From assembly GCA_910575005.1 (NCBI GenBank), contig CAJTCL010000005.1, positions 124,001 to 188,000 on the forward strand: a DNA stretch of 64,000 nt, given 5' to 3'. Position numbers and translations under genes: made by a program. This stretch comes from Lachnospiraceae bacterium (GTDB lineage Bacteria > Bacillota > Clostridia > Lachnospirales > Lachnospiraceae). Under the pieces are notes generated by a model. The model was not told the origin of the DNA. It made no database searches and saw only the letters and a program-made list of their open reading frames with translations. Shown in pieces: positions 1-64,000 of the stretch (position 1 is the stretch's first letter; the number at the start of each line of letters is the position of its first letter).

Positions 1-164
1 TTTAAGTCCTCAAATCCTGCCGCCTGTGCCTGGGCAATCAATTCTGTGACACACTCACGCTCTGTCTTGCAGTCAGAAATAAATTTTTTATAATCTTCTC
101 CAAAAGCAAACACTGCCTTTCGTTTCTCTTCTGAATATTTTTTCCATGCATTTTTTCGTTCCAT
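1..164 (-). CDS. M18-like aminopeptidase, N-terminal part (cut by window edge)
   Basis: Only the first 54 codons lie inside the window; the rest is beyond position 1. The ATG at 164 is preceded by a good GGAGGA ribosome site about 10 bases upstream, so the start is well supported. The peptide begins MERKNAWKKYSEE and continues with a charged helix (KKFISDCKTERE) and an AGFEDL segment. This resembles the N-terminus of the cytoplasmic M18 metallo-aminopeptidases common in Clostridia, which trim N-terminal residues from peptides. The zinc-binding residues are outside the window, so the family call rests on resemblance of the N-terminus alone. It is followed downstream by hprK in the opposite order of transcription flow: hprK is upstream, 40 bases away, on the same strand, so both could share a transcript. 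Confidence 0.6.
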   Translation of the reverse strand, partial: MERKNAWKKYSEEKRKAVFAFGEDYKKFISDCKTERECVTELIAQAQAAGFEDL

Positions 165-204
165 TGTTCTGCAATTCCTCCAAATATTTATCATATATTA
201 AATT

Positions 205-1149
205 TTATTCCTCTTCTTCCTCATCGGAAGATTTCTGGAGATTTGCCTGTACCCGACGATATAACTCTTGCGCCGCATTGTACCCCATCTTCTTCTGCCT
301 GTGGTTTACGGCTGCTGATTCACAAATCACAGCCAGATTTCGTCCTGGACGAATTGGCAGCGAATGACATACTACCTTATTTCCCAAAAATTCTGTATAT
401 TCCTCTTCCAAGCCCAGACGATCGTATTCATTTTCCTTTTTCCAATCCTCAAGCTTGATCACAAGGTCAATATTCTGTTTCTCCTTAACGCACTCCACAC
501 CGAATAAGGTTTTAACATCAATAATTCCAACACCACGCAGCTCAATAAAATATCTTGTAATATCCGGTGCTGTTCCCACCAAGGTGTGCTCATTGATTCT
601 GCGGATTTCCACCACATCATCACTGACCAGGCGGTGGCCCCTGCGAATCAGCTCCAGAGCAGCCTCACTCTTACCAATTCCGCTCTCTCCCATTATCAGG
701 AGTCCTTCACCATATACATCCACCAGCACTCCATGAATAGAAATGCAGGGAGCTAATGCCTCACCAAGATAATAAATCAACTCTGCCATAAATGCAGATG
801 TTCCATAATCCGTAGATAACAATGGGGTTTCATGTTCTGTCGCAATCCGCAGCAAATTTTCATCCGGCTGCAAATCGCGGCTAAAGATTACACAGGGGAT
901 ATTGTGGGAAAAGAATTTCTGGTATACATCCAATTTCTGATCTTCATTTAATTTCTGCATATAGGTGTATTCCACCATACCGATAATCTCAATCCGGCTG
1001 TTATCAAAATAGTCAAAATATCCTGTCAACTGCAGTGCTGGACGATTGACCTCTGCGGTAGTAACTTTGCGGTTTTTGATATCCACTTCTGGATTCAATA
1101 CCTTCAGCTTCATCTTTTCTACTATTTTTTTTACACTTACACCATTCAT
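205..1149 (-). CDS. hprK: HPr kinase/phosphorylase
   Basis: Bifunctional enzyme that phosphorylates HPr on Ser46 with ATP or PPi and also removes that phosphate, linking glycolytic state to carbon catabolite repression in Gram-positive bacteria. The P-loop GESGIGKS lies at about residues 154-161 and is followed by the family motif RGHRLVSDD. A second conserved block, GVGIIDVKTLFG, follows at about residues 203-214. The chosen ATG at 1149 has AAGGAG 7 bases upstream and gives 314 residues, the normal family length; an in-frame longer version has no ribosome site. The C-terminus ends in a run of glutamates, which is not needed for catalysis. The gene lies between the aminopeptidase and uvrC. 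The HPr encoded at 36940-37197 lacks Ser46, so this kinase probably acts on another HPr or Crh-like protein encoded elsewhere. Confidence 0.95.
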   Translation of the reverse strand: MNGVSVKKIVEKMKLKVLNPEVDIKNRKVTTAEVNRPALQLTGYFDYFDNSRIEIIGMVEYTYMQKLNEDQKLDVYQKFFSHNIPCVIFSRDLQPDENLLRIATEHETPLLSTDYGTSAFMAELIYYLGEALAPCISIHGVLVDVYGEGLLIMGESGIGKSEAALELIRRGHRLVSDDVVEIRRINEHTLVGTAPDITRYFIELRGVGIIDVKTLFGVECVKEKQNIDLVIKLEDWKKENEYDRLGLEEEYTEFLGNKVVCHSLPIRPGRNLAVICESAAVNHRQKKMGYNAAQELYRRVQANLQKSSDEEEEE

Positions 1150-1274
1150 TCTATTACTCCTTTTCTCCGGATGATCCGGCAGCATATGTCTGGATGGACT
1201 CCATGTTTCCTATTCTCTACATACACAGGCAAAACGTGAAACTCCTCTGCCTTTAACGTATTTTACCATAGAAC

Positions 1275-3152
1275 CTAATCCCCTTCAACTGCTGGACTGT
1301 GGAAAAATTTATAAACTGATCTTGCAGCCTGTTCGTTCATAGAAGGAATCGATGCCAACGTTTCCACATCCGCATTTCGTATGGCGTCCAGAGATAAAAA
1401 TTTCTTCATTAAAGCTTTTCTCCTGGTGGCGCCAATGCCAGGAATATCATCTAAGACAGAATGTACCTGCTCTTTGCTCCGCAAGGAACGATGAAACTCA
1501 ATCGCAAACCGATGCGCCTCATCCTGGATGCGAGTAATCAATTTAAAACCTTCACTATGGCGGTCAATGGGTATCTCCTCATTATGATAGTATAACCCAC
1601 GTGTCCTATGATTATCATCTTTTACCATACCACACACTGGAATATGCAATCCTAACTCCTCTAACACTCGCAAAGCCACATTGACCTGTCCTTTTCCGCC
1701 ATCCATCATAATCAGATCTGGAAAACGGGTAAAACTTCCATAATCATTTTCCATATCCCGCTGTTTTAAGGTTTCTTGTTCCTTCATCCCATGAGAAAAC
1801 CGGCGAGTCAGTACTTCATACATGGAGCCATAATCATCCGGTCCGGTGACAGTGCGCAGTTTAAATTTCCGATAATCACTGCGCTTTGGCTTTCCTTTCT
1901 CATAGACTACCATAGAGCCGACCGATTCAAAACCACTGATATTAGAAATATCATAAGCCTCTACCCGTTTCAAATTTTCAAGCCCCAAAAGACTGCCAAT
2001 CTGCTTGAGCGCCCCGATCGTGCGCCCTTCCTCCCGCTTGATCTTTTCTTTATCCTGAGACAGTACCATATTGGCATTTTGAGCCGCAAGCTCTACCAGC
2101 TTTTCCTTTGTACCCTTTTTAGGAACACGCAGATAGACCTTTTGCCCTCGTTTTTGCGTCAGCCATTCTGCAATCACTTCTGAATCCTCAATTTCCTCCT
2201 GAAGCATAAGTTCTCTGGGAATAAATGGAGTACCAGCATAAAATTGCTTTACAAAAGTCGCTAGAACCTGCGACCTAGTATCTTCACTCCCCACATTTAC
2301 ATGAAAATGATCACGTCCAATCAATTTCCCATCCCGAATAAAAAATATCTGAACCACTGCATCCTCGCCATCTGAAGCCATAGCAACAATATCTTTATCT
2401 TCCCCATCCGAGCTAGTGATTTTCTGCTTCTGGGCAATCTGCTTTACCGCTTTGAGAAGTTCCCGATACTCTATCGCTTTCTCAAAATTCATATTCTCAG
2501 AAGCTTCCTGCATCTTCCGTTCTAAATCCTCCATCACAGGCTGATAATGGCCATTTAAGAACGCCATCGCCTGATCAATTTTTTTGCGATATTCCTCCTG
2601 ACTGATATATCCCTGACAGGGTGCCATGCACTGGTGGATATGATAATTGAGACAAGGACGCTCCTTTCCAATATCTTTTGGCAAAGAACGACTGCAGGTT
2701 CTCAAAGAATACAGTTTCCCAATCAATTCTATGGTATCTTTTACGGCTCCGCCACTGGTATAGGGTCCAAAATAGCGTGATTTATCTTTTTTCATCTGAC
2801 GTGAAAAGAGGACTCTGGGAAATGCTTCTCCCAGCGTCACTCTAATATAGGGATATGATTTGTCATCCCGCAGCATCGTATTGTATTTGGGTCTGTGTTC
2901 CTTGATCAAATTACATTCTAAAATCAGCGCTTCAAGTTCGGAATCGGTGATGATATATTCAAATCTCTCAATTTGCCTTACCATCTGCTCTTTTTTCAGC
3001 CCTTCATTATGACTGGGGCGAAAATATTGACGCACCCGATTCCGCAGTCTAATCGCCTTACCAATGTAAATAATCTCATCTTTTGCATCATGCATAATAT
3101 ATACCCCTGGCTTCTGGGGCAGCTTTTTCAACTCTTCTTGAATGTCAAACAT
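1275..3152 (-). CDS. uvrC: UvrABC excinuclease subunit C
   Basis: Makes the two incisions on either side of bulky DNA lesions in nucleotide excision repair, after UvrA/UvrB have located the damage. The 625-residue length is normal. Domains in order: GIY-YIG nuclease (residues about 12-90, [19 protein letters not shown]), a UVR motif that contacts UvrB (about 205-240, with [20 protein letters not shown]), the RNase H-like nuclease domain with AYDISNISG, and a C-terminal helix-hairpin-helix region ([18 protein letters not shown]). Its ATG shares one base with the TAA stop of the upstream ftsH (TAATG), which suggests translational coupling and one transcript. Nothing appears broken. Confidence 0.97.
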
Positions 3153-6100
3153 TATTCCAACCCTTTTAACAATTTATCCAGATAGTTTTCATTATCGTTT
3201 GATTCCTCTTCCTGGGCCTTAGCCTCCTGAACATTCTCCTCTGCCACAGCAATTGCTTTGGGCAATTCTTTAAAATCATCAGCAGCACGAGAAACTTTCT
3301 TGGTAATATTATTTTGTCTCTCTGAGAATTCCTGTGCATTACTAACTTTATCTGCTGAATCTTTTTTTACCACTGTACTCTTTTTGGTTTTTTCTTGAAT
3401 TGCTTTTGGATGTTCTGCCTTCGGCATACTTTTCTCCTGAGATTTCTTTTGAATCACTTTTTGTGGCTCTGCCTTTGGTATACTCTTCTCTTGCGCCTTT
3501 TCCTGTGTCACTCTTTGGGATTCTGTCTTTGAGTTATTTTTCTCCTGAGATCTCTTTTGTGGCTCTGCCTTTGGTATACTCTTCTCTTGCGCCTTTTCCT
3601 GCGTTACTCTTTGGGATCCTGTCTTTGAGTTATTTTTCTCCTGAGATCTCTTTCGTGGCTCCTTTTGTGGCTCTGCCTTTGGTATACTTTTCTCTTGCGC
3701 CTTTTCTTGTGTCACTCTTTGGGATTCTGTCTTTGAGACATTTTTCTCCTGAGATCTCTTTCGTGGCTCCTTTTGTGGCTCTGCCTTTGGTATGCTCTTC
3801 TCTTGCGCCTTTTCCTGTGTCACTCTTTGGGATTCTGTCTTTGAGCTATTTTTCTCCTGAGATCTCTTTCGTGGCTCCTTTTGTGGCTCTGCCTTTGGTA
3901 TACTTTTCTCTTGCGCCTTTTCCTGTGTCACTCTTTGGGATTCTGTCTTTGAGTTATTTTTCTCCTGGATTTTTTTTTGTGCTGCTCTTTGTAGATCTGT
4001 CTCTGGCACACTCTTCTCTTGCGGCTCTTTTTGTATTATTTCTTGTGGTTCTGCTTGTGAGACAATTTTCACATTGATGCTTTCCTGTGTCACTTTTCCA
4101 GGTTCTGTCTTTGTAATACTTTCTAAGTTATCTCTCTCTAGTTCCTCCTGGAGTGGTTCTGTGCTTGATAAACCTGTCTCTATGGGATTTTCCTGTTCTG
4201 GTCTTAGGGTTTCTATCTCCACAATAGTATCCTTTTGGTGGTTCTGCTGAGCAATCTTTGGTAAATCTTCCTTTGAGATGCTCTCCCCTCTGAACTTTCT
4301 GTGTAACGCTTTTCTTGAATCAGTACGGACAAACTTGATTTTTGGAAATTGTGACTTTTTTTTCTGCTCTTGATTGGAAACGACTGAATGATCTGTTTGA
4401 GCTTCTGTCACCTCATTTAAAAGCCCAGCTTCCTCCATTGTCTCCGAGAAAGTATCTGTGACTGGTTTCAATTTCTCTGCAATAGCTTCTGGCTCAAGTT
4501 CTTCCTGGAAAAGCTCTGTTCTATCACTTTCCTGTTCTGTCTCTTGTTCTATATCTTTCAATTCCTCTGGCAGCTTTCCCTTTGAATCATTCTCTGGGAA
4601 TGTCTCTGCTGTCGTCTCAAATTCCTCCGATAATTTTCCACCAACTGGTTGAATCTCTTCCTCCTGAATGTTCTCTGCCTCTCCAACTATAATCTTCTCT
4701 TCTTTGGAAGGTACTATATCCTTGTCCATTTCCACTGTCTTCGACGTATCTTCGATTGTAACATCATCAAGCTGCTTTTGTAAAAACTTCGGTACCCGAA
4801 AATCTGCCTTTTCTTCTAAGTCAGGCATCTTCATGATCTCTTCCTGCGAACATGCTTCTTCTAAAACAGTAAGTCCTGCTGGTGGCTGCTGTGACTTCAA
4901 TTGTACAGACGCCTCCTGTGACTGAGTTTCTTCTAAAACAGTAATCCCTGCTGGAATTTGTTGTGGCTGTACTGGCGTCAGGGGCTTAAGTTCTGGTATC
5001 AATCGTTCTTCCTTATGAATGCTTTCTCTCTCCTGCCCATAGTTATTGTTGACTGGTTCTTCCTTATGGTCATTTTTAACTGTCTGCTGCTGATATCCGC
5101 TGCGTACATAAGTTTCTTCTACCTTAAATTTCTCTGCGGCCTTCTGTGCCTCTGTCTTCTCCTCTGGCTCTGGAAGCCCTTTGAGCCTGCGGAAAATCTT
5201 CATAAATTCCTTGCCAGTAATCGTCTCATGTTCATATAAATATTGTGAGATCTCATCAAGAATACTTCTATTCTTTTGAAGCAGACGCACTGCCTCATCA
5301 TAACTCTCTTTTAATATCTTCATTACTTCCTGGTCAATCTGGGCTGCTGTCTCCTCACCACAATTAAGACTGGCTCTGCCATCCAGATATTTATTTTCTA
5401 CCGTGACAAGCCCCATCAGTCCAAATTTCTCAGACATACCATATTGTGTCACCATAGCCCGTGCTATTTTTGTGGCCTGTTCAATATCGTTTGAAGCCCC
5501 TGTGGTCACAGAATCGAATACAATCTCCTCAGCGGCACGACCACCCATATAAGTAACCAAATGCGCCACCAATTCATTTTTTGTCATCAGGAACTTTTCT
5601 TCCTCTGGCACCTGCATGGTATAACCCAATGCTCCCATCGTTCTGGGCACAATAGTAATCTTCTGCACTGGTTCAGCATCTTTTTGCAATGCTGTCACCA
5701 AAGCATGACCCACCTCATGGTATGCCACCATCTTCTTTTCCTTAGGCCCCATAATGCGGTCTTTTTTCTCTTTTCCGGCAATCACTACCTCCACCGATTC
5801 AAAGAGATCCCCCTGATTGACATATCTTCTGCCATGCTTGACTGCATTGATGGCTGCCTCATTGATCATATTGGCAAGATCAGAACCTACTGCGCCAGAC
5901 GTTGCCAGTGCAATGGCATCCAAATCTACCGTTTCATCCATAAGGACACTTTTAGCATGAACTTTCAAAGTCTCCACACGTCCCTTTAAATCCGGCTTAT
6001 CCACAATAATTCTGCGGTCAAAACGACCTGGACGCAGCAATGCTTTATCCAGCACCTCTGGCCGGTTGGTAGCCGCTAAAATCAACAATCCCTTAGAAGT

Positions 6101-7024
6101 ATCAAAACCATCCATCTCTGCCAAAAGCTGATTCAATGTCTGTTCCCGCTCATCATTCCCGCCATATCTGGTATCACGGCTTTTGCCAATCGCGTCAATC
6201 TCATCGATAAAAATAATACAAGGTGCCTGTTTTTGTGCCTCCTTAAACAAATCTCGCACACGGGAAGCTCCCACACCGACAAACATTTCTACAAAATCAG
6301 AGCCCGCCAGCGAAAAGAACGGCACTTTTGCTTCACCGGCAACTGCTTTGGCCAACAATGTCTTACCAGTTCCTGGAGGTCCCACAAGCAGCGCGCCTTT
6401 GGGCAATTTCGCTCCAATATCTGTATATTTCTTGGGATTATGCAGAAAATCCACCACCTCCTGTAAGGATTCCTTGGCTTCATCCTGCCCTGCAACATCC
6501 TTAAAGGTAACACCAGTAGACTTCTCCACATAGACCTTGGCTGTGGTCTTACCCACCCCCATGACTCCTCCGCCGCCCATCTTGCGAAAGATCAAAAAAT
6601 ACAGCAAAACCCATACCAACACCAATGGCAGTATATAACTGAGCAGGTTCCATAAAATAGTTGAATACACATCCTCCACGGTTCCGCCAAACTTTACATT
6701 ATGTTCTCTTAGTAACGGAAGCAGTTCATCATCACGAAGTTCCGCTGTATAGTAAGTAACCCGATATAATTTATTATCATCCTTTGGTGTAATCTCAATC
6801 TTATTAGAGGTAAATTTTACCTTCTCAACTTTATCACTTTCCACCAGGTTGATAAACTCAGAATAGCTGATCTCCTTATTGGTAACGCTTTTAGCACAAC
6901 TGTTTAAAAGACTTGTAAAAAACAGCACCATCAGCGCGGCAAGAATAAACAACATTATCGTCATGCCATTGCGGTTATTACCATTATTTTTATTGCCGTT
7001 ATTGTTATTTCCTTTGTTCTCCAT
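3152..7024 (-). CDS. ftsH: ATP-dependent zinc metalloprotease FtsH with a very long repetitive C-terminal tail
   Basis: Membrane-anchored AAA+ protease that extracts and degrades membrane and short-lived cytosolic proteins. Two membrane segments (about residues 20-43 and 127-147) flank the extracytoplasmic domain. The AAA+ module has Walker A GPPGTGKT at about 215-222 and Walker B IIFIDEID, and the zinc site is HEVGH at about 435-439. The recognisable family fold ends near residue 625 ([14 protein letters not shown]), the usual length of FtsH. Here the reading frame continues to residue 1290 as a low-complexity, Lys/Glu/Gln-rich tail without hydrophobic segments. The tail includes five near-identical copies of a 32-36 residue repeat ([17 protein letters not shown]...). 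The tail is in frame, uninterrupted and ends in a stop overlapping uvrC, so it is likely real; it would be cytoplasmic. Its job is unknown. A second FtsH starts to the right of this window (63491-64000). Confidence 0.93.
3465..3980 (-). repeat. 108-bp tandem repeat inside the ftsH tail
   Basis: On the plus strand the marker GGCTCTGCCTTTGGTA starts at 3465, 3561, 3669, 3777 and 3885, giving spacings of 96, 108, 108 and 108 bases. Each unit encodes 36 residues (32 in the shorter one, which lacks EPRK). All spacings are multiples of three, so gain or loss of units keeps the frame open. Copies differ by only a few bases, which points to recent duplication or gene conversion. Confidence 0.93.
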
Positions 7025-7163
7025 TGATTTCCTCCTGAATACCGCAACTGTCTATTTCGCGATACTACTTTATTATATGTTTATTCCCTTTGAAAATCAA
7101 TATATTCTTCCTAAACTTTTGTACTAATTTCTAAAGATTTTCTAAACTTTTTTGCAAAAATCC

Positions 7164-7192
7164 TGGATTTCTTTTGGTACAGGTTGTATAAT
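7164..7192 (+). promoter_or_regulatory. Possible pyrG promoter
   Basis: A perfect TATAAT lies at 7187-7192, about 48 bases upstream of the pyrG start. No good -35 box is visible at 16-18 bases (best is TGGATT at 7164-7169). No run of G followed by C/U was seen near the expected start, so the reiterative-transcription control known for Bacillus pyrG is not evident here. Confidence 0.35.
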
Positions 7193-7240
7193 ATATTAAT
7201 TATTATTAAAATTTGATACACTTAGAAGGAGGAGCTACCT

Positions 7241-8845
7241 ATGCCCGTAAAATACGTCTTTGTCACTGGTGGTGTTGTTTCTGGACTTGGAAAGGGGATC
7301 ACAGCAGCTTCCCTGGGCCGCCTGCTGAAAGCCCGCGGATACAAAGTTACCATGCAGAAATTTGATCCCTATATCAACATTGACCCTGGAACCATGAACC
7401 CAATCCAACATGGAGAGGTTTTTGTCACAGATGATGGCGCTGAAACGGATCTGGATCTTGGGCATTATGAACGTTTTATTGATGAAAATCTAGGAAAAAA
7501 TTCTAATGTCACCACTGGCAAAGTATATTGGTCTGTATTGCAGAAAGAACGCCGGGGGGACTATGGCGGCGGAACTGTCCAGGTAATTCCTCATATCACC
7601 AATGAGATTAAAAGCCGTTTTTATCGCAACTTTTCTACCAAAGACACTCATATTGCCATTATTGAGGTAGGTGGAACGGTAGGTGATATGGAAAGTCAGC
7701 CATTCTTAGAATCCATCCGACAATTTCAGCACGAAATCGGACATGAAAATGCGATTCTAATTCATGTCACTTTAATTCCTTATATCAGTGCTTCTGGAGA
7801 GATGAAGACCAAGCCCACCCAGGCAAGTGTAAAAGAGTTACAGGGTATGGGAATCCAGCCCGATATTATTGTTTGCCGTTCGGAACATCCCTTAGACCAG
7901 GGAATCAAAGACAAAATTTCCTTATTCTGTAACGTGCCGTGCAGCCGTGTTCTACAAAATCTCGATGTAGAATATCTATACGAAGCGCCACTTGCTATGG
8001 AAAAAGAGAATTTGGCACAGGTGGCCTGTGAATGTCTCCATCTGGAATGCCCACAGCCCGATTTAACCGACTGGGAAGATATGGTAGATGCCCTGCGTTA
8101 TCCTGACAAAGAAGTGGACATTGCCCTAGTTGGAAAATATACGGCACTGCATGATGCATACATTTCTGTTGTGGAAGCTTTAAAACACGGCGGAATTGCA
8201 GAACGCGCTACTGTCAATATTAAGTGGGTAGACTCGGAATTATTAAACAACGACAATGTAGCAGAACTGCTTGAAGATGTTCAGGGTATCTTGGTTCCTG
8301 GCGGCTTTGGCGACCGTGGTGTAGAGGGCATGATTATTGCTGCCCAATATGCACGAGAACAAAAAATCCCCTATCTGGGACTTTGCCTGGGAATGCAGGT
8401 GTCTATCATCGAATATGCAAGACACATATGTAATTTTCATGACGCTCACAGTATTGAACTAGATCCGAATACCACACACCCAGTCATTGCTTTGATGCCA
8501 GATCAAAACGGCGTGGAAGATATTGGCGGAACGCTGCGCCTTGGCTCTTATCCCTGTGTATTGGACAAGACCTCCAAAGCCTTTCAGGTCTATGGAGAGG
8601 AGACTATCCACGAAAGACACCGCCATCGCTATGAAGTCAACAATGATTACCGTTCTGTACTTACGGAACGCGGTATGAAACTGTGCGGCTTATCCCCAGA
8701 CGGCAGAATTGTAGAAATGGTGGAAATATCTGATCATCCCTGGTTTGTGGCCACACAAGCACACCCAGAATTGAAGTCCAGACCAAACAGGCCGCATCCT
8801 CTGTTTAAAGGATTTGTGGAAGCTGCCTTAAAGACACGCAAATAA
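7241..8845 (+). CDS. pyrG: CTP synthase
   Basis: Converts UTP to CTP using ATP and glutamine-derived ammonia, the last step of de novo CTP synthesis; cytoplasmic. The N-terminal synthetase domain opens with [20 protein letters not shown], the amidoligase P-loop. The C-terminal class I glutamine amidotransferase carries the nucleophile in LGLCLGMQ and the His/Glu pair in ATQAHPEL. Length of 534 residues is normal. The ATG at 7241 is preceded by AGGAGGAG at a good distance. The gene is transcribed divergently from ftsH and alone, ending in a strong hairpin terminator immediately after the stop. Confidence 0.98.
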
Positions 8846-8890
8846 AAAATGCCAGCAGAGTTACTTAGTTATAACTCTGCTGGCATTTTT
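8846..8890 (+). terminator. Bidirectional intrinsic terminator after pyrG
   Basis: AAAATGCCAGCAGAGTTA pairs perfectly with TAACTCTGCTGGCATTTT around a short loop, flanked by A-rich and T-rich tracts. It can end pyrG on the plus strand and the HAD gene (stop at 8931) on the minus strand. Confidence 0.93.
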
Positions 8891-8930
8891 CTGGTATCAG
8901 GTGGAGATGATGCCAGACTCTAGGTCATTC

Positions 8931-9569
8931 TTAGATCTTAAGTTCCTCAAGCTCTGCAAACACACCCACATTGGGATAAGCTTCTAAATCTGCTTTGGTG
9001 GTGGCTCCTGTCGTCACTCCTGCAAAATCCACACCGGCCGCCTGCGCTGTCTTGGCATCCACCACACTATCTCCCACATACAACACCTCTTCCTTAGACA
9101 TGTCCCAGATTTGCAACACCTGAAAAATTCCTTGCGGATCTGGTTTGGGTTGCTTGACATCTTCCCCACCCACAATCACATCGATCAAGTGATTGGTCTG
9201 ATACTTTTTTAAAATGGCGTCTATTCGATAATGATACTTGGTCGTAACAATTGCCAGCTTCATTCCCTGACTCTTCCACTTTTCAAGAAGAGACAATACT
9301 CCTGGAAAAAACTGTGTTTGCTCTGTCATCACCTGATCTGCCTTCTTGCGAAACAGAAGAGCAAACTCTGACGCTTCTGCCTCTTTTTCTTCTAGCACTA
9401 AGACACGATAGGTCTCTTCCAAATGCAGTCCTATTGTCTTACGCACAGCCTCACGTTCTGCCGCAGCATATCCCAATTTCTCCAAGGCATAATTGACGCT
9501 GGCCACAATCCCCTCTGTGGAATCTCCTAATGTATAGTCAAAATCAAAAATCAATCCTTTGTATCTCAT
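8931..9569 (-). CDS. HAD-superfamily hydrolase, phosphoglycolate phosphatase-like
   Basis: Probable small-molecule phosphatase of the haloacid dehalogenase superfamily (212 residues). Motif I is DFDYTLGDS near the N-terminus, with Tyr where most members have Gly; motif II is the Thr in IVTTKYH; motif III Lys is in KPDP; motif IV is VGDSVVDAKTAQAAG. The Asp nucleophile and acid/base Asp are both present, so it should be active; the substrate cannot be read from sequence. The start at 9569 overlaps the stop of the upstream peptidase gene as ATGA and has GGGAG upstream, so the two genes are translationally coupled. A longer start 21 bases upstream is possible but less well supported. Confidence 0.85.
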   Translation of the reverse strand: MRYKGLIFDFDYTLGDSTEGIVASVNYALEKLGYAAAEREAVRKTIGLHLEETYRVLVLEEKEAEASEFALLFRKKADQVMTEQTQFFPGVLSLLEKWKSQGMKLAIVTTKYHYRIDAILKKYQTNHLIDVIVGGEDVKQPKPDPQGIFQVLQIWDMSKEEVLYVGDSVVDAKTAQAAGVDFAGVTTGATTKADLEAYPNVGVFAELEELKI

Positions 9570-10471
9570 TTTGTAATCTCCCATAGGCACTTAATCTGAC
9601 CACTTAAAGTCTCAAAGTCCCATTGCTTTTCACTGTTCTTCCTGCTGTTGGGATCATTGACAAAAAAACCTTTGTCATCATAGCCCCTAAGCAGAATAAA
9701 ATGTCCTGTGGTAGTAAAATCTCCTGGTCGCATACTGCAGACAATCACGCCCCCCTGATCAATCGTCTGTTTCATCGCCGTCTCACTCAAAGGCAATTCT
9801 TTGCCGGAAAGTCCCAGCCCTGCTGCTCCTTCTGTAAAAAAGCTCCAAGCTGTCCCCGCCTCAGAATGATACCCTTTCTGTGCCGCGTATTCTGCCATCT
9901 TCCGCGGATCCATTGAAGTATCTCCAGTAAGACATAGATAAGCCATTGTCATACAGGTCGGCCCACAGCCAGCAACCCCCACCATACTATCTCCATAGCT
10001 GTCATATCCCCAGCGCATGTCCCACTGCATCAGCAACGGTACTTCTCCCTGCTGACAGATCCCAGAAAGATCAACCTCCTGCGCTATATATTGGTCGCGG
10101 TTGGGATAATTTGTCACATAATCATAAGTTTCCTCATTGCGTTCCAGCATTTCCAGTAATTCCTGGGGATAATCCTCCTGTTGTACTGTTCTCATAAAAT
10201 TCTGCACTCTGCCAGCGCCAATTTGAAACATGGTGGGCAGCAGCGTCCTCCCGTTCACAAAGAGCACTGCTGCTGTCACCAATACAGCGGCACAAAAAAT
10301 CCTTCTCCTTGTGCGCATTATAGCACGCCTTTTTCTCTGTGTAATCCTTTTACCGCCTCTACCCGTTGTACTATAACTTCTATCACTTCCAAAACTTTCT
10401 ATAATTTCAATCGTTTTTCCTTGTCTCTCATCTGGATAAATCTTCAAATCTGCAATATCTTGATATCTCAT
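9566..10471 (-). CDS. Exported or membrane-anchored C39-like cysteine peptidase
   Basis: Predicted 301-residue protein with a basic, disordered N-terminus, one membrane segment (about residues 56-74, FCAAVLVTAAVLFVNG) and an extracytoplasmic papain-like domain of the C39-like type. The catalytic Cys is in AGCGPTCMTMAY, the His in TGHFILLRGY, followed by the Asn/Asp of FVNDPNS. Such proteins are usually peptidases or peptidoglycan-related enzymes acting outside the membrane; the substrate is unknown. The ATG at 10471 has AAAGGAA upstream and fits better than an in-frame start 39 bases further up. It lies between a VanS-like kinase (upstream, about 135 bases) and the coupled HAD gene. The long cytosolic basic tail (KRITQRKRRAIMRTRRR) is typical of positive-inside anchoring. 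Confidence 0.83.
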   Translation of the reverse strand: MRYQDIADLKIYPDERQGKTIEIIESFGSDRSYSTTGRGGKRITQRKRRAIMRTRRRIFCAAVLVTAAVLFVNGRTLLPTMFQIGAGRVQNFMRTVQQEDYPQELLEMLERNEETYDYVTNYPNRDQYIAQEVDLSGICQQGEVPLLMQWDMRWGYDSYGDSMVGVAGCGPTCMTMAYLCLTGDTSMDPRKMAEYAAQKGYHSEAGTAWSFFTEGAAGLGLSGKELPLSETAMKQTIDQGGVIVCSMRPGDFTTTGHFILLRGYDDKGFFVNDPNSRKNSEKQWDFETLSGQIKCLWEITK

Positions 10472-10606
10472 AACGCTTTTCCTTTCTGTCTTCTGATTTG
10501 TAAAATACATAAAATAACCTGTATCTCAAATATATATTTTCTACTTACAGTATAGACAAAAAGTTCAAACAGTGTTTCCGTTTTTTCTCGCAGAATTTTT
10601 AAGATT

Positions 10607-11716
10607 TTATGAAGATTGACTTTCGATTTTCATAGGAAGTTCTACGGTAAAAATCGTGCGCTCCTTCTGGCTTTTGGCACTGATCTTTCCACCGTGGCGC
10701 TCCACAATCTCTTTGGCAATGGCAAGTCCCAGCCCTGCGCCTCCTGTCTTGCTTTGTCTGGCCGAATCCAGACGATAAAATTGTTCAAAGATCCGCGCTA
10801 GCTTTTCTTTGGGAATGGTTGCACCTTGGTTTTCTATCTGAAGCTGCAAAGACTGTTGACAAATTCTGGCCTTAATTTGTATGGTACTGTGCTGATAACC
10901 ATAGAGTAAGGCATTGCGCAAAAGATTATCAAATACCCGCTGCATCTTGTCTGTATCACAAGTAATATTTAAGTTCTCTGGCTCTATCTGCATCTGACAT
11001 TCTATCTGTTTTTCCGCAAACAACGGGTAAAATTCATAGATAATCTGCTCTAACATCCGTTTTAGTGATACAGTCACAGTCTCCAACTCCAAATGAGTAA
11101 GGTTAAAGCGCGTAATCTCAAAAAATTCATTGATTAGTTCTTCTAGGCGCTCTGCTTTTTCCAGGGAAATGGATAAATATTTCTCTCGAAGTTCTGGTGA
11201 AATTTGTGTTTCTTCCCGTAATAGTGTCAAATAGCCAATCACGGATGTAAGCGGCGTTTTCAAATCATGAGCCAGATATACCACCAAATCATTTTTGCGC
11301 TGTTCCGCTTCCTTTGCCAGCCGTTCACTGCGGTGAATCTGAAATTTTATTTGATTCATATGCTGTTCCACTTCGCGCAGTTCAGGACGCAGGTGGATGA
11401 GATGTTCCTCTACTGTCATTTCCTCCATTGCCTCCATCACATCCTGAAAATAATTCAGAAGCTTTACCCAGTACCAAATGCCAATGGCAAAAAGACCAGC
11501 CATAAACATAGCCGCCACAAATAATTGCTGATTGTCAGAAATCCAGTGCAGCAGCGGATAGATTCCCTCTGTCCCATACCAGGTAAAAGTGCTCAAAAAA
11601 AACTTTCCCGCAAAAAGGCAAACCAACAAAACTGCCAGACATACCAGGCCAGCGGCGATCATTTTTCGGAAAAATCGTCCCAAGATGATAGATTTAATTT
11701 GTTTATAGTCATTCAT
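10607..11716 (-). CDS. Sensor histidine kinase, VanS-like
   Basis: Membrane sensor kinase of a two-component system, 369 residues. Two membrane segments (about residues 15-45 and 65-85) bracket a short outside loop. A linker leads to the H-box AHDLKTPLTSVIGY (His about residue 148), then the N-box DNLLRNALLYG and the ATP lid GGAGLGLAIAKEIVERHGG. All catalytic motifs are present. The ATG at 11716 has GAGG 8 bases upstream; a TTG 12 bases further up lies inside that site. It follows its response regulator with a 14-base gap. The kinase is closest in appearance to VanS of glycopeptide resistance and its many uncharacterised relatives, but no vanH/A/X genes are near, so a resistance role is not supported. 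Confidence 0.92.
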   Translation of the reverse strand: MNDYKQIKSIILGRFFRKMIAAGLVCLAVLLVCLFAGKFFLSTFTWYGTEGIYPLLHWISDNQQLFVAAMFMAGLFAIGIWYWVKLLNYFQDVMEAMEEMTVEEHLIHLRPELREVEQHMNQIKFQIHRSERLAKEAEQRKNDLVVYLAHDLKTPLTSVIGYLTLLREETQISPELREKYLSISLEKAERLEELINEFFEITRFNLTHLELETVTVSLKRMLEQIIYEFYPLFAEKQIECQMQIEPENLNITCDTDKMQRVFDNLLRNALLYGYQHSTIQIKARICQQSLQLQIENQGATIPKEKLARIFEQFYRLDSARQSKTGGAGLGLAIAKEIVERHGGKISAKSQKERTIFTVELPMKIESQSS

Positions 11717-11730
11717 GGTTTTCCTCAATT

Positions 11731-12438
11731 CTATTTTTCAATGGTATAACCCACGCCCCAGACTGTCTTAATAAACTTATGGTTGCGGTAAGAATCCTGC
11801 ATTTTCTCGCGAATCCTGCCCACATGCGCCATCACGGTATTATTGTTATCCAGATATTTTTCTTTCCAGACCGCCTCAAACAACTCTTCTGAGGACACCA
11901 CTTCCCCCTGATGTTCACAGAGATACCACAAAATTGAAAATTCCAGTGGTGTCAACTCCAACTCCTTACCATATAGAAAACTTTTATGTGTGCGCTGATT
12001 GATCACCAATCCGCGAATCTCCAATTCCTGTCCGCCCTTCTCGGACTGCACACTATGCCCAACCTCATTGTAATGGTGATACCTGCGAAGCTGCGTTTTA
12101 ATCCTGGCAATCACCTCCAAAGGGTTAAATGGTTTGGTAATATAATCATCTGCTCCAAGCATCAGTCCATTGATCTTATCCACATCTTCTACTCTTGCAG
12201 TCAGCATAACAATTGGAAAATAGTGATTTTCCCGAATCCGGCGGCAAATCTGAAATCCGTCCATATCAGGCAGCATCACATCCAAAAGCGCCAAATCAAT
12301 AACTTCCCTTTGCACACACTGCAAGGCCTCTGTGCCCTGATAAAACTTAAACACCTGATACCCCTCATTTTCTAAGTAAAGTTCCAGTAAATCTGCCACT
12401 TCCTGTTCATCCTCAACCACCAGAATATGTTCTGCCAT
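11731..12438 (-). CDS. OmpR-family response regulator, VanR-like
   Basis: DNA-binding response regulator of 235 residues, partner of the adjacent kinase. The receiver domain begins EHILVVEDEQEVADLLELYL and has the phospho-acceptor Asp in LALLDVMLPDMDG (about residue 50), the Thr of MLTAR and the Lys of TKPFNP. The C-terminal winged helix ends in IKTVWGVGYTIEK, the OmpR/PhoB signature. The ATG at 12438 has GGAGG five bases upstream; longer in-frame starts lack one. It is the first gene of a probable operon RR-kinase-peptidase-HAD, so the peptidase may be under its control. Confidence 0.93.
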   Translation of the reverse strand: MAEHILVVEDEQEVADLLELYLENEGYQVFKFYQGTEALQCVQREVIDLALLDVMLPDMDGFQICRRIRENHYFPIVMLTARVEDVDKINGLMLGADDYITKPFNPLEVIARIKTQLRRYHHYNEVGHSVQSEKGGQELEIRGLVINQRTHKSFLYGKELELTPLEFSILWYLCEHQGEVVSSEELFEAVWKEKYLDNNNTVMAHVGRIREKMQDSYRNHKFIKTVWGVGYTIEK

Positions 12439-12571
12439 CGCTGCCTCCATTCCATATTTAACCGACTGCTGAACTCTCGGCAATTCACTCAAGATTCCGA
12501 TCGTTCATTTTTGAACTGCCTTCCCAAATCCATCAATTCCTTAACCACACTATAGATTTGCTTTGCGTTCT

Positions 12572-12620
12572 AAAAAAAGAAGAATCCCCCAACTGTACTG
12601 CAATACGGTTGAGGGATTTT
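12572..12620 (-). terminator. Intrinsic terminator for the small membrane protein gene
   Basis: Arms AATCCCCCAACTGTA (12583-12597) and ATACGGTTGAGGGATT (12603-12618) pair with G-U wobble. On the minus strand the hairpin is followed by a T-rich run (12572-12582), so it ends the gene at 12714-13082 before the response regulator. Confidence 0.8.
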
Positions 12621-12713
12621 ATTCCTTGTTCACATGGAACACTATTACTCCGTTTTTACATCAAAATCTCTTAAAACAGAAACTTGATATATCTCTGAGA
12701 GTATAAACCAAAA

Positions 12714-13082
12714 CTAACGTTTATATAAAACAGTCACCTCGTCAGTTCCATTCAAACATACTTTGGTAATATTCTCTAGGTGATCCTCAATAACAATCTC
12801 AAAATCACCATTCGGATATTTCCTGTTTACAAGCCCGCCATATACTGTGAGATATAAAGTATCGCCTTCCATTGTATAATCATATTTTCGAAAACTCTTA
12901 CCACTGGAAGTAAATATGCATTGTGCAGTAAAACTTGTATCTGTCAGTTCTATATTTTCAAATGAGAGTTCCGTGTTTGATGTTTTGTCACCACTATAAA
13001 TAAAAACCATAACGCCCACAAGAACAATTATTATAATGAAAGCAAGTAAGACAATCAAAATCCAAAAAAGTTTCCGTTTCAT
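12714..13082 (-). CDS. Small membrane-anchored protein of unknown function
   Basis: A 122-residue protein I do not recognise. The N-terminus is two basic residues followed by a very hydrophobic segment (about residues 5-30, ending VMVFIYSG), acting as an uncleaved anchor or signal peptide. The remaining 90 residues look like a small beta-rich extracytoplasmic domain (ENIELTDTSFTAQC, YDYTMEGDTLYLTVYGG) with two cysteines. AGGAG lies seven bases before the ATG. It stands alone with its own perfect consensus promoter upstream and terminator downstream, so it is probably well expressed. Many Clostridia encode such single-pass small proteins; no function should be assumed. Confidence 0.72.
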   Translation of the reverse strand: MKRKLFWILIVLLAFIIIIVLVGVMVFIYSGDKTSNTELSFENIELTDTSFTAQCIFTSSGKSFRKYDYTMEGDTLYLTVYGGLVNRKYPNGDFEIVIEDHLENITKVCLNGTDEVTVLYKR

Positions 13083-13158
13083 TTATTTACTCCTATTTAA
13101 TTGAATACGTTACTCAATACAGGTCGATTCGAGCCGTTTGCATAATGCACTTTATTCA

Positions 13159-13187
13159 ATTATATGGAATATCATAGTTAATGTCAA
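13159..13187 (-). promoter_or_regulatory. Perfect consensus housekeeping promoter
   Basis: On the minus strand TTGACA (13187-13182) and TATAAT (13164-13159) are separated by exactly 17 bases, matching the vegetative consensus in all 12 positions. It points at the 122-residue protein gene, leaving a 5' leader of about 70 bases. Confidence 0.88.
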
Positions 13188-13262
13188 CAAAATTTCACCA
13201 TACTATAAAACAAACGCATGAATATGTTTCCTAAATTAAAACTATGCATGTGATTAAAAAAT

Positions 13263-13340
13263 GTAACTACTCAGACCCCCAAGCCACAGACATGCCAGCA
13301 AAGCTGTCATTCGCCTCTAATGAGGGTTCTGAATAGTTAC
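13263..13340. repeat. Inverted-repeat intergenic element
   Basis: GTAACTACTCAGACCC (13263-13278) pairs with GGGTTCTGAATAGTTAC (13324-13340) with small differences, around a 45-base centre rich in short palindromic words (GCCAGCAAAGCTGTC). A-runs flank it on both sides. It lies between the hydF stop and the upstream promoter of the 122-residue gene. It carries no reading frame. It could be a miniature mobile element, a terminator-like structure or a processed RNA hairpin; I saw no second copy in this window. Confidence 0.6.
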
Positions 13341-13373
13341 AAAAAAATTACAAATTCATAATTTGTCCCAGCA

Positions 13374-14636
13374 TTATTCTTTGGGCAGCTCTGCAAAAAC
13401 CTCTGGGAACAGCTGCACACTGCGCCGCAAAATCCCCTTCATGTAGGCAATGGCAATCCCATAATTCGTAATTGGCACATCCTGATCTTTCGCGCATTTC
13501 AGACGATATTTCATCTCCCTCTCATTGAGCATACAGCCGCCGCAGTGAATAATCAGCTTATAATCTGTTAAATCTTCTGGAAATTCCATACCAGAGGAAA
13601 ATTCAATCTGAAGCTGTTTTTTGGTATATTCCTTCAACCAGCGCGGAAGCTTTACGGAACCGATATCATCACATTGTCTGTGATGTGTGCAGCCCTCTGA
13701 GATCAATACCTTATCCCCATCCTGCAAAGATTCGATTGCCGCCGCCCCCTGTACCACCGTCTTTAAATTTCCTTTGTAGCGTGCAAATAAAATAGAAAAG
13801 GATGTCAAGGGAATCTGATCTGGTGTATCTGAGCTCACCTTGGCAAACGCCTGACTGTCAGTAATCACCAATGCCGGCTGCTTTCCCAAACTGTTTAAGG
13901 TTTGCTTTAGCTCATATTCTCTGACCACAATCGCTGCCGCATCAGATTCCAGAATATCGCGGATCGTCTGCTGCTGCGGAAGAATCAGTCTTCCTTTCGG
14001 CGCAGCCTTGTCAATGGGAACTACCAACACCACAAAATCCCCAGACTGAATCAAGTCTCCCACAATACGCTGTTTCGATTCCTCTTGTACTGCAAGACGA
14101 GCAATTTTTTCTTTTAATTCTTGGATTTGAAATCCTGTCTTAGCGCTAATTCTAATAATATTAGCTTCCTCTTGGGATAGTAATAGCTGTTGTTGCTCAA
14201 ATTTGCCCTTGGACAGACTACTCTCACTTTTGTACGCTGTACTTACATCCACTTTATTAAACGCCAGCACATAGGGGATATTTTTCTGCTGAAAAATTTT
14301 CAAAAGCTCTAATTCTGTTTGAGATATTCCCACAGTAACATCGACAACCAACACTGCCACATCTGTTTTGTTGAGAATCTGCTTCGTCTTTTTTACTCGA
14401 AGTTCTCCCAAATCTCCTACATCATCAATTCCAGGCGTGTCTATGATCACCACTGGACCCAGCGGCAAAAGCTCCATTGCTTTCTGTACAGGATCTGTGG
14501 TAGTCCCCTTAATCTGCGATACCACAGCCAAATCCTGCCCAGTGACCGCATTGACGACACTTGATTTTCCTGCATTTCTCCTTCCAAAGAATCCAATATG
14601 GACACGGTCAGCGGAAGGTGTACTGTTTAAACTCAT
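13374..14636 (-). CDS. hydF: [FeFe]-hydrogenase H-cluster maturation GTPase HydF
   Basis: Scaffold GTPase on which the diiron subcluster of [FeFe]-hydrogenase is assembled before transfer to the apo-enzyme. The N-terminal Era-like GTPase domain has the P-loop GFFGRRNAGKSS, the switch T in KGTTTDP, DTPGI and the base-recognition FNKVD. The C-terminal cluster-binding domain carries the HydF signature: CTHHRQC followed further on by HCGGCM. Length of 420 residues is normal. AAAGGAG precedes the ATG. The TM1266-type regulator lies directly upstream, 25 bases away, which is a common pairing. HydE, HydG and the hydrogenase are not in the window, so the maturation genes are split. Its presence indicates a fermentative, hydrogen-evolving anaerobe. 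Confidence 0.96.
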   Translation of the reverse strand: MSLNSTPSADRVHIGFFGRRNAGKSSVVNAVTGQDLAVVSQIKGTTTDPVQKAMELLPLGPVVIIDTPGIDDVGDLGELRVKKTKQILNKTDVAVLVVDVTVGISQTELELLKIFQQKNIPYVLAFNKVDVSTAYKSESSLSKGKFEQQQLLLSQEEANIIRISAKTGFQIQELKEKIARLAVQEESKQRIVGDLIQSGDFVVLVVPIDKAAPKGRLILPQQQTIRDILESDAAAIVVREYELKQTLNSLGKQPALVITDSQAFAKVSSDTPDQIPLTSFSILFARYKGNLKTVVQGAAAIESLQDGDKVLISEGCTHHRQCDDIGSVKLPRWLKEYTKKQLQIEFSSGMEFPEDLTDYKLIIHCGGCMLNEREMKYRLKCAKDQDVPITNYGIAIAYMKGILRRSVQLFPEVFAELPKE

Positions 14637-14661
14637 ATGCGCTCCTTTCTGTATGGCACCT

Positions 14662-14907
14662 CTAAATTTTAGAATATGCCGTCTTACTGCTGATGCCCTG
14701 CAGTTTTCCCAGCTTACCAGAAAGGGCGCTGATCACATCCTGCGGCGCATCCACCGCAATACTGATAATATTAATCCCTTTTTTTGGGTAAGGGATCCCC
14801 ATTCTCCCAATAATATACAATCCATACTCATGAAGAATCTGATTCAGCTTTTCCACAGAAGATTCCTCCTCCACGATAATGCCAATAATTGCCACTCTTG
14901 ATTCCAT
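14662..14907 (-). CDS. TM1266-type iron-only hydrogenase system regulator
   Basis: Small 81-residue ACT-like protein (MESRVAIIGIIVEEESSVEKL...) of the family usually encoded beside [FeFe]-hydrogenase genes and called a putative hydrogenase system regulator. It has the beta-alpha-beta pattern of an ACT/NikR-C-like ligand-binding fold (VAIIGIIV, GLYIIGRMGIPY, INIISIAVDA) and no DNA-binding domain. The start at 14907 has GAGGA eight bases upstream. It lies 25 bases upstream of hydF in the same direction. Its ligand and exact role are unknown; the assignment rests on the sequence pattern plus the hydF neighbour. Confidence 0.85.
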   Translation of the reverse strand: MESRVAIIGIIVEEESSVEKLNQILHEYGLYIIGRMGIPYPKKGINIISIAVDAPQDVISALSGKLGKLQGISSKTAYSKI

Positions 14908-14917
14908 CTGATTTTCC

Positions 14918-15148
14918 TCACTCCTCAAATTCCACTGTCACAAAGAACCCTTTTGGTGTCTCATGGATCTTAACCACTCTGCCCTCTCTAGACTTCAAGC
15001 GCTCCGAGAAGGTATAGTTGGCAGACATCGCATATGCCTTTCCTAAAGTGTAATAATAAGAAGTGGGCAGTTTTCCTTCTGTTACTGGGAGGATATCTCC
15101 TTCCTTTAGCAGCCCTGTGCGCTCCATTTTAAATTCCATCTGACGCAT
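14918..15148 (-). CDS. Small conserved-looking protein of unknown function
   Basis: Short soluble protein of about 76 residues ([20 protein letters not shown]...) without membrane segments, ending [10 protein letters not shown] do not recognise a family. It sits between trkH (ends 15177) and the hydrogenase regulator (starts 14907), with gaps of 28 and 10 bases, so it is probably co-transcribed. The start is uncertain: AAAGGA lies 11 bases before the ATG at 15148, and another ATG at 15160 is too close to that site. Upstream in-frame sequence overlaps trkH and is Cys-rich, so it is unlikely to be translated. Confidence 0.6.
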
Positions 15149-15176
15149 ATATCTGCACATCCTTTCTCTCACTCTC

Positions 15177-16616
15177 TTAAGAACGTTTCCAAGTAGAAGG
15201 TGTAAACAACAACAGCAATGGAAACAATTCCAGACGCCCCGCCAGCATATCAAACATCAACACGATCTTTGCTGGTTGAGAAAATACTGAAAAATTATTG
15301 ACAGGACCGACCTGCTCCAATCCTGGTCCGATATTATTAAGCGTTGCCGCCACAGCAGTAAAATTGGTAGTGAAATCCAAGTTATCTAGAGAAATCAATA
15401 ACACGGATGCCCCATAGATTAAGGCATAGGCAATAAAAAATACAGAGATCGAGCGCAGTACTTCCTTTGTAACTACATGCTGCTCAAAATGAATCTGCCT
15501 TACCCGCTTGGGATGAATTAGATAGGAAAGTTCATTTTTCACTAATTTCATCATAATGATCACACGTGATACCTTAATTCCGCCTCCAGTGCTGCCCGCA
15601 CAAGCTCCCACAAACATCAGCAGTACCAATATAAATCTGGAAAATTCCGGCCACAGATTAAAATCTGCGGTCGAATATCCTGTAGTTGTAATAATGGAAG
15701 CCACCTGAAACGCTGCATGGTGAAATGCCTCCATCAATGATGAAAAACTATCCCGAATATTGACTGTGATCAAGATAACAGCAATCATAATAATCCCCAG
15801 ATAATAGCGCATTTCCTCATGCTTGCATGCCTCCATCGGCTTTTTCACCCGCAACAGATAATATACATTAAAATTAATCCCAAACAAAATCATAAATATT
15901 GTAATTACTGCCTGTGAAGCAACCGAGTAACTGCCTATACTGCTGTTTAAAACCCCAAATCCTCCCGTTCCCGCGGTACCAAAGGATAAAGTCATTGCCT
16001 CAAATGGAGACATTCCGGTAATCAGCAGCAGTATAATTTGGATTACCGTCATAAAGATATACATCTCATAGAGAATACGTGCAGTATGACGCACGCGGGG
16101 CACAAGCTTTCCCACCGTTGGCCCTGGACTTTCTGCCCGCATCAGGTACATATTATAGCCTCCGGCCAGCGGAAGGACAGCTAAAATCAATACCAATACT
16201 CCCATTCCGCCAATCCAATGCGTAAAACTACGCCAGAATAGATTACACTTTGAAAGCGCTTCCACATCCGACAAAATACTTGCGCCAGTGGTCGTCAGAC
16301 CAGAAATTGTCTCAAACAAGGCATCTGTATAACTGGCAAATTCCCCTGATAAAAACAAAGGCAGCGCGCCAGTAATGCTCAATATAATCCAACTCAGAGA
16401 GACTGCTACAAACCCTTCTCTGGCATAAAACACAGTACTCTTTGGCTTTTTCAGCCTTCCTGCCTCCCCCACAGCCAGGCAAACCACCAGTACCAAAAAA
16501 TATGCCCAGCCTTCTCTTTCCCCATAGATTAACGCTGCCAGACAGGGCAGTGCCAAAAACAATGCCTGAAATTCCAGGACACGACAAAGAATATATCTGA
16601 TAATCGAATAATTCAT
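15177..16616 (-). CDS. trkH: TrkH-family potassium uptake channel subunit
   Basis: Membrane subunit of a Trk/Ktr-type potassium uptake system, 479 residues with about ten membrane segments. The four selectivity-filter loops are visible in the expected places, for example [18 protein letters not shown] and ITTTGYST, each with a conserved Gly, and a final degenerate one near LNNIGPG. It follows its partner trkA with a 15-base gap, and a GAGAGGAA ribosome site precedes the ATG. Protein partner: the cytoplasmic NAD-binding TrkA ring, which gates the channel. Nothing looks broken. Confidence 0.95.
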
Positions 16617-16631
16617 AATACATTTCCTCTC

Positions 16632-17987
16632 TTACCGTAAAATATCCTCCAAATCATGGAATCCCTGATTGGTCGTAACTACCACTACGGTATCTCCCAC
16701 CTCAATGGTGTCTTGTCCGCCTGGCGTAATACTTATCCTTTTACGATTGATACCAGCAATCAGCAGATTTTCCTTCAGCCGCAATTCCTTCAAAGGAACA
16801 CCAACCAGCTTTGATTGTTTACTAACCCGAAATTCCAGAGCTTCCACCTTATCCTCAATCAGCTGATACAAGGTTTCAATATTACTGCCAATCGAATTTT
16901 GCCTGGCACGAACATATTGTAAAATATATTCCGCAGTAATATTCTTGGGATAGAGCACACTTCCCAAATCCAGATTTTCAATAATCTCATCATAATCAAT
17001 CCGATGCACTTTGGTGATGGTTTTCGCCTTAGAAACACTTTTCGCAAAAAGACTCAGCATAATATTTTCTTCATCCATACTAGTCCAGGACACAAACGCA
17101 TGGATCCGCGGCAGTCCTTCTTCATAGAGAAGATTGCGGTCAGTCCCATCCCCATGAATCACCAAAGCCTGCGGCAAAAGTTCGCTGAGCTCATTGCACC
17201 GCTCCTTGTTCTGCTCAATAATCTTGATCTCTATTCCCATTGGCAAAAGCTGTTGCGCCAGATAATATGTAGTCTCCCCACCGCCGATAATCATACAGCT
17301 TTTTATACGGTTCGTGGCCATCCCAATTTTGCGGAAAAATTCATTGGCCTTCTTTGGAGACGCCACTACAGAGATCACATCCTTTTCCCGAAGCTCAAAA
17401 TTTCCGTCAGGGATAAATACTTCCTCACCGCGCTGTACAGTACAGATCAACACATCACAGTGAAGCCCGCTTGAGAGATAAGTAAGAGGACGCCCATGCA
17501 GTACAGAACCTTCATTGAGTTTACATTTTAAGAGCTCCATCCGCCCTTTTGCAAAGGTGTCCACCTTAATAGCAGATGGAAATTTAAGCAGACGCGCAAT
17601 CTCGCACGCTGCCGCATATTCTGGGTTTATAACCATAGATAACCCCAACTCTTCCTTAATAAATGCTATTTCTTTATTATAGAGGGGATTGCGCACCCTG
17701 GCAATTGTACTGCAGTCTCCTGCCTTCTTTGCAATCAGACAGGAGAGCATATTAAGCTCATCAGAGGCAGTTACAGCTATCATTAAATCTGCTTTTTCTA
17801 TTCCAGCCTCATTCTGCACAGAGAAGCTGGCACCATTTCCTACGATCCCCATCACATCATAATGATTTGCCACAGCTTCCACTTTGTGCCCATCCATATC
17901 TATTACTGTAATATTATGCCCTTCTTTACTTAGCTGCTGAGCAATTGTCGTCCCTACATTTCCGCAGCCTACAATAATAATCTGCAT
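16632..17987 (-). CDS. trkA: TrkA, NAD-binding regulatory subunit of potassium uptake
   Basis: Cytoplasmic gating subunit of the TrkH channel, 451 residues. It has two tandem RCK halves. The first Rossmann fold is at the N-terminus (MQIIIVGCGNVGTTIAQQL, acidic end ITVIDMD) and the second near the middle (CMIIGGGETTYYLAQQL, EIKIIEQN). Each is followed by an RCK_C ligand-binding domain. Double-RCK length is normal for TrkA (single-RCK KtrA is half as long). It is the first gene of a likely trkA-trkH-small protein-TM1266-hydF transcript. Confidence 0.95.
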   Translation of the reverse strand: MQIIIVGCGNVGTTIAQQLSKEGHNITVIDMDGHKVEAVANHYDVMGIVGNGASFSVQNEAGIEKADLMIAVTASDELNMLSCLIAKKAGDCSTIARVRNPLYNKEIAFIKEELGLSMVINPEYAAACEIARLLKFPSAIKVDTFAKGRMELLKCKLNEGSVLHGRPLTYLSSGLHCDVLICTVQRGEEVFIPDGNFELREKDVISVVASPKKANEFFRKIGMATNRIKSCMIIGGGETTYYLAQQLLPMGIEIKIIEQNKERCNELSELLPQALVIHGDGTDRNLLYEEGLPRIHAFVSWTSMDEENIMLSLFAKSVSKAKTITKVHRIDYDEIIENLDLGSVLYPKNITAEYILQYVRARQNSIGSNIETLYQLIEDKVEALEFRVSKQSKLVGVPLKELRLKENLLIAGINRKRISITPGGQDTIEVGDTVVVVTTNQGFHDLEDILR

Positions 17988-18052
17988 TGTTATCCTCCAT
18001 TATTACACTTTTTCATGTGCTCTAACTGTTATTCCCGTATACTGCAAATATG

Positions 18053-18946
18053 TTACTTTTCATACTTACGGAGTAATCCCAGTCCAATCGGATAGGGTCC
18101 CGTATGAACCCCAATTGTAGCACCGATCTGATAAATGTCAATGTCCGTAATATTTGAATATGTCTTTAACGATGTAAGAAGCTGATCTCGAAATTCAACC
18201 GCCTCCTGATAATCATAACCATACCCCACTACAATCTGATAATCATCTGGAGATTCCCCAATCTTGGAAAAATGTTCTTTGGTCTGTTCAATCAGACGTT
18301 TCATTGATTTTTTGCGGTTTCTGGCAATACCAATTGGAAAAATTTCACCCTCCCGCAGCATAATCAGAGGCCGGATACCCAGGGTAGAGGCCGCTGTTCC
18401 CATGACTTTACCGATTCTGCCGCCATGAATCAGATATTCATAGTTACCAACTGTAAAAATAATTCGTCCAGTAGGTTTGATTCGCTCAATCCTCTCCAAT
18501 GTCTCCTCAAAGCTAAAACCTGCCTGCTGCATCCGCAGTACCTCCAGCACCAAAAGGCCCTGAAGTACAGTGTCTACTGTGGTATCTATCACAGCAATCC
18601 GCTGATTTGGATATTCTTCTTCCAACAGCTCTGCCGCTGTCTTTGCGGAATTATAGGAACCACTGAATTTAATGGTAATACATAGACAAATCACATCTTT
18701 TCCCTCTTTGAGAAATGGGGTAAAAGCATCCACATAATCCTGTACCGAAGGCAGAGAGGATTTGGGAAATTGATCTGGATGATCTACCATTAACTGGTAA
18801 AATTCTCTGACACTGATCTCCTCGATTTCCTTTCTATAATTCTGTCCATCAAAAGTTACATAAAAAGGCACTACTGTTATCCCAGCCTGCTTCGGTATCT
18901 CCTGTCCCAAATCGCAGGAACCATCTGTAATAATCTGATACGCCAT
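18053..18946 (-). CDS. DegV family (fatty-acid binding) protein
   Basis: 297-residue cytoplasmic protein of the DegV/FakB family, which binds a fatty acid and, in studied members, presents it to a fatty-acid kinase for phospholipid synthesis. The family signatures are visible: N-terminal YQIITDGSCDLGQEI, the SSLPSVQDY segment, IKFSGSYNSAKTAAE and the C-terminal IGVHTGPYPIGLGLLRKY. Length is normal. No fatty-acid kinase gene is adjacent, which is usual because genomes hold several DegV paralogs. Confidence 0.92.
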   Translation of the reverse strand: MAYQIITDGSCDLGQEIPKQAGITVVPFYVTFDGQNYRKEIEEISVREFYQLMVDHPDQFPKSSLPSVQDYVDAFTPFLKEGKDVICLCITIKFSGSYNSAKTAAELLEEEYPNQRIAVIDTTVDTVLQGLLVLEVLRMQQAGFSFEETLERIERIKPTGRIIFTVGNYEYLIHGGRIGKVMGTAASTLGIRPLIMLREGEIFPIGIARNRKKSMKRLIEQTKEHFSKIGESPDDYQIVVGYGYDYQEAVEFRDQLLTSLKTYSNITDIDIYQIGATIGVHTGPYPIGLGLLRKYEK

Positions 18947-19005
18947 ATCATTTTCCCTTTCTGCTATGATATATTTTATTCCTCAAAAGAATCCCATCCT
19001 CATTT

Positions 19006-19482
19006 CTAAAATACTCCAGTTCTGGCTCCTGTGGCTGCGATCAAATCCTGCACAGACAGACACAAAGTACTTCCCACTCTGCCGCCACTAATGTAAATTT
19101 CATTATAATCCAGAGCCACACTGTGCAGAAAAACCGGATATTGTTTCTTCATTCCCAGAGGGCTACAGCCACCCCTGACATATCCAGTCACTGTGGTGAT
19201 ATCCTTCACTGGAATCATCTCAATGGATTTTTCTCCTGCCAGCTTTGCAGCCACCTTTAGTTGCACTTCCTGTTCCACAGGCAGCACAAATACATAATAT
19301 TGCCTGCTCTTACCTTGAAGTACTAAGGTCTTAAAAGACTGTTTTGCTGGAACATGGTTCTTTTCTGCCGTGTGGATCCCATCAATAAATTCTGCACACT
19401 GGTATTGAAGTACCTGATAAGAGATATTCTTTTTATCCAAAATACGCATTGCATTTGTTTTAATCTCTTTTTCTTTTGCCAT
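19006..19482 (-). CDS. ybaK: YbaK/EbsC-type Cys-tRNA(Pro) deacylase
   Basis: 158-residue editing enzyme of the INS superfamily that removes cysteine mistakenly attached to tRNA-Pro. The fold-defining segments are present: TNAMRILDKKNISYQ at the start, KTLVLQGKSRQYYVFVLP with the catalytic Lys, and GYVRGGCSPLGMKKQYPVFL followed by YISGGRVG. Length is typical. It stands alone between the DegV gene and the ABC-F gene. Confidence 0.92.
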   Translation of the reverse strand: MAKEKEIKTNAMRILDKKNISYQVLQYQCAEFIDGIHTAEKNHVPAKQSFKTLVLQGKSRQYYVFVLPVEQEVQLKVAAKLAGEKSIEMIPVKDITTVTGYVRGGCSPLGMKKQYPVFLHSVALDYNEIYISGGRVGSTLCLSVQDLIAATGARTGVF

Positions 19483-19610
19483 TGTTCCCTCCTCATTTTA
19501 TTCCTTTTTATATATTATTTCAATCACGATTATCTTGTAATTTCTGAAAATTTTTCCACTTGGCTTCTTACCGCTCTCAGTTGTGATATTGTCTTGCGAT
19601 GAACCAACGA

Positions 19611-21485
19611 TTAAGCTTGCTGTTCTATTCGCTCTGCCAGATCATTGAGATATACCCAGCGCTCCATTTTTTCCTCCAGCAGTACCTCTGTCTGTTCCTT
19701 CTCCAAGGCAAGCTCTGACAACTTCATGGAATTTGTGGCATTGGCCATCATCTCCTGATCTAATTTTTCTATTTTCATTTCTAATTCAGCAATCTCATTG
19801 TCTATGGTATCATATTCACGCTGTTCTTTATAGGTAAATTTTAATTTCTTTTCCCCAAATCTGGGTTTTCCCTTCTGTGTTGTCTCCCCAGACGAAATCG
19901 ACTTTGTTTTTTCCGCAACTGGCACTGTATCTATTGCTCCAGTTGCAGATTCCTGCCCTTTTCCTTTATTATTCCTGTCTATGGTTCCAGCCTGGAAATA
20001 TCTGTCTTCACGTGCCCGAATATAATCCAGATACCCCCCTTCATATTGCTGCAAATGTCCCTGCTGTTCAAAAGCAAAAATTCGATTAACCAGACGTTCC
20101 AGAAAATAGCGGTCATGGGAGACAATGATCACGATTCCCTCAAACGCATCCAGATAATCTTCCAAAATTGTCAATGTCTTGATATCCAAATCATTGGTCG
20201 GCTCATCCAAAATCAATACATTGGGTGCTCCGATCAATACCCGAAGCAGATGCAGCCGTCTGCGCTCCCCACCAGATAATTTGCCAATCAAAGACCACTG
20301 CATGGTGCCGTCGAACAAAAAACGCTCCATTAACATGGCTGCGCTGATTTTTCCCTCTCCGACATCCATATATTCGGCCTCCTCGCGCACATACTCAATG
20401 GCTCTCATAGATGGGTCCATATGAGAATTATCCTGAGAAAAATAGCCGATTTTAATCGTCTCTCCAATCTCCACGGTGCCATTGTCTGGCAGTATCTGTC
20501 CTAAAATCAATTTTAATAATGTAGACTTGCCACAGCCATTGGGTCCCACAATTCCAATGCGGTCATTCTTTAGAAAAATATAAGAGAAATCTGCAATTAA
20601 TGTCTGCGCTCCATATGATTTACTGAGATTGGAAACTGCTATCGTCTTCTTTCCCATTCTAGAAGACACAGAAGACAACTTTACCGTCTGCTCTTCGATT
20701 GGTCCCTCCGCTGCCAACATATCTTCAATTCGCTGAATGTGCGCCTTCTGTTTGGTGGATCGTGCTCTGGCACCCCGTGCCAGCCAGGAAAGCTCCTTTT
20801 TTAAAATACTTTTCCGTTTTCGCTCACTTGCCTGCTCCATATTCTGTCTCTGCATCTTTAATGCCACATAATCCGCATAACTGCCAGGATAACTGTAAAT
20901 ACCGCCATGCTCCACTTCCACAATTCGATCTGCCACCCGATCTAAAAAATAACGGTCATGCGTCACCATCACCACAGCACATTTGAGGCGTACCAAAACA
21001 TCCTCCAGCCATTGTGACATTTGATGGTCCAGATGATTGGTCGGCTCATCCAAAATCAAGATTTCCACTTGCGAAAGCAGCACATTCACCAGTGCAATCC
21101 GTTTTTTCTGTCCACCAGACAAATACTTTATATTCTCTGTTACATCAGCAAAACCCAGATCATGAAGCATGGTTTTGGCTTCGCTTTCTAACACCATATC
21201 CTGTGCATCCAACCCCTGCATGGCTGCCTCTAAGATATTGTCCTGATCCTCCAATAACGGGGTCTGCTCTAAATATGCCAGTTTTACATGATTTCCCATG
21301 ATCACTGTTCCCTCATCTGGCTCTTCCTCACCAGCAAGAATCTTTAACAGGGTAGACTTTCCCATACCATTGACACCGATTACACCAACCTTTTCCCCTT
21401 CCTGAAGGCTAAATGCAGCATCCTTTAAAATGATTCTCTCAGCTGTGTATGCTTTATGTAAATGCTCTGCAGTTAAAATATTCAT
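19611..21485 (-). CDS. ABC-F family ATPase, Uup/YdiF-like
   Basis: Soluble 624-residue protein with two ATP-binding cassettes and no membrane domain, the ABC-F layout of ribosome-associated translation factors and of some antibiotic-resistance proteins. First cassette: Walker A GVNGMGKST, signature LSGGQKKR, Walker B ILILDEPTNHLD. Second: GPNGCGKST, LSGGERRRLHLL, VLILDEPTNDLD. A linker rich in charged residues lies between them, and the C-terminus is a coiled coil (IAELEMKIEKLDQEMM) as in Uup/YdiF. The housekeeping type is more likely than an antibiotic-protection type, because of the long C-terminal coiled coil, but this cannot be decided from sequence alone. Confidence 0.93.
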   Translation of the reverse strand: MNILTAEHLHKAYTAERIILKDAAFSLQEGEKVGVIGVNGMGKSTLLKILAGEEEPDEGTVIMGNHVKLAYLEQTPLLEDQDNILEAAMQGLDAQDMVLESEAKTMLHDLGFADVTENIKYLSGGQKKRIALVNVLLSQVEILILDEPTNHLDHQMSQWLEDVLVRLKCAVVMVTHDRYFLDRVADRIVEVEHGGIYSYPGSYADYVALKMQRQNMEQASERKRKSILKKELSWLARGARARSTKQKAHIQRIEDMLAAEGPIEEQTVKLSSVSSRMGKKTIAVSNLSKSYGAQTLIADFSYIFLKNDRIGIVGPNGCGKSTLLKLILGQILPDNGTVEIGETIKIGYFSQDNSHMDPSMRAIEYVREEAEYMDVGEGKISAAMLMERFLFDGTMQWSLIGKLSGGERRRLHLLRVLIGAPNVLILDEPTNDLDIKTLTILEDYLDAFEGIVIIVSHDRYFLERLVNRIFAFEQQGHLQQYEGGYLDYIRAREDRYFQAGTIDRNNKGKGQESATGAIDTVPVAEKTKSISSGETTQKGKPRFGEKKLKFTYKEQREYDTIDNEIAELEMKIEKLDQEMMANATNSMKLSELALEKEQTEVLLEEKMERWVYLNDLAERIEQQA

Positions 21486-21512
21486 ATCTGCTCTCCTTAT
21501 CGTTTTCTTGTT

Positions 21513-21677
21513 TTAAATCTCTTCTGTCATCAAACACAACCTATTATCCTCTTTTGAAAAAGTCTTTTGCGTCTCTTCTTGGTAAATTTTGCGCATATTC
21601 TCAACATCTTTATCTGACGCATCTTTCACCCAATTTATGCACTGATCTAAAATATCTAAACTTTTCCTTTTATTCAT
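21513..21677 (-). CDS. Small 54-residue protein of unknown function
   Basis: Short frame beginning MNKRKSLDILDQCINWVKDA and ending LCLMTEEI, with AAGGAAG about nine bases before the ATG. It is charged and helical, without membrane or export signals. It lies 27 bases upstream of the ABC-F gene in the same direction, so it may be the first gene of that transcript. The good ribosome site and the closeness to the next gene favour a real gene, but length alone gives no proof. Confidence 0.55.
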   Translation of the reverse strand: MNKRKSLDILDQCINWVKDASDKDVENMRKIYQEETQKTFSKEDNRLCLMTEEI

Positions 21678-21812
21678 CACTTTTCACTTCCTTTCATCTC
21701 TTTCTCACCAATCGCTGCCTGATTGCGAACACAATAGATAGATGTTACAGAAATTTTTTCATGGATTCCTATTATAAAATACAAAACAAGCAAACTGCAA
21801 CACAAAATACTT

Positions 21813-21860
21813 ACAGCCCGCCTCAGACAAATTTCATCTATCTTGCCTGATGCGGACTGT
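21813..21860 (-). terminator. Terminator-like hairpin after the transglutaminase-like gene
   Basis: ACAGCCCGCCTCAG (21813-21826) can pair with CTGATGCGGACTGT (21847-21860) with two mismatches. On the minus strand it lies 40 bases past the stop at 21902, but the following T-run is weak, so its efficiency is doubtful. The rest of 21678-21901 shows no gene. Confidence 0.5.
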
Positions 21861-21901
21861 AATGAATTGACATTAAATATTATTCACTTATTACACTGCT
21901 T

Positions 21902-24900
21902 CTATTTTACTGTGACAATTTTGCTCTTACCACTAGAAACCGTTTTGTATCCTTTCTTGGAAACGGATACCTTAACATAATACTTCTGATTCTTTTCCTT
22001 TTTCAATCCTGTAAGTTTTGCCACAAAACGGCCATCCTTTGTTTTGGTCACTTTACGCACATAGGTCCATTTCTTTTTCTTGGAGTTGTACTTATAAAGT
22101 TTTTTAGATTTTACTTGGTAACTCAGACTATATTTTTTGGTCTTCTTGTCATATTTATAAATCTGATGTGTCGTAGCATACTTTACAGGTTTGAAATAAA
22201 TCTGCACAGAAGTCTTTGAGAGACGCTTCGCTGACACCTTAACGGGAGCTTTCGGCTTTACAATCACCTTAACTTCTTGGGATAGTTTGCCAAAATAAGT
22301 GATATCACCTACATCTTTGTATGCCTTTACTTTATATCGGTATGCTTTGCCTGCTGTTCCCTTCTTATCAGTGTAGGAATTTTTAGTGGTGCTGCCAATC
22401 TTCACAAATTTACGTGTTGTCGGATTGTAGCGGAATACTTGATAACCGTCTGCATCAGAGACTTTTTTCCATTTCAATGTCACCTTGCTCACAGCAGCAG
22501 AAGATGCTTTTAAGTTTGAAACCATTGGGGGATTTTGAACCTGTGGCCGCTCCTCCTGGTTCGGAACCTCCTGCACTGTCACATTACATACCTTGCTGGT
22601 AGCACTAACACTGGCGGAACCTGCCGCTGTGGTAACAACCAAAGTATATTGGCCTGCATCCTGCTTCGTGGCAGATTCAATAACAAGCTTCTTCGCTGTT
22701 TTGCCTGGCAATACCGCCCCGTTCTTATACCACTGATAAGTATGCACTCCTGAAGCTTCTGAGATCGTGGAATTAATCTCAAATCTTTTATTTTCCTGAA
22801 CATTTATCTTTTCTGAGCTTAATCCTATTTGTACAGGAACAGGTGTGGGCTGTACTACAACTTCCCCTCTCTGCTTTTCTTTCTCCTGTACGGTGGCAGC
22901 CACAAACTGTGCCTCAATAATATCACCATCCATCAAATCCTGATAGTTTACTTTCACTGTCATAGATTTGTTATTGGTAATCTTTTGATATTTTCCGCCT
23001 ACTACAAGGGTATCAATCACAGAACCTTCTTCTGCCTGTATGGTAAGCTCTTTGCTCTCTCCTTTTTCCAAAGTGAGGACACCGTCTGCACCCGTTATCT
23101 GTCCACCCTCAGAATGCGCTAAGATAACAGATTTGGAAGTCTTTACATTCTTGCCATCATCTTCCACTGCTACAATAGCAAAAGGACTGAAGGATTTGCA
23201 GGTAATTACCAAACCATAGCGCGTAATCACACATGGTACTTCTTCCACGCCTATTGTTTCCCCGTACTTGTTCCTGATAAAATGATACGCCTTAAAGGTG
23301 ACGCCTTCATCATCAGGCCCATAGCCTGCTGGAAATCCCACGGATAAACGCACAGAAGTTCCCAAACTTAAGACATTCTTGTTACAAGTTATAGGAGTAA
23401 TGTTATAAGTTTCACTTTTTAGAACATTATCTTCTGGAAACTTATTGTCAATCATGTCGTTCATATTATCTGTCTGCGCATGAGAAGGTGAAGAAACAAC
23501 AAGCGTAAGCCCATTGACCATCTCGGGAGTAACTCCCTCTCCATCTTCTGTCTTCCATTGTTCCAGATCTTTCTTAGAAAGATCTGAATTTTCCAAAAGC
23601 TGAGGCCTTCCAAATAAATTTAAAAAATACCCTCTTGATCTGTAGGCACAGACAGCTTTCCTATTCGCCGCTGTATAACTTATACTTTTCGGAACCTTTT
23701 CACTGTCCACACCTACTAATCCTGTGGCCTCAAACACATAATTGATAGAATCATCCAGCCACATTTTACTAGGGGTAAAATCAAATTCTATGGTATCTGT
23801 TCCATTCCATTTAAAATTTTCAATCTTGCTATTTTCTAACGCTGACGTATTGGGCTGTTGAATAGATAGCTTCAGCCCTGCCTCCGTTGCCCCCTCTGCA
23901 AGCTTTAAATCCTCATGATAGATCAGCTTGATATGATGTGTCGTTCCGACATAAATTCTTGATGTATTGGATGGTATTGCTTTTTTGATATATGGCGGCG
24001 GCAGATATGTACCATTTTGATTATAAAGCAATTCTGTATGCGCATCAAACAAAAGCGGATCTCCATTATAACTTAAGTTTTCAAGACTGCCCCCTTCTGT
24101 TGTCTTATAATTGCCCGGCGCCTGACTAGTAACTGCAAATTCCACATATTGGGCACTGGCAACCGTGACCGTCCATTCTGTAGCTGAATCATTGAGTGGA
24201 TATACATCGGGAAGCGCATAGGCCCATCTGCCATAAACCCATTTTTTTGAATTCTCTATATATTGTGTTTCCTTCATCAATATATATTTTCCGCTCTCAA
24301 TTGTTTTCGCAACGCCCATACCATTATAACTTACTTTATAAACGCCTACTTTGATTCCCCCTTGAATTGCCTCTCCATTGTATGATACCTTTAAGCCATT
24401 GTTTTCTGAGACTTCGGAAAACATCCCCCCATCTCCTTCTAATTCAGGATAGGCAAACTCAAAGTTTGCTTCTGACATCACACCATCTGGAACATGACGT
24501 CTGTTCATGACATCCGCTCCCACAATCATATAATCGGATCTCTCAAATCCATCCACTCCATTCCCTCCATCTTCATCAGGAATCGGTGGTATTGGGTCAT
24601 CCATGGTAGCGTCTAATCCATACCATTTACCATCAACTTGAACATAATTCCACATGTGAGGTTCTAGTTTGTCTTCATTACTCCGAAATCCTCCTTGCAC
24701 GAGAACACATGGAATGTTCAATTGATCCAACATTGCCTTTATCGCTCTGGCATATCCTTCGCACAAGCTTTCCCCTTTTGTCAGAGCTCCATACACGGTT
24801 CTGATATGTCCAACATTTTCTTTCTCACAAGTATTCTCCATACGATAGGATGTATTACGAATTAGATGATCATGAACATATTTAATCTGCTGTTGTGTCC

Positions 24901-25477
24901 GCTGTTTCCCATCATCCCCAGTAACACTATCTGCCCCCTTAACAATCTCATCCATCTTGTTTTCATACTCTGTAATTGCTGCCTGCACTTCCTGCTCACT
25001 TGTAAAACCTGCAGCAAAATAGTTATCTCCTCTTCCTGGGCCAAGGTATGCGCAGTAAGTGCCGGACTTCTGTGTCACACGCATTGAGAGATACGAAAAA
25101 TCGACATAAAAAATTTCAGGATAATCGGCATAAAAAGCATCCCTTGCCGCTCCCATATAAGTAAGCAGCGTCATATTTCCATTTGCATATCCATCAAGCT
25201 GCTCCTGGGTTACATGACCATTTGCAACAAGATCATAATCTCCTGTTCCCGTCTTCAATATCCCTTTTGTGTACATATTGTACATTGCATCATACAAACT
25301 TTTTGCTTCATCTGGAAGCTGATTGTAATAATACCTTCCACTCTCCTGCTCTGCTGCAGGTACAGAGGCGACATTTTCTGTGTTGGCTGCATATGCAGTC
25401 CCTTCAAAGCTGCACAATCCCAACGGTAATACTAAAGCCATCGCCACCAGAATACTGACTGTTTTTCTCAGCCTCAT
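21902..25477 (-). CDS. Secreted surface protein with transglutaminase-like domain, Ig-like and FN3-like modules
   Basis: 1191-residue exported protein. A signal peptide (RLRKTVSILVAMALVLPLGL, cleavage near TAYAAN) starts at the ATG at 25477; the 29 residues possible upstream look non-coding. Residues about 170-290 form a transglutaminase-like core with Cys in GESLCEGYA (about 238), His in EPHMWNY (about 273) and Asp in LDATMDDP (about 288), so a catalytic triad is intact. A beta-rich middle region follows. Then come an immunoglobulin-like domain (YQWYKNGAVLPGKTAKKL ... DAGQYTLVV) and two FN3-like repeats (VTLKWKKVSDADGYQVF; QIYFKPVKYATTHQIY). The protein ends in a very basic FN3-like stretch with no LPXTG or hydrophobic anchor. 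It is probably held in the wall non-covalently, where it may crosslink or cleave peptides. Confidence 0.9.
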   Translation of the reverse strand: MRLRKTVSILVAMALVLPLGLCSFEGTAYAANTENVASVPAAEQESGRYYYNQLPDEAKSLYDAMYNMYTKGILKTGTGDYDLVANGHVTQEQLDGYANGNMTLLTYMGAARDAFYADYPEIFYVDFSYLSMRVTQKSGTYCAYLGPGRGDNYFAAGFTSEQEVQAAITEYENKMDEIVKGADSVTGDDGKQRTQQQIKYVHDHLIRNTSYRMENTCEKENVGHIRTVYGALTKGESLCEGYARAIKAMLDQLNIPCVLVQGGFRSNEDKLEPHMWNYVQVDGKWYGLDATMDDPIPPIPDEDGGNGVDGFERSDYMIVGADVMNRRHVPDGVMSEANFEFAYPELEGDGGMFSEVSENNGLKVSYNGEAIQGGIKVGVYKVSYNGMGVAKTIESGKYILMKETQYIENSKKWVYGRWAYALPDVYPLNDSATEWTVTVASAQYVEFAVTSQAPGNYKTTEGGSLENLSYNGDPLLFDAHTELLYNQNGTYLPPPYIKKAIPSNTSRIYVGTTHHIKLIYHEDLKLAEGATEAGLKLSIQQPNTSALENSKIENFKWNGTDTIEFDFTPSKMWLDDSINYVFEATGLVGVDSEKVPKSISYTAANRKAVCAYRSRGYFLNLFGRPQLLENSDLSKKDLEQWKTEDGEGVTPEMVNGLTLVVSSPSHAQTDNMNDMIDNKFPEDNVLKSETYNITPITCNKNVLSLGTSVRLSVGFPAGYGPDDEGVTFKAYHFIRNKYGETIGVEEVPCVITRYGLVITCKSFSPFAIVAVEDDGKNVKTSKSVILAHSEGGQITGADGVLTLEKGESKELTIQAEEGSVIDTLVVGGKYQKITNNKSMTVKVNYQDLMDGDIIEAQFVAATVQEKEKQRGEVVVQPTPVPVQIGLSSEKINVQENKRFEINSTISEASGVHTYQWYKNGAVLPGKTAKKLVIESATKQDAGQYTLVVTTAAGSASVSATSKVCNVTVQEVPNQEERPQVQNPPMVSNLKASSAAVSKVTLKWKKVSDADGYQVFRYNPTTRKFVKIGSTTKNSYTDKKGTAGKAYRYKVKAYKDVGDITYFGKLSQEVKVIVKPKAPVKVSAKRLSKTSVQIYFKPVKYATTHQIYKYDKKTKKYSLSYQVKSKKLYKYNSKKKKWTYVRKVTKTKDGRFVAKLTGLKKEKNQKYYVKVSVSKKGYKTVSSGKSKIVTVK

Positions 25478-25679
25478 AAATCTTTTCCATCCTTTCTCCC
25501 AATTTTTAACCAAAATACTATTATCTGGAATTAAAGAATAACATGGAAAAATTGATTCCGTCAAGGCTGTTTTTATTTAATAAAATCAAATACTTTAGAA
25601 AAAATATCTTGACCACATTATATGCATACAAATATCCCTACAGAGCTTTACCAGATACAATGTGGTCAAGACATTAGAC

Positions 25680-26234
25680 TTATTCCACACTCATAAATGT
25701 TTCATAGACCTCAGAAAATCTATCCCAAGCCACATCCGCATAGTTTATTTCTAATGTTCCAAAAAATTCTTCATTTTTACTGCAACTTATTAACATAGCC
25801 TCTACATTGAATAATAAACCATCACAGTCCTTCCAGACACTCCTCTCTTCACTCATATTTTCCATTTTTAATAAACTTTGTTTTTCTGTATATTTGATTG
25901 TCTGCTGATTACTAAACTGAAAAAATATATAATAACTATCCTTATTCTCCGTCTTACTAGCAAATTTTTTCAATTACGGCCACTTAAGCCCGATATCGTA
26001 ATCTACTATCCCCATCCTATTTCTATTATTCTCAAAAAATTCTGACAGAACTTTCAAAAACTTCTTCCCGTCCTCTGATGTAAGATCAATATCCTTTTCA
26101 TCGTTGCTATGATAAATTTTACATGATTCTACCTGTCCAAAAGGAACACCCATCAGTGTGTTTTCTTTTCCGCATCCTGCGCTACACACAAAAAACACTA
26201 AAAATAAAAACCATAATTTATGCTTGTATCTCAT
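25680..26234 (-). pseudogene. Putative lipoprotein gene split by an in-frame stop codon
   Basis: The ATG at 26234 (GAGGTG six bases upstream) opens a lipoprotein-like signal (MRYKHKLWFLFLVFFVCSAG, Cys next). The frame runs through NDEKDIDLTSEDGKKFLKVL to a TAA at 25974-25976. Reading on in the same frame gives 97 further open codons (KKFASKTENKDSYYIFFQF...) that end naturally at 25680. The downstream half has no ribosome site of its own and no good start. The simplest reading is one gene of about 184 codons interrupted by a single nonsense mutation. The family is not recognised. The first 86 residues might still be made as a truncated lipoprotein. Confidence 0.7.
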
Positions 26235-26243
26235 GACATTCAC

Positions 26244-26580
26244 CTCATAATTTTGGGACTATCGTACTCATATTTTATTCATTTAAATGGTCTTGCCGTT
26301 AAAGCGGCAATGTCAGTATACGCAAAAATTATCTTTGGAAGCTAGCTTCCCAAGATAATTTCTGTGTAATTTATTTGCATTACTCTGCAATATAAATCTT
26401 TTGAACAATTATATGTGCTGTAATTTTTTGAGTTTCCCCATTTGCAATTCAATGTAATTTATGTTGATGTGATAACTCCATATTTTAAATCAGTATGGAA
26501 TAAGTATCATTTCTACATATTCTGTTTCTTCTCCATCCTCCAATATATTCATTTTTACATCAACTTGAAAACAATGCATT
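26244..26580. other. Gene-poor stretch with two hairpins
   Basis: No intact gene is seen. TTGCCG-TTAAA-CGGCAA type pairing occurs at about 26293-26310. A longer inverted repeat AAATTATCTTTGGAAG / CTTCCCAAGATAATTT lies at 26327-26362 around a CTAG loop and could act as a terminator. Short stretches on the minus strand (about 26498-26578) look like the end of a decayed coding sequence. Confidence 0.45.
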
Positions 26581-26583
26581 TAA

Positions 26584-26976
26584 TCGTGGAGTACAAAATG
26601 TAATCAAATTACACTCATTATCAATTTCAAAATAAACAACAGTTCTCATCTATTAGATGACAGTTACCAGCCAGATTCTGATAGTCTGCCAGATATAAAT
26701 GATTCTTCTGACCAGGAAAGCGTACTTGATGCCACGCCCAATTCTGGAAATGCAGACATGTTGCACTCATCTGACACTCAAATAGCAAAAGACAACAATA
26801 CAGACAACATATCACTGAATTATTCCTATGACATAAAAATTGAAACTGTCAAAGAAATCCCATCTTTTTTTAAGACAAAATCTGGCGTCCTCTACGATAC
26901 AAAAATTTATAATATTCCTTATAGCGGTAAAAAAGCCACGTTAGATGATATCGGAGAGTATCTCAAAAAATGTTAA
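26584..26976 (+). pseudogene. 5'-truncated gene remnant
   Basis: The plus-strand frame is open for 130 codons from just after a TAA at 26581-26583 to a stop at 26974-26976. It has no start codon or ribosome site at its left end; the first ATG is at 26758. The encoded peptide is acidic and Ser/Asp-rich at first (PDSDSLPDINDSSDQE), then more ordered (YDIKIETVKEIPSFF ... TLDDIGEYLKK). This looks like the C-terminal part of an exported protein whose start has been lost. The family is not recognised. Confidence 0.5.
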
Positions 26977-27036
26977 AAAAATAGGCCGATTTGATGAACA
27001 CTGCACCAAAATGAAGATAGGAAAAGGAGAATTATT

Positions 27037-27762
27037 ATGAAGACAGGAACTAACTTAAGACGAATTATCACAATTTTAACAGTTTTAGTATTGTGCATCA
27101 CAATTACAGACACTACATCATTTGCAAAATCAAAGGCAAAACCAACAATTTCAGATACTAAAGTCAACATGAACACCAACGAAGAATACTGTATCAGTTT
27201 AGATCAGGCATCTTCCAAAATCACTTGGAAAAGTTCTAACCGCAAATTAGTCAAAATTGAAAACATTTCTGGGAAATATGCACAGTATGTATCCTTGAAA
27301 ACAGGAAACAAAACAGGAAGCTGCACCATAAAAGCCAAAATGAACAATAAGACATATTCTTGTAAAATAACGGTTAAAAAAGGAGACATTTTTAAAAAAT
27401 ATACTGGAAAAAAATCAAAAAATGTGCTGGAAAAAGTAACACAGACGAAACAATCATTGATGATCCGCTATAAAATGTGTGCCGCATCCTATAACCCAAA
27501 GAAAGGCTCCCTGGCTGCCTACGGCAATGCAATCCAATTAGAAAAATACAGCAATGGGCAATGGCATGAGGTTCCGATGAAACTATACATAGTATTTCCA
27601 TGTCCGATGTTCACTATTCCACCACAAACAAGCATCAGTAAAGCAATACATCTGGAAACTTATTATGACATTTCAAAGTTGACAACGGGAAGCTACCGGC
27701 TCAACGTAAATGTATTTTATCCTGACGTGACAAATCCATATGTCAAGTTTAAACTAAAATAG
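27037..27762 (+). CDS. Exported protein with Ig-like domains
   Basis: 241-residue protein with a clear signal peptide (about 1-31, RRIITILTVLVLCITITDT, cleavage near SFAKS). Residues about 38-115 resemble a Big2-type bacterial Ig-like domain (SSKITWKSSNRKLVKIEN ... GSCTIKAKMNNKTYSCKITV). The C-terminal 110 residues resemble the Ig-like module found at the ends of many Clostridial exported proteins (LEKYSNGQWHEVP ... TTGSYRLNVNVFY). AAGGAG lies eight bases before the ATG. It is one of the few plus-strand genes, downstream of a decayed gene and followed by a strong terminator. Its role at the surface is unknown. Confidence 0.8.
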   Translation: MKTGTNLRRIITILTVLVLCITITDTTSFAKSKAKPTISDTKVNMNTNEEYCISLDQASSKITWKSSNRKLVKIENISGKYAQYVSLKTGNKTGSCTIKAKMNNKTYSCKITVKKGDIFKKYTGKKSKNVLEKVTQTKQSLMIRYKMCAASYNPKKGSLAAYGNAIQLEKYSNGQWHEVPMKLYIVFPCPMFTIPPQTSISKAIHLETYYDISKLTTGSYRLNVNVFYPDVTNPYVKFKLK

Positions 27763-27766
27763 CCAC

Positions 27767-27806
27767 AAATCCCATAACGAAACTCTGTCGTTATGGGATT
27801 TTTTTG
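27767..27806 (+). terminator. Strong bidirectional intrinsic terminator
   Basis: AAATCCCATAACGA (27767-27780) pairs perfectly with TCGTTATGGGATTT (27788-27801) followed by a run of T. It ends the exported-protein gene and, read from the other strand, could also end the trp operon (trpD stop at 27877). Confidence 0.92.
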
Positions 27807-27876
27807 ATCTGTTCCCCCTATGTGAAAAATCCACTGAAAATAAATCTTGGCAAATATGTTTCTGCTTTTTTCCTAA

Positions 27877-28887
27877 TTACTGATTCGACATCTCCACTAA
27901 CTTTTCCAACACCCCATAGGCCCTGCCAGAATCAATGGATTCTGCCGCTAATTGAATGCCGTCTGCAATGCTGTCTGACAATCCTCCAGCATACAGCGTG
28001 GCGCCAGCATTTAAGAGTACAATCTCACGTTTTCCTCCCTGAACTTCTCCTTTGAGGATTCCTGTTGTAATCCTGGCATTCTGTACGCCGTCACCCCCCT
28101 GAAGTTCCTCAAGAGAAGCATAGTGCAGGCCAAACTGTTCGGGCGTCACTTGATAAGTAGACACCTCACCATTGTTGATCTCAGAGACAATGGTCTTGCC
28201 TGTCAAGGTAAATTCATCCATACAATCCTCACCGCTTACCACAAAGCCACGCTCTACGCCTAGATTATTGACTGCCTTAGCAATCAACTCTGTCAAAGCT
28301 GGATCATAAACTCCTACCACCATGCATTTGGCGTCGGAAGGGTTCGCTAGGGGGCCTAATATATTAAACACGGAACGAATTCCCATCTCTTTGCGCGCCT
28401 GACCTACATATTTCATAAATTTGTTAAAACTGGGCGCAAACATAAAGCCAAGTCCTGCTTCCTCCACACATTTAGTTACCACCTGTGGATCGGCTGTGAT
28501 ATTGACGCCCAACGCTTCCAATACATCTCCAGCGCCACTCTTGCTAGAAATGGAACGGTTGCCATGTTTTGCAATGGGAAGCCCCGCTCCTGCTGCCACA
28601 AATGCCGAGGTGGTGGAGACGTTAAAGGTAAAAGTACGATCCCCGCCGGTACCTACCAGATCCACATAATTAGACGTTTGGGGCGCGATATGTTCTGCTT
28701 TTTCCTTTAATACTGCTGCAAATCCGGTCAATTCCTCCAACGTCTCCCCTTTCATGCGCAGCGCTGTCAAAAAAGCGCCGAGCTGTGCCTGTGTTGCCGC
28801 TCCGCTCAACATCAAATTCATCACTCTCTTAGCCTCTTCTTCTGTCAAATTCTGTCTATCTACTACTTTTTGAATTGCTGTCTGCAT
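27877..28887 (-). CDS. trpD: Anthranilate phosphoribosyltransferase
   Basis: Second step of tryptophan synthesis: joins anthranilate to phosphoribosyl pyrophosphate. 336 residues, normal length. The PRPP-binding GTGGD loop is present in VDLVGTGGDRTFTFNVST, followed by KHGNRSISSKSGAGDVLEALG. It is the last gene of the operon, 97 bases after trpA. In most bacteria trpD follows trpE/trpG; here it is moved to the end. The sequence shows no damage, so it is expected to be active. Confidence 0.97.
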   Translation of the reverse strand: MQTAIQKVVDRQNLTEEEAKRVMNLMLSGAATQAQLGAFLTALRMKGETLEELTGFAAVLKEKAEHIAPQTSNYVDLVGTGGDRTFTFNVSTTSAFVAAGAGLPIAKHGNRSISSKSGAGDVLEALGVNITADPQVVTKCVEEAGLGFMFAPSFNKFMKYVGQARKEMGIRSVFNILGPLANPSDAKCMVVGVYDPALTELIAKAVNNLGVERGFVVSGEDCMDEFTLTGKTIVSEINNGEVSTYQVTPEQFGLHYASLEELQGGDGVQNARITTGILKGEVQGGKREIVLLNAGATLYAGGLSDSIADGIQLAAESIDSGRAYGVLEKLVEMSNQ

Positions 28888-28984
28888 AGCTCACCATTTC
28901 CTTTCTATATTAATCTCATCCATCTACGACATAGCCATAATAAAACGCCAAAGAATCATTTCTTGTGCTTTTCTCAGCAAACAT

Positions 28985-29782
28985 TTACAAATCATTCAAT
29001 TCCTTTTTAAATGTACGACAATATTTTTCTGCTTCCTGTGGCTGATACTCGTTTGCCTCCAACAACTTAATAAAATGAGAGCCGACAATCGCTCCGTCAA
29101 TCACATCTTTCATCGGCGCCACATCCTTTGCCTGTTCAATGCCAAAGCCCATCATTACCGGAATCTTTGCGATCTTTTTTACTTCTGAGAGATAATGTAA
29201 AATTTTCTTATGGAAATTTCCGCTTTGTCCAGTAACACCCATACCAGACACACAGTATACAAATCCTCTTGCTCCCTCTAAAATCTTCGGCACACGATCT
29301 GCAGATACCGGAGAAACCAATTGAATCAAAAGCGGGGCATTCTCACGCTGCAAAGCTTCTTTTAAATCTCCCTGTTCTTCCAGTGGTAAATCTGGAATGA
29401 CCAGACCATCCACACCACTATTGATACATTCTTCCACAAACATTTCCAAACCAAAATGCAGCGCCGTATTATAATACAGCATAAAAATAATTGGCAATTC
29501 CACGCCTTGGGCACGCACTTCCTTCAGCAGCGCAAAAACTTTTTTGAGATTGACGCCAAGCTGAATGGATTTGTAAGAAGCATTCTGAATCACCGGCCCA
29601 TCTGCAATTGGATCGGAAAATGGAATCCCAAGCTCCAGCACATCAAGCCCTGCTCTTTCCTGCGCCTCAATCAAGGCCTTGCAGCCTGCCATATCGGGCA
29701 AACCTACTGTCATATATGTGATAAATGCTTTGTTTCCCTGCTCTTTTAAACACCGCATTTTCTGTTCAATTCGATTCTCCAT
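28985..29782 (-). CDS. trpA: Tryptophan synthase alpha chain
   Basis: Cleaves indole-3-glycerol phosphate to indole, passed by a tunnel to TrpB. 265 residues; catalytic Glu in LDVLELGIPFSDPIADGPVI and the phosphate-binding loops (YCVSGMGVTGQSG, MMGFGIEQ) are visible. The ATG at 29782 has GGAGGAAAA upstream; a GTG 15 bases further up overlaps that site and is unlikely to be used. It follows trpB after a 67-base gap. Confidence 0.97.
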   Translation of the reverse strand: MENRIEQKMRCLKEQGNKAFITYMTVGLPDMAGCKALIEAQERAGLDVLELGIPFSDPIADGPVIQNASYKSIQLGVNLKKVFALLKEVRAQGVELPIIFMLYYNTALHFGLEMFVEECINSGVDGLVIPDLPLEEQGDLKEALQRENAPLLIQLVSPVSADRVPKILEGARGFVYCVSGMGVTGQSGNFHKKILHYLSEVKKIAKIPVMMGFGIEQAKDVAPMKDVIDGAIVGSHFIKLLEANEYQPQEAEKYCRTFKKELNDL

Positions 29783-29849
29783 GATCTTTTCCTCCACAAT
29801 CTATCAACTATTTTCTATTCGTTTCACATCTTGAATAATATCTTTCACT

Positions 29850-31043
29850 TTAATTTAGATACCCTTTGCCCGCCATATAATCGGCCACTGTATGCACATC
29901 CTTATCCCCTCTGCCTGAGAGACATACAATCATGATATCTTCCGCTTTCATCTTCTTGGCCTGTTTCTTCGCATAGGCAATCGCATGGGCGCTCTCAATG
30001 GCTGGAATAATGCCCTCCATTCTGCAAAGATCCTGCAGCGCCTCCATTGCTTCCTGGTCTGTGATTGAGACATACTCTGCCCTGCCGCTGTCCTTTAGAT
30101 AGGCATGTTCTGGTCCCACTCCAGGATAATCCAAACCAGCAGAGATGGAATGGGCAATCTGAATATTTCCGTCCTCATCCTGCAATAGATAGGAACGCAT
30201 TCCATGAAGGGTACCAGGCTTACCTAAAGCCATAGCGCTGGCATGTTTTCCAGTCTCAATCCCCAATCCAGCCGCCTCCACGCCGATCAATTTTACAGAA
30301 GTCTCCTCGATAAAATCCGCAAACATACCAATCGAATTGGAACCTCCGCCCACACACGCCATCACCACATCCGGCAATCTGCCCTCGGCCTCTAAAATCT
30401 GCCGCTTGCTCTCACGGCTGATAATGCTCTGAAACTCTTTGACAATCTTGGGATAAGGGTAAGGGCCTACCGCTGAACCAATCACATAGAAGGTATCTTC
30501 CGCGGTTTTGGCCCAGGTACGAATCGCCTCGTTGGTGGCATCTTTGAGGGTACAGCTTCCTGATTTCACACACTCAACTTTAGCGCCGAGCATCTCCATA
30601 CGAAACACATTCAACTCCTGACGCGCCATATCCTCCTCCCCCATATAGACGGTACATTCCATGCCAAACAGCGCCGCCCCTGTCGCCGTGGCCACCCCAT
30701 GCTGTCCGGCTCCTGTCTCCGCAATCACCTTTTTCTTTCCCATCCGTTTAGCTAACATGATCTGTCCAATCACATTGTTGATTTTATGTGCTCCTGTATG
30801 ATTTAAATCCTCCCGTTTCAGATAAATTTTTGTGCCGTAGGCCCGACTGAGATTCTCGGCAAAGTATAACGGATTTTCCCGTCCTACATACTGTTTCATA
30901 TAATAATCATATTGTTTTAAGAACTCCTCGTCATGTATGGCTTCCTCATAGACCTGATCTAATTCTTCCAATACATTCATTAGAGATTCTGATACAAATT
31001 GACCGCCAAATTCTCCAAAATATCTCTCATTGTTCTTTTTCAT
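29850..31043 (-). CDS. trpB: Tryptophan synthase beta chain
   Basis: PLP enzyme that condenses indole with serine to make tryptophan. 397 residues. The PLP Lys is in [14 protein letters not shown], the phosphate-binding loop is in [13 protein letters not shown], and the [19 protein letters not shown] block is intact. This is the TrpB1 type that pairs with TrpA. Its start overlaps the end of trpF by 17 bases, which suggests coupled translation. Confidence 0.98.
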
Positions 31044-31680
31044 TTTCTCTCACCTTTCCTGCAAATTCTAATATCAATGCTTTTTCTTTGCCGCAATCGC
31101 CCTCCACGCCAGAACTGACATCCACCACATCTGGAGAAAATATCTGTATTGCCTTTTGCACATTTTGTGAATTAAGCCCTCCGGCAAGGATCCATGTCTT
31201 TCCTGCCATTAAAGTTGTTCGCGCCTTCTCTAAGATCTGCCTGCTGGCTGCCCAATCAAAAGTCCTACCGCTTCCGGCTGTTCCTGCATCTATCACATAA
31301 CCAGTAATCTTTTCATGCCAGAGAAGTTTCTCAATATCTGCTGTTTCTTTTAAATTGCAGGCCTGCCAAATTGAAATCCTGCTCTTTTCTAAAATTTCCT
31401 CTTTTAATTCTCCATGCACTTGTAAAATATCAAACCCTGCCAGTTCAATCTGCCCAAGCAGCTTAATATCAGGACTGACTGTCACTGCAACGCGCATGAT
31501 ATTTTTGTCAAGGCAACGGCAGATTTCTTCTGCTTGGGCGATATCCACATATCTTTTACTATTTTCCCAAAATACAAAACCGGCATATTGGGCATGAATC
31601 TGATTGAGATATGCTGCTTCCTTTGTTCTGGTCAGTCCGCAGATTTTAATCTGCAAAATTACTCTATCGTTCTTTTCCAT
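31027..31680 (-). CDS. trpF: Phosphoribosylanthranilate isomerase
   Basis: Third step of the pathway (an Amadori rearrangement). TIM barrel of 217 residues with the catalytic Cys in [16 protein letters not shown] and the catalytic Asp in [18 protein letters not shown]; the phosphate loop is in [10 protein letters not shown] and VDVSSGVEG. The ATG at 31680 has AAAGGGG seven bases upstream. It lies between trpC and trpB in the operon. Confidence 0.95.
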
Positions 31681-31704
31681 CTTCTGCCCCTTTCCAAACA
31701 TGCC

Positions 31705-32484
31705 TTATCCTAAAGATTTCCAGCGCTTTGCCAGTTCTCTGGGATTTGGCGCCTCCATAAAGGCTCTGCCAATCAAACATGCATCCACACCGCATGCTTT
31801 TAAGAATTTTACATCCTCATCATGGACAATTCCGCTCTCTGCCACAAATATTTTATCTTTGGGCACTTGTTTTGACAGGCGTTTTGTGGTGTCGAGCCGG
31901 ATGGTAAAATCCCTTAAATCGCGGTTATTAACGCCAATGATCCTGGCGTCTACCCTCAAAGCACGCTCCAGTTCCCACTCATCATGGACTTCTACCAGGG
32001 CGTCCAGCCCCAGCTCCTTTGTCAACTGATAAAAATCCTTGTACTGCGCATCATCCAAAATCGCCGCGATCAAGAGAATGGCATCCGCTCCAATCACTTT
32101 CGCCTCATAAAACTGATACGCATCAATCATAAAATCCTTGCGCAGAATTGGCAGTGGAGAAATCTCTCGAATCTCCTGCAAATATGCAGCACTGCCACAG
32201 AAATGATCTTCCTCAGTCAGACAGGACACCGCGTCCACAGAAGCATTGTATTCCTCCATGCGCTCTGTAAGGCTGATCTTACTTGTGATCTTCCCCAGAC
32301 TGGGAGAAGCCTTCTTAAATTCGCCGATTATGGAAATGCCTGGCTTTGCCAACGCCTGATAAAACGATGGCGCATCCCTTCGCACCGTTTCCTCTGCAAG
32401 TTGCCGCATTTGTGTTTCACTGACCTTTGCCTTGTGTTCCTTAAGCCGTAATTTTTTATCCTCTACAATCTTATCTAATATCAT
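31705..32484 (-). CDS. trpC: Indole-3-glycerol phosphate synthase
   Basis: Closes the indole ring, giving indole-3-glycerol phosphate. 259-residue TIM barrel; conserved features are the IIGEFKKASPSLG loop, LRKDFMIDAYQ, EVHDEWE, IGVNNRDLRDF and AESGI. It is a separate protein, not fused to TrpF as in enteric bacteria. Gaps to trpG and trpF are 11 and 24 bases. Confidence 0.97.
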   Translation of the reverse strand: MILDKIVEDKKLRLKEHKAKVSETQMRQLAEETVRRDAPSFYQALAKPGISIIGEFKKASPSLGKITSKISLTERMEEYNASVDAVSCLTEEDHFCGSAAYLQEIREISPLPILRKDFMIDAYQFYEAKVIGADAILLIAAILDDAQYKDFYQLTKELGLDALVEVHDEWELERALRVDARIIGVNNRDLRDFTIRLDTTKRLSKQVPKDKIFVAESGIVHDEDVKFLKACGVDACLIGRAFMEAPNPRELAKRWKSLG

Positions 32485-32495
32485 ATTGCCCCCTT

Positions 32496-33065
32496 TCAGA
32501 CGACGCCAGTTACAAAATTATCTATCATCCGTTTGCCATGCTCTGTATAGATGGATTCTGGATGAAACTGCAGCCCTGCCACTGGATAGTCCTTATGGCG
32601 CATGGCCATAATCTCGCCATCCTCTGTTCTTGCCAAAACTTTTAAGCACTGTGGCAAACCAGACTCCTGTACTGCCAGGGAATGGTAACGGGCGATTTTA
32701 ATCGGAGAATCTATGCCGGTAAATATACTCTCCCCAGTGTGTTCTATTACAGACTGCTTTCCATGAAACAGATTTTTGGCATAACTGATGGTTCCTCCCA
32801 AGGCCTCTCCAATACATTGATGTCCAAGGCAAATACCCAAAATCGGAATTTCTGTCAAAAATTCTTTGACTACATCCATGCAGATTCCAGCTTCTTTGGG
32901 ATTCTTCGGTCCTGGCGAGAGCACAATCCGCTCAGGATGCAGCGCCCGTATTTCTTCAACGCTTATCTTGTCATTTCTCACTACCTGAATATTCTCTGTA
33001 AAAATACCAATATACTGATACAAGTTATAAGTAAAAGAATCATAATTATCGATCAAAAGTACCAT
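32496..33065 (-). CDS. trpG: Anthranilate synthase glutamine amidotransferase component
   Basis: Provides ammonia from glutamine to TrpE. 189 residues from the ATG at 33065, which has AAGGAGGG eight bases upstream. Class I amidotransferase triad: nucleophile in LGICLGHQCIGEALGG and His/Glu in LQFHPESIYT. The same subunit may also serve 4-amino-4-deoxychorismate synthesis, as in some Bacillota, because no separate pabA is seen here. Overlap or near-contact with trpE is consistent with stoichiometric expression. Confidence 0.95.
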   Translation of the reverse strand: MVLLIDNYDSFTYNLYQYIGIFTENIQVVRNDKISVEEIRALHPERIVLSPGPKNPKEAGICMDVVKEFLTEIPILGICLGHQCIGEALGGTISYAKNLFHGKQSVIEHTGESIFTGIDSPIKIARYHSLAVQESGLPQCLKVLARTEDGEIMAMRHKDYPVAGLQFHPESIYTEHGKRMIDNFVTGVV

Positions 33066-33079
33066 TCTTTCTCCCTCCT

Positions 33080-34492
33080 TCACAAATTTTCTTCTTCCAC
33101 CAAGGTTTTGGCTAAAGCCATCACTTTATTGCAGCATTCCTGATACTCTAGTTCTGGTTTGGAATCGGCCACAATTCCAGCCCCTGCCTGCAGATAAACT
33201 CGATTTCCTTTTTTTATCATAGTCCTGATCGTGATACAGAAATCCATATCTCCGCCAAAATCCAGATACCCAGTCGCCCCTCCATATAATCCTCTGCGGC
33301 TTCCTTCCAGCTCATCAATAATTTCCATTGCCCGTATCTTTGGCGCACCGCTTAAAGTCCCTGCCGGCAGGAAGGAAGCGGCCAAATCCAGAGGGTGAAA
33401 CGTTCCTTTTTTTCGTCCTTCCACCATTGAGGTGATATGCATCACATGCGAATAATTCTGTACTTCCATAAACTGTGTAACCTTGACTGTGCCAAACTCA
33501 GAAATTCTTCCCATATCATTCCTTGCCAAATCTACCAACATCACATGCTCTGCACGTTCTTTTTCATCATTTAACAATTCCTGTTTCAAGGCCTGATCTT
33601 GCGCTTCATCCCTGCCACGCTTCCTGGTTCCTGCAATTGGGCAGGTAAACACTCTGCTGCCCTGCTGTTTTACGATCATTTCCGGCGAACTGCCAATCAC
33701 TTCAAAATCCCCAAAATTAAAATAATATAGATAGGGAGAAGGGTTTAACTCACGCAGCTCTTGATACAACTCAAATCCGTCCTGCCCTGTCTCTATTGTC
33801 CATCTCTGAGAAAGCACGGTCTGAAAAATATGTCCTTCGCGAATATATTCCTTAATCTTTTCCACCTTCTGGCTATATTCCTCGAGATTGTCGGACTTCT
33901 TTATAATTCTGCCATCATGGACAAATTTCTTCTCCTCTCCCTTTCCTTCCCCATGATTTCTGGCTTTCTGAATTAAGTATTCCTCTTCCTGCAAGGCTCT
34001 TTGCCTGCCCTGCTCACTGTCTTGCTCTAGCACAACGGCTGTCAGAGTTTCCGCCACATGATCCACGACAATAAATTTTTTCATCAGCATCATTTGAATG
34101 GTTTCTATGCCAATCTCATCTGGATTTTGATCTGGCAGTTCTTCTGTATAGCGCACAAAATCATATCCTAGATTTCCTACGAATCCGCCGCTAAAATTCA
34201 GTCCGTCTGCATCTTTGCAAATCTCAAACTCACTAAAATATTCTTTCAACCGCTTGAGCGGGTTGCCCTGGCGCACCTCTTCTTCTCCTTGGCGCTGAAT
34301 GACCAGAGCATTTCCCCGCGAAATGATCATTTCTTCTGGCTCTGCTCCAAAAAGAGTATAGCGGTCATAATTTTTATCATAACTCTCCAGCAAAAAACCC
34401 TTTTTCTTGCCAACTAAATTTTGATACATGCCGATGGCCGTCTCATTGACAATACTGACTGTACGTTTATATACTCTAAAAATCCGCTTCAT
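33080..34492 (-). CDS. trpE: Anthranilate synthase component I
   Basis: Makes anthranilate from chorismate, the committed and feedback-controlled step. 470 residues from the ATG at 34492 (AAAGGAG upstream). The tryptophan-binding LLES element is visible near the N-terminus (KKKGFLLESYDKN), so feedback inhibition is expected. The catalytic domain includes VIGSSPEMIVK, CPIAGTRKRG and AGTLSGAPKIRAMEIIDELE. It is the first gene of the trp operon, behind the T-box leader. Confidence 0.97.
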   Translation of the reverse strand: MKRIFRVYKRTVSIVNETAIGMYQNLVGKKKGFLLESYDKNYDRYTLFGAEPEEMIISRGNALVIQRQGEEEVRQGNPLKRLKEYFSEFEICKDADGLNFSGGFVGNLGYDFVRYTEELPDQNPDEIGIETIQMMLMKKFIVVDHVAETLTAVVLEQDSEQGRQRALQEEEYLIQKARNHGEGKGEEKKFVHDGRIIKKSDNLEEYSQKVEKIKEYIREGHIFQTVLSQRWTIETGQDGFELYQELRELNPSPYLYYFNFGDFEVIGSSPEMIVKQQGSRVFTCPIAGTRKRGRDEAQDQALKQELLNDEKERAEHVMLVDLARNDMGRISEFGTVKVTQFMEVQNYSHVMHITSMVEGRKKGTFHPLDLAASFLPAGTLSGAPKIRAMEIIDELEGSRRGLYGGATGYLDFGGDMDFCITIRTMIKKGNRVYLQAGAGIVADSKPELEYQECCNKVMALAKTLVEEENL

Positions 34493-34529
34493 ATCTGTCT
34501 CCTTTCTCAATCGCTCCTGGAAGTTTTAT

Positions 34530-34710
34530 AGAACAAAGTGGGCAAGCCCACTTTAATCCCTTTACCCCCATTCATGGGGGATTGGCTTGCACACTTTGAC
34601 GCGCCGAGCACAATTGCGAAACAATATTTACCTCTTGTGCGAGTGCGCATATTATTTTTATCTTATTAGGAAGAAACTTTCACGCTTTAGCGTGACAAGT
34701 TCTTTCCTAT
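34530..34710 (-). other. Hairpin-rich segment between T-box terminator and trpE
   Basis: About 180 bases without a gene. Reading 5' to 3' on the minus strand there is a long imperfect hairpin (about 34657-34718) with TCACGC-TTTA-GCGTGA at its tip. Then come a GC-bearing stem with arms near GTGCGAGTGCGC and GCACAA, a CCCCCAT/ATGGGGG hairpin at about 34565-34580, and a perfect AAAGTGGGC-AA-GCCCACTTT hairpin at about 34535-34554, just before trpE. I do not recognise the element. It may be a mobile intergenic repeat or a second layer of leader control. Confidence 0.5.
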
Positions 34711-35150
34711 AAGATAAAAAAGTCCCTGGTAAAAGTCTGTTCAACTTTTACCAGGGACGATCTTAGCCGTGGTGCCACCCTGTTTCATGATAAAATCAAT
34801 GATTCTTTTGTTGTAATCGCTGCGTCAGGGCACTATAAAGTGAAGAAAGACCCTGCGATCATTGTTTTATTATTAATAGAAAATCTGATGGAATTTCCTA
34901 TTAAGACAAAAAACGGATATCCCAAATCAGGAATATCCGCCACTAATTCTATCATCTCAATCCGATACACATGATATCTTACCCCTGTAACGTGGGGACA
35001 CGGCATCCGCTACTATTACTTCTCACTGTCAATACCAGTTTCAAAAAACTAGATATCTGCAATGATTTTCATTTCGCTTTGCATCTCACAAATCCATTCC
35101 CACAAAACTTTCCTGTTATCTTCCACCAACCGACAACTCTCTGTAAGGTC
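34711..35150 (-). promoter_or_regulatory. T-box riboswitch leader of the trp operon
   Basis: The minus strand carries the diagnostic T-box AGGGTGGCACCACGG (34781-34767), the antiterminator core that binds the free CCA end of uncharged tRNA. Directly after it is a terminator: GTCCCTGGTAAAAG pairs with CTTTTACCAGGGAC (34722-34758), followed by a T-run. Stem I begins near AGAGAG...GGTTGGTGGAAG at about 35147, and AGTAG...CACGTTACAGGGG of the later stems is also seen. A UGG (Trp) triplet at 35037-35035, in GAAACTGGTATTG on the 3' side of stem I, is the best specifier candidate. The operon would be transcribed when tRNA-Trp is uncharged. Confidence 0.92.
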
Positions 35151-35206
35151 TATTCTATGGTACTACTTTTGCTCATAGATTTTAACTTTTATTTTTTACT
35201 ATATGC

Positions 35207-35235
35207 AGTTTAGCACATCAATGTGATCCTGTCAA
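35207..35235 (-). promoter_or_regulatory. Promoter of the trp operon
   Basis: On the minus strand TTGACA (35235-35230) is followed after 17 bases by TAAACT (35212-35207). The start of transcription would be near 35200, about 50 bases before T-box stem I. Confidence 0.78.
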
Positions 35236-35302
35236 CTATTTTTTCTTTGAGGTTTCTTTTTTGCTTTATTGATCTTGTCAAAAAACCTCAAAATATAATT
35301 TC

Positions 35303-36922
35303 CTATCCTATAGACAATTCTCGAATCATTTTGCGAATTGGCAGTACAAAGGCCGGAGAAACAGACAACTCATCAATTCCCATCTCCAGAAATGTTTTGG
35401 TCAATGTCATATCTGCTCCCAACTCTCCACAGATTCCAACCCAGCATCCATGTTTATGGCCATTCTCCACGATCATCTGTATCATGCGCAGCACTGCTGG
35501 ATGATGAGAATCATAGAAATGATCCAATTTCATATTCTGCCGGTCAATGGCCAGGGTATACTGGGTCAGATCGTTGGTACCAATACTAAAGAAATCAACC
35601 TCCGGTGCCAGCATATCACTGATCAGCACAGCCGCCGGCGTCTCAATCATAATACCCTGTTCCACATCTCCAAAGGGAATCGCTTGTTCTTTCAGCTCCT
35701 GCTTCACTTCCTCAAAAATTCTCTTGATTTTTCTGACTTCGTCCACAGAAATAATCATTGGGTACATAATGGCAATATTTCCAAATGCGCTTGCCCGCAG
35801 GAGAGCGCGAAGCTGTGTTTTAAAAATATCAGTGCGTTCTAGACAAATGCGGATAGCTCGATAACCCATAGCTGGATTCTCTTCTTTGTCCAACTTAAAA
35901 TAATCTGCCTGCTTATCCGCACCAATATCCAAGGTGCGAACGATCACCTTCCTGCCCGCCATGTTTTCTGCTACGGTCTTATAAGCGCGAAACTGTGTTT
36001 CTTCATCAGGGTAATCATTTGCTTCCAGATACAAAAATTCGCTGCGAAATAGTCCAATGCCTGCTGCATCATTTGCCAGCACATCGGCGACATCTTTCAC
36101 CCCGCCGATATTGGCATAGAGACGGATATGCCTACCGTCTAACGTAACATCTTCTTTCCCTTTCATCTGCTGCAGCAGTTTTTCTGTCTCCAGATCTTCC
36201 TGCTGACGCTTTTGCAGCCTAGCCAAAGTCTCTCCATCTGGTTCAAGATATAAAATTCCCTCATAACCATCTACAACCGCCAGCTTCCCGTTCCATTCTT
36301 CTTGAATATCCACTCCAATCAGTGCTGGAATATTCATCGTTCTGGCCAGAATTGCTGTATGCGAATTGGCGGAACCATATTTGGTGACAAACCCAAGCAA
36401 TTTTTTCTTGTCCATCTGCACCGTTTCACTGGGCGCCAGATCATCTGCTACCACAATCACCGGCTGATCACCAATGACCTGGTCTCCCTCTTTTCCAGAA
36501 AGGATATTAATCAGCCTCTCAGAAATATCCTTGACATCTGCTGCCCTAGCCTTAAAATAATCATCCTCCATGTTCGCAAACATTTTAGAAAAATTATCTC
36601 CAGTAGTGGCAACTGCAAACTCTGCATTTACATGCTGGCTCTCAATAATATTTACAATGGAATCTACATAATCGTCGTCCTCGAGCATCATTGCATGTAC
36701 CTCAAAGACTGCGGCATTTGCCTCTCCTACTTCCTTGAGGGCTTTTTCATGTAAAGCATCCAACTGTTCTATGGCGGCAGCACGCGCCTTTTCATACCGT
36801 TTGAGTTCCGCATCAACCTCTTCAATATGTGTGCGCTTGATGGTCTGCTCACCCTTCTGATAGAATAATATTTTTCCTATGGCAATCTTTTTAAAGATTG
36901 ATTTACCGGTATATGTATCCAT
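35303..36922 (-). CDS. ptsI: PTS enzyme I
   Basis: Phosphoenolpyruvate-protein phosphotransferase: takes the phosphate from PEP onto a His and passes it to HPr. 539 residues. The phospho-His is in YGSANSHTAILARTMNIPALIG. The PEP-binding C-terminal barrel has RTLDIGADK, MGYRAIRICL, MIETPAAV and FFSIGTNDLTQYTLAIDR. It lies 17 bases after ptsH and is the last gene of the EIICBA-glcT-ptsH-ptsI operon. Confidence 0.97.
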   Translation of the reverse strand: MDTYTGKSIFKKIAIGKILFYQKGEQTIKRTHIEEVDAELKRYEKARAAAIEQLDALHEKALKEVGEANAAVFEVHAMMLEDDDYVDSIVNIIESQHVNAEFAVATTGDNFSKMFANMEDDYFKARAADVKDISERLINILSGKEGDQVIGDQPVIVVADDLAPSETVQMDKKKLLGFVTKYGSANSHTAILARTMNIPALIGVDIQEEWNGKLAVVDGYEGILYLEPDGETLARLQKRQQEDLETEKLLQQMKGKEDVTLDGRHIRLYANIGGVKDVADVLANDAAGIGLFRSEFLYLEANDYPDEETQFRAYKTVAENMAGRKVIVRTLDIGADKQADYFKLDKEENPAMGYRAIRICLERTDIFKTQLRALLRASAFGNIAIMYPMIISVDEVRKIKRIFEEVKQELKEQAIPFGDVEQGIMIETPAAVLISDMLAPEVDFFSIGTNDLTQYTLAIDRQNMKLDHFYDSHHPAVLRMIQMIVENGHKHGCWVGICGELGADMTLTKTFLEMGIDELSVSPAFVLPIRKMIRELSIG

Positions 36923-36939
36923 TCCACCACCTCTGCATC

Positions 36940-37197
36940 TTATAAATTTTCGTTAAAAAATGTTTCCAATTCTTTGATTGCTGCATCCTCATCTGGTCCT
37001 TCTGCTTCTACGGTCACTTCTTCGCCGCACTTAACGCCAAGACCCATCAATACCATCAATTTTTTGGCATCTGCCTTCTTGCCGCCCTTTACCACTCGGA
37101 TTGCAGATTCATATTTCTTTGCCTCTTTTACAAGCGCTCCTGCTGGTCTTGCATGGATTCCTACTTCGTCTGTGATTGTGTAATGAAATGTTTTCAT
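36940..37197 (-). CDS. ptsH: Phosphocarrier protein HPr, lacking Ser46
   Basis: 85-residue cytosolic phosphocarrier. The phospho-His15 motif GIHARPAGALV is intact, so it can accept phosphate from enzyme I and pass it to sugar-specific EIIA domains. The regulatory site usually reads KSIMGVMSLG with Ser46; here the same position reads KKLMVLMGLG, putting Lys at residue 46. It therefore cannot be phosphorylated by HPr kinase at that site. AAGGAGAAATC precedes the ATG. It sits directly upstream of ptsI in the PTS operon. Lys46 could mimic neither Ser nor phospho-Ser well, so its ability to act with CcpA is doubtful. Confidence 0.94.
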   Translation of the reverse strand: MKTFHYTITDEVGIHARPAGALVKEAKKYESAIRVVKGGKKADAKKLMVLMGLGVKCGEEVTVEAEGPDEDAAIKELETFFNENL

Positions 37198-37275
37198 AAT
37201 GATTTCTCCTTTTCCTTAAATATTTGTATTCGGTTCTCATTTATTGTTACTTTTATTCTTTACATATTGTTCTTA

Positions 37276-37440
37276 TTTTATTCTTAAAATTTTTTCTAAT
37301 ATAATACTTCATTTGCCATGCACATTTATTCTTTTACAGCTAACTTTTCCATTGCCATATCTATTTATTCTTTTACAGCTAACTTTTTCAAATGGCATAA
37401 CTGTTTATTCTTTTGCATCTAACTCTTCATTTGCCACTCG
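37276..37440 (-). repeat. Tandem repeats of the 3' end of the antiterminator gene
   Basis: The last 39 or so bases of glcT, including its stop codon, recur downstream. Units on the plus strand start TTTATTCTTTTGCATCTAAC (37404), TTTATTCTTTTACAGCTAAC (37364) and TTTATTCTTTTACAGCTAAC (37325), each running to a GCCAT or GGCAT word; a fourth diverged unit lies at about 37276-37320. The spacing is 39-41 bases. The repeats fill most of the gap between glcT and ptsH. Confidence 0.8.
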
Positions 37441-38247
37441 TTCAATATGCATGGCCAGATATCCGATTTCCACATCATTCATTTCACATTTTAAGTTCCG
37501 TTCCACCTGCTTACATACCCGCTCTGCAATCTGAAAAGCATTGGGAAATTTAATTCCCATATAATCATTCATATTGATTTTCAGCGCTTCTCCCTTCATA
37601 GCACGAGCTGCCATATAGCGGATATGATTCATCAATCGATTATAGGCAAGAGACATGACATCAATAGGCCTTCCGATTTCCTGCTCAATCTGAGAAATAC
37701 ACTCCCTCACAGCCTGCGCTACCTGCATGGCCTGGGACACTTTCTGATCGTCAATCGCTGAATGGATGTGCAGGGCAATATACCCCACCTCATCCTCTTC
37801 AATCTCAATTCCCATCCTTTCTCTCAGTATGGGAACAATCTCCTGCGCTACTTTAAATTCCATATGAAACAATACACGGATATCTTCTGTCAGTGGATTA
37901 CTGATTTGTTCCTGATTTTTTATGCGTTTTACCGCGTATTCTATGTGGTCAGCCATCGGGAAAAGTATGTTTCGATCAATTTTTCCGAATTTCTGTTCTG
38001 CTATATCCAATATCTGACCTGTAATCTCCAGACATTCCGGCGAAATGGATTTGACCAATTCACTGGCATTCCCCCTGTCTGTGGACTTATGAAGGGAGTA
38101 AATGGAAGTGCCTGGCTCTGCCTCAACCCTCTCAGTGATCTTTTTGCCAAATCCAATTCCTTTTCCCATCATCAAATATTCCTGATTATCCTCTGAATGA
38201 ATTGCAATAACCGTATTGTGATTCAGTACTTTCTTTACTCTGTACAT
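37405..38247 (-). CDS. glcT: BglG/LicT-family transcriptional antiterminator, GlcT-like
   Basis: RNA-binding antiterminator of 280 residues. The N-terminal CAT domain (about 1-58, MYRVKKVLNHNTVIAIHSED ... GIGFGKK) binds a RAT hairpin. It is followed by two PTS-regulation domains with their conserved His residues: PRD1 (FPMADHIEYAVKR, LFHMEFKVAQE) and PRD2 (NRLMNHIRYMAARA, YLAMHIERV). Phosphorylation of these His residues by PTS proteins switches activity. It lies between the EIICBA gene and ptsH. The RAT-plus-terminator in the leader of the operon (40549-40623) is the obvious target, so the protein would control its own operon. The symbol glcT reflects that context; LicT-like would also be acceptable. 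Confidence 0.92.
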   Translation of the reverse strand: MYRVKKVLNHNTVIAIHSEDNQEYLMMGKGIGFGKKITERVEAEPGTSIYSLHKSTDRGNASELVKSISPECLEITGQILDIAEQKFGKIDRNILFPMADHIEYAVKRIKNQEQISNPLTEDIRVLFHMEFKVAQEIVPILRERMGIEIEEDEVGYIALHIHSAIDDQKVSQAMQVAQAVRECISQIEQEIGRPIDVMSLAYNRLMNHIRYMAARAMKGEALKINMNDYMGIKFPNAFQIAERVCKQVERNLKCEMNDVEIGYLAMHIERVANEELDAKE

Positions 38248-38272
38248 ACTTTTCCCCGCTTAGATTTTCAAT

Positions 38273-40411
38273 TTACTCATAGAAGTCCACTGCAAACAGC
38301 GCTTCTCCTGCCTCTACTCTGCCTTCTTTTAACAATCTGATTTTCTGATTGTCTTCTAATTCCGTACACAATACTGGAGATACTAAAGAAGGTGCATTGG
38401 CTCTCAAATAATCCAAATCCAATTTCAGCATTGGCTCACCCTTTTTGACCTTCTGACCATCTTCCACATATACTTCAAATCCCTGTCCATGTAAGGAAAC
38501 CGTATCAATTCCCATATGAATCAGAAGACTTAAACCAGTATCGGTTAGAAATCCTACTGCATGTTTAGTGTCAAATACGAAACAGACTTCTCCATCTTCT
38601 GGCGCTTTTACGACACAATCCTCCGGTGTCACCACTGCACCATCTCCCATCATCCTGCCGGCAAATGCCTCGTCTGGTGCTTCCGATAAATCTGCTGCCC
38701 TACCAGTTACAGGACTAGAGATAACCACAGTTTTTGTCACTTTTCCTTGCGTTGTCTTGGTCGGTTCATCTGTTTCTATCTGTGCTGCCTCTCCAGAGTG
38801 ATACTCCTCGTTTGGCGCAGTCTCTAAATAATCTTCCAAATTGGATTTAATCACTGTCACTCTTGGCCCATAGATAATCTGTACACCATTTCCTTTGTGA
38901 ACCACGCCTGACGCCCCTGTGGATTTTAACATGCTGTCGTTTACCAAATCTGCCTTGTATACCGTACAGCGAAGCCTTGTGGCACAGCAATCCACATCTG
39001 AAATATTTTTTTTGCCGCCAAGTCCATGACAGATGGTCTCGGAGAGCACATCCTCTGAACTTGCATCACTACTTGCTGTGGCCCCATTCTTTTTAGCTTC
39101 CACATCGCTTCTGCGATATAATTTTACTTCCTCACCATCGTCGCGTCCTGGTGTTTTCAAATCCATTTTCTTAATCAAGAAACGAAACAGGAAGTAGTAA
39201 ACTACAAAATAAAACACTCCCACAATAACAACCCAGATCCAGTCTGTCTTTGCATTTCCCTGAAGGATTCCGAACAAAAACAAGTCTATCACGCCGCCGG
39301 AAAATGTCATACCTACTCCTACATTGCATACATGCATCAGCATATAAGCAAGACCTGCAAATACACAATGGATTCCATAGAGGAGTGGCGCCACAAACAG
39401 GAATGTAAATTCTAAAGGCTCTGTAATACCAGTCAGCATAGAGGTAAGCGCTGCAGAGAGCAAAAGTCCTGAAACCGCCTTTTTCTTCTCCGGCTTTGCC
39501 GTTTTATACATTGCCAATGCTGCTCCTGGAAGCCCAAATATCATCAATGGGAACTTTCCTGACATAAATCTGGTTGCTGATACTGCAAAATGTTCCACAC
39601 TTGGATCTGACAACTGTGCAAAGAAAATATTCTGGGCGCCTTCGATTACCTGGCCTGCCACTTCCATTGTTCCACCCACACCTGTCTGCCAGAAGGGAAG
39701 ATAAAATACATGGTGCAGTCCAAACGGAATCAACAGACGCTCCATCAGACCATAAACCCATGTTCCAGCATAGCCAGAATTTAGAACAATCTCACCAACA
39801 CCATAAATACCTTGCTGGATCACTGGCCAGACAAAAAACATTAAAATGCCCACTGCTGTGTACACTAATGCACTGATTATGGGGACAAATCTTGTACCTC
39901 CAAAAAAGGACAATACCTGTGGCAGCTCAATTTTATAGAATTTATTGTGAAGCGCTGCAACTCCAAGCCCCACCAATATACCGCCAAATACACCCATTTG
40001 CAAAGATGTGATCCCACACACGGAAGCTGTGGCGCCTTGAAGCATATTTTCTGGCCCGCCATTGATGTTAATCAATGCACCGATCGAAGCATGCATAATG
40101 AAAAAGGCCACCACTGCGGATAATGCCGCCACATCCTTTTCCTTTTTGGCCATACCGATGGCAACGCCCATCGCAAATATAATGGGCAGATTAGCAAATA
40201 CAATGTCTCCAGCTTCGCTCATAATCTGGAAAATCATATTAAATACCGTTCCTGGCCCCATAACATCCAGAAGTCCATAAGTACTCAACATGGTTTCATT
40301 AGAGAATGAACCACCGATTCCCAGTAAAAGCCCCGCTACAGGTAAGATTGCAATGGGAAGCATAAACGATCTTCCCACGCGCTGCAATACACCAAAAATT
40401 TTGTCTTTCAT
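38273..40411 (-). CDS. PTS sugar transporter EIICBA, glucose/GlcNAc/maltose family
   Basis: Permease that imports and phosphorylates a sugar, 712 residues, with three domains in one chain. EIIC: about residues 1-420, about ten membrane segments starting GRSFMLPIAILPVAGLLLGI. EIIB: about 455-540, with phospho-Cys in SDVDCCATRLRC (about 472). EIIA: about 570-712, phospho-His in LLIHMGIDTVSLHGQGF (about 628). The ATG at 40411 has AAGGAG upstream; an in-frame start 57 bases higher lacks one. It is the first gene of the operon, behind a GlcT-type antitermination leader, which favours glucose, but the sugar cannot be fixed from sequence. Confidence 0.92.
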   Translation of the reverse strand: MKDKIFGVLQRVGRSFMLPIAILPVAGLLLGIGGSFSNETMLSTYGLLDVMGPGTVFNMIFQIMSEAGDIVFANLPIIFAMGVAIGMAKKEKDVAALSAVVAFFIMHASIGALININGGPENMLQGATASVCGITSLQMGVFGGILVGLGVAALHNKFYKIELPQVLSFFGGTRFVPIISALVYTAVGILMFFVWPVIQQGIYGVGEIVLNSGYAGTWVYGLMERLLIPFGLHHVFYLPFWQTGVGGTMEVAGQVIEGAQNIFFAQLSDPSVEHFAVSATRFMSGKFPLMIFGLPGAALAMYKTAKPEKKKAVSGLLLSAALTSMLTGITEPLEFTFLFVAPLLYGIHCVFAGLAYMLMHVCNVGVGMTFSGGVIDLFLFGILQGNAKTDWIWVVIVGVFYFVVYYFLFRFLIKKMDLKTPGRDDGEEVKLYRRSDVEAKKNGATASSDASSEDVLSETICHGLGGKKNISDVDCCATRLRCTVYKADLVNDSMLKSTGASGVVHKGNGVQIIYGPRVTVIKSNLEDYLETAPNEEYHSGEAAQIETDEPTKTTQGKVTKTVVISSPVTGRAADLSEAPDEAFAGRMMGDGAVVTPEDCVVKAPEDGEVCFVFDTKHAVGFLTDTGLSLLIHMGIDTVSLHGQGFEVYVEDGQKVKKGEPMLKLDLDYLRANAPSLVSPVLCTELEDNQKIRLLKEGRVEAGEALFAVDFYE

Positions 40412-40548
40412 CTCTCTTCTCCTTTTTCTATATTGAAATATTTGGAGTATGTGCGTTAGGGCGGCCACGCCCTTTTATCATACAGAACACACGTGTAAAT
40501 CAATTTAAGAAATAAGAATAGGATTACACAATCTTTATTTTTCTATAC

Positions 40549-40623
40549 AAAAAAGGCACTAACACACATAAACATCCAAAATATTTATGCATAGTTAATG
40601 CCTCGCTAATCACAAGTAACATA
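40549..40623 (-). promoter_or_regulatory. RAT antiterminator overlapping an intrinsic terminator
   Basis: On the minus strand TATGTTACTTGTGATTAGCG (then AGGCATTAACT; 40623-40593) matches the two-block RAT pattern (GTTACTG...CAGGCAT) bound by GlcT-type proteins. Its 3' block AGGCATTAAC is also the 5' arm of a terminator whose other arm is GTTAGTGCCT, followed by TTTTTT (40549). The two structures exclude each other, the standard antitermination layout. The leader then runs about 140 bases to the EIICBA start and includes a small AGGGCG/CGCCCT hairpin at about 40458-40473. Confidence 0.85.
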
Positions 40624-40639
40624 CTATATCATGTGTATT

Positions 40640-40668
40640 AATTTATCATTGTATTTCCCTTTTGTCAA
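40640..40668 (-). promoter_or_regulatory. Promoter of the PTS operon
   Basis: On the minus strand TTGACA (40668-40663), a 17-base spacer and TAAATT (40645-40640). Transcription would begin near 40633, about ten bases before the RAT, as expected for this type of leader. Confidence 0.8.
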
Positions 40669-40740
40669 GGGGGATTAATCCAAAAAACATTTAATCATAG
40701 ATTTTATAAAAAACACAGATATATTCCAAAAACTACTATT

Positions 40741-41367
40741 CTATTTGTTCCAACCTTTTATAATTTCAAATATATCTAACATCCCCTTCTCTTTCTCTTC
40801 CATATTATGTACAAATTTATCTTGGTTCAGACCCCAAATTTTTAATATATTCTCAGCAAACTTTAACTTTTTGTCCTGCCCATTATATGGAGCTATATTA
40901 CTGATAAAACGCATCATCTCTAACTCCATCATATTCAAATGCCCCGAATGTCTTGCCCATGTCTCCTGGTATTTCTTGATATCCAGCCACTTCGATATGA
41001 TACTGCTCAAAAAAATCAGCAACACGATACTAAAACTAATTCCTGCTAGGGATAAAAATTTGGTATCATCTTTCCAAAATAAATGATACACAAACAGAGA
41101 TACATAAACTACCCAACAAAATATCAAAAGATAAAGAAAACATTTTTTCCAACGAAAATTTTCACTTTTATTATCTTCTTTTGCCCAAAAAACAAATTCA
41201 TAAACTGGTACAAATAATTCAAAAAAAGTATTTAAATCTTTTCCTCCTGATGGTTTTTTCCATTCTTCTTTCCATTCTTCTAATAATTGTTCCTTTTGTT
41301 CCGTTATTTTTCCTTTTGCCTTTTTACGATTCTCTTTAATCGCTTTTCTGTCCTCCCTTTTACTCAA
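40741..41367 (-). CDS. SLATT-like two-TM membrane protein of the RADAR locus
   Basis: 208-residue protein with a basic N-terminus, two close membrane segments (about 73-97, KCFLYLLIFCWVVYVSLFVY; about 104-128, FLSLAGISFSIVLLIFLSSI) and a helical C-terminal half (YQETWARHSGHLNMMELEMM ... PYNGQDKK). This layout resembles SLATT/DUF4231 proteins, the two-TM presumed pore-forming effectors of bacterial conflict systems, some of which accompany RADAR genes. The start is a TTG that overlaps the rdrB stop as TTGA; GGGAGGGAG six bases upstream supports it. It is the last gene of the RADAR cluster, with no clear terminator before position 40741. The SLATT assignment rests on topology and a few residues and needs a profile search. 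Confidence 0.72.
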   Translation of the reverse strand: MSKREDRKAIKENRKKAKGKITEQKEQLLEEWKEEWKKPSGGKDLNTFFELFVPVYEFVFWAKEDNKSENFRWKKCFLYLLIFCWVVYVSLFVYHLFWKDDTKFLSLAGISFSIVLLIFLSSIISKWLDIKKYQETWARHSGHLNMMELEMMRFISNIAPYNGQDKKLKFAENILKIWGLNQDKFVHNMEEKEKGMLDIFEIIKGWNK

Positions 41368-44300
41368 TTTATCTCCCTCCCATTTATGATAGCCCTTATT
41401 TTTTCTTCTAAGGCATTTTCATTTTCTTTCTCCAAAACTTCCCCGTTTTCTTCCCTGCCCTCAAGATTCCATCCAAAGCTCTGTTCATTGCCCATGACCC
41501 GAATTCTGTTCAACCATTCATAAATGTCATCCTTGTGATATACTGGTTCACCCTCTTCATCCAGCACAGACTCCAACGCCCGTGCCATTAACGCATATTC
41601 ATTCTCCAAAGAAGTACTAAATACTCCTTGATCATCGGTATTGATGGACACAGACAATTGCGGACATTCTTTTAACTGTTTTGGATCATGAACCAACCCT
41701 TTATTATAAAATTGGATAATGGGATGTTTCTCATATTGTCGAAATGTACCAATCAAATAATTGGAAGATGGGTTTGTCTCAATCGCAATTCCCCTTTCTG
41801 CTATTTCCCGCTGCATAATCTTCTGAATTGCCGCAACAGCATCCATATAATTGACAGAAATCGAAACTTCCATTGTTTTCTTTCCCATTTCCCTTATTCT
41901 TTCATTAAAATGATACATATAGTATAAATGTGCTGCCTCTGGAATCCTCCGTTTTTGCAGATCTTTTAAATAGTGAAAATTTACCCGAAATTCTTCCTGC
42001 CTTCCTATATAAAAATTCTCCTGAAAATCTCCACCCTCATATAAGTTCGGATCGTCCCCCCGCAGCTGCCAGGCATTATAATAATTGAACATGCTTAAAT
42101 CCAACTGTCTGCCGCTTTTTACAAAATGCCCCATATTTTCTTTATAAAGACGATCAAACAATATAGTATATTCCCCTTGAATCCATTCCTTTAAATTTTC
42201 AAAACCTCGAATATCATACTGAACTAGCTTGTGAAAAACCCATACCAGATTATCAAGATAATCCTGCACTGGCAAGGCAATCTGAAATCCTTTAGATTGA
42301 TACCATTCCCTGACATTAATCCCCAAGGCCAATGCATGTCCCAGCCGATCTCCAGACTCCAGGTTCAAAAATAAGATCGCTTCCTCAATCGCCCGCAAGC
42401 CATCTGCCAAATCTAAAAATTCTTCTCCTACATGGTAAGTAGCACTCAATTGTGGAAGCTTTACCATTCCATCACTGGTATAATATCTATACCTATGATT
42501 TTTCAGGTAACGAAACACCGATGCAAACACTTCGGGACGGCATTCAAGCTCATTTGACGCGGCATCAATGCCTAAAACTCGTTCTCCAACTTTCGGATAT
42601 TTCTCTCTCAGACCAGTCAGAGCATATGCCTGACGCTCTATATACTTGCGCCTTTGATAATTACGACAATATATACATTCGGTATTTTTCGGTATTTTAT
42701 CAGCAGATTTGATAAAATGAACCGTGTAAAACATATTTTTCTTCCAGGTTTTATCAGGAAGCACTAGCCGATCCAGCTCTCGAATTTGACGACAAATTTT
42801 CTCAGTATCACTTTCAGGTGCAATTCTCAATTCTATTTTACGAATATTTTTCGATACTAAACTATTGGAAATTGCAAGCCTGGTAAATTCCTTTCTATAA
42901 ATATCATCTGTAAGCAAATTGCTTTTTCGTTTCTCATATTTTTGGAAATTTTTGAATCCAACATTTTTATTGGACTGTATCAGTTCGGATCTTATACTTT
43001 CTTTTATCAATAAATAAGCATAAAACAGATTAAAATAGGCCTTATATTTCTTGTCATTTAAGTAAATCTTTCTTAACATAATATACATCAGCCAACGTTC
43101 ACCGGAAAAAATAAAATTGTCTACTTCCTTTTCAGAACCTTTAAATTTCAAGTGATCTAAAATATAATCTAAACTTTTAACCCCACGGATATTTTTAAAA
43201 TCTCCCAAACGAAATACATCTATCAGAGACTGTAAAGATTCTTGTTCACTGATCAGCTTTTCCGGTTCTTTCAATAGCTCCTTCACATTATGTAAAGTTT
43301 TTATCTCCCAAATATTTTCGAAGACACTCTCATCCACAAAAAATTTTCTAATCTCTTCTAAAGATACCTGACCGACCAGAAAGAATGCTCTCAAAAATAA
43401 CTGCGACAACGGCAGGGCTATATTATTTTTTATCATCTTAGCCACCTGAAACTTATCTAACAGACAATCTCCTACTGCGCTCTCCAACAATTCTTTCAAT
43501 ACCAAATTTAACTTCCATATCTCCTGCCAATTAAGGCTATTCGTACAGCTTTCTATCACATATAAAATAAATTGTTGAAAAGTACAGTAATTCCACTGTT
43601 CCGTAGCAGTATAATTTCTTGTTTTGTGTATCTTTTCTGTAATATCCCCCTCCTTCTTATCTGCAAATAGCTTATCCAAAATTTTATCTGCTGCATCTTT
43701 ACTTAAACAGGGCTCTTTACCAAATTTCTGATAGCGAAAAATTGGAAATTCGATATCATTTTGGATTTCTGATACTGTAACCACGTATCTGCCAATCTTA
43801 AGCCGTTTTTCACAAATCTTGCAGTATAAGAGCAGACGAATCAAGGCCGCCTGCATATATCGCTCATAAAAAGATTTCTCTTTATATGCGCTTGTATAAG
43901 CTACATTTGTATATCTTCGATCTTTGTCATAAATGCGCAAGTATTTTCCCAGCTTTGACACATTCACATTATTCATCAGACTAAGCCAGGAAATCTGGAA
44001 AATCGGAGCAGCCCCATTTAAATGGAAATGATTTTCGGAAATTCCTCGGCGGACAACTGCATTGAGCTGTGCATTATTGTGATCAATCACTGTCTTCCAG
44101 GAAAACCCCCGCATCCTCATCTCCGTATGTGTCAGCTCTCGCGCCAAAAATGCTGTGATCAGCAAATCCTCACTTAACTCCGTAGTAATCTTTCTCCATG
44201 CCAACAATTGAGAATAACGGCAGCGAATCTCATTGTCACGTATCAAAAGAAATTCCTGTGCATAATAAAACAATGGTTCAAATACATTCAACTTTTGTGG

Positions 44301-44519
44301 AATCTTTCTTCCTCTCCCTTTGGCTGATTCCTGAAACATATCCAGAAAATATCTTAAGAGATTACGGGATTCATTTTCGCTATAATGAAACACATAAGAA
44401 GTAGTCATCCTTATAAATTCTTCTTGATCAAAATTATCACTTATTATATCATCCTCAATCACCTGCTGAACTGGAATCCTTTTGTAAAACAGTTCAATAA
44501 TAGTTTCCAGATTTTCCAT
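41364..44519 (-). CDS. rdrB: RdrB-like divergent adenosine deaminase of a RADAR defence system
   Basis: Large (1051 residues) protein with the dispersed active site of the adenosine/AMP deaminase superfamily. The zinc-ligand HxH is in SENHFHLNGAAP (about 164/166), the third His in TYHVGEE (about 696), a conserved block RLGHALALG (about 724) and the Asp pair in VSINTDDQGVF (about 957-963). Long insertions separate these blocks, unlike metabolic deaminases of about 340 residues. Together with the ATPase gene just upstream (20-base gap) this matches RdrB of RADAR (Restriction by Adenosine Deaminase Acting on RNA). In published systems RdrA and RdrB form a giant complex that deaminates adenosine in RNA or ATP on phage infection. 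A CxxC pair (ECIYCRNYQ) lies in the middle. The gene is intact and likely active. Confidence 0.9.
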   Translation of the reverse strand: MENLETIIELFYKRIPVQQVIEDDIISDNFDQEEFIRMTTSYVFHYSENESRNLLRYFLDMFQESAKGRGRKIPQKLNVFEPLFYYAQEFLLIRDNEIRCRYSQLLAWRKITTELSEDLLITAFLARELTHTEMRMRGFSWKTVIDHNNAQLNAVVRRGISENHFHLNGAAPIFQISWLSLMNNVNVSKLGKYLRIYDKDRRYTNVAYTSAYKEKSFYERYMQAALIRLLLYCKICEKRLKIGRYVVTVSEIQNDIEFPIFRYQKFGKEPCLSKDAADKILDKLFADKKEGDITEKIHKTRNYTATEQWNYCTFQQFILYVIESCTNSLNWQEIWKLNLVLKELLESAVGDCLLDKFQVAKMIKNNIALPLSQLFLRAFFLVGQVSLEEIRKFFVDESVFENIWEIKTLHNVKELLKEPEKLISEQESLQSLIDVFRLGDFKNIRGVKSLDYILDHLKFKGSEKEVDNFIFSGERWLMYIMLRKIYLNDKKYKAYFNLFYAYLLIKESIRSELIQSNKNVGFKNFQKYEKRKSNLLTDDIYRKEFTRLAISNSLVSKNIRKIELRIAPESDTEKICRQIRELDRLVLPDKTWKKNMFYTVHFIKSADKIPKNTECIYCRNYQRRKYIERQAYALTGLREKYPKVGERVLGIDAASNELECRPEVFASVFRYLKNHRYRYYTSDGMVKLPQLSATYHVGEEFLDLADGLRAIEEAILFLNLESGDRLGHALALGINVREWYQSKGFQIALPVQDYLDNLVWVFHKLVQYDIRGFENLKEWIQGEYTILFDRLYKENMGHFVKSGRQLDLSMFNYYNAWQLRGDDPNLYEGGDFQENFYIGRQEEFRVNFHYLKDLQKRRIPEAAHLYYMYHFNERIREMGKKTMEVSISVNYMDAVAAIQKIMQREIAERGIAIETNPSSNYLIGTFRQYEKHPIIQFYNKGLVHDPKQLKECPQLSVSINTDDQGVFSTSLENEYALMARALESVLDEEGEPVYHKDDIYEWLNRIRVMGNEQSFGWNLEGREENGEVLEKENENALEEKIRAIINGREIN

Positions 44520-44539
44520 AGCACTTTTCCCCTTACCTT

Positions 44540-47368
44540 TTATTCATTTGAAAATCCCTTCAACTTTGACAAAACATTTTTAATAAATTCTTTCTTTTCC
44601 TTTTCCTCCTCTTTGTCTTCTTCAAAAAAATACTTTACTACAGGACATCTCTCAAAACGCTCTGCTAGCTGGTAGGGATAAGCATTCTCTTTTTCTTCCT
44701 CTTGTCCTTTCGCCTCTTCTTCCTCTTGTCCTTTATTCTTATCCTCTTCATTAAACTGATAAAACTTATCCTGTTCCTTTAATTGCCCCGCAATATTTTC
44801 ATATAGCTTTTTAATGTAAAAGAATGTATCTTCTGACTTAGATGAAACAATGAATTCCTCATTCATCTCTCTCCTAACTCTCTTTAAAATATTATAGGTA
44901 AAATCAAACCAAAACAATGGCAGAGGAAGCACAAATCTCCCAAATTTCTGTTCCCATTCTTCAAATTTTGTTTTTAAAGAATATTTATCCAATACAGCCT
45001 TAAATCCTGCTTTTAATTTGGTCTCTCCATTATCTGTTTCCAATAGTTCATACTGTTTTCCCAGACAGTCGATCAATCCATTTTCAAATTTTTCTAATAT
45101 TTTAACTGCATCAATCGAATTTGTCACAAAGTTTAACACGCTGTAGTCTCCTACAAAAGAAATATCAACAGAACCCTCTATTCTAGGAACAAATATAATA
45201 CGAAATTTACCATTATTAAAGAATCTAATATTAAATTCCCACTTAAAAGAATCGGATTCTAAATCGACATTTCCCTCTTGTTTATCTTCCTTGATATTTG
45301 AAAAAAACAAAAATACCAGTTCCATATCTCTGATCAATTTAGCCACATATTGACATTTTTTTTCTTCTTTAAACTTTTGCCTGTCCTCCAGTGCAACACT
45401 TAGTATATTTGACAGTGTAACATTTTTGCAATTTGAAAAATATTCAAAAACCTTGTTGCTTTTATCCCTGCTCGCTGTTCCCTGTTCCTCAACATCCTTA
45501 TTCCGTTCCCTAATCGTATTGGGCATAATCTCCATTGACCAGCGATCCACAATATTACTGCCAATCAGAGCTTTAAACGTTCCCTTTTTCACTAACTGAA
45601 TCTCATTACTCTTAATTTTCAATTTCTCATAGATATAGGAACGGGTAAAAACATAAGAAAAATATCCCAGTAAATAATGAACTAACGTTTTATATCTACC
45701 ACCTTCTATACGGCCTAATTCATAAATCGTCTCCACTAACTGCCCATAACTGCAGTCTTCTACACTTTTCATCCCATCGTCTTTTTTCGCTGTATTTCCA
45801 GGCGAATAAATCTCTGCATTTTCACAATAATTAAAATTGATCACTTGACTTATTGTTCCGTTGTCCTCTGTCATTATATTTGTTGTCAATTGATTTGCTG
45901 ACCGAATGCGGCGATAGAAATTGACCACCTCATCCTTGGCACGGCGAATATCTTGTTTCTCAATCATCTCACAGAATTTAACGATATCTTGTTGTGTATA
46001 CAGCTTCTCAACTACAATCCGGTTTCGTAATTCCTCTGTTAAAATTCTATAATTCTCACCCCATATTCGAATAGAATTCTCGGGTTGATCTTCACTCATT
46101 TTTTCACCAAAATAAATTTTATTCAACTCAATATTCTTCATTGAGTCCAGCATAAGGCAGAAACATGCCAATTGACGCATAGATTTTGGCTCATAAAAAT
46201 GCTGCTTCACTCCCTGGGAATCAAAACAAATCCCAATTTTTTTATACAATTCTAAAAATAAACTTCTCTTAATTTCAGAATCGTTTTTTTCTAAAAATAC
46301 TCCATCCATAGAATAATAATTACTGAGATCTGGTATATAGATACGATAGTTTACCGGCATAACTTTACTAATATAATCCGTCGCTAATTGATGAACACGA
46401 TCTTGCCCTTCACATAACAACTTATCTACCTTGGGCAGCACTTTATAAAAGTTCTTGGAAACAATGGACAACATTTGTTCCATGTCAACGGCCAGTAATA
46501 CAATGACATTCTCTACCATACAATACCTGTGAATTTTTTCCAGCATAGAAAACCCATTGTTGACATTCAAATCTATATCGTCTATGGCAATGACCACATA
46601 ATGTTCCCTGCTCTCCTCTACCATGCTCCGCCGTTCATATTTCATCAAAAAAGTAAACTTCTTAATCAATTCCTCAAAATCCTTTTTCACTTTTTGACTG
46701 CTAGAAAGACTCTGCAGACTGCTCATATAAGATTCCCCTGATACGCTCTGCCCTGTCCCCATACTTTCAATATCGCAGACCGTTCCATAGATTTCTTCCA
46801 GCTTTTTGAAAAGTTCCCTTTTCTTAAAAGCGAAATCCTCACCCTTACTGATACCGCCTTCCTCATCAAGATCCCTAAACTTTTGATATATCTGTGCCAA
46901 AACCACTTTAAAAATATCTTCTCCATGCTCTAAAAGAGAGCCGTCAATACAATCGAGACAAGTAAATAATGGGGTTTCCACATACTTAAACCTATAAAAT
47001 AAATCTTTGCTATTTCTCTTCTCATAACCATAATAATGCTTTAAGGCATCCATAAATGAAAGCATCACCGAAGTTTTTCCTGAACCACGTTTTCCAGCAA
47101 AAGTTATAATATTGGAAAATTTTTCAAAATCTTTGCCGACTCCTGCTTTATCATTTGCATAATAGGAACTGGTATATAGGCTTATTCCATAGTCGCTGTT
47201 ATATTTAAAATCACGGATAATATGATCTACCTGCAGAAATGCCCTCTTGTAAACAGAACTAAAAAAAGATGTTTGAAACTCACTGATATGCTCATAATGT
47301 GGCCCTGTGCTTTGAATATGTAGACGCACTACATCAATTAATGATACATGTTCCTTATCTTCACTCAT
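44540..47368 (-). CDS. rdrA: RdrA-like P-loop ATPase of a RADAR defence system
   Basis: 942-residue cytosolic ATPase. Walker A is in ITFAGKRGSGKTSVMLSF (about 92-99) and Walker B in YVVIAIDDIDLN (about 257-264), as in STAND/AAA-like NTPases. The remainder is helical with an acidic, low-complexity patch near the C-terminus (NKGQEEEEAKGQEEEKE). In known RADAR systems RdrA forms a seven-fold ring that docks onto the RdrB shell and activates or guides it. The ATG at 47368 has AGAGGG nine bases upstream; longer starts at 47386 or 47413 lack one. It lies 20 bases before rdrB and 137 bases after the TPR gene. A terminator-like hairpin lies between the TPR gene and this start. Confidence 0.88.
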   Translation of the reverse strand: MSEDKEHVSLIDVVRLHIQSTGPHYEHISEFQTSFFSSVYKRAFLQVDHIIRDFKYNSDYGISLYTSSYYANDKAGVGKDFEKFSNIITFAGKRGSGKTSVMLSFMDALKHYYGYEKRNSKDLFYRFKYVETPLFTCLDCIDGSLLEHGEDIFKVVLAQIYQKFRDLDEEGGISKGEDFAFKKRELFKKLEEIYGTVCDIESMGTGQSVSGESYMSSLQSLSSSQKVKKDFEELIKKFTFLMKYERRSMVEESREHYVVIAIDDIDLNVNNGFSMLEKIHRYCMVENVIVLLAVDMEQMLSIVSKNFYKVLPKVDKLLCEGQDRVHQLATDYISKVMPVNYRIYIPDLSNYYSMDGVFLEKNDSEIKRSLFLELYKKIGICFDSQGVKQHFYEPKSMRQLACFCLMLDSMKNIELNKIYFGEKMSEDQPENSIRIWGENYRILTEELRNRIVVEKLYTQQDIVKFCEMIEKQDIRRAKDEVVNFYRRIRSANQLTTNIMTEDNGTISQVINFNYCENAEIYSPGNTAKKDDGMKSVEDCSYGQLVETIYELGRIEGGRYKTLVHYLLGYFSYVFTRSYIYEKLKIKSNEIQLVKKGTFKALIGSNIVDRWSMEIMPNTIRERNKDVEEQGTASRDKSNKVFEYFSNCKNVTLSNILSVALEDRQKFKEEKKCQYVAKLIRDMELVFLFFSNIKEDKQEGNVDLESDSFKWEFNIRFFNNGKFRIIFVPRIEGSVDISFVGDYSVLNFVTNSIDAVKILEKFENGLIDCLGKQYELLETDNGETKLKAGFKAVLDKYSLKTKFEEWEQKFGRFVLPLPLFWFDFTYNILKRVRREMNEEFIVSSKSEDTFFYIKKLYENIAGQLKEQDKFYQFNEEDKNKGQEEEEAKGQEEEKENAYPYQLAERFERCPVVKYFFEEDKEEEKEKKEFIKNVLSKLKGFSNE

Positions 47369-47397
47369 TTTTCTATTCCCTCTCATAAATATTCCTA

Positions 47398-47455
47398 AAT
47401 AAAAAAATGACATCTAAAAACCGCAGTACACTGTCTCAGTCTCTAGATATCATTT
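47398..47455 (-). terminator. Terminator-like hairpin (possible attenuator) just before rdrA
   Basis: On the minus strand AAATGATATCTA (47455-47444) pairs with TAGATGTCATTT (47416-47405) with one G-U pair, around a 27-base loop, and is followed by seven T. It lies between the TPR gene stop (47506) and the rdrA start (47368). Only about 30 bases separate it from rdrA, too few for another promoter, so rdrA expression must pass through it. Confidence 0.65.
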
Positions 47456-47486
47456 GTCCCCGCTGTTTTCCCCTCAAATCCTTTAA

Positions 47487-47514
47487 TTTATAATTCTAAA
47501 TACCTCTAAGCCAA
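47487..47514 (-). promoter_or_regulatory. Possible internal promoter for rdrA-rdrB-SLATT
   Basis: On the minus strand TTGGCT (47514-47509) and TATAAA (47492-47487) are 16 bases apart, at the very end of the TPR gene. A transcript from here would start near 47480 and contain the hairpin at 47398-47455 in its leader. AT-rich sequence makes chance matches common. Confidence 0.35.
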
Positions 47515-48831
47515 ATACCCTACATATTTTGCATGTACATCCTGCAAATTCCTGCGGGCGCTGGCATCTACAATCGCTACATATACCTTCTGAATCTGTA
47601 GTTTTAATCTAGCAGCCTCCTTATACACCTCCCAGCTCTTCTTATTTTCGTCTTCCACAAAATTGTTGCCAAACATCCAGGGATAAAATCCCTTTTTGCT
47701 ATCCTCATTTCTTTTATTATTATAAATTTTTTCAGCTTTTTTCAAAAATTCAATCCCTTTTGTATAGTGCCCCGTCCGGTTATAAAGTACTCCCAATTTA
47801 CGATAAGCCTTATACAAGTAGGCACACTCCACAGTCTGCGATGACGGCAAATCCCACTTAATCCCTAAAATTTCCAGTATATCTTCCCATAACTCCTTCG
47901 CCTCTGTAAAATGGTTATGATCCTGTTCATTCAGCGCCAATTTATAAACCGCCCTGAAATTATGATGATCTGCTTCCACAGCTTTCCGATAATAGATCAT
48001 TTTCTTGTCCATATTTGGCCGTATCTTCTCATAGTATCTGCCTATCCGATAGTAAAGATAACTGGTATAAGATTTATCTCCAATCAATGCTATTGCCTTC
48101 TTGATATCATCTACGGACTCCACCATATAGTCCTCATTAATCTCCTTTACAAAGCCTCGGACTGCATAGGCAGCAAAAAATTGAGGCTCCTTATCCAGCA
48201 CCTTCTGGATATCCTCAATAACTGCTTCAAAATCAATATAATGTTCCTCATACAATTTTCTTAACTGTGTCTGAGGATCCAAATCTTTCTGATATTTTCC
48301 ATTATCAATTGCACTCCAAAGCATCGTATAGATTTCATAAATCCTTCTGCGGCAATTCGCCTTTGCCATCCAGAGATATACATTTCCCCAGGCTTTCTCT
48401 TCCCTGCTCTGTTCCAATAACTCTAATTGTCCTAAAACGCTCTCAAAATTCTCTATCGCCTGCTCCATCCGCTGATATATATATTTTCTTCCAGAGTTAC
48501 CAAAATAATCAATCGCATAGCTGCCACGCATTAAATCATACTCGTTGAACATTTCCCAAATCTGATTTAAAACTTCAAAATCTTCTTCTCCTACCTGTTC
48601 TTCCATCTCTATCAGGACAGAATTCACTCTATCCTCCAAGGATTCACTTCCATCCTCTGAACCCTCCTCAATCCTGCTGATCCAATCCACTTCATCGCCG
48701 TATTCATCCCCAATTAAATTCTCACATACAAAAATTCCCACAAAGCGAAAAAAAGCGGATAACATACGATACATTTTAACTTCTGCCGGATGATGTACAA
48801 TTTTAATACATCTTACATACTTGTTCTGCAT
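47506..48831 (-). CDS. TPR-repeat protein upstream of RADAR genes, possible new component
   Basis: 441-residue soluble protein. The N-terminal 50 residues alternate strand and helix (YVRCIKIVHHPAEVKMYRML ... GIFVCENLIG) as in a Rossmann-like or TIR-like start, but I see no catalytic signature. From about residue 120 onward it is helical, with several TPR-like units (AWGNVYLWMAKANCRRRIYE; QFFAAYAVRGFVKEINEDYM; YLYYRIGRYYEKIRPNMDKK; LYKAYRKLGVLYNRTGHYTK), suited to protein or ligand recognition. It ends ARRNLQDVHAKYVGYLA. GGGGGAG precedes the ATG. It is on the same strand as rdrA, 137 bases upstream, and behind the leader with the hexamer repeat. I know no RADAR subtype defined by such a gene; it could be a sensor, a regulator or an unrelated neighbour. 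Confidence 0.78.
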   Translation of the reverse strand: MQNKYVRCIKIVHHPAEVKMYRMLSAFFRFVGIFVCENLIGDEYGDEVDWISRIEEGSEDGSESLEDRVNSVLIEMEEQVGEEDFEVLNQIWEMFNEYDLMRGSYAIDYFGNSGRKYIYQRMEQAIENFESVLGQLELLEQSREEKAWGNVYLWMAKANCRRRIYEIYTMLWSAIDNGKYQKDLDPQTQLRKLYEEHYIDFEAVIEDIQKVLDKEPQFFAAYAVRGFVKEINEDYMVESVDDIKKAIALIGDKSYTSYLYYRIGRYYEKIRPNMDKKMIYYRKAVEADHHNFRAVYKLALNEQDHNHFTEAKELWEDILEILGIKWDLPSSQTVECAYLYKAYRKLGVLYNRTGHYTKGIEFLKKAEKIYNNKRNEDSKKGFYPWMFGNNFVEDENKKSWEVYKEAARLKLQIQKVYVAIVDASARRNLQDVHAKYVGYLA

Positions 48832-48870
48832 TCTATTGCTCCCCCATACATAATATATTTCAATACTAAA

Positions 48871-48924
48871 TTATGAAAAAAATATATTATGTTGATAAGG
48901 AACGATGTTTTTCACTGACTGCAT
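48871..48924 (-). CDS. Possible 17-residue leader peptide
   Basis: An ATG at 48924 with a very strong site (GGAGGGAGG, four bases away) opens a 17-codon frame, MQSVKNIVPYQHNIFFS, ending at TAA 48871-48873, 39 bases before the TPR gene. Too short to judge by composition; the ribosome site is stronger than that of the TPR gene itself. It could couple or attenuate translation or transcription of the downstream genes. Confidence 0.4.
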   Translation of the reverse strand: MQSVKNIVPYQHNIFFS

Positions 48925-48977
48925 TGGTCCTCCCTCCATCTATTCATTACAATTAATAGGTTACCAGAATGGCAAAA

Positions 48978-49049
48978 GCAAATATAAATATAAATACAAA
49001 TGCAAATGCAAATGCAAATGCAAATGCAAATGCAAATGTAAATGCAATT
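48978..49049. repeat. Hexanucleotide repeat array (GCAAAT)n
   Basis: Twelve consecutive six-base units on the plus strand. Six are perfect GCAAAT (49002-49037); the flanking ones differ by one or two bases (GCAAAT, ATAAAT, ATAAAT, ACAAAT before; GTAAAT, GCAATT after). It lies about 150-220 bases upstream of the TPR gene start, inside the probable 5' leader of the RADAR-associated transcript. Confidence 0.92.
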
Positions 49050-49538
49050 TTTCGTATATTTTTTATATTTTCCAAACAATTTATGCCAATTCTATAGATA
49101 TAATATATATTATATACCTTTATCCAGATTTAAACAATTGGCAATTATTACAAACTTATTCTAAAACTTTTAAATAACATGTAAATATTAACATATATTA
49201 CAATTTCCTTTACTCTATCTATAATTTCATTCCATGTAAACCAAATTTTTATTACAATTCGCCCATTTTACAGATACAATTATTTGGAAAAAAACTATAT
49301 TTTTATTAAAGGTGGTGTATTTTGAAGTGAATCGTCATGAAATTAATGGTAAGTAGATCAAAGAATTCACCTTCCTTCTATGTTCATATATTTTGAAAAT
49401 GCGAGGATTCCTTAGAATTATCAGGTTTCCTCGCATTTAGGCTTTTAAAGATGGGAATTTATCACTGTAATATCTTTTTATCAAAGGATTTTTATACTTA
49501 TTGCTGTCCACGCTCATGCAGTCCGCAACACTTCCTTT
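49050..49538. other. AT-rich non-coding stretch with one hairpin
   Basis: No gene is supported here. AAATGCGAGGA (49397-49407) pairs with TCCTCGCATTT (49428-49438), a clean stem that may end transcription of the surface-protein gene on the minus strand (stop at 49539), although the T-run is weak. The remainder is A/T-rich and holds the possible promoter at 49109-49137. Confidence 0.5.
49109..49137 (-). promoter_or_regulatory. Possible promoter of the TPR/RADAR transcript
   Basis: On the minus strand TTGTTT (49137-49132), a 17-base spacer and a perfect TATAAT (49114-49109). The leader would then be about 270 bases and include the hexamer array and the 17-codon frame. The region is very AT-rich, so other -10-like words exist. 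Confidence 0.45.
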
Positions 49539-50186
49539 TTACTTTACAGTAATACTGCAAGTCGCTTTTTTTCCACTAGAAGCCTTTACTGTAATCTTTA
49601 TTTTGCCCTTTTTTAAAGCTGTCACCTGACCATATTTATCTACCTTTGCAATCTTTTTATTAGAGCTGCTCCAAGTAAGGAAATCGGTAGACTGTTTTGG
49701 TTTCACAGCTGCCTTTAGCGTCAATTTTTTTCCTCTCTTTATCGTTGCAGATTTCTTATTTAGAGTGACTTTTTTTGCTTTTTTTCTTTTGGAAACAACA
49801 TATACTTTTATTTTTTTCTTTTTACTTCCAGCTTTCGCTGTAATAATTGTTGTTCCTGTTTTCTTAGCGCTGATCTTCCCCTTCTTTACAGTCGCAACTT
49901 TCTTATTTGAGACAGACCAGACCACTTTATCGGTGCTATTTTCAGGCATGACGTTTGCTTTTACTGTGATACTTTTTCCCTTTAGTAAATAAATCTGTGT
50001 TGTACTCAAAGTAATTTTTGTCGCCGGAATCCTAACTGTTATTTTACAAGTCGCTTCTTTTCCTCCAGCCTTTGCTGTTATCACTGCTGTTCCTGCTCCT
50101 TTTTCTGTCACCTTTCCATTCTCCACAGTCGCTACCCTCTGATTGGAACTGCTCCACAACACTTTTTCTGTGATTCCTTGGGGCAT
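49539..50186 (-). pseudogene. C-terminal Big2 repeats cut off by a frameshift from the upstream surface protein
   Basis: This 215-codon frame starts in the middle of a Big2 domain (IMPQGITEKVLWSSSNQRVA) and contains two more Big2 repeats, each with the W-SSN-VATV pattern, ending KKATCSITVK. It has no signal peptide and no ribosome site. The preceding frame ends inside the matching first half of the same domain (LTLTKGKSTVLKAP). Adding one base near 50190 joins the two into an unbroken Big2 domain. So these are the displaced C-terminal domains of the gene at 50186-54904. Confidence 0.82.
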
Positions 50187-53100
50187 TATGGTGCTTTTAG
50201 CACAGTGCTTTTTCCTTTTGTCAGAGTTAAATTCGTCTTATTCAGCGTGATTTTTTCTACCTTTACTTCTGTCTCTGTTTCTTCCTCTACTGTCACCTTA
50301 CAGATCGCCTCTTTTTCTCCAGCCTTTGCCGTTATCACTGCGCTTCCTGCTCCTTTTGCTGTCACCTTTCCATTCTCCACAGTCGCTACCTCTGTATTGG
50401 AAGAAACCCAGCTAATATTTGCACTGGCCGCTTCCTGCGGTTCTATCTTTGCAGTTAATGTTTGCACCTCTCCCTTTTTCATAGAAAGATTGGACATATC
50501 TAACCTGATACTGGTGACAGCAGGCATAATGGTAATCTGATCATGAATAGAAGATAACTGATATGGATTTATCATACAAAAATTAATGGTTTTTTGATCT
50601 GTCACATACCATTTTACTTGACCGTCTGACGTACGCACTGGCGCACAATCTGACAGTCTAAGATTTGTCTCAGTGATCTTTGAAGTCAAGGTTCCTTCTG
50701 CGTTTATCGTTACCATTTGAACAGTGGTCTCTTTTGAGGTACGATGGTATTCCTCCCACATAACCAGGAATTGTTCTTCGTTCAATTTTACGATACTTGG
50801 CGTATACGGCGCGATATCGGAATCTTCTTTGTAATCCGTCAGCCAGATCATGTCACTGCTATTGAGCTGTTTACTTGACACGGACAAGAAGATATTTCGC
50901 TGGCCATCTGCAGAATAATTATTCTCATCACTCTGATCTACAGAATTTCCTACAATCAAACAGTTTTCGGAAGACAACTCTAAACCTCCGATAGACACTC
51001 CTGTAGCATTATCTCCCATGTATCCATTGATCGACAGCGGCAAGCTATAAGAAATATCTGTAATTCTTCCATCTGTCTCACATCTTGTCAACACAACTGC
51101 TCTGGGATAGGCGTCTCCATGATCTACACGAAATACATAGTCGCCGTCTGTCTGCACAAACTGATTAAAAGAATGGCTGACATATCCTGCTTGTGCCAGA
51201 TTTAGCACATCATGGAAGGACTGCTCTATTTCCATTGTCTCTTCATTTAACACAAATGTCATATTTGCCTGATGGTAATCATACATTTCATGACAAGTAT
51301 GAATGTAAAGCCTTCCATTTGTTTCGTCCATGCGAAGGGAGCCCGCCGTAAAGGGATAACATGTATTTGCCCCTTTGACAGAAGCCTGCCCCAAACGTTC
51401 CCAATTTTTATTATATTTTACAATTCGCAGTACTTCTATGTCATCGCTTTGTGTTTCATTTTCCTGTCCAAAGACAAAATAGTTTGCATCTTTTCCTGAA
51501 TAAAAACCGCCAAAGATTGCCAACTCACACTCCAATACTTTGCTTGACTGCAATTGATACTGTGAGGAATAATTTTCTATTACAATCCCTTTGTCTGCGA
51601 TATATTCTACTCTCGTTAAAGTTTTGTCATCGTTTTCCACCAGATACGAATTTACTACTCTTCCATATCGTTCGTAATTATTAGATGAATAATTAGAGCT
51701 AATTGCGCCATCTCCTTTGACAATATTTTTCGCTGGTAATATGGTATCTCCTGCAGTCACTGTAATCTTAATTGTGGCGCTTAGAGAATCTGTAACTTTT
51801 GCTGTTATTACTGCTGTCCCCTCTTTCCAGGCAGCTAATTTTCCTCCTTGTGTCACAGACACGATACTGTTGTCACTGCTGGACCATTTCGGAATTAAAG
51901 TATAATTTTTATCAAATTCTAAGGAAAGGGTTTGACAGTCACCTACTTTCATTGTTTGATGATCTGCATGAATTTTGATTTGTGAAGCAGCCCCCCAATC
52001 CAAAATTTCCATATAATATGCATCATTATCTTTTTCAATTGCCACTACAAAATCACCCATTTTAAGCATATTAAATACTTTATATTTTGTCTGGTAAGAG
52101 GCAAGTTTCTCTTTTGTGCAAAAAGAATACTCTGATATTGTCTTGTTATTTTCATAAAGAATGATACTGTCATTCGCCTCATGATAGACTGCCCGCACTC
52201 CAATACTGCAAAGATCATCTATCGCCTCGTCTTCTTCGTCTTCCGCCGCTTCTCTTGGGAAATTCATAATTCTATTAATCCCCTCATCATTTACGGAATG
52301 AGAATCATAAACGCTAACGATACTATGCAGCGCGCTTGTTCCTGTCATATATTTTCCTCCAAGCAGCTCTGCGCAGGTCTGATGATCCATATAGACATCT
52401 TGGCATAAATACATAAGGCAGCTCATACTTCGCGAAATCATACCACTTTCCAGAAAAGAATTATAGGTATCAATATAGGATAATTTATTTCCATCCCATC
52501 TGCCCATTGTCAGGCCTTTTCCTGGATGAGACATTCCCCAGGCATAAAAGTCATAAAAAGTCTCCATATAAAAATGTCCATTGGTACTGTCAAAACCAGA
52601 AAACGCATATACATCCAGACCCATAAGCAATTCAGAAATTTTTTCTCCATTTTCTGAGAATAGTAAAATCATTTTTCTCTTTGAGTGATACTTGTCAAAG
52701 CCGCCCATATAAATATTGCCTCTATCATCTGCTCCAATTGCGGAGATCTCATAATCTGAGACAGAAAACTTAGAGAGGAGCGACTGTGTTGTCAAATCAT
52801 AGACATAACAAGTATAGTTGTAGTAAAGATATAGTTTTTCCTTTGCAACATAAGCACTATCACATCCAGGAAATGTTGTAACCACTTGATAATCTTTTGT
52901 GATCAGGGAATAAAATCCCAGTTCTTTGCCATTTAAAAAATATATTCCATGCAGTTTTTCTGAAACAATCTGCTTCGTAGGCACATATACATCTGTATAA
53001 TCCAATAGTCCCTCTAAATTCTGTAAATCATAATCTGGCATAGAAAATGGCTCCCCTGTCACGGTAATCAACAGTTCTGCCATGTATGTACCATCTTGAC

Positions 53101-54904
53101 TGGAAACTTGAATCTTTGCAGTACCAGGATTTACTGCAATTACTTTACCATTATTGGAGACAACCGCCACATTTTCATCACTGCTGGACCACTTAAAATC
53201 TACTGCAAGCATTGGATTGAGCTCTGCAGATAACTGAATGCTTTCCCCAACCTCTAATTGCTGAGATTCTGCTGTAATGCTTAACGTATTCTTTTCTAAC
53301 AATTGCGCCATATCTTCCCAAGTGATATTGGGAAAATTCTGCGGCATAGAATCCCAGCCTTCACAGTCAGAACGATAGAAAATCGTAAGTCCGTTTATTG
53401 TTGTATAATAGTTTTTAAATCCAGAGGGCAGATCTCCTTGAACTATCAAATATTTTAAATTTATATCAGAAATAGCATAGGGAGCGATCGTGCGCAATGT
53501 TTCCGGCATTGTGTAAAAAGTCTTTTTATATCCTTTGGGAATCATAACTAATGTAGATTGAGTCTTATTCCATAAAACTCCTTCCGCCGACATATAAAAG
53601 GGATTTTCCGCTTCCACTTCTATACTTTCCAATTCACTGCAGCCCAAAAAAACCCGATCTTCTATCAATTCCACTTTTTGAGGAATCCTGACTTTCTTAA
53701 GATGATAGCAGTCAAAAAATGCCTCCCTTTTTATTGTGGTAAGTTCTTGGGGCAATAAAATATTCTCTAAATTGCCACACTCATAAAATGCACTGCTTCC
53801 AATAACGGTTACGCTATCAGCAATCTGCACTTCCTTTAATTTATCAAATTCACAAAAAGCCGCTTTACCAATATTAGTTACCCCATCCTTGATTACAACA
53901 GAGGTAATATAAGAACGATACACATAATATGGTGGTCTTAGCACATCATTATAACTAACTCTTTCATAATCTGTCATACCGCCGTTGCCAGAAATCTCAA
54001 GCACGCCTCTCTTCAAATCCAAATCCCAAGTTAAATTTTCTCCGCAGGCATGTGAAATAGTATCTGATTCAATAAATGTGATGTTATTTTCTTGTGCATA
54101 AGTATCTGCCGCTGTACCGCTGGTTCCCAAAATTTTTAACAATGATGAATAATATATTCCCTCTTTCCCATTATTGCAGTAATATCCCAATGCATGATCC
54201 CCGATACTTATCACTTGTTCTGGTACAATTGTGATTTCCATAGATGTGCAGCCTAAAAATGCCTGATTTCCAATCTCAGTCAGCGTATTTGGGAAATCTA
54301 CTTTTATCAGACCAAAACAAAAAGCGAAAGCCGTTGCGCCCACAGAAGTTACCCCTTCTTCGATCTGAATAGAAGTAATGACGTCCCCATAGGGATAAAA
54401 GGGAGAATCTGTTGCATATTCATAATCTGCCATTTTTCCATTTCCGCTTACTATCACTTCTCCAGTTTCTGTGTCCAATTGAAAATTAACATTTTCACCA
54501 CACGTTCCAGTCACAATTCCTTGTGTGGCTGCATGCGCTAATTGCCCATCTGATTCCAGTATATGATCTGCTGCGGATGATTCCTTTTCTTCCTTGAAAG
54601 TTTCTATTTCTTCCTCTTGTGCTTTTTCTTGTCGATTCTCTTCTATGCGCTTTGCTGCCTGTGCACCAACAAAAACAGATTCCTCTTGCATGTCTATGCC
54701 CTTTAATGGCTCTTGTTCCACTGCTTTTTCTGGCATAGATACAGCGGCGCTTTCTTCTTTTGATATTCCTTCTTTTAACTCCTGATCTACAATATTTTCT
54801 TCTGCCAATCCTTCTGCAGATACAGGATATACTGGCAGCAATTTCGTTACCATTACCGCTGCCAGAATGCCACATAATATTTTTGTCACTTTGGCATTTT
54901 TCAT
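50186..54904 (-). CDS. Large surface protein: BspA-like LRR, Big2 and propeller-like regions (frameshifted near its end)
   Basis: 1572-residue exported protein. Signal peptide about 1-31 (KILCGILAAVMVTKLLPVYP), then an acidic, disordered stretch. LRR_5/BspA-like repeats occupy about 150-270 and 300-490 (KVDFPNTLTEIGNQAFLGC, EVQIADSVTVIGSSAFYEC). A first Big2 domain follows (about 545-625, VDFKWSSSDENVAVVS). Two long beta-rich regions rich in YNYT, YMGG and DDRGNIYMGG patterns look like propellers and are separated by a second Big2 (LIPKWSSSDNSIVSV). A third Big2 (ISWVSSNTEVATVENG) precedes the break at 50186. The ATG at 54904 has GAGGAG upstream. No LPXTG anchor is seen. Likely an adhesin or glycan-binding surface protein. 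Confidence 0.85.
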   Translation of the reverse strand: MKNAKVTKILCGILAAVMVTKLLPVYPVSAEGLAEENIVDQELKEGISKEESAAVSMPEKAVEQEPLKGIDMQEESVFVGAQAAKRIEENRQEKAQEEEIETFKEEKESSAADHILESDGQLAHAATQGIVTGTCGENVNFQLDTETGEVIVSGNGKMADYEYATDSPFYPYGDVITSIQIEEGVTSVGATAFAFCFGLIKVDFPNTLTEIGNQAFLGCTSMEITIVPEQVISIGDHALGYYCNNGKEGIYYSSLLKILGTSGTAADTYAQENNITFIESDTISHACGENLTWDLDLKRGVLEISGNGGMTDYERVSYNDVLRPPYYVYRSYITSVVIKDGVTNIGKAAFCEFDKLKEVQIADSVTVIGSSAFYECGNLENILLPQELTTIKREAFFDCYHLKKVRIPQKVELIEDRVFLGCSELESIEVEAENPFYMSAEGVLWNKTQSTLVMIPKGYKKTFYTMPETLRTIAPYAISDINLKYLIVQGDLPSGFKNYYTTINGLTIFYRSDCEGWDSMPQNFPNITWEDMAQLLEKNTLSITAESQQLEVGESIQLSAELNPMLAVDFKWSSSDENVAVVSNNGKVIAVNPGTAKIQVSSQDGTYMAELLITVTGEPFSMPDYDLQNLEGLLDYTDVYVPTKQIVSEKLHGIYFLNGKELGFYSLITKDYQVVTTFPGCDSAYVAKEKLYLYYNYTCYVYDLTTQSLLSKFSVSDYEISAIGADDRGNIYMGGFDKYHSKRKMILLFSENGEKISELLMGLDVYAFSGFDSTNGHFYMETFYDFYAWGMSHPGKGLTMGRWDGNKLSYIDTYNSFLESGMISRSMSCLMYLCQDVYMDHQTCAELLGGKYMTGTSALHSIVSVYDSHSVNDEGINRIMNFPREAAEDEEDEAIDDLCSIGVRAVYHEANDSIILYENNKTISEYSFCTKEKLASYQTKYKVFNMLKMGDFVVAIEKDNDAYYMEILDWGAASQIKIHADHQTMKVGDCQTLSLEFDKNYTLIPKWSSSDNSIVSVTQGGKLAAWKEGTAVITAKVTDSLSATIKITVTAGDTILPAKNIVKGDGAISSNYSSNNYERYGRVVNSYLVENDDKTLTRVEYIADKGIVIENYSSQYQLQSSKVLECELAIFGGFYSGKDANYFVFGQENETQSDDIEVLRIVKYNKNWERLGQASVKGANTCYPFTAGSLRMDETNGRLYIHTCHEMYDYHQANMTFVLNEETMEIEQSFHDVLNLAQAGYVSHSFNQFVQTDGDYVFRVDHGDAYPRAVVLTRCETDGRITDISYSLPLSINGYMGDNATGVSIGGLELSSENCLIVGNSVDQSDENNYSADGQRNIFLSVSSKQLNSSDMIWLTDYKEDSDIAPYTPSIVKLNEEQFLVMWEEYHRTSKETTVQMVTINAEGTLTSKITETNLRLSDCAPVRTSDGQVKWYVTDQKTINFCMINPYQLSSIHDQITIMPAVTSIRLDMSNLSMKKGEVQTLTAKIEPQEAASANISWVSSNTEVATVENGKVTAKGAGSAVITAKAGEKEAICKVTVEEETETEVKVEKITLNKTNLTLTKGKSTVLKAP

Positions 54905-54954
54905 AAGCTCCTCACCTTTCCCTCCCATTCTTCTTAATTAAATATCCGTGCATA

Positions 54955-55014
54955 CCCGCAGGGCACTTAGCATGGCGGCTTGGCTAAGTGCCCTTTGGGT
55001 GCGTTGCTCGCGGG
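54955..55014. repeat. Strong intergenic palindrome
   Basis: AGGGCACTTAGC (54960-54971) pairs perfectly with GCTAAGTGCCCT (54983-54994). An outer CCCGC (54955-54959) can pair with GCGGG (55010-55014). It lies between two surface-protein genes. No T-run follows on either strand, so it is not a standard terminator; it looks like a REP-like intergenic element. Read from the minus strand it is downstream of the LRR gene at 55043. Confidence 0.65.
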
Positions 55015-55042
55015 AATAAAATATTGCAAAATTCCTGCCCGT

Positions 55043-57022
55043 TTATTTCTTGATACTGCCGCTTTTCTTTACACTGCTCCATGCGCCGTACAACATATTT
55101 TTCCCAGATTTCTTATAACTGCGCACCCTTACATAATATTTGCTTTTGGCTTTTAGTTTTGTAAAAGTATAGGTATTTTTAGACAACTTCTTTTGCTTTG
55201 CAATCTTCTTGAAATTCTTGGCTGTGCTCAACTGTACCTGATACCCAGTCACTCCCTTGTCCTTTGCCCATTTCACAGTCAGCTTCTTGCCTTTTGCTGT
55301 CTTAATTGATTTAACCGCCTGCTTTTTAGGATTTACTTTTACTGTCACCTTTACAGAATCTCTGCTTTCCTTTACAGTGATCACAGCAACCCCGCACCCC
55401 TTAACGGTTGCCTTACCGTTTTTATCTACTGTCACCACTTTCTTGTCTGAACTCGTGTAAGTAAGCTTATTTGTGGAGAAAGCTTCGATTGTAAATGGTT
55501 TTACACCATATGTGACATCATAAGTTTTCTTCTCACATGTGATCCTATCTGCCAGCCGGAATATAACCCCATGAGCCTTTGCCCACTCTTCTGCCTTAGA
55601 ATTTTTATACCCATAGATAATAATGTTCTTATCAAATGAATTACCTTGAATAGAAGTCACACTTTTTGGAATCGTCACACTCTTTAAACTGCTGCAGCCC
55701 TTAAATGCATTATATGAAATATGTGTCACACTGTCGGGAATTGTTACGCTTTCCAAACTTTCACAACCCGCAAAGGTAAACCCTTCAATCACTTTTACTC
55801 CATTGAGAATTGTTACACTTTTTAAACTGCTGCAATTCCGAAACGCTGAAGCAATTCTTGTCACACTCTTTGGAATTGTTATGGTTGTCAAGCCGCTGCA
55901 ATCGCTAAAAGCTCCTCTGAGATCTGTTAGACTATTGGGCAGTGTTATGCTCTTTAAGCTGCTACAGCCGCTAAATGCGCCAACAATAGAGGTCACACTG
56001 TCGGGGATTTTCACACTTTCCAAACTTTCACAACCCGCAAAGGTAGACCCTTCAATCACTTTTACTCCATTGGGAATGATTATACTTCTTAAACTGCTGC
56101 ACCCCTCAAATACTCCTGCATAACTTGACTTTCCAATAACCGCCATATGATCTGGCAGCACAATATCGGTCAGACTGCTGCACCGATAAAATGCTGCGCC
56201 TTCGATAGAAGTCACACTGTCGGGAATTTTCACGCTTTTTAAATTTTTACAATTTCCAAACACCCCCCGACTAATCGTTTTCACCCCTTCTGGAATCACT
56301 ATACTTTCCAGACTAGTGCAGAGTGAAAATGCATCCGAACCAATTGACGTCACGCTGTCGGGAATCGTTATATCTTTTAAGCTGCTGCATGCTATAAATG
56401 CTTCGCTCCCAATAGAAGTCACACTGTCGGGGATTTTCACACTTTTTAAATTGCTGCACAGATCAAATGCACATCGCTGTATAGATTTCACTCCATTAGG
56501 AATCGTCACACTTGTCAAACTGCTGCATTCATAAAATACACTGTCATTAATAGTTGTGAGATGAGCTGGAAGCACAATATCTGTTAATCTTCCACAGCCC
56601 CAAAAAGCTCCCTGTTCAATAGAAATCACACTATTCGGTATGCTGACACTTGTTAAGTTACTGCAGCCGCTAAACGCAGATTCTCTAATAAATGTCACTC
56701 CATCTGGAATTGTCACACTTGTCAAACTTGTGCAACTTGAAAATGCATATTCTCCAATAGCTGTCACTCCATCTGGAATTACAACCTTCCCACCCTTGCC
56801 ATTATATTTTGTGAGAGTTCCCTCCTCATCAATCACAAACTCATCTTCACTGCTTTGATCAGTCTCCAATACCTGCGCTTCCTGCGCGGCTTCCATTGCC
56901 TGAATTTCTTCCACAGTTCCACTGCCCGGGCTAACTTCCTGTGCCTGAATGACTGTCGCTGGAAGATTGGAAAGTACCAGCGCTGTGACCATCCCAAGAG
57001 ATAATAATTTTTTCTTACTCAT
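55043..57022 (-). CDS. BspA-like leucine-rich-repeat surface protein
   Basis: 659-residue exported protein. Signal peptide about 1-27 (LLSLGMVTALVLSNLPATVI). Some sixteen LRR_5 repeats fill about residues 55-470, with the regular pattern SLTSVTIPDGVTFIRESAF and a Cys in most units. They are followed by GYKNSKAEEWAKAHGVIF, the usual capping strand. A Big2-like domain (about 500-565, KLTYTSSDKKVVTVDKNG) and a basic FN3-like C-terminal module (about 575-655, GVTGYQVQLSTAKNFKK ... KYYVRVRSYKKSG) end the protein. No sortase motif. Such proteins mediate adhesion in several gut and oral anaerobes. The repeats are so alike that recombination within the gene is likely. Confidence 0.9.
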   Translation of the reverse strand: MSKKKLLSLGMVTALVLSNLPATVIQAQEVSPGSGTVEEIQAMEAAQEAQVLETDQSSEDEFVIDEEGTLTKYNGKGGKVVIPDGVTAIGEYAFSSCTSLTSVTIPDGVTFIRESAFSGCSNLTSVSIPNSVISIEQGAFWGCGRLTDIVLPAHLTTINDSVFYECSSLTSVTIPNGVKSIQRCAFDLCSNLKSVKIPDSVTSIGSEAFIACSSLKDITIPDSVTSIGSDAFSLCTSLESIVIPEGVKTISRGVFGNCKNLKSVKIPDSVTSIEGAAFYRCSSLTDIVLPDHMAVIGKSSYAGVFEGCSSLRSIIIPNGVKVIEGSTFAGCESLESVKIPDSVTSIVGAFSGCSSLKSITLPNSLTDLRGAFSDCSGLTTITIPKSVTRIASAFRNCSSLKSVTILNGVKVIEGFTFAGCESLESVTIPDSVTHISYNAFKGCSSLKSVTIPKSVTSIQGNSFDKNIIIYGYKNSKAEEWAKAHGVIFRLADRITCEKKTYDVTYGVKPFTIEAFSTNKLTYTSSDKKVVTVDKNGKATVKGCGVAVITVKESRDSVKVTVKVNPKKQAVKSIKTAKGKKLTVKWAKDKGVTGYQVQLSTAKNFKKIAKQKKLSKNTYTFTKLKAKSKYYVRVRSYKKSGKNMLYGAWSSVKKSGSIKK

Positions 57023-57079
57023 AACATCATCCTCCTTTTATTTATATCATTGTTATACTATGAATACATAATCTCTGTT

Positions 57080-59161
57080 TTATCTAATTTTTCCACTGCT
57101 CTTTTTCTCACTCCAAGAACCATACACCGCACCAGAACTCCCCTTAACATTTTTATAGGCGCGTACTCTCACATAATATTTCCTGCCTTTTTTTAGTTTT
57201 CCAATTGTCGCTGTGTTCGTCTTATTTTTCTTGATCCATTTTTCCTTGACACTTTTTTTGAATTTGGAATCTGTGCTGTATTGTATCTGATAACCTGTGA
57301 CCTTTGTGTCTTTTTTCCAACTCACTTTTATCTTCTGTTTTGCCAGTTTTTTTACGCTGATATTCTGCTTCTTGGGCGCTACTGTGACAGTGATCTTTAT
57401 ACTCTTTGGATGATACCCCTCTGTTCCTGCGGCAGTCACGGTAATCACTGTCTTACCGGTTCCTTTTAAGGTCATTTTTCCAGTTTTGCTCACAACAGCT
57501 ACTGCACGGTCAGAGCTTGTAAAACTTAATTTGCCGTCCCCTTTTACCGATTTTACATTTAAGGAAAATGCCCGATCTCCCCATATTTTCTTGTAAGACT
57601 TGGTATAGCTCAATTGCTGGCTGGCTTTCTTAATTGTAAATTCTCTTGTGATTGTACCTCTATAATTACCCTTTCCGGTAAGCACTGCTTTTGCCTTCCC
57701 AGGTTTAACATTGTTCTGCCAGGAAATCGTATAATCTTTGCCCGCTGCGAGCTTGTTCTTGCCTGTCACTGTCACCTGTGGCTGCTTAGCCTTACCGTCA
57801 TACTCATAACTATTTTCACTGAGCGTAACTGTGCACTGTGCAAGATCTGCACATACGATCTGAAAGCTGCAGACCGCGCTGTCCATATATCTTCCCAGCC
57901 CCTCCAATTGTGCGCTTGCAGCGCCAACATTGACGTTATTCTGATACACAATACTATAATCTTTGCCGCTTATCAAAGTTTTGCCATTGTATGTAATGTG
58001 AATTGGCGGTTTCTTTGCGGTTCCGTCATAGACTTGTTCCGTATTGGCTGGGCTAATCTCACAATCACCAAGATTTACTCTCTTTACAAGCAATGGATAG
58101 CCGATCTCCTCCCCAGTGCGTATTTCCCACTCCAGCCATTGCTCATTATCGCCACGATTGGTATTTAACTGATCTAAAAAAGCGGTTGTCTGCATTTCAC
58201 TTGCCGGCCATGCCTTGCAGTTTTTCTCTATCCCATTCATACTGCCAAAATTCATCTTTGCAGATTCCTCTGAGCAGTAACTGTTGGCCACAATACCTTC
58301 TGCACTTCCGACAATTCCTCCCATATATGTTGCGCTTGTCACCGCCTCCACCGTTAAACTCCCGATATTATAACAATTCTGTATTACAGCCTCAGAATCA
58401 TTTGTTCCCACAATACCGCCTATCATATTATCCCCATACCTATGGCTGCCTTTGCAGCTTCCTAAATTGCAGCAGTTATAAATCTCTCCATAATTTACCC
58501 CTGCTATTCCTCCTACTCCATCCCCATTATCAACGCTTTCCAAACTTCCTGTGGAAGAACAATTTACAATAACTCCGCTATTTTCTCCTGCTATCCCTCC
58601 ACTACTATTAATGTCACCCTGGATATTCGCATTGCGGTTATGGCAATTGTCAATCGTTCCCTGATTATAACCAGCAATTCCCCCTGCTCTGCTTGAACTT
58701 GCCTGCACCTGTGAATCCTTTATTGTTACATTTCTCACAATACCCGCCGCTTCAATATAGCCAAATAAACAGCTTTGATCCACCTGAGATTCTGTCTTTG
58801 TGACGTCAATTCCCGAAATGGTATATCCGCACCCATCAAAAATACCATTAAAAGGTTCCTCCCAATTGCCAATTGGCTCAAAATTATTTATTGTCACCCC
58901 ATCAAACTGAATATCACAGGCCAGCTTGATCAATTTTCCCTGATATGTATTTCCCTGATTTACTTTTTGGGCAAACTCTTTTAATTCCCTGGCAGATGAA
59001 ATTGTCAAATCCGCCTTTCCGGCGCGGTTGTCTGCCTGTTCGACCGCTGTCTGAACATGTTGTTCTGTCCCTGCTTGTGCAGCTATTGTTGTCTCGGGCA
59101 GCAATAGAACTGCTGCCATCATTGCCGCTGCCAATCGTCTCCACAATCTTATCTTCTTCAT
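57080..59161 (-). CDS. GLUG-like repeat surface protein with MBG-like, Big2 and FN3-like modules
   Basis: 693-residue exported protein. Signal peptide about 1-30 (RLAAAMMAAVLLLPETTIAA). Repeats of the GLUG type occupy about 150-300 (GGIAGYNQGTIDNCHNRN, GGIAGENSGVIVNC, GGIAGVNYGEIYNCCNLGS), forming a beta-helix-like stack. Two MBG-like modules follow (VYDGTAKKPPIHITYNGK; YEYDGKAKQPQVTVTG), then a Big2-like domain (SFTSSDRAVAVVSKTGK) and the FN3-like end (VTGYQIQYSTDSKFKK ... YYVRVRAYKNVKG). The ATG at 59161 has GGAGGAAAA upstream and overlaps the stop of the preceding small gene as ATGA, so translation is coupled. The last module closely matches that of the neighbour at 55043. Confidence 0.88.
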   Translation of the reverse strand: MKKIRLWRRLAAAMMAAVLLLPETTIAAQAGTEQHVQTAVEQADNRAGKADLTISSARELKEFAQKVNQGNTYQGKLIKLACDIQFDGVTINNFEPIGNWEEPFNGIFDGCGYTISGIDVTKTESQVDQSCLFGYIEAAGIVRNVTIKDSQVQASSSRAGGIAGYNQGTIDNCHNRNANIQGDINSSGGIAGENSGVIVNCSSTGSLESVDNGDGVGGIAGVNYGEIYNCCNLGSCKGSHRYGDNMIGGIVGTNDSEAVIQNCYNIGSLTVEAVTSATYMGGIVGSAEGIVANSYCSEESAKMNFGSMNGIEKNCKAWPASEMQTTAFLDQLNTNRGDNEQWLEWEIRTGEEIGYPLLVKRVNLGDCEISPANTEQVYDGTAKKPPIHITYNGKTLISGKDYSIVYQNNVNVGAASAQLEGLGRYMDSAVCSFQIVCADLAQCTVTLSENSYEYDGKAKQPQVTVTGKNKLAAGKDYTISWQNNVKPGKAKAVLTGKGNYRGTITREFTIKKASQQLSYTKSYKKIWGDRAFSLNVKSVKGDGKLSFTSSDRAVAVVSKTGKMTLKGTGKTVITVTAAGTEGYHPKSIKITVTVAPKKQNISVKKLAKQKIKVSWKKDTKVTGYQIQYSTDSKFKKSVKEKWIKKNKTNTATIGKLKKGRKYYVRVRAYKNVKGSSGAVYGSWSEKKSSGKIR

Positions 59162-59436
59162 TTTTTCCTCCATGCATCCTTTTGAGAATCTTCCGATTCT
59201 GGTATCATATTTGAAGTCACTGGACTTTCACTTTGTGAATCCCCTGATTCCTCCTCACTCACATCCCAGACACTACCGGTCTCTGGCGTCACTTGCAAAT
59301 CTTTTTCTGACTCCCACTCTGCCTCTTGCTGCTCCTGTTCACCAAGCTGCTTCCCTGCCCAGACATTGTTTTCTGGCAAACTAGAACAAGCCAAAATTGC
59401 TGCTGTTCCAAACCAAACAAACCTGCTGCATCTCAT
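59158..59436 (-). CDS. Small exported acidic protein coupled to the GLUG-like gene
   Basis: 92 residues: a hydrophobic signal-like start (RFVWFGTAAILACSSLPEN, cleavage near NVWAG), then a very acidic, Gln/Ser-rich tail (EQEQQEAEWESEKD, SEEESGDSQSES) and a basic end. Its stop overlaps the next start as ATGA. A GGAGG lies 12 bases before the ATG, a little far. No family is recognised. It may be a real small secreted protein or the remains of the N-terminus of a larger surface protein. Confidence 0.6.
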   Translation of the reverse strand: MRCSRFVWFGTAAILACSSLPENNVWAGKQLGEQEQQEAEWESEKDLQVTPETGSVWDVSEEESGDSQSESPVTSNMIPESEDSQKDAWRKK

Positions 59437-59639
59437 AACTTACACCAAGCCTCCAACAAAAATGCTTACATTTTCATTGGAAGCGCAAACACAAAGGGAG
59501 AAAGATGTGTGTTTGCATTTCGTCCTTCCCTGTTTTTTTCTTTCGCCCTTTTCTACTTGAAATTTTCACAAGCTTTATCCTCAATAATCCTCAATCGCTT
59601 CCTGTATGCAAAAACGCCGTTTTGCGGCAGAATAAATCC

Positions 59640-59834
59640 TCATTTGATAAAAGTATAGAGAACGTTATTTCTTTTTGCCCATTTTTGTGCATAGCTGCCG
59701 CGCACTACTTTTATTTTTAGCTTAGGATTCAATCCACTTCTTATAGCGTTTTCCCTTATCTTTTTAACACTTTTCGGAATGGTAACACTCTCTAACTGAT
59801 AACACATATTAAGTGCACTGTCTCCAATGGTTTT
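59640..59834 (-). pseudogene. C-terminal fragment of a BspA-like LRR gene
   Basis: The peptide LKTIGDSALNMCYQLESVTI and what follows (PKSVKKIRENAIRSG) is one LRR_5 unit plus the usual capping strand (YAQKWAKRNNVLYTFIK), as at the end of the LRR block of the gene at 55043. Everything before it is replaced by glycosyltransferase sequence in another frame, so this is the tail of a lost surface-protein gene. Confidence 0.75.
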
Positions 59835-60351
59835 CAATGGCATCTACCATTTCTCGCTTCATCATACGAAAATCTCTTGCCCCATCCACAATATCTGCAT
59901 CTGAAATTTTATTGATGATATGGTAAAATTTCTTTGCAAACCAACTTCTGACTGGCGGTTCTCCTATGCGGTTTTCACGCCTTGCCGCCACACTGTCATA
60001 TTCTCCACTTTCAAGAATTGCCAACATCTCCGGCAGCAGTGATGGCGGATCCTGCATATCCGCATCCATTACCGCAACATAATCTCCATGAGCATTACAG
60101 AAACCTGCATACATTGCCGCTTCCTTGCCAAAATTTCTGGAAAAGGAAAGATATTTCACACAAGTATTTTGATTGGCAAGAGCTTTTAAAACATCTAAGG
60201 TCTGATCTTTAGAACCATCATCTACAAACAGTAATTCATAGCTACAGTTCATCTCTTTTAAAACAGTGACTACCGCTTCATAAAAGAATGACAGTGATTC
60301 CTGCTCATTGCAACAGGGTATAATCAAGGTTATCATTTGTTGTGTTTTCAA
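59809..60351 (-). pseudogene. Truncated family 2 glycosyltransferase (GtrB/DPM1-like)
   Basis: The first 170 or so residues are a normal GT2 domain: LIIPCCNEQESLSFFY at the start, YELLFVDDGSKDQTLDVL, SFSRNFGKEAAMYAG, and the metal-binding DADMQDPP, ending DGARDFRMMKREMVDAI. Complete relatives run on for about 140 residues and have two membrane segments; here the frame enters foreign sequence (ENHWRQCT) and stops at 59809. The join to the LRR fragment lies near 59834. The start is probably the TTG at 60351 (AGGAG about 11 bases upstream) or the ATG at 60336. Without its membrane part it is unlikely to work on a lipid-linked sugar. Confidence 0.8.
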
Positions 60352-60544
60352 ATAAATTTATTCTCCTATTACTATAATAAAATTAGGTAACTGCAAGTTC
60401 ATTTTGCAATTACCTAATTATCATAAACCTATATTTATTTTTTCGACATAAAATTTAACCTAAATGATTCATCGTAATATAGCGACAGTGGCTGAAAGCC
60501 ACATAGTTACGGCATTTTAACTGAATATTGCATTTCACCTATGT
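60352..60544. other. Intergenic region with two hairpins
   Basis: AATTAGGTAACTGCAA (60381-60396) pairs with TTGCAATTACCTAATT (60404-60419) with one mismatch; on the minus strand a T-rich stretch follows, so it may be a terminator or attenuator before the broken glycosyltransferase. A second hairpin has GTGGCT-GAA-AGCCAC (60488-60502) at its tip, extended by arms near CGTAATATAG and CATAGTTACG. Confidence 0.5.
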
Positions 60545-60916
60545 ATGAAAAGTAAAAAGCTATATGATTTTGATCAGGAAATCGTCATAGATTTGACGCT
60601 TACAACCAAATGGAAAAAAGTCACTGTCAACAAGGTGACTCTAAAATCTTTATCCAAAATTTTAACACCCAAAAGTAAAAAAATACATATTTCTTATAAA
60701 AAAATAATAGGTGCAGACGGTTACAAAATTCAAGTCTCAGAAAAAAAATATTTTCCTGCAAAAAAAACAATTACCAAAATAACAACGAAAACCAAATGTC
60801 AAATATCAAATCTTAAGAAAAAAACGAAATATTATATCCGAGTAAAGGCTTATAAATCAGATTCCACTGGCAAAAACATATATGGAAAATGGTCTAATTT
60901 AAAAAAGATAAAATAA
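60545..60916 (+). pseudogene. Orphan FN3-like C-terminal module of a surface protein
   Basis: 123 codons on the plus strand. Residues about 45-123 match the FN3-like ends of the surface proteins at 55043 and 57080 (GADGYKIQVSEKKYF ... KYYIRVKAYKSDSTGKNIYG). There is no signal peptide, and the ATG at 60545 has no ribosome site. It is therefore probably the surviving end of a deleted surface-protein gene, although a small cytosolic protein cannot be excluded. Confidence 0.6.
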
Positions 60917-60967
60917 TGGATATCTTACAATTCTATACTAACAACCATTCTGAAAGCCAAAAACAAA

Positions 60968-61002
60968 CAGCATCATAAAACCTTTGTTATGATGCTGCTT
61001 TT
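60968..61002. terminator. Intrinsic terminator
   Basis: CAGCATCATAA (60968-60978) pairs perfectly with TTATGATGCTG (60987-60997), followed by CTTTTC on the plus strand. It would end the plus-strand fragment at 60916 and may also help to end the GH13 gene (stop at 61047) on the minus strand. Confidence 0.78.
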
Positions 61003-61046
61003 CACGAAACCTTCCATTAACAGATATTATCTTCTATGTCTTTTAT

Positions 61047-63161
61047 CTACTCTGATTTTTCCAATCCAATATTCCTTAAAATCACCGCACAATTAGCTGG
61101 AAGGGTAATCTTCACCCGTCCATTATTCACCTCATAGATCTCAGGTTCCAGAGAATAAGAATCTGGCTGAGTAAACATAATCCGCTCCAGACGGGTTTTA
61201 CGCTCCATCTCCGCCGGCCATACTCTCCAAACCATATCCCGCTGTACATAATCGTTATTGATGACAATCACAAATTGCTGTTCACGATTAAAACGCCCAT
61301 AACACATGGTCTGATAATCTCCGCCCAGAAATTTTAACGAACCTGTCTTAAATGCCTCATACTGCTTATGAATCCGAATAATGTCCCGATGAAAGGCCAA
61401 AAGTTCCTGATCCTCCTTACCCCAAGGATAAGTCCTGCGGTTATCTGGGTCAGTAAACCCTACCACTCCCACTTCATCTCCATAATAGATGGTCGGCGCT
61501 CCAGGCCAAGTCATCTGCACAACCACTGCTTCCTTCATCACACCTTTATTGACATCTTCTCCAGCCGCAATGCTGCCCAGAGCGTCCACTCTTCCCACCT
61601 TGTGATTGGTACGGGTCAAAAATCTGGAATGATCATGGTTGGAGAGTTCATTCATGGCACACTGCAAAGAAGGGGTCATAAAACGAGTCATATAATAATT
61701 CATTGCCCCCTCAAAATTCTGGAAATTGCCGATCATATCCTGCCTGTAACCATCGCTGTGTTTTTCCATTCCTGTCAAAAACCAGGTTAATGGCTCCATA
61801 AAGGCATCATAATTCATCACCGTGTCCCACTGATCACCACGCAGCCATTCTACTGGATCGCCGTAATGTTCTGCAAGAACAATCGCCTCTGGATTAGCCT
61901 CTTTAACCGCAGTACGGAAATCCCGCCAGAACTGATGGTTAAATTCTACCGAATGCCCCAGATCGGCTGCCACATCCAGACGCCAGCCATCGGCATTATA
62001 GGGCGGAGAAACCCATTTCTTGCCGATATTTAAAATATAATCATATAATTCCTGAGAGCCTCCATAATTAAGCTTAGGAAGCGTGTCATGTCCCCACCAG
62101 CCGTCATAACTGTTATTATAAGGCCAGCGATTCTCATCAAAAAAGCGGAAAAACTGCCGATAAGGACTGTCGGCCGATATATAAGCGCCTGTTGCATATC
62201 CCAGTTCTTTTTCATAAATCAGTTCCCGATCCATCCATTTATTAAAAGAACCACAGTGATTAAACACTCCGTCAAGAATCACTCGTATGCCGCGCTTATG
62301 GGCTTCCTCTACCAATTTAGCAAACAGCGCATTGCTGGCCTCCAGATTTCTAAGATCTGAGACACGCTTAATATATTTTGTAGCCTTGGCGTTATCATTC
62401 TCGCCAGGCGCTAACAACTCCCCGCCATCCTCTATGATCACACCATAATGAGGATCTATATAATCATAATCCTGGATATCATATTTATGATTGGAAGGGG
62501 AGACAAACAAAGGATTAAAATATAATACCTCCACACCCAGATCCTGGAGATAATCCAATTTCTGCATAACACCGGCAAGATCGCCGCCGTAAAATTCTCC
62601 TACCCCGAAATCAGCAGGACATTTCTCCCAATCATCCACCTTCTGACTATATACTTTAATATAATAATACTCATTGGTCTCTACATCATTGGAGGTATCT
62701 CCATTAAAAAAACGATCAACCAAAATCTGGTACATCACCGCACCTTTTGACCAATTTGGTGTAGAAAATCCTGGAACAATGGTAAACGTATACTCTTGAC
62801 GCACCTCTGGCGTCACTCCCATACGGTCATAATAACAGTGAAGCATCCCTGTAGCAAGCTCAAAATGATAGTGATAAGGCTCTGTGCCAAGCTGCACCTT
62901 TGCCCGATAGTAATCAAATACTGCATTTGTCTCCTGCTTTTGCATAGGAATCTTCCCATTATCACTACACAGCCATACAATATCCACGTTATCCTTCGCG
63001 GTACGAAAGGTAAGCGTTACCTCTTCATTGATTCCAGGCTCCGGTGGATTCCGGTAGTCTTTCGTCCCATCCGAAAATAATGCATGTTTGCGCAGCAATG
63101 GACGCATCTGCATCATATATTGCTGTTTCTGGCTTAATTCATAAATCGAAAATTCTTTCAT
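61047..63161 (-). CDS. GH13 alpha-glucan hydrolase (neopullulanase/cyclomaltodextrinase-like)
   Basis: 704-residue cytosolic enzyme without a signal peptide, so it acts on imported maltodextrins. An N-terminal beta domain (about 1-130) resembles the CBM34-type domain of neopullulanases. The catalytic barrel begins near WSKGAVMYQILVDRFFNGD and shows all GH13 blocks: GVEVLYFNPLF, IRVILDGVFNHCG, the nucleophile Asp in DGWRLDVAADLG, the acid Glu in IVLAEHYGDP and the third Asp in LSNHDHSRFL. The C-terminal beta domain ends PANCAVILRNIGLE. The ATG at 63161 has GAGG nine bases upstream; an in-frame ATG at 63200 has none. Exact specificity (neopullulanase, maltogenic amylase, cyclomaltodextrinase) cannot be fixed. 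Confidence 0.92.
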   Translation of the reverse strand: MKEFSIYELSQKQQYMMQMRPLLRKHALFSDGTKDYRNPPEPGINEEVTLTFRTAKDNVDIVWLCSDNGKIPMQKQETNAVFDYYRAKVQLGTEPYHYHFELATGMLHCYYDRMGVTPEVRQEYTFTIVPGFSTPNWSKGAVMYQILVDRFFNGDTSNDVETNEYYYIKVYSQKVDDWEKCPADFGVGEFYGGDLAGVMQKLDYLQDLGVEVLYFNPLFVSPSNHKYDIQDYDYIDPHYGVIIEDGGELLAPGENDNAKATKYIKRVSDLRNLEASNALFAKLVEEAHKRGIRVILDGVFNHCGSFNKWMDRELIYEKELGYATGAYISADSPYRQFFRFFDENRWPYNNSYDGWWGHDTLPKLNYGGSQELYDYILNIGKKWVSPPYNADGWRLDVAADLGHSVEFNHQFWRDFRTAVKEANPEAIVLAEHYGDPVEWLRGDQWDTVMNYDAFMEPLTWFLTGMEKHSDGYRQDMIGNFQNFEGAMNYYMTRFMTPSLQCAMNELSNHDHSRFLTRTNHKVGRVDALGSIAAGEDVNKGVMKEAVVVQMTWPGAPTIYYGDEVGVVGFTDPDNRRTYPWGKEDQELLAFHRDIIRIHKQYEAFKTGSLKFLGGDYQTMCYGRFNREQQFVIVINNDYVQRDMVWRVWPAEMERKTRLERIMFTQPDSYSLEPEIYEVNNGRVKITLPANCAVILRNIGLEKSE

Positions 63162-63270
63162 GGCCCATAACCTCTTTATCAATTCGTTTCTTGCTTCCAT
63201 TTTAAAAGATAACTACCCATAAATCAACTCTTTATATCTTAGCAGCGTTCATAGAAAGTTCCTACTAAGA

Positions 63271-63300
63271 TAAAAAAGGCAGCCGCCTGGCTGCCTTTAG
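63271..63300 (-). terminator. Intrinsic terminator of the second ftsH gene
   Basis: AAAGGCAGC-CGCCTG-GCTGCCTTT type hairpin at about 63276-63298 with perfect arms. On the minus strand it is followed by a run of T (63271-63277), so it ends the ftsH-like gene coming from the right before the GH13 gene. Confidence 0.88.
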
Positions 63301-63317
63301 GAGAAGGTATTTTTACT

Positions 63318-63392
63318 ATGGGGTGTAGCAAAAACTATATAATGTATTGGGGGGTTTTTACAGTAATTATAGTACCACAGATCACTCAATAA
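63318..63392 (+). CDS. Possible 24-residue hydrophobic peptide
   Basis: Plus-strand frame MGCSKNYIMYWGVFTVIIVP and four more residues, with AGGAGAAGG about ten bases before the ATG. It could be a small membrane peptide or a chance frame. The surrounding 63201-63490 otherwise holds only the terminator. Confidence 0.25.
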   Translation: MGCSKNYIMYWGVFTVIIVPQITQ

Positions 63393-63490
63393 GTGTGCAC
63401 AAACTTCACAAAAATGATTATTTGTTTTTATACACTTTGTATAGTACTATACGCCCAATTATTTAAATTCCCATAGTAATTCTGCACAAC

Positions 63491-64000
63491 TTAACCTTCA
63501 AACAGCGCTTCAAACTCATCTCTGCTGATTTTTTCTTTCTCTAATAAGAGATCTGCACACTTGTGCAGGATATTCTCATGCTCCAGTAAAATACTCCTGG
63601 ATTTCTGGTAACATTCATCAATAATACGCTTAATTTCCTGGTCGATCACACTAGCAATGTTTTCTCCATAAGATCTAGTATGTGCTAAATCTCTCCCGAT
63701 AAATACTTCATCATCATCATTGTCATAATTGATTAGTCCTATATGCTCAGACATTCCATATTTTGTCACCATCGCCTTTGCCACACCAGTAGCCTGTTTG
63801 ATATCCTGGGAGGCGCCAGTGGTAATGTCATCAAAAATCAATTCCTCTGCCACTCTGCCGCCCAAATCTACTATAATTTCCTGAAGCATCCTGCCCTTGG
63901 TGTTAAACATCTCTTCACGCTCAGGAAGAGGCATGGTATAGCCTGCAGCACCCACGCCTGTAGGAATGATAGACACAGAATATACGGGTCCTACATCCGG
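63491..64000 (-). CDS. FtsH-like zinc protease, C-terminal part (cut by window edge)
   Basis: About 169 residues of the protease domain of a second FtsH. They start within PDVGPVYSVSIIPTG, the strand after the zinc motif, and continue through GYTMPLPEREEMFNTKGRML, LGGRVAEELIFDDITTGASQ with the third zinc-ligand region, and MVTKYGMSEHIGLINYDNDD. The end is EKEKISRDEFEALFEG, so this paralog has the normal length at its C-terminus and none of the long repetitive tail of the first FtsH (3152-7024). The AAA+ part and the HExxH lie beyond 64000. Confidence 0.92.
   Translation of the reverse strand, partial: PDVGPVYSVSIIPTGVGAAGYTMPLPEREEMFNTKGRMLQEIIVDLGGRVAEELIFDDITTGASQDIKQATGVAKAMVTKYGMSEHIGLINYDNDDDEVFIGRDLAHTRSYGENIASVIDQEIKRIIDECYQKSRSILLEHENILHKCADLLLEKEKISRDEFEALFEG

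Follow-up and report, generated by a model that had tools for sequence, protein, structure and literature searches.

The locus analysed here raises the question of what a RADAR anti-phage system consists of in a gut-Clostridia branch, and what might turn such a system on. In published RADAR the activating feature of infection is unclear, and the C-terminal domain of RdrA has been hypothesised to be the sensor (PMC9994260). The window, a stretch of 64,000 nucleotides from a Lachnospiraceae bacterium (contig CAJTCL010000005.1), carries on its minus strand an apparent operon of four genes, which in the window ORF list follow each other in the order TPR protein, RdrA, RdrB and putative SLATT-type membrane protein. 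The features are:

48850..48879, minus strand: weak promoter-like site preceding the TPR gene, matching 9 of 12 consensus bases
47506..48831, minus strand: TPR-repeat protein, 441 aa; likely the operon's first gene and proposed sensor/adaptor subunit of the RADAR clade
44540..47368, minus strand: RdrA, AAA+ ATPase, 942 aa; Walker A GKRGSGKT, Walker B IAIDDID
41364..44519, minus strand: RdrB, adenosine deaminase, 1051 aa; zinc/catalytic residues H164, H166, H696, E699, H728 and D962/D963
40741..41367, minus strand: probable SLATT-type membrane protein, 208 aa, TTG start; two predicted TM segments and a KKYQETWARHS motif
40630..57064, no strand: block of about 16.4 kb absent from the sister genome G422, in which the RADAR operon lies together with three ORFs for surface proteins

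The original prediction had placed the ATPase 20 bases before the deaminase, and this arrangement is confirmed, on the minus strand, with all of the quoted motifs present and a same-strand gap of 20 bp between RdrA and RdrB; the RdrB and 208-aa genes overlap by 4 bp. Read from its first ATG, the RdrA frame spans 44540-47413 and encodes 957 aa, and read from 47368 it encodes 942 aa, with what is by eye the better ribosome-binding site, GAGAGGGA. The TPR gene lies 92 bp before RdrA, or 137 bp if the later RdrA start is used, and is most likely the start of the putatively co-transcribed operon. Promoter-like sites are frequent in the region (46 found, with 37.1 expected from shuffles, sd 6.3), and a hexanucleotide repeat, considered as a conserved switch, was not seen in the 500 bp that precede the TPR gene in any of the 12 loci scanned out of 36.

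Profile searches bear out the RADAR assignment of the two large proteins. The PADLOC models match RdrB at 2.7e-34 and RdrA at 9.5e-16, and the NCBIfam models match them at 5.5e-59 and 9.1e-27. These last scores fall far below the curated cut-offs (200.5 of the 800 bits needed for RdrB and 93.8 of 600 for RdrA), which belong to narrow models for naming genes and which we take to mark close relatives. Because identity is no more than 22-28% even between the conserved parts of three RADARs that all protect, those of E. coli, C. rodentium and S. suis (PMC9994260), scores of this size do not exclude RADAR. In searches of the PDB, the single RdrB sequence matches the solved E. coli RdrB (8FNV/8FNW) at 6.1e-32, and the RdrB clade profile matches it at 2.3e-50. 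The single RdrA sequence found no RdrA there, only one unrelated chain at 0.59; the RdrA clade profile matches the E. coli and S. suis RdrA structures (8FNT and 8FNU; PMC9994260) at 2.7e-19 and 3.2e-12, the former match covering the ATPase region.

The deaminase, previously called catalytically intact, does appear so from the alignments: H152, H154, H498, E501 and H530 of E. coli RdrB, whose zinc/catalytic residues and chemistry have been described (PMC9994260), align to H164, H166, H696, E699 and H728 of the window protein. All 36 trios share H164, H166, H696, E699, D962 and D963 of RdrB, and likewise G110, G112, K113, D278, D279 and D281 of RdrA (957-aa numbering); H728 is identical in 35 of the 36, the remaining one having a gap. 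To judge by spacing, the 530 residues between H166 and H696 would leave room for insertion 2, one of the RdrB insertions that build the dodecamer in RADAR. An insert at about residues 245-420 of RdrB is mostly present in three and mostly absent in nine of 12 aligned relatives. Taken at the level of sequence, these data support the reading of the locus as a divergent RADAR anti-phage system with an intact-looking deaminase.

The original prediction had also presented the ATPase, the deaminase and the membrane protein as a complete module. That completeness is doubtful, because the TPR gene, which had been omitted, is a near-constant neighbour of RdrA in the RADAR clade. In a locus sample that includes the best 80 of 182 genome-contig matches, and thus leans towards the window's kin, one RdrB clade has 38 assessable members, and in 36 of them RdrA is immediately preceded by a TPR family gene (29 of 31 without the seven profile-training loci). 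Of the 45 RADAR loci that fall outside it, none has the gene there; at least 1.5 kb of upstream DNA is readable in 40 of them. The clade, mostly Lachnospiraceae, is set apart by a branch of 99% SH-aLRT support in an RdrB tree from which 20 rows had been removed as long-branch or near-duplicate. Seven loci duplicating genome-contig loci, RdrB pieces shorter than 600 aa (L078, two in L094, L117) and one locus with no RdrB ORF (L132) were dropped from the sample. The linkage of the TPR gene to RdrA in this clade is near-obligatory.

Seen from the side of the TPR family, 37 of 38 non-duplicate matches lie directly before an RdrA, at distances from -89 to +171 bp; by longest-frame starts, 12 of 37 overlap the RdrA reading frame. 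The position is kept in rearranged modules with the order SLATT-TPR-RdrA-RdrB (L061 and L056), and in L060 a second TPR copy precedes a second RdrA. Among 397 genomes of the bacterial family there are eight full-length matches, all inside the 15 genomes with RdrB, and the 382 genomes without RdrB yielded none in a scan that scored the four best candidates of each genome; since seven of the eight come from training loci, this count tests absence elsewhere and not co-occurrence, and profiles trained on RADAR-linked copies could miss free-standing distant relatives. The TPR gene may be dispensable, because two clade members have none in their readable DNA: L063, whose RdrA is broken up over two ORFs, and L080, with 361 bp readable.

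The TPR protein has an N-terminal domain that takes up about residues 1-115, and after it come the TPR repeats. Pfam and profile comparisons gave no confident relative of the N-terminal domain. A resemblance to TIR was first suggested by eye in one member (L060, 8275-9516); a TIR profile from 25 pieces aligns in a plausible register over 54 columns with a P of 0.024, which is not significant, on a scale on which response regulators give 0.21 and one half of the TIR set against the other gives 1.8e-27. The TIR set used 26 of 30 loci, four partial matches being left out and one dropped for a stop; a smaller comparison, with 14 pieces and no minus-strand loci, gave a P of 0.065. No TIR model appears among the 25 Pfam matches listed, of 27 at E<=1, for the TPR family. 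Kinship with Csx1/CARF was set aside as chance (two PADLOC matches of the window protein, at 0.0015 and 0.0028, but a match at E<=0.01 in just one of the family's 37 members), and Pfam Csm6_6H was not accepted (three of 37 members, best 0.014).

The TPR protein evolves fast. Its median identity in the trios is 18-20%, against 39% for RdrB, and it diverges as fast as the C-terminal part of RdrA. Its co-divergence is strong with RdrA (r 0.90) and with RdrB (r 0.87). Given RdrB, the partial correlation of the TPR protein with the C-terminal part of RdrA is 0.65, a value reached in 0 of 1000 permutations; given RdrA, that with RdrB is 0.32, which likewise exceeds every one of the 1000 permutations. 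The co-divergence is thus not specific to RdrA, and is as expected from the shared descent of adjacent genes.

We consider it probable, though far from settled, that the locus is a divergent four-gene RADAR with an extra core TPR subunit, which would most likely act on RdrA as a phage sensor or adaptor. Results of this study are the gene content, the homology, the conserved residues, the near-obligatory TPR linkage and the co-divergence with RdrA; the nucleotide chemistry and the assembly are carried over from published RADAR. RdrB, a zinc adenosine deaminase, would by that analogy most likely turn ATP/dATP into ITP/dITP while docked to an RdrA ATPase ring, as in E. coli. The dedicated TPR subunit would most likely bind RdrA and relay a phage signal or, alternatively, restrain RdrA as long as no phage component has bound. 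As a tentative extension, we suggest that in the gut-Clostridia branch of RADAR a separate, fast-evolving TPR sensor may recognise a phage component and turn on the RdrA-RdrB deaminase.

The fourth gene would be an accessory. The original prediction of a two-TM, SLATT-like protein holds for the two hydrophobic segments (residues 74-99 and 101-130), and SLATT type is likely from the sequence comparisons; the window protein itself stays under the SLATT_1 cut-off (25.8 bits, cut-off 41), and the model matches nine members of a 10-member alignment of SLATT-type proteins, the best at 1.2e-12. Across the clade the membrane protein belongs to either the SLATT or the Csx27 type, or goes undetected, and no locus has the two types together; this exchangeable component is perhaps an anchor or membrane-acting. 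The NCBIfam RdrD model (NF041745) gave, in 10 genomes or records, no match at the SLATT or TPR genes and nothing over its cut-off. Of the accessions next to those of RdrA and RdrB that were considered as further RADAR gene models, PDLC02220 is Tmn and NF041746 is Drt2.

The rdrAB systems of E. coli P0304799.3 and S. suis SS993 (8FNT, 8FNU, 8FNV, 8FNW) share with the window an adjacent AAA+ RdrA and ADA-type RdrB, whose Walker and zinc/catalytic residues align. The window proteins are highly divergent from them, however, RdrB having 1051 aa against 798-799 in the solved chains, with a clade-variable insert, and the window has a TPR gene before RdrA and a SLATT gene after RdrB. A small membrane protein also occurs in the SLATT- and Csx27-associated variants of Gao et al. 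2020, as described in passages of PMC11676413 and PMC7699616, the window having the SLATT type and sister loci of its clade the Csx27 type; those passages name no TPR gene, whereas the window's clade has one. An excerpt of PMC7699616 writes the SLATT variant as rdrABCD and leaves C unexplained, and given this wording the TPR gene may already figure in the 2020 discovery work. The RADAR of Aureibacter tunicatorum plasmid pAT1 (L048) has the same RdrA, RdrB, SLATT order and an RdrB 35% identical to that of the window over 77% of the query, but it has no TPR gene and lies outside the clade. Among the RdrB relatives in plasmid records, six of seven are labelled hypothetical protein, and the seventh (25% identical) is named rdrB. 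An analogy, and no more than that, can be drawn with the Avs (AVAST) STAND NTPases, ATPase defence proteins with a repeat domain reportedly needed for activation by a phage protein: for Avs5, passages of PMC12931631 report that activation depends on a repeat domain (TPR/Sel1 or PPR) and that an activator was identified among phage proteins. Avs proteins carry their repeats on the ATPase polypeptide itself and use nucleases or Sir2 as effectors, whereas in the window the repeats make up a protein of their own and a deaminase is the effector.

It is possible, though in our view unlikely, that the TPR protein is a core partner other than a sensor, such as an assembly adaptor, a chaperone or a brake on RdrA/RdrB between infections. 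TPR repeats are general protein-binding scaffolds, and the co-divergence of the protein is highest with RdrA, as would suit such a partner. A brake would also be useful, as overexpression of RdrB is toxic in E. coli (PMC9994260). On the other hand, RADARs outside the clade manage without a brake of this kind, and the speed at which the TPR protein diverges fits a surface exposed to targets that change, although the C-terminal part of RdrA diverges equally fast.

There is only a slim chance that the deaminase of this RADAR-like machine targets RNA or another adenosine nucleotide and not ATP/dATP. RNA editing figured in the original RADAR report, according to passages of the commentary PMC7699616, RdrB scores far below the NCBI model of the tested enzymes, and its insert is present in few relatives; but RdrB has the same zinc and catalytic residues, and E. 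coli RADAR gave only a minor A-to-G signature in vivo and in vitro converted ATP robustly to ITP with RNA editing not detected (PMC9994260).

Slightly less probable still is an ordinary RADAR of rdrA, rdrB and SLATT with a TPR gene that is a frequent neighbour of separate function. Tested RADARs elsewhere do protect with rdrA and rdrB alone (PMC9994260), two assessable clade members have no TPR gene, and 92-137 bp separate it from RdrA in the window. Against this stand its presence in all other assessable members of the sampled clade across deep divergence, the lack of a full-length copy in family genomes without RdrB, the overlaps with RdrA or gaps of at most 171 bp, and its unchanged place in reordered modules. 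A nucleotide-metabolism operon with no part in defence is very improbable: the ADA Pfam domain is matched over its cut-off in RdrB, but the housekeeping-type ADAs of the family are short (frames of 220-376 aa, matched in four of 19 genomes), and the pairing with RdrA, the patchy distribution (15 of 397 family genomes) and the empty site in G422 fit defence.

Returning to the four-gene RADAR with a TPR sensor or adaptor, the TPR subunit is a concrete, deletable candidate for the missing trigger of RADAR, because it is linked, has the anatomy of a repeat protein, evolves as fast as the C-terminal part of RdrA and does so most tightly with RdrA. The clade would define a RADAR subtype that scores under the NCBI naming cut-offs and, if the proposal of a TPR sensor is true, RADAR in the gut-Clostridia branch would be a split sensor-transducer-effector system whose trigger is accounted for.

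The RADAR operon of the window lies on the minus strand, with its genes in the following order of transcription:

48831-47506, minus strand: 441-aa ORF (TPR gene), first
47368-44540 (first ATG 47413), minus strand: RdrA, second
44519-41364, minus strand: RdrB, third
41367-40741, minus strand: 208-aa ORF (membrane protein), fourth

The original prediction had described an RdrA ATPase, an RdrB adenosine deaminase and a SLATT-like membrane protein, each gene and the motifs of both enzymes being borne out by the ORFs found on this strand; the 441-aa gene was absent from that account. RdrA and RdrB are spaced by 20 bp, and RdrB overlaps the 208-aa gene by 4 bp. A hexanucleotide repeat, GCAAAT (48972-49047; 12.7 copies, 90% matches), precedes the TPR gene by about 140 bp; its length, and expression with it, could vary, and no such repeat was seen ahead of the gene in 12 loci scanned.

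The NCBIfam scores of the window proteins indicate clear homology to RdrA and RdrB, yet they fall far under the naming cut-offs (RdrB 200.5 bits against 800, RdrA 93.8 bits against 600). The PADLOC models match RdrB at 2.7e-34 and RdrA at 9.5e-16, and 19 of 20 aligned RdrAs of the clade are matched by the RdrA model at E ≤ 0.001. Searched against the PDB as single sequences, RdrB matched E. coli RdrB (6.1e-32), and RdrA retrieved no RdrA chain, only one unrelated chain at 0.59. Clade profiles recovered E. coli RdrB at 2.3e-50, E. coli RdrA at 2.7e-19 and S. suis RdrA at 3.2e-12, with PDB entries assigned to the E. coli or S. suis RdrA after PMC9994260. The zinc and catalytic residues that passages of the same paper give for E. 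coli RdrB (H152, H154, H498, E501 and H530) align with H164, H166, H696, E699 and H728 of the window protein. We compared 36 trios, each the TPR protein, RdrA and RdrB of one locus, the window included. RdrB residues H164, H166, H696, E699, N960, D962 and D963 are identical in 36 of 36, as are G110, G112, K113, D278, D279 and D281 of RdrA (numbered on the 957-aa form), and H728 is identical in 35, the remaining one being a gap. Because these residues are kept, both active sites look intact.

The operon forms part of a block that is absent from the sister genome G422 (compared at locus L265):

40630-57064, ~16.4 kb: RADAR operon together with BspA/LRR and Ig-like surface-protein genes

G422 has a PTS gene 98% identical to that of the window; homology to this genome covers 37996-40629 and sets in again at 57065, and in the seven other relatives compared it ends between 40627 and 40671. 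The longest word common to both borders is 9 bp, and there is no tRNA gene in the window. The genome itself has one RdrB. A search of 50,697 phage records gave no match; 3 relatives lie in viral contigs, and 7 plasmid records carry an RdrB relative. Outside the block, the window also contains a 1290-aa FtsH (3152-7024) with a long, unassigned C-terminal part beyond residue 610, where its Pfam matches end, and a separate M41 peptidase piece close to the end of the window (63491-63976).

Taken alone, the 441-aa protein gives weak TPR matches, the best (Pfam TPR_17, 6.3e-4) lying below the cut-off; TPR families match as many as 24 of the proteins in a 37-member alignment (A3) at E ≤ 0.1, the best at 6.4e-12. 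A profile built from seven copies (A2) was searched against every ORF of 50 aa or longer in 103 loci and produced 44 matches, or 38 once six duplicates were removed. All but one of these (37/38) sit immediately before an RdrA in the same orientation, separated from it by -89 to +171 bp as counted from longest-frame starts; the exception is in L072 (12620-13810). The order is SLATT-TPR-RdrA-RdrB in loci L061 and L056, and tandem RADAR loci read TPR-RdrA-RdrB followed by a second TPR-RdrA (L060) and RdrA-RdrB-TPR-RdrA-RdrB (L095).

In an RdrB tree of 94 rows, a single 42-row group (support 99) takes in all 36 rows that have the TPR gene, including the window, and a mixture-model tree of 74 rows places the same 42 RdrBs on one side of a branch (SH-aLRT 99). 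Among the six members without the gene, L058, L070, the first copy of L095 and L101 are cut by contig ends, L080 shows no TPR gene in 361 bp upstream, and L063 has readable upstream DNA in which none was found. The gene is thus present in 36 of 38 assessable members, and in 29 of 31 with the seven A2-building loci left out. Outside the group, none of the 45 rows in which RdrA was recognised has it, and in 40 of these the upstream DNA is readable for 1.5 kb or more; a further seven rows there, without a recognised RdrA, are not part of the 45. The RdrA of L063 is also split into two ORFs (7355-9965); together with the missing TPR gene, this would reflect either decay or a variant. Two RADAR-like loci, with RdrBs in different parts of the tree, occur together in G176 (L031/L047), G029 (L034/L046) and G345 (L041/L045).

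An RdrB search matched 19 of 397 genomes of the window's family, four through short housekeeping-type ADAs, so that 15 carry RdrB-like genes. A3 found 8 places above 300 bits in these 397 genomes (next best 34.5 bits), all within the 15. Since seven of the 8 are members of A3 itself, the informative part is the absence from the 382 other genomes, where no full-length copy was found among up to four scored candidates per genome. Across 391 class-level genomes, a full-length copy occurs only in the window's own genome (next best 52.2 bits, over repeats), and 8 have RdrB relatives, the own genome included and one being a 64-aa piece only.

In the 208-aa membrane protein, residues 74-99 and 101-130 form two hydrophobic segments. 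The protein scores below cut-off against DUF4231 (22.9 bits, cut-off 24.7) and SLATT_1 (25.8 bits, cut-off 41), but 9 of the 10 members in an alignment match SLATT_1 (best 1.2e-12). Among the 36 other TPR-gene loci, 10 carry a SLATT gene no more than 2.5 kb from the module (on the opposite strand in one of them) and another 10 a Csx27-type protein in its place; the two never occur together, and neither was detected in 16. All 10 Csx27-type proteins match PADLOC Csx27 (best 4.2e-11) and the candidate family PDC-M48A (best 1.7e-7). Genes of either kind can follow RdrB or precede the TPR gene. Two of the 16 loci, L071 (5359-6039) and L081 (5099-5911), have another membrane-protein ORF adjoining the module, with 4 and 3 predicted TM segments respectively, perhaps a third accessory type.

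Median pairwise identity in the 36 trios is 39% for RdrB, 27% and 20% for RdrA residues 1-400 and 401-957, and 20% and 18% for the TPR part and N-terminal domain of the TPR protein. With RdrA split at residue 430, distances between TPR proteins correlate with those of both RdrA parts (r = 0.90) and of RdrB (r = 0.865). For the RdrA C-terminal part, the partial correlation is 0.65 given RdrB and 0.46 given RdrB and the ATPase part; for the ATPase part it is 0.40 given RdrB and the C-terminal part, and for RdrB it is 0.32 given both RdrA parts. None of 1000 permutations reached the observed value in any of the five partial tests. The tie of the TPR protein is therefore strongest to RdrA, yet not exclusive, and part of the co-divergence is explained by shared descent.

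No TPR gene with RADAR was found in the open-licence literature searched, among the matches listed, nor a RADAR-named NCBIfam model for the 37 TPR proteins among the best 25 of 34 families. Passages of a commentary name rdrAB, Csx27-associated rdrABC and SLATT-associated rdrABCD (PMC7699616); because they leave the letters of rdrABCD unexplained, the TPR gene may have been noticed earlier. In passages of the published work, RdrA rings dock onto an RdrB shell, ATP is converted to ITP upon infection, and the trigger is unknown, with the RdrA C-terminal domain suggested as sensor (PMC9994260). The simplest extension of published RADAR would have the TPR protein bind RdrA and pass on or gate the signal; the main rival reading is that it might be a brake or an assembly factor. 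A likeness may be drawn to Avs5, another ATPase defence system, for which passages report a repeat domain as essential for activation.
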